Assembly (NCBI GenBank): GCA_903930145.1 | Contig: CAIYXP010000046.1 | Location: 1-35,944 of the forward strand | Direction of reading: 5' to 3' | Source: an uncultured Methylococcaceae bacterium | GTDB lineage: Bacteria > Pseudomonadota > Gammaproteobacteria > Methylococcales > Methylococcaceae | Length of the DNA: 35,944 nucleotides | Part shown: positions 1-35,944 of the stretch, one piece after another | How the letters are laid out: each line of letters begins with the position of its first letter | How positions within the stretch are numbered: the stretch's first letter is position 1 | Position numbers and translations under genes: made by a program | The notes under the pieces: model-generated | Databases searched by the model: none | Seen by the model: only the letters and a program-made list of their open reading frames with translations | Told to the model about the DNA's origin: nothing

Positions 1-96
1 AGCAGTATTTTGCCATCAAGGGGATAAACGGTGCGTGGTCTCTTGAAAGCTGGTGGGGTTAACTCACGACTGGGAGTGAGGGTTCCCCTTCATCCA

Positions 97-1425
97 TCAA
101 TCGGCAAACCGGAATTGCCGACGTGTGCCATTGATGCGCTCCAGTTCCTGCCCATCCAGTTCAACCCATTGCATGGCGGCAACAAGGTCGAGCCATAGGC
201 TTTTCAAGGTCGGATGGTTTTTAGCCGTCATGAAGCCTTCCTGAAAGCGGGTGTTCAGCGTCATCAATTGATGGATGAGGTGCGCCATCTGCATGAATTG
301 GAAGTAATTCTTAAGTGCGCAGTAACTTTTCCGGGCGTATTGGTGTTCCATGCCGTAGCCCCCGTTTTTGAGCGTGTTGAAGCCTTCATTCTCGATTTTC
401 CACCGCAAACGCCCAGTGTGGCTGGTGTCGGCAATGTTAGCGGCATTGACGGACAGGTCGGTGATATGCACAAAACGGGTTGTGCTTGGGTTCTTTGCTG
501 ACGCCCCCGTTTTTGTCGACTCGATGGTTTCTTCGCACTCCAGCCAGTTTAAGGCATGCCCTTGATAATCCACGCCCGTCACCCATTGAAATACTTGCAC
601 CACGGTGTTGCCATCGGGCCGGCGGCACACTTCCCGGCGGGTGTTCTGGCTTTGCAGCACCTGTAATCCCATGGCCTCCCCCCAAACGGCGGGCAGGTTG
701 CCGTCCTTGAAGGTGACGCAGAATGCCCACTGGCTGGCCTTGCAGATGGCAAAAAAACCTTCGTAGGGGTATAGCCCGTCCGCGAGAATCAACATGGGCA
801 GGCGCGGGTAGTCTTTTTTCAGCGTGGCCGCCAGACGGGCGAAACCCTTGCGCTCGCAATCCTGTTTGTCATACTCGCCGCCCTCGGGGTTTTCAATCCA
901 TTCGGTGGCAATGGAAATGCTGAACCCGTTCGGGGTGACCAGCCGGGCCTCCAAGACCGAATGGAAGTAGGTGGTTTTACCGCTTTTCGAGGTGCGTGTC
1001 AGGCACTGCCCGTCGCGTGGGTGGTCGTAACTCCCCGCCCCGCTGGCATCGACCGCAATCCGAAACCAACGCCCACGGTGGCGGCTGCCGTGGAACGTCT
1101 TGCGCTGCAGCAGAACCTCTACCATCTTGTGCTTCAACTGCTCGATTTGTGACACATCCAACAAGGCCATGACATTCTGGACAGAGTCGCCATGCGGCAC
1201 GGTAAAACCAAACAGACGCTTGTAGTTCTTCTGGAACTGGATGTCCTCGCGGTAACGGTTGTATTGGTTGCGGGAGCCCGCCTTGAACAGGAACATCGTC
1301 AGGCAGGCCGTCAGGTGGGCCGCCAATTCATAATCAGAGGCTTTTTTACGGCAATCGTCCACTTCCCGCATCCAGTCGAACAGTTCGGGGAAGTGAAGGC
1401 GAATGGTGCAGTACATCTCAAGCAC
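97..1425 (-). CDS. IS transposase, DDE type (IS4-like)
   Basis: DDE transposase that would cut and rejoin IS ends. Candidate catalytic residues are the Asp in 'AVDASG', the Asp in 'ILADGLYP' and the Glu in 'IENEGFNTLKNGG', in the order and context of IS4-like enzymes. The ATG at 1425 is probably not the true start. The same frame stays open upstream to about 1548 and encodes a basic stretch (QRQARKAKLRKEAIREQ) typical of a transposase N-terminus. An ATG at 1550-1552 would join this frame if the run of seven A (minus strand; T at 1543-1549) were one base shorter. The element is therefore either inactivated by a homopolymer frameshift, uses frameshifting, or carries a sequencing error. I could not define terminal inverted repeats; one end may lie before base 1. 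Confidence 0.85.
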   Translation of the reverse strand: MLEMYCTIRLHFPELFDWMREVDDCRKKASDYELAAHLTACLTMFLFKAGSRNQYNRYREDIQFQKNYKRLFGFTVPHGDSVQNVMALLDVSQIEQLKHKMVEVLLQRKTFHGSRHRGRWFRIAVDASGAGSYDHPRDGQCLTRTSKSGKTTYFHSVLEARLVTPNGFSISIATEWIENPEGGEYDKQDCERKGFARLAATLKKDYPRLPMLILADGLYPYEGFFAICKASQWAFCVTFKDGNLPAVWGEAMGLQVLQSQNTRREVCRRPDGNTVVQVFQWVTGVDYQGHALNWLECEETIESTKTGASAKNPSTTRFVHITDLSVNAANIADTSHTGRLRWKIENEGFNTLKNGGYGMEHQYARKSYCALKNYFQFMQMAHLIHQLMTLNTRFQEGFMTAKNHPTLKSLWLDLVAAMQWVELDGQELERINGTRRQFRFAD

Positions 1426-1681
1426 AAGTTCCTTTTTCTTCCCCTGCTGGCTGGCAACCGTCTGTTCCCGGATTGCCTCTTTGCGTAGTTTAGCTTTTCT
1501 TGCTTGGCGTTGTTGAACGCGAGAGTGCGTTTTAGTTTGGGGTTTTTTTCATTGGGAGTATCATTATTAAGAGCGAATTTGATGGAAAAATAGCCCATTA
1601 TTCACTAAAACAGCCGGAAGAATTAAATTTTAATGCTCATTAAACGATTGATTTGTACCGATTACGGCTATGTTCTGAATT

Positions 1682-1951
1682 GCTGGCCCCGGCGGAAAGT
1701 GCCAAATTGCGGGTTTCCCTTTGGTTGCGCAGATCAACCTCCGTCTGCATTGTTGGATCGAGTTTCAGTTGGAGTTCCTGCCGGTCATTCCCCCAAATGG
1801 CATTTTTAAGATCGGAGACTAGCTTTTTGGTGCTGATTGCAATGGGTTGGTTCTGTTTTTCTGCCAACTGTTCGATCAACGTGGGCTGTTTACGCCTCAG
1901 TTTATGCCAAAGCGTGGTACCTCCCCCTGCCAAGGTGAGTTCAATCAGCAT
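1682..1951 (-). pseudogene. N-terminal remnant of a P-type ATPase
   Basis: An open frame from ATG 1951 runs to a stop at 1640. Its first 90 residues (to about 1682) match the N-terminus of the intact ATPase at 2529-4613: 'MLIELTLAGGG' against 'MLIELALVGGG', and 'DLKNAIWGNDRQELQLKLDP' against 'DVKNAIWGDERQQLQMTIDP'. Similarity stops just before the first membrane segment, and the last 13 residues are unrelated. All catalytic parts are missing, so this is a remnant of a second, divergently oriented ATPase gene. The IS copy lies directly beyond the break, which suggests IS insertion or IS-linked deletion removed the rest. Confidence 0.8.
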
Positions 1952-2173
1952 TGGATTTGATTTTCACTGAAAGTTTGCCTCGTGTTAAAAGCGCGCTGTG
2001 TTGATAAGGGGGATTCGGTTAATTCCGACTCTTTGCGGTGGAAAAAAAGCCACGAAAGCCTTATAACGCCTCTCCAGCCGAGGTTCAAGTTCTAGGGAAT
2101 CTGATGCATACTGTTTAGCGTCTCATAAAACGTAAGACTTGTGTAGATACCTATGCTTCTAGGCTGGGGTCGG

Positions 2174-2203
2174 CCCGGAGACTGCCAAAACGGCAGTTCC
2201 GGG
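2174..2203. promoter_or_regulatory. 12-bp hairpin in ATPase leader
   Basis: CCCGGA, a bulged G, ACTGCC, loop AAAAC, GGCAGT, TCCGGG. All 12 base pairs are perfect apart from the single bulge. No T-run follows, so it is not a simple terminator on either strand. It could be a leader-RNA structure or the end of a small repeat element. Confidence 0.5.
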
Positions 2204-2256
2204 TGGGGAAAGTGCCAAACCAACCCCCCTGCTTCGCCCGTAAATCCCTTTTTTAT

Positions 2257-2288
2257 CTCGAATCCCACTGGTAAGTGGGTATTTCGAG
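2257..2288. promoter_or_regulatory. Second imperfect hairpin in ATPase leader
   Basis: CTCGAA, T, CCCACT, loop GGTA, AGTGGG, TAT, TTCGAG. Two 6-bp stems are separated by a small internal loop. It lies about 50 bases after the first hairpin and 240 bases before the ATPase start. Function unknown. Confidence 0.4.
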
Positions 2289-2528
2289 GTTCCCAATATA
2301 CCAAGGTTGCGAATTCTGATAGACTACGAGACCTTGCAAACGCTTAACACAACACAGGACATCAAAACGAGGTTGAAGACATGCTGATCCTGAACGATCC
2401 CGCATCAATGGATTCATCTTTTTCGTAAATCGCAAAAAAAGGCAACGCCAGCGTCACCGAAGCCTCAAGGCACTGTCCAATTTTTCAATACCGCTTTAAC
2501 GAATGTACACTCTCGCTAAAAAAAACCG

Positions 2529-4613
2529 ATGCTAATCGAACTCGCGCTAGTTGGCGGGGGTGCCGCACTTTGGAGTAAGCTCAAACGCAAGCGGCCCAAT
2601 CTGGCCTATCGACTCTCCAACACACCAAGCCCATCGCCTTTATCCCATTACAAGGATCTAGCTCACGACGTGAAGAATGCCATATGGGGCGATGAGCGGC
2701 AACAGCTCCAAATGACGATTGATCCGGACTTGCGGGCAGAGATTGAACGACGCAATAAGGAAGAGAAACGCAATTTGAGGTTATACGCAGGGGCGACCGG
2801 AATAGCGCTTCTCGGAACGTTATACCCGGCATTTTATTGGCTGGGCAGCGTGGCAGTCATTTACATGACGCGTCCTCTTCTTGGAATCGTCTGGCGGGAT
2901 TTCCAAAAAAAGCACTACTTGAGTGTTCCCATGATTTCGGTCTTTCTCGTGTTCGGCATGATTGCCACAGGAAGGCTCGCGTTGGCGGCCATCGGAGGGC
3001 TGATAGGCGGCTTTCTGGTGATACTGATTCGAAAAGCCGAGGACAGTTCAGAGAAACATTTGATAGACGTGTTCGCGGGACATCCAAGCCGAGTGTGGCT
3101 CGAAAAGGATGGCGTAGAAATTGAGGTACCGTTCGAAACCCTCCAAAAAAACGACCTAGTGGTCGTCAATGCCGGAGAAATTATTCCGGCTGACGGTGTC
3201 ATCAAAACAGGTTCGGCCAGCATCGACCAACATATCCTGACCGGTGAAAGTCAGCCCGTGGACCGGGGCGTTGGAGAAAACGTATTTGCGGCGACGCTGG
3301 TATTGGCGGGTCGCATCACCATTCAGGTCGAAACCGCCGGTGAAAAAACGGTCGCCGCCAAGATCGGACATGTGTTGAACAACACGAAAACCTATAAAGA
3401 CAACCAGATGCTGCGGGGCAAGAAAATCGCCGATCGTCTGCTGCCCGTGGAGCTAGGCATCGCGGCGGTGACTTTGGGAGTATTGGGTCCGGTACCCGCC
3501 TTGGCCATACTCTGGTCGGGTTTGGGTTCGCGCATGATTTTGTATGGCCCGATGAGTGTCCTAAACTATTTGCAAATTCTAGCGAGGCAGGGGGTCTTGA
3601 TCAAGGATGGGCGGGTATTGGAATCTTTGCGCCAAGTGGATACGGTTGTGTTCGATAAGACCGGAACCTTAACGCTGGAGCAGCCGAGTATAGACACCAT
3701 TCACCGATTTGGTGACTACGACGAAAACCAAGTATTACGCTATGCGGCCAGTGCGGAGTTTCGCCAAACCCACCCAGTCGCCAGAGCCATTACCGACGAG
3801 GCGCGGCAACGTGGAATACCGCTGGCCACGCCAGAGGACACCCGTTATGATGTGGGCTACGGCATCAAGGTGTATCTGGAACAAAAACAGGTGCATGTAG
3901 GCAGCAGGCGATTCATGCAACGCGAGGGGCTCGCGATGCCGGAAGGGCTGGATAATTTGCTGGAACGAACCGAAGCGCTGGGATATTCGCTGATCTATGT
4001 AGGGGTTGATGGCGTGGTGGCTGGCATTTTGGAAATGCAGCCCAGCATTCGTCCGGAAGCTCATGAACTGATCGAAAGTCTCCGTAAACGTGGACTGGCG
4101 ACCTATATCATTTCCGGCGACCATGAAGAACCCACTCGCAACATCGCGGAGCGACTTGGTGTCGACCATTATTTCGCGGAAACTCTACCGGAGAATAAGG
4201 CGGAGTTGATTAACCGCTTGCGGCACGAGGGAAGATTCGTCTGCTATGTCGGCGACGGTATCAATGACGCCATCGCATTGAAATCCGCGCAGGTGTCGAT
4301 TTCTTTGAAAGGCGCCTCCAGCGCGGCGACAGATACCGCACAAGTGGTACTCATGGATGGAACCTTGGGTTATCTGAGCAAGCTGTTCCAAATAGCGGAT
4401 GAGTTCGAACATACCATGCGGAATAACCTTCTGCTGAGTATCGCGCCTGGCATCATCAATATTGGAGGCATTTATCTGCTGAACTTCGGCATCGCGGCGA
4501 GTGTGGGCCTGTTCTACGTCGGCAGCACGGCGGGTTTGGCCAATACCGTTCTGCCCTTTGTCAGGCATCGGGAGAACCGGCCGCCACGAATCGAGAATGT
4601 CAACAATCGGTAG
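2529..4613 (+). CDS. P-type ATPase, heavy-metal-like, lacking CPC motif
   Basis: Membrane ATPase of the P1B-like fold, 694 residues, with no N-terminal HMA metal domain. Visible motifs are TGES (about 238), the phosphorylation site DKTGT (about 376), the HP dipeptide 'QTHPVA' (about 415) and GDGIND (about 575). The membrane metal motif CPC, expected 23 residues before 'GVLIK', is replaced by Leu-Gly-Ser (about 332-334), although the following Pro (341) is kept. The transported ion therefore cannot be inferred from the usual P1B rules. The N-terminal 90 residues are soluble and charged, and are shared with the remnant at 1682-1951. A homologous ATPase at 33454 closes the other end of the cluster. 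The start ATG has no clear Shine-Dalgarno. Confidence 0.9.
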   Translation: MLIELALVGGGAALWSKLKRKRPNLAYRLSNTPSPSPLSHYKDLAHDVKNAIWGDERQQLQMTIDPDLRAEIERRNKEEKRNLRLYAGATGIALLGTLYPAFYWLGSVAVIYMTRPLLGIVWRDFQKKHYLSVPMISVFLVFGMIATGRLALAAIGGLIGGFLVILIRKAEDSSEKHLIDVFAGHPSRVWLEKDGVEIEVPFETLQKNDLVVVNAGEIIPADGVIKTGSASIDQHILTGESQPVDRGVGENVFAATLVLAGRITIQVETAGEKTVAAKIGHVLNNTKTYKDNQMLRGKKIADRLLPVELGIAAVTLGVLGPVPALAILWSGLGSRMILYGPMSVLNYLQILARQGVLIKDGRVLESLRQVDTVVFDKTGTLTLEQPSIDTIHRFGDYDENQVLRYAASAEFRQTHPVARAITDEARQRGIPLATPEDTRYDVGYGIKVYLEQKQVHVGSRRFMQREGLAMPEGLDNLLERTEALGYSLIYVGVDGVVAGILEMQPSIRPEAHELIESLRKRGLATYIISGDHEEPTRNIAERLGVDHYFAETLPENKAELINRLRHEGRFVCYVGDGINDAIALKSAQVSISLKGASSAATDTAQVVLMDGTLGYLSKLFQIADEFEHTMRNNLLLSIAPGIINIGGIYLLNFGIAASVGLFYVGSTAGLANTVLPFVRHRENRPPRIENVNNR

Positions 4614-5032
4614 CACTCGACGGGTCAGCAAGGCCGCCTAAAAAAGTGTCCGGTTTTAGTTGACCATTACACTTGTGAGTTGATATATTAATTTGATAAT
4701 ATTATAGCTCTAGCTTGATTTTTTTGGATATCGACGACTGTGCGGTCAAGCTCTTACCCAAATGGGTGATCCGGTAGTCAAGCTCTAGGCCGAGATCGAC
4801 TACAAGGTTTGCCGAGCCAATCTCGGGCTAGGTTCACGACAAGGCATGTAACAGCAAGGCTGGGGCTAAGTCAATTGATCCGGATATGCGCATGGGCCAC
4901 CAGTACCGGCTGGATCACATTCCATTCTTCGTCACTAATTTCGAGTCGGTTCGCCATGTTCCAAAAGGGCTAAGACTCACAAACGGCACAGGCTATGTCA
5001 ACAGAACCTAGGCGCGTGAAAGATAATATCAT
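4614..5032. other. Intergenic stretch with IS debris
   Basis: The 419 bases between the ATPase and the oxygenase hold no intact gene. An AT-rich block at about 4680-4710 includes a possible promoter for the plus strand (TTGATA at 4680, 17-base spacer, TATAGC at 4703), but it lies 330 bases from the next start. An IS5-type transposase scrap follows at 4877-4957. Confidence 0.5.
4877..4957 (-). pseudogene. IS5-type transposase N-terminal scrap
   Basis: On the minus strand, ATG 4957 opens 'MANRLEISDEEWNVIQPVL', which matches the usual N-terminus of IS5/IS1031-type transposases (LSDEEW...I.P.L). The frame ends after 28 residues at a TGA near 4873. Nothing else of the element is recognisable, so it is a leftover of an old insertion. 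Confidence 0.65.
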
Positions 5033-5923
5033 ATGCAAAAAATAGTTCTGGCTACCGGGGAGTCTTTGCAGATAACCAATAACAACTTCGCCGCTGAAGT
5101 CACGGAAGGTTTTCAGCCTGCGATCTTGGCAAGATTGGTTGCTGGAGAAACTTTAGCGATTCATATGAAAAATGCTGTCGACCCAGAATGGTGTCAGCAA
5201 GTCACGGAGCGGTTTATACAGCATCCCGCCACAACAACGGAAAATGTGACGCCCCCCCTTTATTCCTTGGGTTCTCATTTATATTCCTGTGCCGCTGGCG
5301 ATGAAGTCTCCGGTTATTTCCTTAATGTTGAAAGAATGAATGGGGCCATTAAGAGTGTACTACCGGAAGGTCACGACCCGATTGTAGCGTTTTTGCAAGA
5401 GGCTTGTGAGTTGAATAACGCCAAATTTGAGTATTTGTCCTGTAATGGCATGAGTGTCCGGCACGGCTCGCTTCGGATTTGGGGGAAAGGAGCGCAGGCA
5501 TCTAATGATAAGCAATATTACTTTGCCGCTCCACATGAGGATTACGAAGAGACCAACGCCAATCACCCAGCGCTTCATCAGATTTATGGATTGAACAACC
5601 TCTATAGCATCATTTTGTGCATTGATGCTGTCGTGGACAGGGAACCGGAAACACTCGTATGGAATCGGCGTATGACCTTGGAAGAGATTCGTAACCCTGA
5701 CAATAAACATGCGTGGTCCTCCTACGGATATAAAGAATCCCTCATAGAAGGCATTGATGCAGTATCGATTCGCTTAAAAAAAGGCGATGCCGCCATTATT
5801 CCGGCTCACAATGTACATGCCGTCATCGGCCATCCTGGTTTTAATCGGTGCAGTTATATGGCGTTTTTTCATCTTGTAAAAACTTCGCCAGCCGGATTTT
5901 CAAAAATGGTCTTTCGAACCTGA
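5033..5923 (+). CDS. Putative Fe(II)/2-oxoglutarate-dependent oxygenase
   Basis: Soluble protein of 296 residues. The C-terminal half carries what looks like a non-heme iron facial triad: His168-x-Asp170 in 'PHEDYEE' and a distal His at 259 or 262 in 'PAHNVHAVIG', followed ten or so residues later by Arg272 ('FNRCSYMAFFHL'), a plausible 2-oxoglutarate carboxylate ligand. The Asp in H-x-D argues for a hydroxylase or related oxidase, not an Fe/2OG halogenase, which would have Ala or Gly there. It is the first gene of a plus-strand run with AlaX, sulfotransferase, PLP enzyme and GNAT, so a free amino acid or carrier-bound intermediate is a reasonable substrate. Family assignment rests on motif spacing only. 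Confidence 0.6.
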   Translation: MQKIVLATGESLQITNNNFAAEVTEGFQPAILARLVAGETLAIHMKNAVDPEWCQQVTERFIQHPATTTENVTPPLYSLGSHLYSCAAGDEVSGYFLNVERMNGAIKSVLPEGHDPIVAFLQEACELNNAKFEYLSCNGMSVRHGSLRIWGKGAQASNDKQYYFAAPHEDYEETNANHPALHQIYGLNNLYSIILCIDAVVDREPETLVWNRRMTLEEIRNPDNKHAWSSYGYKESLIEGIDAVSIRLKKGDAAIIPAHNVHAVIGHPGFNRCSYMAFFHLVKTSPAGFSKMVFRT

Positions 5924-5984
5924 TGCCCATTACGGTAGAATAACCAACAGCAACTTTTGTCAGGATGAAATAATTATTATCAAG

Positions 5985-6722
5985 ATGAACACAAACCTGA
6001 AATATTTAGACGACACCTATGCCAACACGGATGAGGCGGTCGTGTTACGCATTGGCCGAGATGATCGCGGTTCATACATAGTGTTGAATCAGACCATCTT
6101 TTACCCACAGGGCGGAGGCCAGCCTGCGGACACGGGATTCATTCAGTCGGGACAGACCGTCATGAACATTTCATTCGTCGGATTCAGCGACGGCGAAGTA
6201 CTCCACTACGTTGACGAGGAACCGCCTGTTTTTGACATGCTAGTTGGTCGGTTATGCGAGTTGAGCGTGGATCTGCCACGGCGATTGGAGCATGCGAAAT
6301 TACATACGAGTGGTCACCTGATTGCCGGAATCATCGACAAACAAAAAGGTTCGATGCGGGCGGTGAAGGGTTTTCATTTTCGCGAGGGACCCTATGTGGA
6401 GTTCGAGGGAAAGCCGGAAGGCGATACCGATGCCTTGCTTGTAGACCTGCAAGCGCGGATTGATTCGCTCATTGGCGAAAACCCACGAGTATTAACTTCC
6501 ATGGTCACGCATAGCGAGTTGAAACAGCATTGCTGGAACATTCCATCCCAATTACCCCAAGACAAGCCGCTACGAATTGTCACTATAGACTCGTTGGATT
6601 CCGTGCCTTGCGGGGGAACCCATGTAGCAAGTTTAGCCGAGTTGGAAGCGGTATCCGTGTTGAAAATAAAAAGCAAAAAAGGATGTACCAAGATTAGCTA
6701 TCGGGTAGGTAAAGAAGGCTAA
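5985..6722 (+). CDS. AlaX-type alanyl-tRNA editing protein
   Basis: Free-standing homologue of the alanyl-tRNA synthetase editing domain; such proteins hydrolyse mischarged aminoacyl-tRNA(Ala). The length of 245 residues fits the medium AlaX class. Seen directly are the glycine-rich signature 'FYPQGGGQPAD' (39-49) and both zinc-binding halves, HTSGH (107-111) and CGGTH (209-213). The catalytic and zinc residues therefore appear intact. It sits 61 bases after the oxygenase and 148 bases before the sulfotransferase. An editing factor within a biosynthetic run suggests protection against an amino-acid analogue made by the neighbours (inference); a housekeeping role is also possible. Confidence 0.9.
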   Translation: MNTNLKYLDDTYANTDEAVVLRIGRDDRGSYIVLNQTIFYPQGGGQPADTGFIQSGQTVMNISFVGFSDGEVLHYVDEEPPVFDMLVGRLCELSVDLPRRLEHAKLHTSGHLIAGIIDKQKGSMRAVKGFHFREGPYVEFEGKPEGDTDALLVDLQARIDSLIGENPRVLTSMVTHSELKQHCWNIPSQLPQDKPLRIVTIDSLDSVPCGGTHVASLAELEAVSVLKIKSKKGCTKISYRVGKEG

Positions 6723-6870
6723 ACCTGCCTTCGTGAGCATGGCAGCAGCTACTTAGAGCAATGGCATGAAAGGGATGTAATCTTTATTCTCCCACCACTG
6801 GCGAAAGCAGGGAAAGCACCCCGTCCGCAATCGCCCAAAACAACCATTTGAGAAACCTATAGAGGCAGAT

Positions 6871-7626
6871 GTGCTAGATAAAATACTTGCTGTATGGGGA
6901 ACGCCCCGAACACGTTCCACCGCTTTTTTGTGGATGATGAAGCAGCGCGGTGACTTCCACACGTTTCATGAACCTTTCGGCAAGTCCTTTTATCTCAGCG
7001 AAGATCGCAAAAGTAATCGTGCAGACGATCAACCACCGCAGGCCGACCTAAATTATCAGGCCATTCTAAACATGCTCGAATCGTATAAAGGGAAAGATGG
7101 ATGTTCAGTGTTCATCAAGGATCTCTCCTACCATATGGAGGGAGTTTTTGATGAAGAATTTATGTCGCACTTCCACAATGTATTCCTGATTCGGGATCCG
7201 GCGAAGACACTGCCGTCACTTTACTCGGTTCTGCCTGACTTCACAGGAGACGAAATCGGATATGACACGCAATACAGAATGTACCAGCTTGTGCTCGAGA
7301 ATAGCAATGGTTTGCCACCATTGATCCTTGACGCCGATGAACTGGTAACCAATACGGATGCCTTAGTACGCGGTTTTTGCGAACGCTTGGGTATTCCATT
7401 CATCAAGGAGTCGCTGCAGTGGGAGAATATTCCAGCTTCGACTAATCTGACTTGGTGGATAGGAGGCGACGGACATCACGGAAATTTAAAGGCCAGTACG
7501 GGTTTTCGAGCAAATCGATTCAAAGATTATCCAGAGATAGCAGAGGTTCCTAAACTGGCGAAAGCTTACGAGGAATGCATGCCTTATTATGAGAAGCTCC
7601 ATGCGAACCGCTTTATACCTTTGTGA
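6871..7626 (+). CDS. Sulfotransferase family protein
   Basis: Cytosolic PAPS-dependent sulfotransferase-like protein, 251 residues. The N-terminal phosphosulfate loop is 'VWGTPRTRSTAF' (8-19). The middle 'NVFLIRDPAKTLPSLYSV' corresponds to the 3'-phosphate-binding 'RdP...S' motif of the family. It starts at GTG 6871 preceded by AGAGG. The substrate is unknown; candidates are a hydroxylated product of the upstream oxygenase. PAPS would come from the APS kinase at 16150-16755. A hairpin follows the stop at 7642-7670. Confidence 0.8.
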   Translation: MLDKILAVWGTPRTRSTAFLWMMKQRGDFHTFHEPFGKSFYLSEDRKSNRADDQPPQADLNYQAILNMLESYKGKDGCSVFIKDLSYHMEGVFDEEFMSHFHNVFLIRDPAKTLPSLYSVLPDFTGDEIGYDTQYRMYQLVLENSNGLPPLILDADELVTNTDALVRGFCERLGIPFIKESLQWENIPASTNLTWWIGGDGHHGNLKASTGFRANRFKDYPEIAEVPKLAKAYEECMPYYEKLHANRFIPL

Positions 7627-7641
7627 GTTACGCTAATATAA

Positions 7642-7670
7642 CCTGATTGCGGCAAAAGTCGTCAATCAGG
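7642..7670. terminator. Hairpin after sulfotransferase, terminator-like
   Basis: CCTGATTG CGGC, loop AAAA, GTCG (one G-T pair), bulged T, CAATCAGG: a 12-bp stem starting 15 bases after the stop codon. No T-run follows, so intrinsic termination is uncertain. It could attenuate transcription into the PLP enzyme or stabilise the upstream mRNA end. Confidence 0.45.
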
Positions 7671-7802
7671 CAGAAAGTTTCGGTCGGGGGCCTATGGATG
7701 CCTCTAAATCGGTGGCTTACACTGGCAATATTACACCTTTTTCGCAGCATTCGGGCTTTTTCGATAGCCCCATAAGCCTGGATACATTCGAGAGGATTTT
7801 CT

Positions 7803-8894
7803 ATGAAGCATTATGAGACAGAATCCACGTTGGATCACTTGTGCAAACCCTCGCTGGTTCGCCTAAGACCCAATCTGTTCGCCGCAAAGTTTGATTTAAT
7901 GAAGATCGTCCCGGCGCGCTATATTGTCGAGCAAGCCTTGGCGCGTGGCGATCTGAAACCCGGTGGTTTGGTGGTTGAAAGCAGTTCCGGTACTTTCGCG
8001 CTTGGTTTGGCGCAGACCTGTGTTACTTTGGGACTGAAGCTCGCACTCAAAACTGGGCCGGTAGAACCGATCGTGGCGTGGCGTTTGCGCCACTTGGGTG
8101 CCCAAATTGATACGGTCGAAAGTGATGCTGGCAATCTCCGGGAGATTCAGGAGCAACGCTTCAACCTAGTGCGGAAAACACTTGCGGAAGTTCCTGGCTC
8201 GTTTTGGCCAAGACAACACGATAACCCGCTCCATCCCGCTGCTTATGGCCCTATAGCCCATGCTATTGGGGAATCGTTAGGCAAAGTCGATGTTGTTGTG
8301 GCAACGATTGGTAGTGGGGGCTCATTGTTCGGGTTTGCCCGACCATTACGCGAAGCCAACCCTAATTTGAAAGTAGTCGCGGTAGACCATAATCTCTCCG
8401 TTATTTTTGGGCCGACTTCTGAACGCGTTTATCCTCTATGTCAAGAAAATTATGTACCTTTACTGGGCATGGGTTCGGATATTGTTTTTCCTAATGTCGC
8501 GCATGCCGAATGTGACGAGGTACATTGGGTTCCTGTGGCACAGATGATCAATACCGTGCATGACCTCCACCGGACTACAGGCCTGCTCGTAGGTCCAACG
8601 TCTGGCGCAGCGCTATCCGTGGCAGATTGGATAGCCCGCAACCATCCAACTATGAGGGTGCTCACCGTATTTCCGGATCATGGTATCCGGTACATGAATA
8701 CGGTTTACAATCCGCAGTGGTTAAGTGAACGGGCGGACGAATTGCAACGTAGTTGGCCCGAACCGGAACTCTGTAACACCCCCACCGAGGTTGCTGCTGA
8801 ATGGACTTGGTTCCCTTGGGGGCGGCGCAGTTATGAAGAGGTTTTGGGACATCCGCCAGTTTCCCGCGAGTCGCGCGTGAATGAGGCTGCCTGA
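7803..8894 (+). CDS. Cysteine synthase / CBS-like PLP enzyme (fold type II)
   Basis: PLP-dependent beta-replacement-type enzyme, 363 residues. The putative PLP lysine is Lys34 in 'FDLMKIVPAR', at the position of the family's SVKDR lysine. The substrate loop, normally TSGNT, reads SSGTF ('VESSSGTFALGLA', about 59-71). The phosphate-binding loop is 'GSGGS'. The missing loop Asn suggests a substrate other than O-acetylserine, for example in making a beta-substituted alanine (inference). A frameshifted remnant of a close homologue lies at 9813-10067 on the other strand. The ATG is preceded by 'GAGAGGATTTTCT', a usable Shine-Dalgarno. Confidence 0.85.
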   Translation: MKHYETESTLDHLCKPSLVRLRPNLFAAKFDLMKIVPARYIVEQALARGDLKPGGLVVESSSGTFALGLAQTCVTLGLKLALKTGPVEPIVAWRLRHLGAQIDTVESDAGNLREIQEQRFNLVRKTLAEVPGSFWPRQHDNPLHPAAYGPIAHAIGESLGKVDVVVATIGSGGSLFGFARPLREANPNLKVVAVDHNLSVIFGPTSERVYPLCQENYVPLLGMGSDIVFPNVAHAECDEVHWVPVAQMINTVHDLHRTTGLLVGPTSGAALSVADWIARNHPTMRVLTVFPDHGIRYMNTVYNPQWLSERADELQRSWPEPELCNTPTEVAAEWTWFPWGRRSYEEVLGHPPVSRESRVNEAA

Positions 8895-9017
8895 GTTAGT
8901 TAAATGTTTGACTATTTCTCATGTGCTAGATCAAGAATCGTTCTTAAATCATGACTTATCTGGATTCAAAGCACAGCCCATTGAATTGAAATCGCCATCT
9001 TCAAAGCAGTATCCAAG

Positions 9018-9812
9018 ATGAGAATACCACGTGAATTAGAAATTGTTCTAAATGGGCCGGTAGGTCCGCAACGAATACGCGATGATACCATCGTCATTGA
9101 CTCGGATGGCTGGTACCGAACCCTTACTCGTTCGGCGACGTATTCTGCTGCCAACGAGATACTTTTTTCTAATCTTGATAAAAAGGACCCCGATGCACAT
9201 ATCGATGCAATCTTTGCTGAATATCGCCAACATGGTCTACCGTTAAGTTGGTGTGTTTATCCGTGGACACAGCCTGCGGACTTGGGTAAACGGCTGCTGG
9301 CACGCGGAGCAACGGGTTCAAATATCCGTGCGTACTTGGCGGAAACTTCCCTGCCACTCAAGGTTGTAGAGGGTGTGGATGTTGAACGGGTCAACCCTAG
9401 TTTAACTGAAGGCTTTGAAGCATTCATGAGTATTTTATCCTCCGGGTATGCTCTTCCCGCTGATGAAGAAGCGTTCAGGCGTAGTCGTTACCGGCAATTG
9501 ATTGCCGAACCAAACCCAGTGATGCATCTTTTTATCGCGCGCTATGATGGCGCGATTGCAGGCTGCGCTGCCATGATCGTCAAGGAAGATTCCGCGCATC
9601 TGACCAGTAGCAGCGTACTCCCGGCATTCCAAGGGCGTGGCGTTTTTCAATCTCTCCAAGCTACAATTCTGGCGACATTACGGGACATGGGTATTGCGCT
9701 TGCCACCGGTCACTCTAATGACAAGTCGGCATTTTGGGTTGAACGGTTCGGCTTTAAGTTGATATACTCATACACGATCTATGAAGTTGAATGCACATCG
9801 CTTATTGGATGA
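9018..9812 (+). CDS. GNAT-family N-acetyltransferase
   Basis: Acetyl-CoA-dependent acyltransferase, 264 residues. The C-terminal half shows the GNAT core: 'LFIARYDGAIAGCAAMIV' (beta strands), the pyrophosphate-binding 'SSSVLPAFQGRGVFQSL' (the family's QxxGxG/A turn) and the closing 'SAFWVERFGFKLIYSYTIYEVE'. The N-terminal half is less conserved and may hold the acceptor site. It follows the PLP enzyme by 123 bases. A homologue with its core deleted lies at 14900-15183 in the opposed operon. The acceptor is unknown; self-protection of an amino-acid toxin by acetylation would fit. Confidence 0.8.
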   Translation: MRIPRELEIVLNGPVGPQRIRDDTIVIDSDGWYRTLTRSATYSAANEILFSNLDKKDPDAHIDAIFAEYRQHGLPLSWCVYPWTQPADLGKRLLARGATGSNIRAYLAETSLPLKVVEGVDVERVNPSLTEGFEAFMSILSSGYALPADEEAFRRSRYRQLIAEPNPVMHLFIARYDGAIAGCAAMIVKEDSAHLTSSSVLPAFQGRGVFQSLQATILATLRDMGIALATGHSNDKSAFWVERFGFKLIYSYTIYEVECTSLIG

Positions 9813-10067
9813 TATATTCCAGCGGGCCGGTCACGAGCGACAGGCGCAAGCCAAAGTTAACGCAGACCTGAGCCAACCCTAAGGCAAATGTCCCGGAACT
9901 GCTCTCCATATCACTAGGCCACCGGGTTGCAAGTCGCCGTTTGCCAAGGCAGTTTCCAGAATGTGCCGGGCCGGAACAATCTTCATCAGATCAAACTTTG
10001 CCGCAATAATACGCTGCTCCATTTGAATGAGGGAGGGCCCGCACAAGCCTGTCCAATACAGAATCAA
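9813..10067 (-). pseudogene. Frameshifted remnant of a cysteine-synthase-like gene
   Basis: The minus-strand frame reads 'AAKFDLMKIVPARHILETAL', nearly identical to residues 27-46 of the PLP enzyme at 7803. Near 9905-9912 the frame shifts; the continuation 'ESSSGTFALGLAQVCVNFG' is in another frame and again matches the paralogue. Homology ends at the GNAT stop codon (9812). About 85 codons remain of some 360. It lies at the 3' end of the minus-strand operon and mirrors the intact copy. Confidence 0.85.
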
Positions 10068-10107
10068 TTGTTCCGTTGTTGTGAGTAAAGCTTATTTTGC
10101 AACCTTA

Positions 10108-10770
10108 TCAATCAAGTACGTTGCCTTTTACCGCAACAATCAGAATATATTCTCTCCAAATATCGCGAAGTTGAGTTTCCACCTTGAATTTCCCCTGTGT
10201 TCTGAAAATCTCCACATGCGTTGCGGTACAAGAGCAATTGTCCAACAGGATTTTATAAAAAGAATCGGACTCCAGATAAACTTCGTAGTGGTTGTCGGGT
10301 GGTTCTGATGTGTTGCGTAATATGCCCATTCCTTCGTCGTTAGGGGAATAGGCCGCAAAGAAAAAATGTCCACCTGGCTTAAGACAGGCCGCCACACGGC
10401 TAAAGAAATCACGCTTTTTATCCGCAGGATAATCATCTATGACAAACATCGAAATCACATTGTCAAACGAACATGCCGCAATGTCGAGATCAAAAATGCT
10501 TTTCTGCCAAACCGTATCCATACGATTTTTAGCCTTCGCCAGCAGGGAAGCGGAAAAATCAACACCTATGATATTTCTTGCGTTGGCGAGTTCGGCAAAC
10601 AATCCGGTGCCACAGCCTAGCTCAATGGATGCCGTGTTAGCACCTTGAAGATACGGCACGGCTATTTTTGCCATTTTTTCAATGGCCTTGGTTCTGCCAG
10701 AGAGGGTGGCGATTTTATCGAAATCGTCGGCATCCCGTTTATCCCAATAATCCGTCAGTTTGCCGGTCAT
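10108..10770 (-). CDS. Class I SAM-dependent methyltransferase
   Basis: Small-molecule methyltransferase type, 220 residues. Motif I is 'SIELGCGTGLFAEL' (about 49-62), followed by the acidic strand end 'IIGVDFS' and a motif IV-like 'FDNVISMFVIDDY'. 'CLKPGGHFFFA' matches the post-motif strand. The ATG at 10770 overlaps the stop of the upstream gene by ATGA, so it is translationally coupled to it. Substrate unknown; the operon suggests a carrier-bound or free amino-acid-derived intermediate. Confidence 0.85.
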   Translation of the reverse strand: MTGKLTDYWDKRDADDFDKIATLSGRTKAIEKMAKIAVPYLQGANTASIELGCGTGLFAELANARNIIGVDFSASLLAKAKNRMDTVWQKSIFDLDIAACSFDNVISMFVIDDYPADKKRDFFSRVAACLKPGGHFFFAAYSPNDEGMGILRNTSEPPDNHYEVYLESDSFYKILLDNCSCTATHVEIFRTQGKFKVETQLRDIWREYILIVAVKGNVLD

Positions 10771-11954
10771 TTTTTCATTCCTAATAGAGTGCGCAAATAA
10801 TTTGCAGGTTTTTCAAAAGCCAGAAAAGACAAAAACTCTTCCCTCGGTGTCTGTGTGGCGAGCATCACCGCGATTTGGTTTTGGAAATACTCGACCGTTT
10901 CCGCGAGAGCGGCCTCTAAGCGGTCATTTGCCAACAATAGTTCGTTGGGATCGGTCGTATCCACGTATAGGTGCGTCGACACCATTAATTCAATGTATTT
11001 CTGGACTTTGGCGCAGTGCGCCGACATGCCGACAATCCTTGCTGATTCAGCAAGTATATTCATATAGATCGATTCGAGCGTGGCAAAGCTGAGTCCATCG
11101 CCCATCATATACTTGAGTGTCAGCCCTATCCTTTTCTCGTAAGGCGACAAGGCTACCTCGGAAGGGGTGGGAGGCGATGCGTAAACACCGCGTTTTGCCA
11201 GAATGCCAAAGGCATATTGCATTAGCATTATATTGGAGATTAAAAATACATAACCGCAGACATATTGGCAGGTCATTAAAAATGCAAATGCCGGGAAGTC
11301 AGGTTCGCCAAAGAGTGCCCGGAACGACTTCCCGGCATCTGCCCTTGCTACGGCTCGCCCGGCCAGAACCTCATCGAATTTGTTCATCATGACGGGCGAA
11401 CCGGCACAACACCACGGGTCATTGAGCAGTAAACCGTGTGCTTCCGCAAAAGCATAAGTGCTAATTGGCTGCGATGTGCTTGCTGCATAGTCCATCAACA
11501 TCAAATCAACCGTTGAGGGTACGCCCAAGGCAATCTTATGCAAACCGGAAACGGCTTGGGGCAATCTTATTTCTGTAATAGGCTTTGCGGTTTTACATCG
11601 CAAATACACAGGGGCAAACATGGGCAACAAGGCGGTTTGCCAAATGTCCCCGAGAAAAGGATAGCTTGCCGAAAACCGTAAAAATGTTTCTCGAAAAAAC
11701 TGCAAGCCGCCTAAAATCTCCTCCCACTCCGCGATGATTTCGTGCAAAGCCGCTTGGTTAATTAATAATCCTTGGCGGCTGTCTGAGTATTTGCACGGTC
11801 GGAAATTGTCCGGGCTTTGCTCGTCGCGAAAGCTCACCTCATGAAGACGGCGTTCCTTGTCGTCTAGAAGCCCAGAAATATCGGTAAACAGCCGGAAAAA
11901 GGCGGCATTTTTGTTTGAGTAGGCGGGAGCGGAGTTGACCGTGGCGGTTTGCAT
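10767..11954 (-). CDS. Unknown protein in carrier-protein operon
   Basis: I do not recognise this family. From ATG 11954 it is 395 residues; an in-frame TTG at 11969 would add five. The ATG is preferred because GAGGA lies just upstream. The protein appears mostly helical, with an early aromatic-rich segment, a 'DPWCCAGSPVMMNKF' stretch, and one long hydrophobic segment ('TCQYVCGYVFLISNIMLMQYAF') that could be buried or membrane-embedded. There is no Walker, Rossmann or metal-binding motif that I can name. It lies between the carrier protein (17 bases) and the methyltransferase (ATGA overlap), so it most likely acts on the carrier-bound intermediate. A 13-bp perfect inverted repeat lies inside the gene. 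Confidence 0.75.
   Translation of the reverse strand: MQTATVNSAPAYSNKNAAFFRLFTDISGLLDDKERRLHEVSFRDEQSPDNFRPCKYSDSRQGLLINQAALHEIIAEWEEILGGLQFFRETFLRFSASYPFLGDIWQTALLPMFAPVYLRCKTAKPITEIRLPQAVSGLHKIALGVPSTVDLMLMDYAASTSQPISTYAFAEAHGLLLNDPWCCAGSPVMMNKFDEVLAGRAVARADAGKSFRALFGEPDFPAFAFLMTCQYVCGYVFLISNIMLMQYAFGILAKRGVYASPPTPSEVALSPYEKRIGLTLKYMMGDGLSFATLESIYMNILAESARIVGMSAHCAKVQKYIELMVSTHLYVDTTDPNELLLANDRLEAALAETVEYFQNQIAVMLATQTPREEFLSFLAFEKPANYLRTLLGMKK
11288..11338. repeat. 13-bp perfect inverted repeat inside a gene
   Basis: ATGCCGGGAAGTC at 11288-11300 pairs exactly with GACTTCCCGGCAT at 11326-11338, with GTTC/GAAC able to extend the pairing inside the 25-base loop. It lies within the unknown coding region 10767-11954. 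Such a stem is long for coding DNA and could affect mRNA stability or translation. Confidence 0.7.
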
Positions 11955-11971
11955 AGCGTCCTCTATCAATA

Positions 11972-12250
11972 TTAACGAATTTCATCTGCTGAGGATTCGC
12001 GCTTGCTTTGCGCAAACGTCGCCAGCGCAGTGATCGAAGTGAAGTGTTTGGGCACCATATCATTCATGCCAAACTCAACCTGATGCTGTTGCCCCAGGTA
12101 AGTGATCAAGTTCATCATAAAAAGCGAGTCCATGATCCCCGATTCAATCAGGTCATAGTCATCGTCGAAACCTTCTGGAGCCGTACCCTTAAGGGCTTCT
12201 TTGATAATATAGCGACGCAAATCGTCATGTATGTCCATAGCTAATCTCAT
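11972..12250 (-). CDS. Acyl/peptidyl carrier protein
   Basis: Carrier protein of 92 residues (88 if it starts at the second ATG, 12238). The phosphopantetheine attachment serine is in 'ESGIMDSLFMMNLI', the canonical (G)xDSL motif (about residue 42). Helix spacing and the C-terminal 'HFTSITALATFAQ' fit the PP-binding fold. It starts two bases after the stop of the AMP ligase, the enzyme expected to load it. A phosphopantetheinyl transferase is not present in the window. Confidence 0.9.
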   Translation of the reverse strand: MRLAMDIHDDLRRYIIKEALKGTAPEGFDDDYDLIESGIMDSLFMMNLITYLGQQHQVEFGMNDMVPKHFTSITALATFAQSKRESSADEIR

Positions 12251-12252
12251 GG

Positions 12253-13728
12253 TTATATTGTTCGTAATTTATCGGGGTTGCGAATCTTTTTGCCACTGGC
12301 CGTATAGGATAGCTGGCCGACCCACAGGAACCGGCCCGGAATTTTATGGCTGGCCAAATATTGCTTGCAGTAAGTCCTCAATTCGTCCTCACTGGGTTGG
12401 TCCTCGTTTTCTTTAAGCACCAGATGCGACCAGGCGGGTTCGCCCCATGAGGATTTTTCTTTGACACCAAACACCGTGGCACTTTGAATGGCCGGATGTT
12501 TTTCCAGCACAGACTCCACTTCTTCGGGGAAGAACTTCATGCCGCCAACACTGATCATTTCTTTACTGCGACCGACAATGTAAAGGAATCCATCCCCGTC
12601 CACCCGGCCTAGGTCGCCAGTCCTGAACCAACCGTCGTTTTGCTGCAAGAGGGTCTCGCGTGATCGCCAAGGCGAATAATAGGCATCCAGCATCCCCTTG
12701 CCCTTTATGATGATTTCCCCTTGTTGCTGGCCGGGGGGGCAGTCAAGCCGCAGGGCATAGTCAGGCAGTATTCTGCCGACAGAACCCTGCTTGTCCCTCG
12801 ACTGGCTGACATTAATCGCTGGCAAGCCCAATTCGATGATACCGTAAGTCTCATTGAGGACGCGCCCGAACCGCTGGTAAAAATGGGCGGCGGCGTCTTC
12901 GCGCAGGGCGGTGGTGGTCACAATGGCTAGCCGCAATTCGGGGGGCAGGCTGGCATTGCTGTCGTCTTGCGTCATCATCGCATAATGGGTGGGCGAGCCA
13001 TAGATTAGCGTAGCCCGGTGGCGCGACGCAGCCGTGAGCAGGGTAATGCCAAAACCATTTTTGGGCAGGATGATACTGGCGCCAAATGTCAGATAGGCGA
13101 CGATGGAAACCGCAAAATGATAATCCATAGACAGCAGCCACAAGATGCGATCCTTTGCGCCGATCTCCAGAATTTGATTGGCTGCGTGGATGCGTTCGAA
13201 AATGGATTCATGCGATAGCACCACGCCCTTGGCATCGCCGGTGGTGCCGGATGTGAATCGGATGAACGCGGCATTGATGCCAGCCAATTGCGGCGGTGCC
13301 TCGCATTGGGCATTGAGCTTGAGGTAAACGGCTTGCTCCGTGAGAGGAATAGCCTCAGGTGCGGTGGTGGTAGCGCCAACAAGCTGATCTAGGAGCCTGA
13401 CACTGGATATGGCAGCGTCGATATGGATGTACTGAAATATCTGCTGTTTCTCCGTGGCAGTCAACTCAAATGGCAAAGGGGTGACACAGGCACGGCAATT
13501 CCATAGCGCATACACGAAGGCGATATAGTCGCGCCCACTCTGATAATGTAGCCCGATATTGTCGCCCGGATTGACCCCGGCATCTCTAAGTTTCCCACTC
13601 AGGGATTCAACTTTTGCCTGAAATTCCGCATAGCTGGTTTTATCCTCCAGTTCCTGGCCCAGTATCAACGGATGACCGGGTTGTTGCTCCGCTTGTTGAA
13701 AAAAACATTCCGCCAAATTTAGGTTCAT
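12253..13728 (-). CDS. AMP-forming acyl/amino-acid ligase
   Basis: ANL-superfamily adenylating enzyme, 491 residues, which activates a carboxylic acid and probably loads the adjacent carrier protein. Core motifs are 'TSGTTGDAKG' (159-168), 'NETYGIIELG' (A5-like), 'GWFRTGDLG' (A7), 'GRSKEMISVGGMKFFPEEVE' (A8) and the C-terminal catalytic lysine in 'TASGKKIRNP' (A10). The open frame reaches 13944, but the start at ATG 13728 overlaps the preceding gene's stop by ATGA and begins with the family-like 'MNLNLAECFFQQAEQQPGHP'. The specificity pocket cannot be read reliably by eye. Confidence 0.9.
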   Translation of the reverse strand: MNLNLAECFFQQAEQQPGHPLILGQELEDKTSYAEFQAKVESLSGKLRDAGVNPGDNIGLHYQSGRDYIAFVYALWNCRACVTPLPFELTATEKQQIFQYIHIDAAISSVRLLDQLVGATTTAPEAIPLTEQAVYLKLNAQCEAPPQLAGINAAFIRFTSGTTGDAKGVVLSHESIFERIHAANQILEIGAKDRILWLLSMDYHFAVSIVAYLTFGASIILPKNGFGITLLTAASRHRATLIYGSPTHYAMMTQDDSNASLPPELRLAIVTTTALREDAAAHFYQRFGRVLNETYGIIELGLPAINVSQSRDKQGSVGRILPDYALRLDCPPGQQQGEIIIKGKGMLDAYYSPWRSRETLLQQNDGWFRTGDLGRVDGDGFLYIVGRSKEMISVGGMKFFPEEVESVLEKHPAIQSATVFGVKEKSSWGEPAWSHLVLKENEDQPSEDELRTYCKQYLASHKIPGRFLWVGQLSYTASGKKIRNPDKLRTI

Positions 13729-14903
13729 TGCCAATTTCCGCCCAAGTATTTGCCCACGGCTTCGCCCATTGCCCAGCAGGTTCCGACAACGCGAGCGGAT
13801 GCTTGTGCGCGTGGCTCCGCAGACAGGCATTTCCCGGCTGCCCACAGATTGGTGAAGCCCGCGACTTTCAGACTGCGCAGCGGTATGTCGTAAGTGCTGC
13901 CCGCCGGCAGGTATTCCAAATTCAATCCCTTGCCCGGATGCCAATGCTCAATCGGCCAGCAGGCACGGCAAGCCCTGTCCGCAAACTGCTTGCCTGACTT
14001 AACGTCCGCTTCCGTCAGGCAATATTCCCCCTTGATCCGCCCGCCATCACGGATACCCAATCGGCCATATGCGTTGATGAATGCTTTACCAAAAGCGGGC
14101 ATGGTTTGGAGAAAAGCCAGCAGCCGCTCGGCGGCGGATCGCATGGATGCGGTGTCATAATTGTCTGGCGTTACGTTAAATTTGGCGTAAGCCTCGTCAG
14201 GGTAAACGCCAGTATCTACCCACAGGGTCAGGCACTCCGGCGGCAATTGATGGGTCTCTGCCGCCTTGCGTATCTCCATTAACAGGGCAACGCCACTGGG
14301 AAAGCGAAGGGCATCAGTGGCAACGCCACGCAATTGTAGGATGACCCCCCCCAAAGCCACGCCATTTTCCACCCGCTCCGCATCAATCAACCGGACAACA
14401 TTGGCATCACCCGTGGCATCGACCACAGCCGCAGGCTGCACATTGTCGACATTGCCGTTAGAGGAGATAGTGATCTGCGCAATTTGGCCCGCATGGATGG
14501 AAAGCTGAGTGACGCTGGCGTGAAAAACGATGTCAATGTTGGGTTTGCTTGCCACCCAGTGGGTGACGACGTTGGCGTATTTTGCCGGATCGACATCCAG
14601 CACCCAGGTTTTGCCGATACGTCGCTGTTTTGTATAAGAACAGGCTTCGCCCAAGCGTTCGGCAAGTTCAGCCGGTAGGCCGGCATTGAGCAGGCTGCCT
14701 TGGTCGTCAAACAACCCCCCCAACGTGTGGATAAGTGCCTGACTGACCGTGCCGCCAAGTTCGGCTGATTTTTCCAGCAAAACGACGCTGGCCCCTGCTT
14801 CCGCCGCAGACAGGGCGCAACTGATGCCCGCCGCCCCAGCCCCCACGACGACGACGGGTTTTGACGGATCGGAACTTGGCCTGACCGGACGAATACCGTT
14901 CAT
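13725..14903 (-). CDS. FAD-dependent oxidoreductase
   Basis: Flavoprotein of 392 residues. The N-terminal dinucleotide-binding motif is 'VVVVGAGAAGISCALSAAEAG' (GxGxxG at about 21-26) ending in 'VVLLEK'. A second FAD contact, 'AAVVDATGDANVVR', and a C-terminal 'GFTNLWAAGKCLSAEPRAQAS' resemble FAD-dependent oxidoreductases of the fumarate-reductase/thiazole-enzyme superfamily (PF12831-like). The open frame extends to 14978, but the ATG at 14903 is preferred because it overlaps the stop of the GNAT remnant by ATGA. In the operon it likely oxidises the carrier-bound acyl group (inference). Confidence 0.85.
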   Translation of the reverse strand: MNGIRPVRPSSDPSKPVVVVGAGAAGISCALSAAEAGASVVLLEKSAELGGTVSQALIHTLGGLFDDQGSLLNAGLPAELAERLGEACSYTKQRRIGKTWVLDVDPAKYANVVTHWVASKPNIDIVFHASVTQLSIHAGQIAQITISSNGNVDNVQPAAVVDATGDANVVRLIDAERVENGVALGGVILQLRGVATDALRFPSGVALLMEIRKAAETHQLPPECLTLWVDTGVYPDEAYAKFNVTPDNYDTASMRSAAERLLAFLQTMPAFGKAFINAYGRLGIRDGGRIKGEYCLTEADVKSGKQFADRACRACWPIEHWHPGKGLNLEYLPAGSTYDIPLRSLKVAGFTNLWAAGKCLSAEPRAQASARVVGTCWAMGEAVGKYLGGNWQ

Positions 14904-15183
14904 CCGGCTAGCGAAGGAGGATCGATTTGATAGATACAGTAAGGGTATACGGGTTTGAAACCAAAGCGTAAAAGCCAAGGCACTTCGGTGGAATCGGGTT
15001 CAACCCGTTCGATTTCCGATCCCTCGACCCGTTGCAGGGGAAGCGAGGTGTCGCACACCAACGCCCTGACATTGGAACGGGTCGCTCCCCTACTGACATG
15101 CCTGTCCGCAAGATCCAGAGGCTGCGTCCAGGGATAGACGTACCATCGCATGGGACGGCCAAGATTTTGATATGAGAGAATGT
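14900..15183 (-). pseudogene. GNAT acetyltransferase remnant with core deletion
   Basis: The minus-strand frame reads 'WYVYPWTQPLDLADRHVSRG', closely matching 'WCVYPWTQPADLGKRLLARG' of the GNAT at 9018, and continues through 'DTSLPLQRVEGSEIERVEPD'. It then jumps to 'LLRFGFKPVYPYCIYQID', the paralogue's last strand. About 100 codons, including the acetyl-CoA-binding turn, are deleted in frame. The start is also missing: homology begins just after the HDO stop. The stop still overlaps the next gene's ATG, so the scrap may survive as a translational coupler. Confidence 0.85.
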
Positions 15184-15198
15184 CATGACGGCAGCGGG

Positions 15199-15960
15199 TC
15201 AGGCCGTGGCAAAATCTTGGGTTTTGCTGTCCGCCCGAATCTGGTCCAATAGATCGGCCCACCATTGGGTCATGGCCTCAATGGCGAGTTCGGCCCCCGT
15301 GAGCGCCTGTTGGGTGTTAATGGTTGGCCGCTCCCCATCCTTTTCGACCACGGTTTTGTCGAGTGGTAAACCTTGCAGAAATACGCCTAGCTCGTCCCGG
15401 TGGCTTTGCTCGACACCACTCAAGTGCATTTCATGGAACCAAACCAGCTTCTTGCCTTCTTCTTCCAGCTTACGCCTCTTCAGAACTTCGTTGGAAATGT
15501 CCAAAAACACTTCATGTTCGAAGATGGCAGCCGTTTCCGTGGCGAACATCGCACCCAAGACGGTCGAAGGTTCGCGGCCCACTATTTCGCCAATCGTATC
15601 AAGGAAGTGTGTGGTGGAAGGAAATTCCGTCCGGGTATCGATATCGATGCCTATTTTCATTAGCGCCTTCTTGTAAATGGCAGCGTGTCCGTTTTCTTCC
15701 GCGTGGTTACGAATCAGTTCTTGCTTGACGGCATCGGTGTCGAATGAACCCGCCAATTCAGCGGCAGCCGCCAGAAACTTGGTGTTCCGAAAGGAGAACT
15801 GGTAATGTTCCATCATCAGCCATTCCAGTGCTTCCGTGGAATATTGATCCAAGTTTTTGAGTTGCGCCTTCGCATGATTGATGAACGCTTGGTTACGCTG
15901 GTCAATAAATGCGGACACATCCAATTGGGTATTACTATTGTTACTCGTTGTTTCGTGCAT
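15199..15960 (-). CDS. Heme-oxygenase-like diiron oxidase (HDO family)
   Basis: Helical protein of 253 residues with the metal-ligand pattern of the HDO superfamily (UndA, BesC, SznF type): Glu51 in 'MMEHYQFS', His86 and His92 in 'NHAEENGHAAIYKKAL', Glu142 and Glu148-His149 in 'TETAAIFEHEVF', and the His/Asp-rich helix 'WFHEMHLSGVEQSHRDELG' (175-193). Known members cleave C-C bonds, form alkenes or oxidise nitrogen. The ATG at 15960 is chosen over 15972 because AGGA lies eight bases upstream. It is the first gene of the coupled operon; a possible promoter lies at 16107-16135. Confidence 0.8.
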   Translation of the reverse strand: MHETTSNNSNTQLDVSAFIDQRNQAFINHAKAQLKNLDQYSTEALEWLMMEHYQFSFRNTKFLAAAAELAGSFDTDAVKQELIRNHAEENGHAAIYKKALMKIGIDIDTRTEFPSTTHFLDTIGEIVGREPSTVLGAMFATETAAIFEHEVFLDISNEVLKRRKLEEEGKKLVWFHEMHLSGVEQSHRDELGVFLQGLPLDKTVVEKDGERPTINTQQALTGAELAIEAMTQWWADLLDQIRADSKTQDFATA

Positions 15961-16106
15961 GTTTATCCTCATTAGGTAAAAAAGAGCTATATGAAGCGGT
16001 AAGAGTTCACTCTCTTGGGCTTATATGTTTGCAAGTATGCTTAGCGTAACTATAACGGTCAGTCCGCATTTGCCTTGGTGCGTCGCCCGCCAAATTATCA
16101 GATGGC

Positions 16107-16135
16107 ATTTTCCTACAATTTTCAAAGTCTATCAA
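16107..16135 (-). promoter_or_regulatory. Possible sigma-70 promoter for HDO operon
   Basis: Read on the minus strand: TTGATA (16135-16130), 17-base spacer, GAAAAT (16112-16107). It lies in the 189-base gap between APS kinase and the HDO gene, about 145 bases before the HDO start. The -10 matches only four of six consensus bases. Confidence 0.3.
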
Positions 16136-16149
16136 TACGTTGATGAGAT

Positions 16150-16755
16150 TTAATCAGATAGGGCGATTTTATCGTTTTGTTCAAGGTATTGGATGATCTG
16201 CCTAGTGCATTCAGCCACGCCGCATTCCCCTGTCATGACGACGATTTCGGGGGTTTCCGGGGCTTCGTAAGGGGACGATATGCCGGTGAATTCGCTAATC
16301 TCGCCCAGCCTCGCTTTGCTGTAAAGACCCTTCACATCTCGCTGCTCGCATACACCCAGAGGCGCTTGGCAGTACACCTCAATGAAATCGCCCGCACCCA
16401 TTGATGCCCGGACACTGTCCCGACCGCTTCGGAACGGTGAAATGAAGGCCACGAGGGCGATGCACCCGGTATCGACAATCAATTTGCTCACTTCGCCCAC
16501 ACGGCGAATGTTTTCGGTGCGGTCGGCATCGCTGAAACCTAGGTCGGCGCAAAGCCCGTGCCGCACATTGTCTCCGTCAAGCACATAAGTCCGGCAACTG
16601 CGGAGAAACAATGCCTCCTCGACACTGTGGGCAAGCGTCGATTTGCCAGACCCGGAAAGCCCCGTGAACCAGAGAACGAAGCTCTTGTGCCCGTTCCGCT
16701 GCTCGCGCATTTGCCGGGTTACATTGGCTTGATGCCAAAGAATGTTTGTATTCAT
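16150..16755 (-). CDS. cysC: Adenylylsulfate (APS) kinase
   Basis: Phosphorylates APS to PAPS, the sulfate donor for sulfotransferases. Its 201 residues are normal for CysC. The P-loop is 'GLSGSGKST' (32-40), and the family signatures '[27 protein letters not shown]' and '[13 protein letters not shown]' are intact, with '[22 protein letters not shown]' following. No ATP sulfurylase gene is in the window, so APS must come from elsewhere. With two sulfotransferases nearby, a dedicated PAPS supply is the natural reading. Confidence 0.95.
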
Positions 16756-16839
16756 AAAATTGTGATGCCGCGATATTGGCTATATTTGGCTTTATCGAAC
16801 AGATGCCCTACGCTTTGAACTGGTTGGGCCAGAGTGGGA

Positions 16840-16889
16840 TGCCAGACCTAGGGCGGGTCGCGCGGGAACCCGTAGGCGAAGGTCTGGCA
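16840..16889. repeat. 10-bp perfect inverted repeat between lipoprotein gene and cysC
   Basis: TGCCAGACCT at 16840-16849 pairs exactly with AGGTCTGGCA at 16880-16889. The 30-base GC-rich interior can form a second short stem (GCGGGT with ACCCGT, one wobble). It lies in the 155-base gap downstream of the lipoprotein gene. No T-run follows, so it could be a Rho-type or processed 3' end, or an intergenic repeat. Confidence 0.6.
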
Positions 16890-16910
16890 CAAGGTTCAGA
16901 GAGGTGGAGG

Positions 16911-17981
16911 CTAACCCCCTGCCGGCAGCACGAGTGACGGACTGCCGGGCGCTTCTCCGGTGTCGACCAACTGCATGACGATCATCAGGAAGGAAAACAA
17001 AAATTTTGAATGGAAGTCGCGGTCGTCAACCCAATACCAATTACCCCGGTAAGGAACGGCGGTAAAGGCATCGGAGGGCTTGCTTCCGCCGCTCTGGATG
17101 CGCATTAGCGGTTCGATCTCACGCCCGCCCAGCGAAGTCACCAGATTGGACTTTGATGCCCGGTTTTCAGCAACATGCTCAGGCGGAACTTCGATGTAGT
17201 CTGACAGGTTGGTCAGCAAGTCAAGGATAGACCGGGTCAGGATGGCAATCTGCCGGTTGTTCTCGGTGGCGATGCCATAGATAATGGTATATTCCTTGGC
17301 CGTCGGGTCTAGTCCGAGCAGGTTCCTGAATTCGTGGAGCTTGCCGCGCATCCCCTCGTCTTGCGGCTCGCGCAGGCGCAATAGTGTGGTATGGCCCTTT
17401 TCTTCTTTCACATCTTTGATCGCCAGATAGTTTTCACGCTGAAGGTCGGCCATGACGTCCAGCAGCCGGTAGAACCGGGTGTCCGCCGAGTCGGCGGCAG
17501 AGTCGCCCTCGGTGATGTTCCGTAGGCCGTTGATCGATTTGACGGTGAGCCTGAGCACGGGTTTGACCGAGTAACCCGATTGGATTAGATTGATGATATT
17601 CATCGGGGGGATGGGTGTCAGCATGCTTTTGCCGAATACCTTCCCTTGCATAGGGGCATAGGTGACCGTGGGCGAATTCGAGAATTCCGCCGAACCACCC
17701 AGCGCCCCGGCCCAGGGGCTGGGGCCTTGATTCCAACTGCCGCCCATGTTCATCGAACCGCGCACATTATGCTGGGCGATCACCGACTGCACGCCTAGGA
17801 ACACCGGGGTGTCGCCGTAGCGCAATTTGACTAGGTTCAACAACATTTGGTCTTTCCATGAATCGCCGATGGCTTCGTTGAAGTTGAACCGGTCAACCAT
17901 CAATTTTTCGCCCCCAAAATGCGAGCAGCCAGTCAGTGCTAGCACCGACAGTATCACGAAACAAAATTTCAATCTTTTCAT
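16911..17981 (-). CDS. Conserved lipoprotein of unknown function
   Basis: Predicted lipoprotein of 356 residues. The signal peptide 'MKRLKFCFVILSVLALTGCS' ends in the lipobox LTGC, with Cys20 lipidated. The ATG at 17981 has GAGGAGA seven bases upstream; the frame extends further to 18032 but lacks such support. After the signal comes 'SWKDQMLLNLVKLRYGDTPVFL', a pattern I associate with a widespread uncharacterised envelope family. A glycine/serine/asparagine-rich stretch follows, then a mixed alpha/beta region. No catalytic motif is seen. It is probably co-transcribed with the single-TM protein and ABC transporter upstream. Confidence 0.75.
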   Translation of the reverse strand: MKRLKFCFVILSVLALTGCSHFGGEKLMVDRFNFNEAIGDSWKDQMLLNLVKLRYGDTPVFLGVQSVIAQHNVRGSMNMGGSWNQGPSPWAGALGGSAEFSNSPTVTYAPMQGKVFGKSMLTPIPPMNIINLIQSGYSVKPVLRLTVKSINGLRNITEGDSAADSADTRFYRLLDVMADLQRENYLAIKDVKEEKGHTTLLRLREPQDEGMRGKLHEFRNLLGLDPTAKEYTIIYGIATENNRQIAILTRSILDLLTNLSDYIEVPPEHVAENRASKSNLVTSLGGREIEPLMRIQSGGSKPSDAFTAVPYRGNWYWVDDRDFHSKFLFSFLMIVMQLVDTGEAPGSPSLVLPAGG

Positions 17982-18091
17982 TGTTATTCTCCTCATGGTA
18001 TTAAATGTGGTATTGCCTGATTGGCAATTCATTTGCCTTCCTAAGTCGCAGTCTATTGAACATTCTGCGGAATCGCGCCGGGGGTCCCGGC

Positions 18092-18754
18092 TTATTTCTC
18101 CCCTCCCCCACCCGCCTCCGATGCTTCACCCAGCACCCGGGTGAAAACAGTCCAATCCTTAGCCGCGGCTTCCCGTATTGCCTTGACCGCCAGTTCTTGG
18201 CGCTGGGTTTCCGAGGCCATGATCATTTCATAGGCGGGCAGCGGTTGTGCCAGGTTTTCCGCAATCAGCCGGGTAAATAGACGCCGGCGGGCATCCCGGT
18301 AACGCGCATCTGACGGATTCACCACAATCTTGTGGTAGGTCGCAAACAATGCCACGTCATTTTGGCGGCTCAACGCCTTCCGGCATAGTTTCAGGTAATC
18401 CACCACGACCGTGTTTGCGGCCTGCCGTGCTGCCGGCGCCACATCAATGTGCCGCCCTGTCAGCCACTCAAGCTGGATGTTCATGTCGGCGCAAAAAGCC
18501 GCAAGCCTTTGCGTCAATGCGGCAAAACCCTCGTCGGGCAAGCCTAGGACCCATTTCCGCAATTCCGGGTTATCCTGCAAGTCGGTATCGACCCAGTCGC
18601 GGAATTCCAAGGAGACATCGGCTTTTTTAAGGGTAATGGCTTTTGCCGCTTCAAGTATCTGGCCGGGTGTTTCGTAATAACCGCCCAAGATCAGCGCATA
18701 CATGACCAGCAGGGCCAAAACAACGAGGAATCCCGTCAAAATGAAAATGAGCAT
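18092..18754 (-). CDS. Single-pass membrane protein, unknown
   Basis: From ATG 18754 the product is 220 residues: one N-terminal membrane helix ('MLIFILTGFLVVLALLVMYALIL') followed by a largely helical soluble domain. I do not recognise the family. The open frame continues upstream to 18817, but the added residues precede the hydrophobic start and no Shine-Dalgarno supports either choice. It lies 110 bases before the lipoprotein gene and 146 bases after the ABC transporter, so it may be part of an envelope export unit. Confidence 0.65.
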   Translation of the reverse strand: MLIFILTGFLVVLALLVMYALILGGYYETPGQILEAAKAITLKKADVSLEFRDWVDTDLQDNPELRKWVLGLPDEGFAALTQRLAAFCADMNIQLEWLTGRHIDVAPAARQAANTVVVDYLKLCRKALSRQNDVALFATYHKIVVNPSDARYRDARRRLFTRLIAENLAQPLPAYEMIMASETQRQELAVKAIREAAAKDWTVFTRVLGEASEAGGGGEK

Positions 18755-18900
18755 AATGATAGTGTGGTTAGGGTTGATGAAATTGGATGGTAAGACAGCC
18801 TTGCCAGGTTGCCGCAAGGGTTGTTTGTGTTCGACCCCGTGCGGTTATCGGCCGGCCGGGTAGGACAGCAAGACGATGAAGCAGTGGCAGACTATCGGTT

Positions 18901-20529
18901 CTAGCCATGCTTTTCCTCATCCCATTCAAATTTGCCCTCATCCATTTTTAAAATGCGGTCGGCAACATGGAAGTAATGATCGTCATGAGTGACGGCAATC
19001 ACGGTTATTCCTGCCCGCTTCAATTCCTTGAGGATACTCTCATAAAAATATTTCCTGAAACCGGGGTCTTGGTCGGCGGCGAACTCGTCCAAGACCATTA
19101 TCGGCTTCCTTTCCAGGATGGCGGCGATAAGCGCCAAACGCTTGCGTTGACCGCTAGAAAGGCTGGTACTGGTGAAGCCGCCGCCTTGAAATCTGACTTT
19201 GCGGTGCATATCCATTTTTTCTAACCAGTAATCAACCTCAGCCGGATCAAGGCCCGTGATGCCGTAAATCCGGTCAAATAAGTGAAAGTCGGCAAATACG
19301 GCGGCAAACAATTCCCGGTAGGCTTGGTAATTGTCTTTGCAGACTACAATGCCGTCCACCTTGATTTCGCCGTTGCCGGGACTGTACAGTCCGGTCAACA
19401 ATTTTAGGAACGTTGACTTTCCGCTGCCGTTGCCGCCGATGATGAACAAGAGTTCGCCGGAACGGATGGTCTCCCGAAACGGCCCGCACGTGAACTCCGG
19501 TTCATTGTCTTTTCCCTGGTAAGAAAAACAAACGTCAGTGAAAGTGATTGCGTGGAACGGCAGGGCTTCTTGCCTTGCATCAGGCGACTCATTGGCGATG
19601 GCGGCATCCATGCCGCTTTCAAGCTCGGTCAAATCGTCAATGGCCAAGTCCACCCGATTGAACAACGGCAAGGCAAACACCAAGACGGTTACAGGCCCGG
19701 TCATGAACAACACGGTGGCTATTATTTTGTAGATGTCGGTAGCCAGTTCTCGGAAAAATGAAGGGATGATAAAAACCAGGATGGGCATCAGGGCATAGGT
19801 GAAAAGCCGGCCAAAACCCCATAATTTCACTTCGTGCAAACCCACCTCAAACCTGATCTCCTTGCTTTCCACCGAAGCATGGGCGATATGATTCAGGATG
19901 TCGGCGCTTTTTGCGCGATTCAGCCGGATTTCTTTGAAGCCCTCGATCAGATGGTTAATCAATCCGAAATAACCTTCATCCTCGCTTTTTAGGCGTTGCA
20001 GTTCGGATCGTATGTCATCGGCTTCAAACAGGAAAAGAGCCAAGGCGAGCCCCATCGATACCGTCGCAATTAAGAAGCTGACCGGCGAGATGTAAGCCAG
20101 GTAAAGTAGCGAAAACACTAGCAGGATACTTACCTGGGCGGCGCTGGTGATATGCGGGACCGCCTGCGACAGCAGCGTGTTGCTTTCAGTCAGGCGCGCA
20201 TAAAGGGTCCGCCCCCCCATGCCTTCGATGAAGGGCAGTTCCACATGGCGGATCTTTTCGATCAGACGGAGGCGTACAGTGTAGATGGATTCTTCAATGG
20301 CACCAATTGCTTGCCCATACGCGACCCATTGTGCATATAAAAAAAGGATAAAGACCGCCAAATAGAGCAAAAAGGCTTGGATTAGATCCTCGTCATTGGC
20401 AACTTTGAATGCGGCATGGTTGATGATGCTTAACAAAAATCCGTTGGCGATGCCTGAGATGGCAGCCATGATAATGATGCGCCGATAAGATGCATTAGAT
20501 TCTTTTTCTACGAACTTCAGCAGCTTCAC
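18901..20529 (-). CDS. ABC transporter, cyclic-peptide exporter (PvdE/SyrD-like)
   Basis: Half-size exporter of 542 residues. An N-terminal membrane domain (about 1-295, six hydrophobic helices) is fused to an ATPase domain with Walker A GGNGSGKST (365-373), signature LSSGQ (457-461), Walker B IMVLDE (477-482) and the H-loop His in 'AVTHDDHYF'. The layout and 'SSGQRKRLALIAAILERKPIMVLDEFAADQDPGFR' resemble PvdE/SyrD/YojI exporters of peptide-like metabolites. It starts at GTG 20529. It is the obvious exporter for the cluster product. A short inverted repeat (CACTC GAATTA GAGTG, 20556-20571) lies just upstream and could be an operator. Confidence 0.9.
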   Translation of the reverse strand: MKLLKFVEKESNASYRRIIIMAAISGIANGFLLSIINHAAFKVANDEDLIQAFLLYLAVFILFLYAQWVAYGQAIGAIEESIYTVRLRLIEKIRHVELPFIEGMGGRTLYARLTESNTLLSQAVPHITSAAQVSILLVFSLLYLAYISPVSFLIATVSMGLALALFLFEADDIRSELQRLKSEDEGYFGLINHLIEGFKEIRLNRAKSADILNHIAHASVESKEIRFEVGLHEVKLWGFGRLFTYALMPILVFIIPSFFRELATDIYKIIATVLFMTGPVTVLVFALPLFNRVDLAIDDLTELESGMDAAIANESPDARQEALPFHAITFTDVCFSYQGKDNEPEFTCGPFRETIRSGELLFIIGGNGSGKSTFLKLLTGLYSPGNGEIKVDGIVVCKDNYQAYRELFAAVFADFHLFDRIYGITGLDPAEVDYWLEKMDMHRKVRFQGGGFTSTSLSSGQRKRLALIAAILERKPIMVLDEFAADQDPGFRKYFYESILKELKRAGITVIAVTHDDHYFHVADRILKMDEGKFEWDEEKHG

Positions 20530-21140
20530 ATTTTCAATCCAATGCTATTAATAGTCACTCGAATTAGAGTGTGGCTTTTTGATTGAGGGGCAACACTGGA
20601 TTTAAGTTTACCTTCCATGAGTCTGAATTACCGTTACCAAGTAGGAATGATGTTTTCCAGCCATTTTTATTTAAACCCAAAATTGCGGGGTTCTTAACAA
20701 TGACCAAGAAAGATACTTGGTTTCTTGATAAATGAAGTAATAAAGGCAACATAGGCTAAGCGCATGACATAAAAAATCCGATGCTTCTCTAAATATTTTG
20801 CCACAACAAATGATCACAAGCCACAATCAATTCGTTTCCGATGTTGATGGTGGTGTACTGCAACCTATATTTTGACATTGCGGATTGCCGATGCTATCTT
20901 TAACGCCGTATTTTTAGTACACGCCCTGTTAGACACAGGCTAAGCTCTAATATGGCGATACTCATTATGCGCCTAGATTAATCCGAGTGTTCCGGTTTGC
21001 TGGGAGGTGAAGGTTAACCACTAGAATTTTGTAGGCATCAGTACCGTTCGAGCCAAGGTAGGCCGCATCGCCTGTAGCCGTAACCCCTTAAATTTAGTCA
21101 GTTCGCTGTAAAGCCAATCATTTTTGCGAGAGCAATCAAC
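20530..21140. other. Divergent intergenic region
   Basis: These 611 bases separate the minus-strand exporter from the plus-strand membrane-module operon. I see no supported gene; a 62-codon minus-strand frame at 20564-20752 has no Shine-Dalgarno and no recognisable content. It contains a good promoter for the plus strand (20872-20900), leaving a 5' leader of about 230 bases. Confidence 0.6.
20872..20900 (+). promoter_or_regulatory. Sigma-70 promoter for the 21141 operon
   Basis: TTGACA (20872-20877), exactly 17 bases, TATCTT (20895-20900): a consensus -35 and a four-of-six -10. Transcription would start near 20907 and could run through the plus-strand genes from 21141 onward. Confidence 0.6.
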
Positions 21141-21446
21141 ATGCCTGTCGAACCAACCGCAGTTGCCGGGGCCACCGCAGCCGCAGCCACAACCGCAGCC
21201 CCTTCATTGGCTGGGAATACCACAGGGGCATTGAAAACAGCCGTGGCGGTGGGTGCAAAAACCCCCTTGCTCGTCGTTTCAAGCGTCAAGGCACTTGCCC
21301 TTGCCCATCCTGTGGGATTGTTAGGGTTGCTGGCCGCTGGCATCGTTTCGGTCGGTGCCTACGATAGCATCAAGCAATACCTCCGCGGCAAAAAGGAAGA
21401 AACGGCCTTGGCATCTGTCTTGGACGAATCCCCCAAAACTTCATAG
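21141..21446 (+). CDS. Small Ala-rich protein with one hydrophobic segment
   Basis: Protein of 101 residues that I do not recognise. The first 55 residues are rich in Ala, Thr, Pro and Val, followed by a hydrophobic helix ('HPVGLLGLLAAGIVSVGAY') and a charged tail ('DSIKQYLRGKKEE'). The start has a weak Shine-Dalgarno (GAGAG, about ten bases upstream). It is the first gene after the promoter and 36 bases before the Band-7 gene, so it may be a small partner of that membrane module. Confidence 0.6.
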   Translation: MPVEPTAVAGATAAAATTAAPSLAGNTTGALKTAVAVGAKTPLLVVSSVKALALAHPVGLLGLLAAGIVSVGAYDSIKQYLRGKKEETALASVLDESPKTS

Positions 21447-21482
21447 TCAGGCCAAAGCCCCGCCCAACCGCCGTCACCATTA

Positions 21483-22394
21483 ATGATTCCAAACCAAGAA
21501 AGCCAAGCCCAAGAAGCCAAAGCTACGAAAGAAACCTCGCGTGCGGCAAAGCGGGCCGAGCGGCGGAAGCGTTTTCGCAAGTGGCTGTTTGGCAAAACCC
21601 CTTATTTCATAGTGATCATGCTGGGGTTAGTCATTACCTTGGTTATTCTGTGGTTTCGCATCGTCATCATCGTAGAAGCAGGTCAGGCCGGCGTATTGTT
21701 CCGGCTGTTCACCGGAACCCAGATTGATTATGTCTATTCCGAGGGGCTGCACATCATCAGCCCGCTTAACACCATGTACAAATACGAGGTCAGAAAACAG
21801 GTAGCCCTGCATGAGTTCGACATACTCACATCCAGAGGCATGACTGTACATTTGGCATTGGCAATCCGCTACCAGCCGGAAATGGAATTGCTCGGCATGC
21901 TGCACCAAAGGATCGGCCCGGATTATCTCAAGCGGGTGATCGTGCCGCAAATCGAGTCGGTGATGCGCAGGCAATTGGGCAGCTATACGGCCGAGGACAT
22001 CTACACCAACAAGGAAGGGCTGTTGACCAACACCATCTTATTGGCGCTGGACGAGGTCGGGCGCAACTTCGTGAAAATGGACGATATCATCATCAGAAGT
22101 ATCCAGATGCCTGCAACCATCAAGGCAGCCATTGAGGACAAGCTGTCGCAAGAAGAGCTGTTAAAGTCTTACGAGTATCGTGTGCAAACCGCCGACAGGG
22201 AAGCGGAGCGCAAGACCATCGAAGGCCGCGGGATCAGCGCGTACAATGACTTGGTTACCAAGAGCCTGAACGAAAACATTCTGAAAAATGCGGGGATAGA
22301 CGCCACCAAGGAACTGGCCAAGTCCAACAACGCCAAGATCATCGTCATTGGCTCCGGCAAGGACGGTTTGCCCTTGATCTTAAATGCTCAGTAG
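21483..22394 (+). CDS. Band-7/SPFH (prohibitin-like) membrane protein
   Basis: Protein of 303 residues. A basic N-terminus precedes one membrane helix ('YFIVIMLGLVITLVILWF', about 41-58). The SPFH domain starts with 'VEAGQAGVLFRLFTG' and continues through 'EGLHIISPLNTMYKYEVRKQ' and 'VHLALAIRYQPE'. A coiled-coil tail ('EDKLSQEELLKSYEYRVQTADREAERKTI') follows, as in prohibitins, which form membrane scaffolds. Its stop overlaps the start of the lipoprotein gene by 11 bases, so the two are coupled. Confidence 0.85.
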   Translation: MIPNQESQAQEAKATKETSRAAKRAERRKRFRKWLFGKTPYFIVIMLGLVITLVILWFRIVIIVEAGQAGVLFRLFTGTQIDYVYSEGLHIISPLNTMYKYEVRKQVALHEFDILTSRGMTVHLALAIRYQPEMELLGMLHQRIGPDYLKRVIVPQIESVMRRQLGSYTAEDIYTNKEGLLTNTILLALDEVGRNFVKMDDIIIRSIQMPATIKAAIEDKLSQEELLKSYEYRVQTADREAERKTIEGRGISAYNDLVTKSLNENILKNAGIDATKELAKSNNAKIIVIGSGKDGLPLILNAQ

Positions 22395-24300
22395 GCTATC
22401 CGTGCGTATATTGATATTGCCGGTTGTTATCGCAGTGCTGGCACTGGCCGGCTGCGGCATTGATTACGACGACTTGGCCAAGCACCGCTTGGAGTATGCA
22501 AAGGGGGGCCGGGGTGATATTTATGTCGCCGCCATAGAAGAGAGTTGGTCAGCCAGCTATCTTGACGGCATTCGTCTGGCAATAGACCAGGTAAACGCAA
22601 GGCCGGGCAAGCTGCTTGGGCGTAATGTGCGGTTGCTGGTGAAAGAAGGGGTGCCCAATTTCGATGACAGTCTGCCCAATATATTGAAGATTGCCAAAAA
22701 CCCGAAGGTGACCGCCGTGTTGGGGCATCGCCGCTCGGTCGTCGCGGTCCCCGCATCGGTCATCTACGAAGCCAGCCATATCATCTACTTGCCGCCCTAT
22801 TCGACTTCTAAAGACTTGACTTCGCATAATTTCAAGTTCGTTTTCCGCATGGTGCCGAGCAATTCCAACATGGCAGGGCAGTTGTCCAGCGTGGCTGCAT
22901 TGTTGGGCTATAAGAAGTCCGCCATGTTGTACGCGCAGGACGATAACAGCAGGGAACTGGCTTTCTTGTTCGAAGACGCGGCCATCAAGAACGGCATTGG
23001 CTTCTTGCATCGGCGATCCTACGACCCCAAGGAGATGGATTATCGGTCGCTGATTACCCAGTTTGCCAACAAACCATTTGATTTCGTGTTTATTTCCGCC
23101 GCGACGGCGGCGGATGGTGTGCGCATGGTCCAGCAATTGCGCGAAATGGGTGTGAAGACCCCGGTAATGGGGAGTGATGCCTTAGATGGCACTTATTACA
23201 AAGAAGCCGTGGGTGAAGATGGCTACAACACCATTATTCCGGTGGTTTTTCGCCCTAACGCCACCAACAAAGCCAGGCTTTTTGCCGAGGATTTTGTCAA
23301 GGCCTACGGCAGGGAACCGGACCAAAACGCAGCTTTGGGGTTTGATTCCATGATGATGCTGGCTAGCGCCATTGAGGCAGCCAAATCGACCGTGCCCACG
23401 CTGGTTTCCTCGACCTTGCATTACATGCATTACTGGACTGGCGTAACCGGTGTTCACTCCTTTGATGTCCATGGTGACGTTATCGGGATGAAGTATTTCG
23501 TTCAAGTGCTCAATAACAAGGCATGGCATCTGCTGCCGGGCGTGCACCTGCCTTTTTTTCTAAGCAAATTTGACCGGTATGTGAAAGCCACTTGGACTAA
23601 AGACGGCCCCCCCCCCTCGTTTGAAAAAGCATTTTCCGCAAACCTGCACTTTGAGGATCTTAGAATCCTACAGCTCGATTTTTTGCGTGAGATTTTGCAA
23701 TTTAAGCGGCTCGGGGTCATTTTTGGCGAGCAAAAAGTCGGCGTGGAACCCGAAAGAGTCACCCGAATCAGGCAATTGGGCGAAAAGAGGGGGTATTCCG
23801 TGCTTTCTTGCGGAATACCCCTTGCCGGATTGGATAAGTCGCAGACGGAGCAGAGGTTAATCAATTGCTATGGGAAACTCGCCATAGAGGTGGACACCAT
23901 GAACGTCAGCGGATTGCAGAGTATGGATAAGGATATGGTTGTCCGGGTGCAAAGGCCGTTAAAATTTTACAAGGTACCGGTGATTGCCTTGCAAGGCGAC
24001 CCTGATTTTGAGGAAGGCGTGGCGATGCGGATCGGCCGCTTCGGCGAAACCAATAACATACAGACGGATTTTTATGTCAACCTGTTCGGCGGCGTGCTAA
24101 ACGGGATCAAAGTCTTCGAAATCGCCGAAAGATTGCAGGATATGCCCGTCATGGCAGTCAATTTGAAAGTATTGAACGAGTATGGATTGCTGAATTCTGG
24201 CACCTTGGTGGGGCTTGCCCCGGACCTGTACATGGATTGGCTGGTGTCGGCACAGAAACCAACTAAACCCACTACCACAACGACCGAGCCTAAAAGGTAA
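22384..24300 (+). CDS. Periplasmic-binding lipoprotein with two receptor regions
   Basis: Lipoprotein of 638 residues. The lipobox LAGC (Cys at about 24) ends the signal peptide. Residues about 45-390 follow the Leu/Ile/Val-binding-protein plan ('YLDGIRLAIDQVNARPGKLLGRNVRLLVKEG', 'GYKKSAMLYAQDD', 'GSDALDGTYY'). The last 240 residues look like a second substrate-binding lobe pair of the ABC_sub_bind type (inferred from 'LGVIFGEQKVGVE', 'FYKVPVIALQGDPDFEEGVA'). No cognate permease or ATPase is adjacent, so it may sense rather than feed a transporter. An 11-bp perfect inverted repeat lies inside the gene at 23790-23821. Confidence 0.8.
   Translation: MLSRLSVRILILPVVIAVLALAGCGIDYDDLAKHRLEYAKGGRGDIYVAAIEESWSASYLDGIRLAIDQVNARPGKLLGRNVRLLVKEGVPNFDDSLPNILKIAKNPKVTAVLGHRRSVVAVPASVIYEASHIIYLPPYSTSKDLTSHNFKFVFRMVPSNSNMAGQLSSVAALLGYKKSAMLYAQDDNSRELAFLFEDAAIKNGIGFLHRRSYDPKEMDYRSLITQFANKPFDFVFISAATAADGVRMVQQLREMGVKTPVMGSDALDGTYYKEAVGEDGYNTIIPVVFRPNATNKARLFAEDFVKAYGREPDQNAALGFDSMMMLASAIEAAKSTVPTLVSSTLHYMHYWTGVTGVHSFDVHGDVIGMKYFVQVLNNKAWHLLPGVHLPFFLSKFDRYVKATWTKDGPPPSFEKAFSANLHFEDLRILQLDFLREILQFKRLGVIFGEQKVGVEPERVTRIRQLGEKRGYSVLSCGIPLAGLDKSQTEQRLINCYGKLAIEVDTMNVSGLQSMDKDMVVRVQRPLKFYKVPVIALQGDPDFEEGVAMRIGRFGETNNIQTDFYVNLFGGVLNGIKVFEIAERLQDMPVMAVNLKVLNEYGLLNSGTLVGLAPDLYMDWLVSAQKPTKPTTTTTEPKR
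23790..23821. repeat. 11-bp perfect inverted repeat inside lipoprotein gene
   Basis: GGGGTATTCCG (23790-23800) pairs exactly with CGGAATACCCC (23811-23821) across a 10-base loop. It is placed near the start of the second receptor region. Confidence 0.7.
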
Positions 24301-24308
24301 AATCTGAG

Positions 24309-24482
24309 ATGATAAACCAATATGTGATCATACTAATCTATGTTGCGCTGTGCGTGGCGGTTGGATTTCTGGGCAGAAATCGGAAATGGGGCTTCTGGGG
24401 CTACCTCTGGTCGTCCATACTGTTTTCCCCGCTGCTGGGCATCCTTTTTCTGCTGGCGTCCGATCCTAAAAAAACCACATAA
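24309..24482 (+). CDS. Small two-helix membrane protein
   Basis: A 57-residue frame starts eight bases after the lipoprotein stop. It reads 'MINQYVIILIYVALCVAVGF', a short charged turn 'GRNRKWGFWGY', then 'LWSSILFSPLLGILFLLAS' and a lysine-rich end. Two hydrophobic helices with a positive inner loop give a convincing small membrane protein. The downstream gene starts 22 bases after its stop. Function unknown; it is likely a small subunit of the surrounding membrane module. Confidence 0.65.
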   Translation: MINQYVIILIYVALCVAVGFLGRNRKWGFWGYLWSSILFSPLLGILFLLASDPKKTT

Positions 24483-24504
24483 ACCCGCCGTCGGAGTATT
24501 TCGA

Positions 24505-26478
24505 ATGGAAAACCTGAAACGTTCACGGGCTGGCGGTTTCAGCTTAATGTCAAAATCGCGCAAGCTTGCGGTCAGTTTGCAGGGTGGGCTGTGGTTTGCC
24601 CTTTGTGTCCTGCTGGCCCTATCCACCCCCCCCGCTTACTCAGCCGCCCCGGCAACCGCAAAGCCTCCGGCGCAGCCGGCTACCGCGCCTGCCGTCCCGG
24701 CAGCGGGGTCCGCCGCGCCTGCAACCACCCAACCGTCAACGCCTGTAAGCGGCGCGGCGGCAACTGTTCAAGTCAGCGCGCAAGGCAAGAAATTACTTGC
24801 CCTCATCGAACCCATCCAGCGGGAAATTCAGGGGAAATTCGATGATTTGAATGCAAGGATTGCCGCCATGGAGGTCGATGCCAAAGTCACCAGCCTGCGC
24901 GATAGCATCTCCGGCTTGAGTGACAGCATGAAGGACAGCTTCAGCGGAGTCGATGGAAAAATCTCTGAATTGCGCGACAACTTGAACAAATTGGGCCAAG
25001 ACACCCGGGGCAACACCAAATCGATTGAGGAACTGAAGGCCAAACTGGAAGAGACGGCGATTAGGGTATACGAACACCTTTTGAAGGGCATGGAAAGATC
25101 GGCACAACTTGACAAACTCACCACTAGGCTGGACGAGTTGGAAGCCTTGTTATCGTCAAGGAGGCCCCCGCCCAAGGCAGTAGAATCGGCGGGCAAGTCC
25201 AACGATGCTAAAGCCAAACAGACCGACGACGCCAAAGCATCGGGCGAGAACAAACCCGAGGCGGAAGACTCGCCCAAACCGGCGAGCGCAGCCCCTGTGT
25301 TGCGATTGCCCCAGCAGGATTTTGCCCCTGTCGGTTTGCTGATTGCCACCCTGCTTTCGTATGTCGCCGCAGTTGGCTTTAGTCTGCTGGAAAGTGCACG
25401 CCTGGAGCGTTGGGCGGTGGCCCCGGCCGGCCTCAGGAACTTACTGGTCTGCACGGTGACTTTTCTCGCTTACTTCAGCGTCGGCTACTGGGTCATGTAC
25501 GGTGAATTCGCCGCCACCGCCACGACGGCGTATCAAGACAACGGCTGGCGGGAAATGTTTCCGCTCTTTCAGGTCGGCCTAGCCATGGTTGTTGGAATCG
25601 CCGTCGCCACGGTGTTGTCGGATCGGCTGTCGATGGGTGCCTACCTTTATCTGGCGGCAATCTTGGCGTTCTTGGTTTATCCTTTGTTCGGTCATTGGGC
25701 ATGGGCCAGTCGCGGGTTGGTCCTTGGCAAAGGCTGGCTGGAATCGCTCGGGTTCGCGGATTTCGCCGGCGCGACCGTGGTTCACTCGGTGGCGGCTTGG
25801 TTCGCGTTGGCATGGGCTTTGCGCTTCCCGGTAACGCATGAGGACGACGGGGCGGTAGACGAAAAGGATGGGGTTTCCCCCGCTGGCAACCCGGTTCATG
25901 CTAGCCTGGCGGTCTTTGTACTCTGGCTGGCGTGGTTTGGCTTGGTCACCGGTCAGCAAGAAGACGACACGAGGCAAACCGTGGCATTGATCGTCAACAC
26001 AAGCCTAGCCATGGCGGCGGCAGTATTGATGGCCTTTGTCCAAGAATTACGCTCCAAACGGGATGATACGGGCGAAGGGCTTAGTCACCGGCTTGCCTAT
26101 GGCGCTGTCAGTGGGCTGGTGGCTGTCTCGGCGGCGGCGAATGGCGTCACCGCCTTGGAAGCCGTGGTGATTGGGTTGGTGGCTGGCTTGCTACAGCCGT
26201 TCGCCTCCAAGTGGCTGGTCAACCGAGTCGTCAAACATGACCGGCAAGCCGCAGGCTTGATCGCCGTGCTCGGTTTTAGCGGCATATGGGGTTCCCTGTG
26301 CGTGGGGTTGCTCGGCACGGAGGGGAATTTTGCCCTGCCCAACGTGGCCCAGACCGGAATCCAAGCACTTGGCGTGGTAGCGGCTTTCGCCTTCTCCTTG
26401 ACATCGGGCTTGGCGGCAGCTTACGCTTGGCAATGGCTGTCCAAACTGCGGAAAGTAAAATCAGAGCAGCCGGGCTGA
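24505..26478 (+). CDS. Amt-like membrane protein with coiled-coil N-terminal extension
   Basis: From ATG 24505 (GGAG nine bases upstream) the product is 657 residues. It has a signal-like helix, a Pro/Ala-rich stretch, and a coiled-coil region of about 110 residues ('EELKAKLEETAIRVYEHLLKG'). After a low-complexity linker comes an ammonium-transporter-like membrane domain of about 10-11 helices. Amt landmarks are 'YPLFGHWAWASRGLVL', 'LGFADFAGATVVHSVAAW' and 'NTSLAMAAAVL'. The first of the twin pore histidines is kept (VVH), but the second, in the family's 'HGVGG', is replaced (VLGFSGIWG, Leu). The open frame extends back to 24340 but overlaps the 57-residue gene. Confidence 0.8.
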   Translation: MENLKRSRAGGFSLMSKSRKLAVSLQGGLWFALCVLLALSTPPAYSAAPATAKPPAQPATAPAVPAAGSAAPATTQPSTPVSGAAATVQVSAQGKKLLALIEPIQREIQGKFDDLNARIAAMEVDAKVTSLRDSISGLSDSMKDSFSGVDGKISELRDNLNKLGQDTRGNTKSIEELKAKLEETAIRVYEHLLKGMERSAQLDKLTTRLDELEALLSSRRPPPKAVESAGKSNDAKAKQTDDAKASGENKPEAEDSPKPASAAPVLRLPQQDFAPVGLLIATLLSYVAAVGFSLLESARLERWAVAPAGLRNLLVCTVTFLAYFSVGYWVMYGEFAATATTAYQDNGWREMFPLFQVGLAMVVGIAVATVLSDRLSMGAYLYLAAILAFLVYPLFGHWAWASRGLVLGKGWLESLGFADFAGATVVHSVAAWFALAWALRFPVTHEDDGAVDEKDGVSPAGNPVHASLAVFVLWLAWFGLVTGQQEDDTRQTVALIVNTSLAMAAAVLMAFVQELRSKRDDTGEGLSHRLAYGAVSGLVAVSAAANGVTALEAVVIGLVAGLLQPFASKWLVNRVVKHDRQAAGLIAVLGFSGIWGSLCVGLLGTEGNFALPNVAQTGIQALGVVAAFAFSLTSGLAAAYAWQWLSKLRKVKSEQPG

Positions 26479-26486
26479 CCCGGCCT

Positions 26487-26507
26487 CCGGTGGCTTAAGT
26501 CCACTGG
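26487..26507. terminator. Short hairpin after Amt-like gene
   Basis: CCGGTGG, seven-base loop, CCACTGG (one G-T pair): a 7-bp stem eight bases after the stop, with no T-run. It is weak and may only partly separate the membrane module from the EgtD-like genes. Confidence 0.3.
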
Positions 26508-26540
26508 CCATACAACAATAAAAATAGTCATTACACCAAC

Positions 26541-26588
26541 CCCTATGGCAATATCCCACGATAACCCTATGGCAATATCCCACGATAA
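26541..26588 (+). repeat. 24-bp tandem duplication over a start codon
   Basis: Two exact adjacent copies of a 24-base unit (26541-26564 and 26565-26588) each contain an in-frame ATG (26545, 26569), so the product can begin MAISHDNP-MAISHDN. Neither ATG has a clear Shine-Dalgarno. Confidence 0.9.
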
Positions 26589-27600
26589 CAAGGAAGAACC
26601 GCCATGTGACAGGTTCAGCTATCGTTTCATCAATCTCACCATCGGGAATGCGCCTGACGCGTTTGCCAATGATATTGCCTGCGGTTTGGCAGCCCCACAA
26701 AAATACATCCGCTCGATGCACATGTACGATGCAGACGGTTCTGAATTGTTCGAGCGGATCACCCAAGACCAAGACTACTATCCGACCCATGCGGAAACCG
26801 AAATACTGGCCCGGTTTGCGCCGGAGATAGCGGCTGGTCTGGCTGAAAACACCGCCCTAGTCGAACTGGGGAGCGGCAGTGCCAAGAAAACCCGGTTGTT
26901 GTTGCAAGCCCTGTTGGACAAACAAAATCATGCGCTATTTTGCCCGATTGACATTTCTGGAGACTTCTTGCGGGAAAGTGTCAGGTGTATAAGTAGGGAT
27001 TTTCCAAACCTCGAGATTCTCGGCATCGTCGCTGATTACTACACCGGATTGTCTGTACTGGCAAATGAAATACATCAGCCCATACTCATGTTATGGCTAG
27101 GCACGGACATTGGACACGCAGACCGTAACGCGGCGGCCGGGTTGCTTCGTGATAAAATGATCCCGGCATTGAAGCCGGGTGACAGATTACTGGTAGGCAT
27201 CGACCTCAAGAAGGCCGCCGAGCCGATTCACCGGGCCTACGGCTGCCCCGGTGACAAGGAACCGTTGCGCTACGCATTCAATTGCAATGCCTTGCTCCGC
27301 ATCAACCGTGAGCTGGGCGGAAACTTCATCACCGAAAAATTCCAACGCTATTGTTTTTACAACGAGGCGTTAGGGCGGATTGAAACCTACTTGAAAAGCC
27401 TGTGCGACCAGCAAGTGACGGTTGCCGCATTAGGCCAGACGTTCGATTTCAAAGGGGGGGAGCTTATTCATCTCCATTTTGCCTACAAATATGACCAAGA
27501 CGATATATTACAGTTGAGCAAGGCCGCAGGTTTACAGCTAGAACAGCAGTGGTTCGATGAAAAGGCTTGGTACAGCCTGAATCTTTTCGTCGTGGGATAA
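26545..27600 (+). CDS. EgtD-family SAM methyltransferase, first copy
   Basis: Methyltransferase of the histidine-specific EgtD family (PF10017 type), 351 residues from the first ATG or 343 from the second (26569). Family features are 'PQKYIRSMHMYDADGSELFERIT', SAM motif 'LVELGSGSAKKTRLLLQAL', 'CPIDISGDFLRES', and 'FNCNALLRINREL'. Three positions that bind substrate in mycobacterial EgtD differ: the 'GSTIGN' Asn is His (GTDIGH), and the 'TEVS' Glu and Ser are His and Ala (HLHFA). Histidine is therefore unlikely as substrate. It is closely similar to the second copy at 28928; a sulfotransferase lies between them. No EgtB-like gene is present. Confidence 0.85.
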   Translation: MAISHDNPMAISHDNKEEPPCDRFSYRFINLTIGNAPDAFANDIACGLAAPQKYIRSMHMYDADGSELFERITQDQDYYPTHAETEILARFAPEIAAGLAENTALVELGSGSAKKTRLLLQALLDKQNHALFCPIDISGDFLRESVRCISRDFPNLEILGIVADYYTGLSVLANEIHQPILMLWLGTDIGHADRNAAAGLLRDKMIPALKPGDRLLVGIDLKKAAEPIHRAYGCPGDKEPLRYAFNCNALLRINRELGGNFITEKFQRYCFYNEALGRIETYLKSLCDQQVTVAALGQTFDFKGGELIHLHFAYKYDQDDILQLSKAAGLQLEQQWFDEKAWYSLNLFVVG

Positions 27601-27636
27601 GCTGAAGATCAATCTCATGCCCATTTTTTACCAAGG

Positions 27637-28869
27637 ATGCCCAGACAATACCGATGGTCTGAGGTTTTTATATTTAAAACCATAATGCTTTTAATTTTGC
27701 TCATTATCGTCTATTTTTTGGGGTTCAAGCTATCGCCGTTTCCCTATTGGAGGACCTACCTTATTCTTTGGAAACACGTTTTGCTTGACCGTGACGCCTC
27801 TATGAATGTGGGGTACAGAATGAGGCAGGCTTGGTTTCTAATGAAATATGCGTTGCTGACCCCCTTGTGGACTGCGCTTTGGTGGCTGGATGAGTGGCTA
27901 TTTCCCGCTTACAAGCACTGCACGGTTCGCCCGGTGTTTATCTTGGGGCAGCCGAGGAGCGGCACGACCTTGCTGCATCGGACATTGGCAGCCGACGAAA
28001 CAACTTTCGTCGCCGCCCGGCATATTGAGTGGCGTTTCCCCTATATTGTTTTGCAAAAGCTCATCAAAGCATTTGGGCTATCGGAAAGGCTAAAGGCCAT
28101 GGACTATTGGCCCCGCACCGAAGCGGGGAAACAGGCATCGCTCATGCACCCTAACACCTTGTATGACTGGGAGGAGGATGGAATCTTTTACGAGGAATGT
28201 TTTCTGCATCATTTTTTCATTTTCTTGAGGTTTCCATACCCTAATCTGCTGCCCTATCTTGACGATTTTCCGGGGCTGCCTGAACGTGTTCAGGGGCAAA
28301 TGATCGACATTCATCATAAGGTCTTGCAGAAGATTCTGTACTTGAATGGACGTGCGGGGTTGCACTATTTGTCCAAAGAAGTCACGAGCCATAATAAGTT
28401 CATGCGTCTGATGCAACTTTACCCCCACGCAAAGTTTATCGTCGTTGCCCGCCATTCCGCCGATTTTATGGGTTCGCTGTCTGCCTTGGTTCGGGCATCG
28501 ACCCATGCCAAAACCGGCATTGATCCGTTATTGATACCGGGATGGGAAGCTGCATTCATTCAGCGAATGAAGCAAGACAGTCTGCTTTTAGTCGATTTAT
28601 GCAATAACATTATCGACCCCAAAAACCAGATTCAGTTGAGTTTTACAGGATTCATAACCGATATTGAAAAGACGGTTAGTTATTTGTATAACGAATTGGG
28701 CATTACCCTCACCGAAAGTCATATTAAATCCCTTAAAGCCTTGATAGTAAAGCAGAAGAATCGAACTATGGGTTATACCTATGACATCCATGCGGTGGAA
28801 GGCTTTGAGAATTTCGATAATTTTGTTAATAATGTGGATGTTCAGTTTAACAAGGCTATTCTGATATAA
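27637..28869 (+). CDS. Membrane-anchored sulfotransferase-like protein
   Basis: Protein of 410 residues. Near the N-terminus is one membrane helix ('FIFKTIMLLILLIIVYFLGF', about 11-30) and a second hydrophobic stretch (about 70-90). The phosphosulfate loop is 'LGQPRSGTTLLHR' (103-115) and the second PAPS contact is 'AKFIVVARHSADFMGSLSALV', typical of Sulfotransfer_3 (PF13469). It sits between the two EgtD-like genes, 36 bases after the first. An N-methylated, sulfated product would fit this trio (inference). The start ATG has an 'AAGGATG' overlap region as its Shine-Dalgarno. Confidence 0.8.
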   Translation: MPRQYRWSEVFIFKTIMLLILLIIVYFLGFKLSPFPYWRTYLILWKHVLLDRDASMNVGYRMRQAWFLMKYALLTPLWTALWWLDEWLFPAYKHCTVRPVFILGQPRSGTTLLHRTLAADETTFVAARHIEWRFPYIVLQKLIKAFGLSERLKAMDYWPRTEAGKQASLMHPNTLYDWEEDGIFYEECFLHHFFIFLRFPYPNLLPYLDDFPGLPERVQGQMIDIHHKVLQKILYLNGRAGLHYLSKEVTSHNKFMRLMQLYPHAKFIVVARHSADFMGSLSALVRASTHAKTGIDPLLIPGWEAAFIQRMKQDSLLLVDLCNNIIDPKNQIQLSFTGFITDIEKTVSYLYNELGITLTESHIKSLKALIVKQKNRTMGYTYDIHAVEGFENFDNFVNNVDVQFNKAILI

Positions 28870-28927
28870 TCTAGTGACAGTGCCATGAAATTATTTCACT
28901 TTAATAAATAATTTACCTAATAGTATA

Positions 28928-29956
28928 ATGCCACATCACCAAGCCAAGATACAATCCTCTTTTGGCGGGACAGCCTACCGCTTCATCGACATCGCTTCCC
29001 AAGGTTCGGTAGACACTTATGCCGACGACATTGCCCGTGGTTTGGCCGCCCCGCAGAAATACATCCGTTCAAAGCATATTTATGATGAAGACGGTTCCAA
29101 ATTGTTTGAGCAGATCACGCAAGATAAAAACTACTACCCGGCTCAGGCGGAAACAGAAATCTTGACTCGGTTTGCGCCAGAAATGATGGACGGTCTGGCT
29201 GAAAATACGGCCTTAATCGAATTGGGCAGCGGCAGCGCCAAAAAAACCCGGCTGCTGTTGCAAGCTTTGCTGGGTCGGCAAGGGCGTTCGTTATATTGCC
29301 CTATCGACATTTCCGGGGATTACTTGCGGGAAAACGTCAAACGCTTGAGCGAAGACTATCCAGAACTCGACATCCTAGGCGTCATCGCCGATTATTACGC
29401 TGGGCTGGCTGTGCTGGCAAATGAAATACGCCAACCTAAGCTCCTGTTATGGATGGGGACGGACATCGGACACTTGGATCGTAAGCAAGCGGCGGAACTG
29501 TTGCGGGGGAAAATGATTACGGCCTTGGAGCCCGGCGACAAGTTATTGATAGGCATCGATTTAAGAAAAGCCGCAGAACCCATCCGTCTGGCCTACGGCT
29601 GCCCCGGCGACAAAGAGCCTTTGCGCTATGCGTTCAACTGCAACGCCCTGCGACGCATCAACCGGCAGTTGGGTGGCACCTTCGCGACGGAAAACTTCCA
29701 GCGCCACTGTTTTTACAACGAGACCTTGGGGCGAGTGGAGATTTATTTAAAAAGCCTTTGCGACCAGAGTGTCGCCATCGGAGCGCTGGCGCGGACATTC
29801 GACTTTAAGGCGGGCGAACTCGTTCATATTCACTATGCCTACAAATATGACCAAGACGAGATTGTTCAATTGGGTGAGGCTGCGGGTTTGAGGCTGGAGC
29901 GGCAATGGTTCGATGAGAAGACGTGGTATAGCCTCAATCTCTTTATGGTGAAATAA
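28928..29956 (+). CDS. EgtD-family SAM methyltransferase, second copy
   Basis: A 342-residue paralogue of the protein at 26545, aligning end to end without large gaps; by eye well over half the residues are identical. It keeps the SAM motif 'LIELGSGSAKKTRLLLQALL' and 'FNCNALRRINRQL', and shows the same three changes in the substrate pocket (GTDIGH; HIHYA). The shared changes mean both copies descend from an already re-specialised enzyme. Two copies may methylate successive positions or two related substrates. The next gene begins seven bases after its stop. Confidence 0.85.
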   Translation: MPHHQAKIQSSFGGTAYRFIDIASQGSVDTYADDIARGLAAPQKYIRSKHIYDEDGSKLFEQITQDKNYYPAQAETEILTRFAPEMMDGLAENTALIELGSGSAKKTRLLLQALLGRQGRSLYCPIDISGDYLRENVKRLSEDYPELDILGVIADYYAGLAVLANEIRQPKLLLWMGTDIGHLDRKQAAELLRGKMITALEPGDKLLIGIDLRKAAEPIRLAYGCPGDKEPLRYAFNCNALRRINRQLGGTFATENFQRHCFYNETLGRVEIYLKSLCDQSVAIGALARTFDFKAGELVHIHYAYKYDQDEIVQLGEAAGLRLERQWFDEKTWYSLNLFMVK

Positions 29957-29962
29957 GCTTTG

Positions 29963-31267
29963 ATGAACCCCAAAATTGTTCGGGCGTTTCCCTGCCACAT
30001 AGACAGGCCCCCAACCATAGAGCCCATCGCAATCTTGCATTGGCTTCGGGAAAAGCAACTATTGAGCTTGCCTTATTATCTTCACGCCTTTGAAGGCTGC
30101 ACCGAGATTGGTTGGGGGGCCAAGGAGCACGTTGCATTCTTGGACGGTGACGCTGCCGAGGCCGATGACTGGGCATCCACGATCAAACGAATCGGAGACC
30201 ACGCAGCCACAGTCAATAGCAAAGCTTTTGGTTATCTCGGATTTGACGCTTGGGATAGTTTACAAGGGCTTGCCCCTGATAAAAGCGCCACTTTTCCGCT
30301 AGGGCAGTTTTTTATTCCCGAACATAGGCTCTCCATCCGGGGAGGGCACATTGAGTATTTTGGCGATGATTGCAGTATATTGGAATGTGTGCGACAAACC
30401 CCGTGTTTCACATCTCCCCCTGCACCGGCAGAGTCTTGCCCTGATGTTGAGTGTTCGGAACAAGACTTCATGCAAGCGGTGGAAAGGGCAAAACAATCCC
30501 TGCCGGGAAAAATCACCAAGGCGGTTTTATCGCGGTATCAAGGCTTTGATTACGATGCCGACTTGCTTGAACTGTTTGCCAGGTATTGTTTGCGCCAACA
30601 ATGCACCGATGCCATCTTGATGGATTTTGGCAGTGTTGGCGCGGTCATCGCCACTCCCGAACTCATGCTGAACACCAATGCTGGCAAGATCACCGCCAGT
30701 CCGCTGGCAGGCACCAATAGTTGCAGCCCCAACGCCGAAGCTAACCTAATGAGAAGGCAGAGTCTACTGAACGATCGCAAGGAACTGGCTGAACATACGC
30801 TTGCCTTGCTGCAAATGCTGGACGAACTCCGGCCTTACTGTGAGCAGGGAACGCTGGTCGTGAGCCGATTGTTGGATATTGTCCAGCAAAACAACGTGAT
30901 GCACCTGAGTTCAGAGTTAAGCGGGCAACTCGGCGCGGACAAGCATTGCATTGATGCGATGCTGTCGCTGTTTCCAAGCACCATGGTCAGCGGTGTGCCC
31001 AAGGCGGAGTCCATCCGGTTAATCCGCCGTCTCGAAGGCTTTCCCCGGGGTTTGTTTGGCGGCACGGTTGGTTGGGTTTCCGGCCATGACTGCCGGTTTG
31101 CGCTGACGATTCGCGGGATCTACAAGTACGGGGCGCGCCTGTTTGTCCAAGCGGGCGCAGGAATCTTAGAGGAATCCGACCCACTGAGAGAAAATGCCGA
31201 AGTCAATCTGAAAATGAGCGCGATGCTGGATGCCTTGTCCGGCAGCCGCAGCAGCCGATTGGGCTAG
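29963..31267 (+). CDS. Chorismate-utilising enzyme, isochorismate/salicylate synthase-like
   Basis: Chorismate-binding fold (PF00425), 434 residues. The order of motifs is 'KITKAVLSRYQGF' (about 184-196), 'ASPLAGTN', 'DRKELAEHTLALL', 'VMHLSSELSGQL', 'LFPSTMVSGVPKAESIRLIRRLE', 'PRGLFGGTVGW' and 'AGAGILEESDPLREN'. The Lys in 'TKAVLSR' is the water-activating lysine position of isochorismate and salicylate synthases; anthranilate synthases lack it. PLAGT instead of PIKGT argues against aminodeoxychorismate synthase. The exact product is not settled, and no isochorismatase is nearby. ATG 29963 is preferred over the adjacent TTG at 29960. Confidence 0.85.
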   Translation: MNPKIVRAFPCHIDRPPTIEPIAILHWLREKQLLSLPYYLHAFEGCTEIGWGAKEHVAFLDGDAAEADDWASTIKRIGDHAATVNSKAFGYLGFDAWDSLQGLAPDKSATFPLGQFFIPEHRLSIRGGHIEYFGDDCSILECVRQTPCFTSPPAPAESCPDVECSEQDFMQAVERAKQSLPGKITKAVLSRYQGFDYDADLLELFARYCLRQQCTDAILMDFGSVGAVIATPELMLNTNAGKITASPLAGTNSCSPNAEANLMRRQSLLNDRKELAEHTLALLQMLDELRPYCEQGTLVVSRLLDIVQQNNVMHLSSELSGQLGADKHCIDAMLSLFPSTMVSGVPKAESIRLIRRLEGFPRGLFGGTVGWVSGHDCRFALTIRGIYKYGARLFVQAGAGILEESDPLRENAEVNLKMSAMLDALSGSRSSRLG

Positions 31268-31277
31268 GTCGGCCAGG

Positions 31278-32060
31278 ATGCCAGTCTCTAAACGGATCGC
31301 CGTCATTTCCGGGGCCGCGCACGGAATAGGCAAGGCGATAGCGCTGATACTGGCAAACCAGGCTCAATCGCTCATCCTGCTGGATAAAGACGAGCAGGGC
31401 CTTGAAAAATTGCAAAGACAAATTAACGTACAAAGCGGGAAAACATATCCTTGTCATGTTGACGCCTATGCGCTGGATGTGACCGATGAAGAACAGGTCG
31501 AAAACCGGTTCGCCTTGCTTGAAGCCAGCCACGATCATGTCGATATCCTCATTAATGCAGTCGGGGGCAGCTCATCGTCCGGCAATGCCGGGGCTGGCAT
31601 TGAGGACATGGACATGCGGCAATGGCAATCGCTGATTGCGCTCAATCTGAACTCTGTTTTTTTGTGTTGCCGCGCAGCCGTGCCGCTGATGAAAAAAAAT
31701 GCTTACGGTAGGATCGTCAATTTTTCATCGATTGCAAGCCACGGGCGGCGGGACAAAGTTTCAATTGCCTACGCCGCATCCAAGGCTGGTGTGGAGGGGT
31801 TGACCCGAAAACTGGCGCGGGAATTGGCACCGTTTGGCATTACCTGCAACGCCATCGCCCCCGGCATCACCCTGACCGAACGGATCGACGAACAATTTTG
31901 GCAGGTCAGGTCGGTCGATCAGCGGCAAGCCGTGCTGGATTCGATACCGCTGGGGCGGCTTTCCACCCCGGAAGAACAGGCCGAGGTGGCGGTTTTTTTA
32001 GCCTCCGAGTCGTCCGGCTATATGACCGGCCAAATTATCGAGGTGAGCGGTGGTATCTGA
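31278..32060 (+). CDS. Short-chain dehydrogenase/reductase (SDR)
   Basis: NAD(P)-dependent oxidoreductase, 260 residues. The cofactor motif is 'SGAAHGIGKA', with catalytic Ser in 'NFSSIAS' and Tyr-x-x-x-Lys in 'YAASK', plus 'ELAPFGITCNAIAPGI' and 'YMTGQIIEVSGGI' as in classical SDRs. The ATG at 31278 has 'GGCCAGG' immediately before it; the open frame extends back to 31230 but overlaps the previous gene. It follows the chorismate enzyme by ten bases. A dihydro-hydroxybenzoate oxidation (EntA-like) would be one possibility, but sequence alone does not fix the substrate. Confidence 0.9.
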   Translation: MPVSKRIAVISGAAHGIGKAIALILANQAQSLILLDKDEQGLEKLQRQINVQSGKTYPCHVDAYALDVTDEEQVENRFALLEASHDHVDILINAVGGSSSSGNAGAGIEDMDMRQWQSLIALNLNSVFLCCRAAVPLMKKNAYGRIVNFSSIASHGRRDKVSIAYAASKAGVEGLTRKLARELAPFGITCNAIAPGITLTERIDEQFWQVRSVDQRQAVLDSIPLGRLSTPEEQAEVAVFLASESSGYMTGQIIEVSGGI

Positions 32061-33066
32061 ACGCGATAGCCTGACCGTCGCCGTCATCGGCAGCGGCACG
32101 ATGGGCGCGGCATTATCCCATACGATTGCAACAGCAGGCCATGCCTGTACCCTACTGACCTGGGACGACTGGGTGATGGAGTCGATCAATGCCACACATC
32201 GGCATCCCCTCTTTTTCGGCGGCTTGAGCCTTCACCCGCAGGTGCGGTCTTCAACCCGTTTCGATGCACATGTTTCGGGGGCGGACCTGATCCTGATGGC
32301 CGTGCCATCCCATGCCATGCGAGGGGTGGCGCGAAGTGTCAGCCATTTGACCCATGCAAGGCAATCCGTCTTGTCCGTCACCAAAGGCTTTGAGCCAACG
32401 ACCCATGACCTAATGTCCCAAGTCCTCGCCGAAGAACTGGACACCGAACACATCGGGACGCTTTCAGGGCCAAATATCACCCTTGATCTCGTCAAGAATC
32501 TGCCCACGGCACTGGTGATTGCGTCTAACTCGCCCCAGATGAGGCAGCATGGGAAACGGGCGCTTGCCACGCCTACCGTCAAGATCAACTTGTCGGATGA
32601 CATCCTGTCTTACGAATACGCCAGCGCACTGAAAAACATTGTCGCCCTTGAAATTGGCATCGTCACCGGGTTGGGGCTGGGAGACAATTTCAGGGGGTTA
32701 GTGCTGGCGGAAGGCATGGCCGAAATCGTCTGCCTGATGACAAGAATGGGACTGCAATCCGATGTTTTTTATGGCCTAGCCGGTTTGTCGGACATATTCC
32801 TGACCTGTTCCAGCCACTTCGCCCGCAATTACACCATCGGCGTCCGCTTGGGAGAAGGTTCTTGCCTGCCTGAATTATTGGACGAGCTTGAAGCCTCCGG
32901 CGAGACCGCAGAGGGTGTCGAGTCCTTGCTGGTTGGTAAATTGCTGACTCAACAACACCGTAGCCAATCGCCTTTGTTGGATGCCACCCATGCATTGGTT
33001 TACGGCGAGTCAAACCTTGGGGCAGAAGCCTTTCTGTCGGCAATGCAAATGGGTTCGGGCAACTGA
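32050..33066 (+). CDS. Glycerol-3-phosphate dehydrogenase-like (GpsA family)
   Basis: NAD(P)-dependent dehydrogenase of the GpsA family, 338 residues. It shows the Rossmann motif 'VIGSGTMGAALS', 'SVTKGFEP', 'LSGPNI', the catalytic-lysine helix 'EYASALKNIVALEIGIVTGLGLGDN', and 'GLAGLSDIFLTCSSHFARN'. It starts at GTG 32050, overlapping the SDR by 11 bases, with GAGGTGA as Shine-Dalgarno. A second GpsA inside a biosynthetic run is unusual; it may reduce or oxidise a phosphorylated C3-type unit for the product, rather than serve lipid synthesis. The divergent N-terminal glycine motif (GSGTMG, usually GAGxWG) supports specialisation. Confidence 0.85.
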   Translation: MVSERDSLTVAVIGSGTMGAALSHTIATAGHACTLLTWDDWVMESINATHRHPLFFGGLSLHPQVRSSTRFDAHVSGADLILMAVPSHAMRGVARSVSHLTHARQSVLSVTKGFEPTTHDLMSQVLAEELDTEHIGTLSGPNITLDLVKNLPTALVIASNSPQMRQHGKRALATPTVKINLSDDILSYEYASALKNIVALEIGIVTGLGLGDNFRGLVLAEGMAEIVCLMTRMGLQSDVFYGLAGLSDIFLTCSSHFARNYTIGVRLGEGSCLPELLDELEASGETAEGVESLLVGKLLTQQHRSQSPLLDATHALVYGESNLGAEAFLSAMQMGSGN

Positions 33067-33453
33067 TTGGTCACGGACACCTTCCTTCATTCGCCAGCCG
33101 AGGCTATACATGAGCTGAAATGCCTATTTAGCTTCTCCCCGCATATTTTTTCATGCAGCTATTGATATTTACAAGTACCTTTTATTATGGAAAAATAATG
33201 AAATAAACTTATAATTTAATTGCATAAGCTTAATTTTAGATTTCAATTCCCGTGGCAATGCATAATCAGCATTCAACGCCAATTTCATTAGGTTTTTGCG
33301 GTTAGCCACCCATCACATGAGTTGATAGATTGCTTCAAGGGTTAGAAAAATCAGTATGAAGCTCAATAATTTTGCCCTGAAGTCAAAATTGTGCCTCAAG
33401 ACCATCAGAACCGCGTTTGTTGAATTACAGCCCTTGCTTGTGACAGAACCCCT
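33067..33453. other. AT-rich intergenic region before second ATPase
   Basis: No gene is seen in these 387 bases. The stretch is clearly more AT-rich than the operon before it. A TATAAT at 33210-33215 could be a -10 box but lacks a good -35. No strong terminator hairpin is seen after the GpsA-like gene. Confidence 0.5.
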
Positions 33454-35613
33454 ATGCTCCATCTAATCCCCTTTGTTCTCGGCGGTACAACAATCGTTAG
33501 TGTGTTTTGTCTAAGCAAAAGCCCTAAATCACTGCTAAATCAATTGGCCGATGATAATGAAAAGCTTGACAATAACCCTCAGACTCAGGGAAAAAGCCCT
33601 CTAAAACAGCGAAGTTTAGATTTGTTATTATCTGTAGAAACCGCTTACCAGGGTAAAATCCAAAAATACATTGACCCATTGCTTGGGCAATCTCGCCATC
33701 AACATTTGCAAGAGTTTTCGTCCACTGAACTCCGTCAGCTTAGTAAGCAAGAGCGTGTCGCTAATTTGCAACTGGGCATTGGGGGTGGAGCTTTGGCTTC
33801 AGCCTTAATCAGCAGATTTGTTTACGCCCCCTTTATTGGAGTAACGATGCTGTTTGGAATGAGTGATCTTTTCAGTTTTTACTATACAGGCTATTTAGAA
33901 TGGAAACGCACCCGCAGACTGGGCTCTATTCACTTAGCCTGTATTTATGATGGTTTTATGTGGCTTGGTGGCTTCGCCATGATTGGTTCCCTTGGTCTGT
34001 TCCTCTTTGGAATCGGTTTAAAAATTAAAGCCATTACCGAAGCCCGCGCACATAAACATTTAAACGATATTTTCCAATTGCAACCTGACACGGTATGGGT
34101 GCGTGTTGACGGTGTAGAGCTAGAAATTCCCTTTGAAAAGCTGTCAATTGGCGACACTCTCGTGCTTCACAGCGGACAAGTTGTGCCTGTGGATGGCAAA
34201 GTCATCAGAGGCGCAGCGATGGTGGATCGGCACGTTCTCACTGGTGAAGCCCAGCCAGTTGAAACAACGGTAGATGATCAAATATTTGCCTCAACACTCG
34301 TCATCTCCGGCAGCATTGACGTGCAGGTTGAGCAAACAGGGACGGAAACCACCGCTGGACGTTTAGGTGCAATTCTCGAAGAAAACTCTAAATACGAAGT
34401 ATCGACCACGTTAAAAGTTATTGAAGCCAGTGACCGTTACGCTTGGCCAACATTGGCTTTAAGTGCCCTCAGCCTACCCTTTATCGGATCTGCCAGAGCT
34501 ATTAGCATAATGGGCGCAAACTTCAGCTATTCCATCGCTATCACGGGTTCTGTGGCGATGTTGAACTACCTCAACGCGGCATCTGAAAATGCGGTGTTGA
34601 TCAAAGATTTCAAAGCACTGGAAAATCTCAACGACATCGACCTGATTATTTTTGACAAAACAGGGACTCTGACGGTAGAGCAGCCCAAAGTTGAGCGCGT
34701 GTATCAGTTTGACAACTACAGCGAGGCACAGGTGTTGGCTTTCGCAGCCGCCGCTGAAGCGCGGCAAAATCATCCCATTGCCAGTGCCATATTGGCGGCT
34801 GCAAAAGCGGCGGAGTTAGCCATTCCCGCGATTGAAGACACCCATTATGCTCTAGGTTTTGGTTTAAAAGTAAAACTGACCGAAGAAAATAAAACACTGT
34901 GGGTGGGCAGTGCGCGTTTTCTTGAACAGGAAAACATCGAATTGCCAGCACAGTTTGCGCACTCAAGCCAAGCTTGCTACGCCGAAGGGCATTCTTTAGT
35001 CATGGTGGCACTAGATAACCGCTGTATTGGTGGTATCGAATTGCGCCCCAGTATTCGTCCTGAGACCCATCAAATCATCCAGCGATTGAAGCAACAAAAT
35101 CTGCAACTGTGCATTATTTCTGGCGACCAGACTGCACCGACGCGCAAATTGGCTGAAGAACTGGGCATTGATCGTTATTTCGCTAATGTTCTGCCAGATG
35201 GCAAAGCCGAATTGGTTGAACGCTTCCAACAAGAAGGTCACCAGGTCTGCTTTATTGGTGATGGTATTAACGATGCCATCGCCATGCGCAAAGCCAAAGT
35301 CTCTATTTCCTTGCGCGGTGCCACCGCCGTCGCCACTGATACCGCGCAAATTATTTTAATGGGCGGTAGTCTCAATAAACTACCAGAACTCTTTGGGCTT
35401 GCGCAAAAATTCGAGCGTCGACTGGTGCAGAACTTATACTTTACCTCAGGTGTCAGCATCCTGGCCTTAGCGGGTATTTTTCTCGGCGGCTTTAGTTTTG
35501 TGGTAACAGAAAGTCTAGGTTTTGTCTCTATAATAGGCGCACTCGCTATCGCAATGAAGCCTGTTCAACATGCCTTAACTGATGATAAAGAACTCAAAGA
35601 ACTGGATAAGTAA
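33454..35613 (+). CDS. P-type ATPase, heavy-metal-like, lacking CPC motif (second)
   Basis: Protein of 719 residues, homologous to the ATPase at 2529 but clearly divergent and more AT-rich. Motifs are TGEA (263-266, TGES in most relatives), DKTGT (401-405), the HP dipeptide 'QNHPIA' and 'GDGINDAIAM'. The membrane CPC, aligned from 'AVLIK', is replaced by Phe-Ser-Tyr (about 357-359). It has a long soluble N-terminus (about 105 residues) and no HMA metal domain. Both ATPases share the 'GYS/GHSL...V.LD' type C-half and 'E(M/L)(Q/R)PSIRPE(A/T)H', so they form one subfamily. The ligand is unknown. Confidence 0.9.
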   Translation: MLHLIPFVLGGTTIVSVFCLSKSPKSLLNQLADDNEKLDNNPQTQGKSPLKQRSLDLLLSVETAYQGKIQKYIDPLLGQSRHQHLQEFSSTELRQLSKQERVANLQLGIGGGALASALISRFVYAPFIGVTMLFGMSDLFSFYYTGYLEWKRTRRLGSIHLACIYDGFMWLGGFAMIGSLGLFLFGIGLKIKAITEARAHKHLNDIFQLQPDTVWVRVDGVELEIPFEKLSIGDTLVLHSGQVVPVDGKVIRGAAMVDRHVLTGEAQPVETTVDDQIFASTLVISGSIDVQVEQTGTETTAGRLGAILEENSKYEVSTTLKVIEASDRYAWPTLALSALSLPFIGSARAISIMGANFSYSIAITGSVAMLNYLNAASENAVLIKDFKALENLNDIDLIIFDKTGTLTVEQPKVERVYQFDNYSEAQVLAFAAAAEARQNHPIASAILAAAKAAELAIPAIEDTHYALGFGLKVKLTEENKTLWVGSARFLEQENIELPAQFAHSSQACYAEGHSLVMVALDNRCIGGIELRPSIRPETHQIIQRLKQQNLQLCIISGDQTAPTRKLAEELGIDRYFANVLPDGKAELVERFQQEGHQVCFIGDGINDAIAMRKAKVSISLRGATAVATDTAQIILMGGSLNKLPELFGLAQKFERRLVQNLYFTSGVSILALAGIFLGGFSFVVTESLGFVSIIGALAIAMKPVQHALTDDKELKELDK

Positions 35614-35879
35614 TGGTAACGAACTGCAAGCATAAGTGAGTGCTAATACTCGATGTTCAAGTTTTTAGTTTTTACAAACCGCCAAAGTTGGCACGAAACC
35701 TGACTACAGCCGTTGTGTTGGGCGGCGGTGGACGGCGCGGCGGGGTATCAACTGTACCGGCAAGCCCCGGGCCAAACTAGTTTGCAGCCGCTGACCCGAC
35801 TACTAAGTAGCTGACCAAAATTCTTTTAACAGAAAAATCGGCTAACATGTCCAAACTTTAAACCACTTCATCATTCGAC
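35614..35879. other. Intergenic stretch with possible FN3 scrap
   Basis: No intact gene. A frame at 35710-35814 encodes 'CWAAVDGAAGYQLYRQAPGQ', which resembles the start of a fibronectin type III repeat (W..V.GA.GY.LYR), then ends at TGA. It is preceded in frame by a stop, so at most it is a small remnant. The remainder may include the left end of the IS630-like element. Confidence 0.3.
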
Positions 35880-35944
35880 ATGTTTCATGTAAAAGACCTT
35901 TCCGGCGAAGAGAAAGCGACACTGGAAGCCATGCACAAAAATCA
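35880..35944 (+). CDS. IS630-like transposase, 5' end only (partial)
   Basis: ATG 35880 opens 'MFHVKDLSGEEKATLEAMHK' and runs off the end of the window. 'LS.EE..TLE.M....' is typical of the N-terminal helix-turn-helix region of IS630-family transposases. Only 21 codons are visible, so the assignment is tentative. Confidence 0.5.
   Translation, partial: MFHVKDLSGEEKATLEAMHKN

Follow-up and report, generated by a model that had tools for sequence, protein, structure and literature searches.

The two facing gene sets found in an uncultured, methane-oxidising Methylococcaceae bacterium (contig CAIYXP010000046.1; the whole stretch analysed, 35,944 nt long, is called the window here) are one conserved small-molecule pathway, since the same gene order recurs in Thiothrix and the genus of the window, and since the minus-strand operon contains remnants of the PALP and GNAT genes. 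Our main reading, tentative and with a probability of roughly 45%, is that these genes make up a single route to an amino-acid-derived compound, in which PAPS-dependent O-sulfation may have replaced O-phosphorylation ahead of a PLP-dependent beta-substitution.

One pathway on two strands

In T. singaporensis, the genes follow each other on a single strand in the order HDO, FAD oxidoreductase, ligase, carrier protein (ACP), monooxygenase, oxygenase (OXY), AlaX, sulfotransferase (ST), PALP, and GNAT. The cluster of T. caldifontis agrees with this order but is spread across two contigs; its HDO gene is broken between them, its FAD gene reads as two frames, and an aminotransferase and a fused ATP sulfurylase/APS kinase come after the GNAT. 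All 12 genes named in the preliminary description of this DNA were recovered as open frames, at or near the places it gave them (Table 1). Its proposal of a single pathway that combines sulfation, PLP chemistry, and a probable diiron oxidation is supported. The opposed arrangement as such, which it had treated as a feature of the pathway, is instead a one-strand cluster that has been rearranged locally. It had also known of no described cluster with this set, and we found none among the open-access papers listed. At 22% identity, the flavoprotein monooxygenase of T. singaporensis and that of Rhodocyclaceae were rejected as possible orthologues.

Table 1. Features of the window, with the basis of each assignment
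Feature	Position	Strand	Basis
P-type ATPase without CPC metal motif	2529..4613	+	TIGR01525
OXY (P0001), probable Fe(II)/2-oxoglutarate oxygenase	5033..5923	+	four kept residues
AlaX-like alanyl-tRNA editing domain protein	5985..6722	+	PF07973, PF01411
ST, PAPS-type sulfotransferase	6871..7626	+	PF19798
PALP (P0004), altered SbnA/CysK-fold PLP enzyme	7803..8894	+	alignment, tree, fold
GNAT acetyltransferase, intact copy	9018..9812	+	PF00583
PALP remnant, frameshifted	9909..10046	-	67% to P0004, E 1e-23
Methyltransferase	10108..10770	-	PF13649
Protein of no recognised family	10767..11969	-	no Pfam match
Carrier protein (ACP)	11972..12250	-	PF00550, DSL serine
AMP-forming ligase	12253..13728	-	PF00501; start set from relatives
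FAD oxidoreductase	13725..14978	-	PF12831
GNAT remnant, two large deletions	14984..15172	-	intact gene in L010 at 10784-11608
HDO, haem-oxygenase-like diiron oxidase candidate	15199..15972	-	profile comparisons
APS kinase (PAPS supply)	16150..16755	-	PF01583, NF003013
ABC exporter, cyclic-peptide type	18901..20529	-	TIGR01194

Gene products and their family assignments

Most of the earlier family labels stood. The sulfotransferase scored 48.4 against PF19798 (gathering cut-off 23.2) and has both PAPS motifs intact (PRTRST and RDPAKTLPSLY); no PDB sequence matched it beyond chance-level rows, and its relatives at about 32% identity lie, together with cysC and cysD, in NRPS regions of Streptomyces. 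The APS kinase was well above cut-off for PF01583 (223.2 versus 21.1) and NF003013 (307.8 versus 163), with its P-loop GLSGSGKST and DGDNVR motifs intact. Also above cut-off were the FAD oxidoreductase (PF12831, 207.8 versus 27) and the GNAT (PF00583, 39.9 versus 20.7), the latter 69% and 81% identical to the Thiothrix proteins. The AlaX label also held (PF07973, 27.9 versus 24; zinc motifs HAKLH and CGGTH both present), although the protein stayed below the cut-off of the AlaXM equivalog NF040865 (120.6 versus 300).

Other labels were borderline. The HDO reached 28.5 for PF14518 (Haem_oxygenas_2), just under the gathering score of 28.9, but a profile of 11 HDO sequences matched the CADD-like structure 3b5o (8e-11) and BesC (7twa, 0.004); E92, E93, H96, E146, E152, H153, E188, and H191 are invariant in these 11 sequences and are candidate metal ligands. 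At E<=1e-20, this HDO was found in 1 of the 398 genomes of the phylum sample, its own. The carrier protein fell below both PF00550 (20.0 versus 20.8) and NF052616 (42.2 versus 130), yet it has the DSL serine. For the AMP-forming ligase the family was right (PF00501, 162.7 versus 29.9) but the start was not, as relatives place it near 13728 rather than 13944. The best 25 NCBIfam matches listed for the ligase were mostly acyl-CoA ligases, all under cut-off, and it also fell short of the amino-acid adenylating model TIGR01733 (152.3 versus 317.4).

The weakest label was that of a 2OG-type enzyme for P0001. It had no Pfam match above cut-off, no supporting match among PDB sequences (weak rows were at chance level), and no match in the plasmids and phages searched, and a structure prediction from a two-sequence alignment gave a pLDDT of 29. 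On the other hand, H168, D170, H262, and R272, which would fit an HxD...H pattern with a 2OG-binding arginine, are invariant in four sequences and retained even in a relative with 21% identity. The protein is 70% and 74% identical to its two Thiothrix counterparts, and in 398 genomes of the phylum we found its own copy and two at 21% identity.

The minus-strand operon holds a decayed PALP and a decayed GNAT of its own, the intact copies being on the plus strand; neither remnant figured in the preliminary description. That description had, in turn, counted the methyltransferase (PF13649, 50.6 versus 27) and the adjacent protein, which matches no Pfam family and has distant matches in four other genomes among 151 searched, as pathway members. 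Neither had a match in L043 (G002) or L010 (G005), two loci in which the ACP end is visible, and we rejected both as core members. Two transporters lie further out. The P-type ATPase (TIGR01525, 373.5 versus 346.25) has relatives beside the HDO in L012 (47%), L013 (61–69%), and L019/L084 (40–46%), and the ABC exporter (TIGR01194, 314.1 versus 286.2) has a 53% relative on a cluster contig of T. caldifontis.

An altered PALP and its changing partner

Canonical PALPs of the CysK/CBS type carry an NPxxSxKDR lysine loop and an SGNTG motif. P0004 belongs to the same family (PF00291, 113.9 versus 35), but both motifs are replaced in the alignment, by FDLMKIVPAR and SSGTF, with K34 falling in the PLP-lysine column, so that the description of this enzyme as altered CysK-like was correct. 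The hallmark of the subfamily is a lysine loop with LMKxxPA (first residue L or F), seen in 24 of the 26 aligned rows, and SGNTG is mostly replaced by SGTF, seen in 23. L056 and a canonical copy in L012 (5385-6317, with NPAGSMKDR and TGNTG) are the exceptions to the former, and one L064 copy adds to them for the latter. L056 (S. pinistramenti, about 39% identical to P0004) lacks LMKxxPA and a kinase match, and was rejected as a subfamily member. The best NCBIfam match of P0004 was the SbnA model TIGR03945, at 182 versus a cut-off of 349.95; SbnA was also on top of the fold comparison (Z 25.3), tied with many CysK/CysM entries, and CmnB was the best PDB sequence match. The enzyme was found in at least 2 of the 398 genomes of the phylum sample at E<=1e-45, its own counted, and in at least 1 of the 369 of the class sample at E<=1e-60, its own; both scans scored up to five initial candidates per genome and may have missed members.

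Outside HDO clusters, all 17 subfamily loci that we read contain a GHMP kinase or a remnant of one. PALP matches were present in 505 plasmid records, 25 of which were listed and 15 read, the ten left out being mostly close relatives of those read; 14 of these 15 loci have a GHMP kinase at E<=1e-4, and the 15th (L069) a remnant. The kinase is also present in S. sulfonofaciens (L055) and in L090. L064 has two PALPs, the best-matching one about 2.8 kb from the kinase and the other beside it, and in L073 the kinase match spans only part of the gene. We place no weight on a Fisher test of these counts, as they were entered by hand ahead of the L069 remnant and come from rows that share descent. Among HDO clusters, that of a Rhodocyclaceae genome (L012, a short contig, one end of which falls inside the P-type ATPase gene) carries a GHMP kinase, and in that of Acidobacteria (L019), where we found no sulfotransferase match, the kinase is truncated. 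This may mean that the PALP needs neither partner, or that the locus is decaying. No such kinase turned up in Thiothrix or the genus of the window. With the L012 kinase as query, neither the window nor its genome had a GHMP kinase at E<=0.01, and nor did G000, G001, G002, G516 (the same record as G005), G517, and G519; the same query matched G524 at 6.8e-60.

A sulfotransferase adjoins the PALP in all five loci of what we call the sulfo clade, which represent two species of Thiothrix plus three genomes within a single genus, and an APS kinase, alone or fused to an ATP sulfurylase, lies near this pair in both Thiothrix and the genus of the window. In the PALP tree, from which L042 and L043 (which nearly duplicate the window), L056, and the later-found L090 were left out, this clade has support of 100/100 and joins the HDO-linked L012 and L019 at 96/93, with L019 labelled as kinase-linked despite its truncated kinase and L069 unlabelled. 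The clade is nested within the kinase-linked PALP family, a placement that hinges on the root; the outgroup has a very long branch. Judging from these sequence comparisons, the sulfotransferase seems to have replaced the kinase as partner of the unusual PALP. As the tree shows this exchange a single time, the co-variation of kinase and sulfotransferase counts as a single observation.

Possible reactions and comparison with known systems

When PLP enzymes couple a nucleophile to an amino acid, the group expelled is acetate, phosphate, or water. The gene set, its linkage, the remnants, the kinase-to-sulfotransferase exchange, and the tree position are observations, and each of the reactions below is what we infer. 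In the relatives, the GHMP kinase would phosphorylate the hydroxyl of a hydroxy-amino acid, likely threonine or serine, and the altered PALP would then displace the phosphate with a nucleophile. In the window, the sulfotransferase, supplied with PAPS by the APS kinase, would sulfate that hydroxyl instead, and the PALP would displace the sulfate. The hydroxyl could be native or put in by the oxygenase. The arm formed by ligase, carrier protein, FAD oxidoreductase, and HDO may activate and oxidise either the amino acid itself or a carboxylic acid. AlaX probably clears tRNA-Ala of a wrongly attached product or intermediate, which the GNAT may acetylate. The earlier suggestion that sulfate could be a leaving group is now supported by the kinase-to-sulfotransferase exchange, and there is precedent in strigolactone biosynthesis and, from work cited in the same paper, in ficellomycin (PMC8713700). 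The more specific version, in which the hydroxyl is made by the oxygenase, sulfated, and then displaced, sulfation having evolved to replace the GHMP kinase step, is a possibility that we consider less likely than not.

Sulfate could, however, be a final decoration, and a different donor may serve the PALP. In that case, the sulfotransferase would act on the product of the one pathway, and the PALP, like SbnA or CmnB, would draw on primary metabolism for O-acetyl- or O-phosphoserine, the kinase having been lost without replacement. SbnA uses O-phosphoserine, and the ranking of SbnA and CmnB among the matches of P0004 is consistent with such a donor. We nevertheless consider this less likely than our main reading, given that P0004 falls well short of the SbnA model and has both canonical motifs replaced, that a kinase or its remnant accompanies the subfamily in all loci read outside HDO clusters, and that the sulfotransferase adjoins the PALP throughout its clade. 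Ring closure to an aziridine- or azetidine-like product, expelling sulfate from a carrier-bound or free amino acid hydroxylated by the oxygenase and sulfated by the ST, would dispense with the PALP altogether. Sulfation followed by cyclisation with loss of sulfate is cited for ficellomycin (PMC8713700), azetidine formation is among the HDO reactions listed in PMC13185094, and the relatives of the sulfotransferase in Streptomyces NRPS regions would also fit; but this leaves the exchange beside the PALP unexplained, and we regard it as improbable. Far less credible still is a minus-strand set that forms an independent fatty-acid or alkene pathway, a mere neighbour of the plus-strand genes. The acyl-CoA ligase scores and the opposite strands in the window speak for it, but the one-strand run of T. 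singaporensis, the HDO adjoining the PALP in L019, and the remnants inside the minus-strand operon speak against it, and gene order and remnants led us to discard it.

Should displacement of an oxygenase-derived, sulfated hydroxyl be true, it would amount to a general route for swapping an unreactive amino-acid C-H for a nucleophile. The exchange of kinase for sulfotransferase beside the same PLP enzyme offers a direct and cheap test of sulfate as a leaving group, and Thiothrix caldifontis DSM 21228, a named strain in which the gene set is delimited, could lead to a new compound whose synthesis involves a probable diiron oxidase.

SbnA, of 2,3-diaminopropionate biosynthesis, has its fold in common with P0004 (25% identity in the structural alignment), whereas P0004 differs at the lysine loop and the SGNTG motif and lies under the SbnA cut-off. 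The HDOs of amino-acid biosynthesis (BesC, MboA, PolF) are approached by the weak profile match to BesC (E 0.004), although the best PDB match of the window HDO is the uncharacterised 3b5o. The same PALP subfamily occurs in rhizobial GHMP kinase–PALP pairs such as Paraburkholderia phymatum Bphy_7478/7479, both strongly down in a nifA mutant in nodules (PMC8305402). Within 4–8 kb on each side of the rhizobial pairs, there was no match to the HDO, sulfotransferase, or APS kinase of the window. The PALP subfamily occurs likewise in sets of kinase, PALP, ATP-grasp, and ArgH genes (L065 and L075 of Streptomyces, where NRPS genes lie alongside, and L067 of Azospirillum), which we take to be the genes for 2,3-diaminobutyrate in uridyl peptide antibiotics, DABA presumably being the product of such kinase–PALP sets. 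DABA is said to come from threonine (PMC10714638). Compared with these sets, the window has no GHMP kinase and no recognised ATP-grasp or ArgH, and carries a sulfotransferase and an APS kinase instead.

Gene order and remnants of the cluster

The window comprises an entire contig (C46, 35944 bases) within a 6.0 Mb genome, and all twelve genes named in the preliminary description were found in it, with the start of the AMP-forming ligase to be shifted (see table). That description had also assigned two opposed gene sets to one candidate pathway. Using the haem-oxygenase-like diiron oxidase candidate (HDO) as query against public genomes, we obtained 12 loci. Candidatus Thiothrix singaporensis carries on a single strand, in this order, genes for HDO, an FAD oxidoreductase (FAD), the ligase, a carrier protein (ACP), a flavoprotein monooxygenase, a probable Fe(II)/2-oxoglutarate oxygenase (OXY), an alanyl-tRNA editing domain protein (AlaX), a PAPS-type sulfotransferase (ST), a PLP enzyme (PALP) and an acetyltransferase (GNAT), whose products are about 61–75% identical to the window proteins. 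The order in T. caldifontis (L057) is FAD (which reads as two frames), ligase, ACP, OXY, AlaX, ST, PALP, GNAT, an aminotransferase and an ATP sulfurylase/APS kinase; a piece of HDO lies ahead of FAD at the contig end, and another contig of this species (L013) holds most of an HDO together with a P-type ATPase and a transporter-like frame.

Features of the window by position
Position	Feature	Remarks
97–1425	Transposase-like frame (judged by eye)	Borders cluster; no Pfam match
1679–1951	P-type ATPase remnant	Borders cluster; 48% over 91 residues
2529–4613	P-type ATPase P0017	
9909–10046	PALP remnant	Minus-strand operon; frameshifted
About 13728	Shifted ligase start	
26545–33066	Second gene set	Two histidine-type methyltransferases (PF10017), sulfotransferase (PF13469), chorismate-binding enzyme, SDR, G3P-dehydrogenase-like protein
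33454–35613	Another P-type ATPase	After second gene set

Between FAD and HDO, the minus-strand operon of the window also retains part of a GNAT gene. This remnant has lost two large segments of the intact gene, which occupies the same place in a relative of the same genus (L010, genome G005), where a PALP fragment follows ACP. The operon therefore formerly had its own GNAT and PALP, intact copies lie on the plus strand, and the remnants are the most direct evidence of a single pathway served by both gene sets. Together with the Thiothrix gene order, they uphold the single pathway; the division into two opposed sets was not supported, as T. singaporensis has one cluster on one strand. The transposase-like frame and the ATPase remnant at the border are consistent with a rearranged cluster.

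OXY–AlaX–ST–PALP–GNAT recurs in genomes G002 and G005 of the window genus at 97–99% identity. In G002, ACP and GNAT face each other across 48 bases, and neither the methyltransferase nor the unknown protein (P0007) was found in this interval. Of 101 relatives searched, 4 gave an HDO match (E ≤ 0.001), and these are 4 of the 7 genomes of the window genus. In the scan of public genomes, the close relatives bearing HDO are Methylococcaceae metagenome bins.

The PALP enzyme and its partners

In alignments, the window PALP lacks NPxxSxKDR and SGNTG and has FDLMKIVPAR and SSGTF instead, with K34 in the PLP lysine column of a canonical relative. Its predicted model (mean pLDDT 57) has an SbnA/CysK fold, matching SbnA (5d87) with Z 25.3 and rmsd 3.6 over 268 aligned residues; many CysK and CysM entries rank equally. 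Among aligned rows from HDO clusters, rhizobia, Paraburkholderia, Cupriavidus, Azospirillum, Tabrizicola and Streptomyces, LMKxxPA occurs in 24/26 and SGTF in 23/26.

Among the matches listed, we examined 15 plasmid loci that contain a relative of PALP. Fourteen have a GHMP kinase match (E ≤ 1e-4), and the fifteenth (L069) retains a remnant of the kinase C-terminal part immediately ahead of PALP; the window ST, APS kinase and HDO were matched in none of the stretches fetched. A GHMP kinase also adjoins a motif-bearing PALP in S. sulfonofaciens and in genome G855. In a Paraburkholderia phymatum nifA mutant, according to PMC8305402, kinase Bphy_7478 and PALP Bphy_7479 show log2 fold changes of −8.24 and −6.85, and this joint strong fall supports the pair as a unit.

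Two HDO clusters carry the same partner, whole or in part: in a Rhodocyclaceae locus (L012) PALP is followed by an intact GHMP kinase, and an Acidobacteria locus (L019/L084) has an 87-residue frame matching residues 22–85 of that kinase. Neither showed a match to OXY, AlaX, ST or APS kinase. No GHMP kinase was found in the window, in either Thiothrix species or in the window-genus loci, all of which have ST adjoining PALP, nor in six genomes searched whole. In the window genus the APS kinase gene adjoins HDO; T. caldifontis has an ATP sulfurylase/APS kinase fusion two genes away from GNAT. APS kinase was not matched in the T. singaporensis stretches fetched. The ST-linked rows of the PALP tree group in a single clade (100/100), which connects with L012 and L019 (96/93) next to the kinase-linked L063 and L064 (100/100). 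The partner exchange is a single event, and the simplest account of these sequences would be one replacement of kinase by ST within the HDO-linked lineage.

Neighbouring gene sets and distant relatives

By eye, frames at L041 and L044 resemble the second gene set, and this set may draw on the same APS kinase. Four lineages (the window, L084, L012, and L013 with L057) have P-type ATPases related to P0017 next to these gene sets. The CPC motif was absent from all five tested (both window ATPases, two of L057 and the visible part of L084). The window's own genome gave 6 matches to P0017 (E ≤ 1e-30), itself included.

Streptomyces HDO relatives (L016, L017, L020; 43–44%) lie beside other genes: on an S. 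clavuligerus plasmid (L020), annotated HypE, HypF, isochorismatase-family, ATP-grasp and arginase-family genes; by eye, similar frames at L016 and a HypF-like frame at L017. These loci possibly belong to a different pathway, one that involves carbamoyl or cyano transfer. Legionella relatives (L014, L015, L018; 49–50%) are followed by a frame of 251–264 residues, without a Pfam match in the one tested (L014). At L003, a distant P0007 relative follows a methyltransferase-like frame, as in the window; the two are perhaps a two-gene unit.

Possible chemistry and known systems

In the relatives, the GHMP kinase presumably makes an O-phospho-amino acid, from which PALP would displace phosphate. By analogy, we guess that the kinase substrate may be threonine or serine, because similar kinase–PALP sets are known as the genes for diaminobutyrate in uridyl peptide antibiotics. 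Diaminobutyrate itself is said to originate from threonine (PMC10714638).

OXY and AlaX were seen only alongside ST (5/5 ST clusters versus 0/2 without it, L012 and L019), which suggests that OXY, labelled an oxygenase from its conserved residues, may make the hydroxyl that is then sulfated, and that AlaX may guard tRNA-Ala against an alanine-like product. In a further genome (L083), an ST relative (37% identity) and an APS kinase are one gene apart; in Streptomyces, NRPS regions hold ST relatives (about 32%) with cysC and cysD close by. PMC8713700 describes sulfate as a leaving group in strigolactone biosynthesis and cites ficellomycin as an example from microbes. The clusters share HDO. For HDOs of amino-acid pathways, PMC13185094 lists oxygen transfer, desaturation, C–C scission, and nitrile and azetidine formation.

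Follow-up and report, generated by a model that had tools for sequence, protein, structure and literature searches.

An EgtD-derived methyltransferase clade with a rewritten substrate pocket in an uncultured Methylococcaceae bacterium

Fungal methyltransferases of the PF10017 superfamily, such as EasF, whose substrate is an ergot alkaloid intermediate, serve specialised metabolism rather than ergothioneine. The specificity of EgtD itself can reportedly be shifted: in the work of Vit et al. from 2015, a change at E282 reportedly helped to move the enzyme toward tryptophan, and the tryptophan-type variant is reportedly a two-site switch, M252V/E282A, in which N166 is kept. In EgtD of M. tuberculosis, Y206, S284, and Y56 bind the carboxylate of histidine and N166 binds its alpha-amino group, the imidazole is reached via a water placed by T213, and E282 is located in the histidine site (PMC8593015). 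Both N166 and G161 have been described as critical for successive methylation, and EanA is an EgtD homolog of anaerobic ergothioneine synthesis with a different partner context (PMC9103826).

The window, i.e., the whole stretch of 35,944 nucleotides analysed here, comes from contig C46 of a Methylococcaceae assembly (G000); the sister records are uncultured Methylococcaceae MAGs. Two EgtD-like reading frames had been proposed for positions 26545-29956 and both are present (MT1 and MT2, Table 1). They are 71% identical in protein sequence, and the orthologs of MT2 in G048, G049, and G047 are 96, 90, and 88% identical to it, respectively. In profile searches both were members of PF10017 (290-291 bits against a cut-off of 23), and both aligned over the full length with EgtD of M. 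smegmatis (4pim; E 1.8e-42 and 2.9e-46). With EgtD (4pim and its complexes) they share the PF10017 fold, the SAM motif ELGSG, D113, Y39, F47, and the carboxylate-binding Y56 and Y206. However, their scores for the egtD equivalog TIGR03438 (278.3 and 278.6) were under the cut-off of 290.9, and they also scored 169-180 bits against the EasF/fungal type TIGR03439, under its cut-off of 205.6, although the superfamily is the same. Unlike EanA, a hercynine-forming enzyme with a rhodanese partner, MT1 and MT2 have no rhodanese pairing. The same interval also holds a sulfotransferase gene that was absent from the original prediction.

Table 1. Features of the window around the two methyltransferase genes and at the far end of the cluster
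Feature	Coordinates	Strand	Evidence
Second P-type ATPase without CPC motif, far end of cluster	2529..4613	+	
AmtB-like protein, 67 bp upstream of MT1	24340..26478	+	PF00909
MT1, EgtD-family (PF10017) methyltransferase of the D163/H166/H282 clade	26545..27600	+	PF10017 290.5 bits
Sulfotransferase (PF13469) with hydrophobic N-terminus, between MT1 and MT2	27637..28869	+	PF13469 65.4 bits; same position in G047, G048, G049
MT2, second methyltransferase, same D163/H166/H282 clade as MT1	28928..29956	+	
Chorismate-utilising enzyme, nearest salicylate synthase Irp9	29960..31267	+	PF00425 190.5 bits; Irp9 2fn0 E 3.8e-41
SDR-family dehydrogenase (start may be 31278)	31230..32060	+	PF13561 198 bits; order conserved in sister genomes and G063
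GpsA-like NAD(P)-dependent dehydrogenase	32050..33066	+	PF01210/PF07479; 1evy E 2.9e-36
P-type ATPase without CPC motif	33454..35613	+	TIGR01525 388.7 bits, cut-off 346.25

An EgtB partner had been said to be missing, and this holds for the window, where none was found among the proteins scanned, though a canonical EgtB-EgtD pair exists elsewhere in the same genome (G000:C152). Since that ordinary pair is present separately, MT1 and MT2 are not the ergothioneine enzymes of the genome. No EgtB over the family cut-off was found in G047, G048, or G049, which carry the pair of methyltransferases.

Residue numbers are those of native EgtD, set on the 4pim sequence in the multiple alignment (the 4pim construct has 2 extra N-terminal residues), and Y39, F47, Y56, N166, Y206, M252, E282, and S284 all fell on the expected letters. 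The alignment confirmed N166H, E282H, and S284A in both copies, as originally predicted; the motifs are GTDIGH where EgtD has GSTIGN, and LHFA or IHYA where EgtD has TEVS. The reading of these sites as substrate contacts was also right, N166 and S284 as contacts and E282 in the histidine site being supported by PMC8593015. However, the change is larger than had been stated: both copies further carry T163D, T213R, F159W, and A241C, and M252 is replaced by T in MT1 and by I in MT2. The clade to which they belong (see below) differs from EgtD by T163D, N166H, T213R/S/H, M252I/T, E282H, F159W, A241C, and often S284A, with S284 lost in its Methylococcales members. N166, T213, and E282 were invariant (39/39) in ordinary EgtD-family members from five phyla, a sample of Gammaproteobacteria that plasmid records and the mycobacterial structure extended to Bacillota, Alpha- and Betaproteobacteria, Actinomycetota, Cyanobacteriota, and Bacteroidota. 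D163, H166, H282, and W159 were likewise invariant in all 14 clade members covering these sites, and C241 in 13 of the 14; the replacements are therefore not due to chance. Positions 252 and 282 are reportedly the sites of the EgtD tryptophan switch M252V/E282A. Against the definition of that variant (non-acidic 282, aliphatic 252, N166 kept), positions 252 and 282 fit and N166 does not. A structure prediction made with nine sequences gave a mean pLDDT of 44.6 and was not used, so that side-chain geometry was deduced from the sequence alignment with EgtD; from the hairpin register, residue 241 is predicted to lie cross-strand from 252 in the pocket wall.

Both copies occur in four genomes of the window genus, and one copy in G063, which belongs to another family of Methylococcales. 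The further members are from a Beggiatoa MAG (L007), from G549 of another gammaproteobacterial order, and from G1083, G1072, and G1107 of the Beggiatoa order; in G1107 the gene is interrupted by a stop. The clade received support of 100/99 and its stem is long (1.21 changes per site); the tree was made before the last three members were known. One further member emerged when 369 genomes of the class and 398 of the phylum were searched, and 43 genomes of the Beggiatoa order yielded three more; a scan of viral_contigs revealed no further relatives. A 41% match in G044 was rejected as a clade member, as it carries N166 and E282 and adjoins EgtB. Between sister genomes, dN/dS was 0.11-0.24 for MT1 and 0.14-0.28 for MT2, i.e., both are under purifying selection, and the divergence of the two copies is old (dS >1.5). 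It had been argued that a new substrate class was likely since both copies share the changes. Sharing by both copies is weak evidence alone, because they are paralogs. The part of the argument that stands is that the acceptor is likely not histidine, since six further lineages show the pocket changes too; a new class is possible but does not follow, Y56 and Y206 being kept. No description of such EgtD paralogs was found among the open-access papers searched.

The genes from MT1 to the GpsA-like gene lie on a single strand, with gaps of about 37, 59, and 4 bases followed by overlaps; the GpsA-like gene, which overlaps the end of the SDR gene by 11 bases, is the probable end of the operon. The order is maintained in G047, G048, and, to the contig limit, G049. 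In G063 it runs from one methyltransferase through a P-type ATPase, the chorismate enzyme, and the SDR gene to the GpsA-like gene. For the sulfotransferase, dN/dS against G048 was unusable, as the stretch taken has an in-frame stop near its start. Among the 281 Methylococcales genomes searched, the chorismate enzyme occurred in exactly the five that carry the methyltransferase, which represent two genera and not five independent cases. Its best match is the salicylate synthase Irp9 of the Irp9/MbtI type (2fn0), and the Lys of the K(A/V)(V/I)xSR motif is kept (KAVLSR aligned with KVIVSR of Irp9). However, its score for TIGR03494 (salicyl_syn), 200.5 bits, was below the cut-off of 325.15, and LAGTNSC stands where Irp9 has LAGTRDR. 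In Beggiatoa and G549, the neighbours of the methyltransferase gene include no biosynthetic genes like those of the methanotrophs, and the pathway role may therefore be specific to methanotrophs. The gene of G1072 is flanked by a flavin monooxygenase and a PF00891 O-methyltransferase.

Outside the window genus, the methyltransferase is coupled with P-type ATPases. The stop codon of the methyltransferase overlaps the start of the ATPase in G063 (TGATG) and G1083 (TAATG), the ATPase of G549 begins a few bases after the methyltransferase gene, and in the Beggiatoa MAG it lies upstream with one small gene between. In the tree, a separate clade (support 100/100) unites the ATPases of G063, G549, and Beggiatoa, so the pair seems to have travelled together. 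At the CPC site these linked ATPases have NSGFGS or NSGLGS; CPC is also absent from many Methylococcales ATPases. The 19 kb read near the methyltransferase of G1072 revealed no such ATPase.

Based on these results, MT1 and MT2 probably represent a distinct clade of EgtD-derived, SAM-dependent small-molecule methyltransferases of specialised metabolism with an acceptor other than histidine; histidine is likely not their main substrate. They are a variant of a known enzyme family and not a new kind of system. The kept SAM site together with Y56 and Y206 would suit a carboxylate-bearing acceptor, and because these two tyrosines are kept an amino-acid-like acceptor stays the default. The residues that serve the amino group of histidine (N166) and its imidazole side (T213 water, E282, and M252) have given way to a fixed set of Asp163, His166, and His282, with Trp159 and Cys241. 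His166, beside the nucleophile, may act as a general base, perhaps tuned or oriented by Asp163, and His282 and the altered side chain at 252 may re-shape the side-chain pocket; a His in place of Asn166 could still bind the alpha-amine. The enzymes would most likely methylate an acceptor that resembles an amino acid but is not histidine, in this genome possibly within a pathway from chorismate that includes sulfation. A more specific form of this explanation, with ordinary EgtD chemistry, is an aromatic amino-acid betaine synthase that di- or trimethylates the alpha-nitrogen of tryptophan, tyrosine, or a chorismate-derived amino acid. Ile or Thr at 252 and His at 282 (the reported switch positions), the kept Y56 and Y206, and the chorismate-utilising enzyme in the operon would agree with it. 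However, N166, which serves amine placement and repeated methylation and which the tryptophan variant reportedly retains, is lost here, S284 is also lost in the Methylococcales members, and the operon has no aminotransferase or aromatic amino-acid gene, so this form is possible but rather unlikely.

Three other readings are less probable still. D163, H166, and H282, with C241, could bind a metal that positions or activates the acceptor, as might be expected from the constancy of the Asp-His-His set (14/14) and Cys241 (13/14), from residue 241 being predicted opposite 252 in the pocket wall, and from the P-type ATPase translationally coupled in several lineages; however, the coupled ATPases have no CPC metal-binding motif and no PF10017 enzyme is known to require a metal, and a metal-dependent enzyme is therefore improbable. 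An extension of it, to which we give slightly less credence again, would be a hitherto undescribed, metal-dependent EgtD branch (Asp-His-His, Cys241) with a non-histidine, perhaps non-amine acceptor, in which the CPC-less ATPase, co-translated in several lineages, moves the methylated product or its metal complex across the membrane. Could MT1 and MT2 be ordinary histidine methyltransferases after all, which supply a second product that is ergothioneine-like or derived from hercynine? The fold family and the full-length alignment with EgtD would allow it, but all three positions that are invariant in the 39 relatives are altered, the scores lie under the egtD cut-off, and the window has no EgtB while a separate EgtB-EgtD pair is present in the genome; we consider this very unlikely. 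Loss of the amine-binding Asn could also be expected in catalytically dead or regulatory paralogs, which are the least probable of all given the conserved SAM motifs and D113, the strong purifying selection on both genes, and pocket replacements that are fixed and not random. A SAM-dependent methyltransferase that would be active on an acceptor other than histidine thus remains the preferred reading.

Genes of this clade could easily be mis-annotated as egtD and counted as ergothioneine capacity, against which the rewritten pocket argues. The clade offers a clean natural series from which to learn how amino-acid betaine synthases become re-targeted, and it marks an unrecognised metabolite cluster of methanotrophs. 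In the other lineages, the coupling of the methyltransferase to a P-type ATPase without the metal motif raises the question of the cargo of that ATPase.

Upstream of MT1, the AmtB-like gene is conserved as a neighbour in G047-G049, no match to it was found in the G063 contig, and it is probably an unrelated upstream unit. Its AmtB-like domain (24340-26478) follows a long N-terminal region, Band-7 and periplasmic-binding-type genes precede it, and the order is conserved in the three sister genomes. Farther upstream, an APS kinase, an AMP ligase, an acyl-carrier-like protein, an FAD oxidoreductase, a haem-oxygenase-like protein, and a cyclic-peptide-type ABC exporter are also kept in G047, which suggests a larger specialised-metabolite cluster. 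On the minus strand, positions 10767-15972 encode a 400-aa protein, the acyl-carrier-like protein, the AMP ligase, the FAD oxidoreductase, and the haem-oxygenase-like protein, a unit mostly conserved in G047. At 5033-9812, a protein that weakly matches cupin/dioxygenase families stands in a row with an AlaX-type editing domain, a second sulfotransferase, an SbnA-like PLP enzyme, and a GNAT protein; these genes are possibly another part of the cluster. The ATPase at 2529..4613 is at most tentatively tied to the methyltransferases.

A 170-residue domain (L007 7430-7942 and L103 8304-8816; 71% identical) lies directly upstream of the methyltransferase in the Beggiatoa MAG, and in G1107 the two are fused; searches for a family or PDB match to the 170-aa protein gave none that was convincing. 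In G549, the ATPase gene that comes after the methyltransferase overlaps at its end with the gene of a DddP-like M24 protein (L035 6675-8045), which scored 450.8 bits and thus under the DMSP-lyase cut-off of 600. The ATPase at 33454-35613 of the window resembles P1B heavy-metal ATPases in its TIGR01525 score and its phosphorylation motif DKTGT (DKTGTLT), but has GANFS at the place expected for the CPC-type metal motif of the transmembrane helix. Its membership in the operon is doubtful: the gap before it is 388 bp, it falls into another ATPase subclade, and in G050 its ortholog adjoins pmo-type genes with no methyltransferase. That ortholog (L107, G050:C261, 7419-9581) is 93% identical and is flanked by a Rieske-type oxygenase and carbamoyltransferase-like pair and by genes resembling pmoCAB, named by sequence reading; the same place seems to be occupied by different metabolite genes across genomes.
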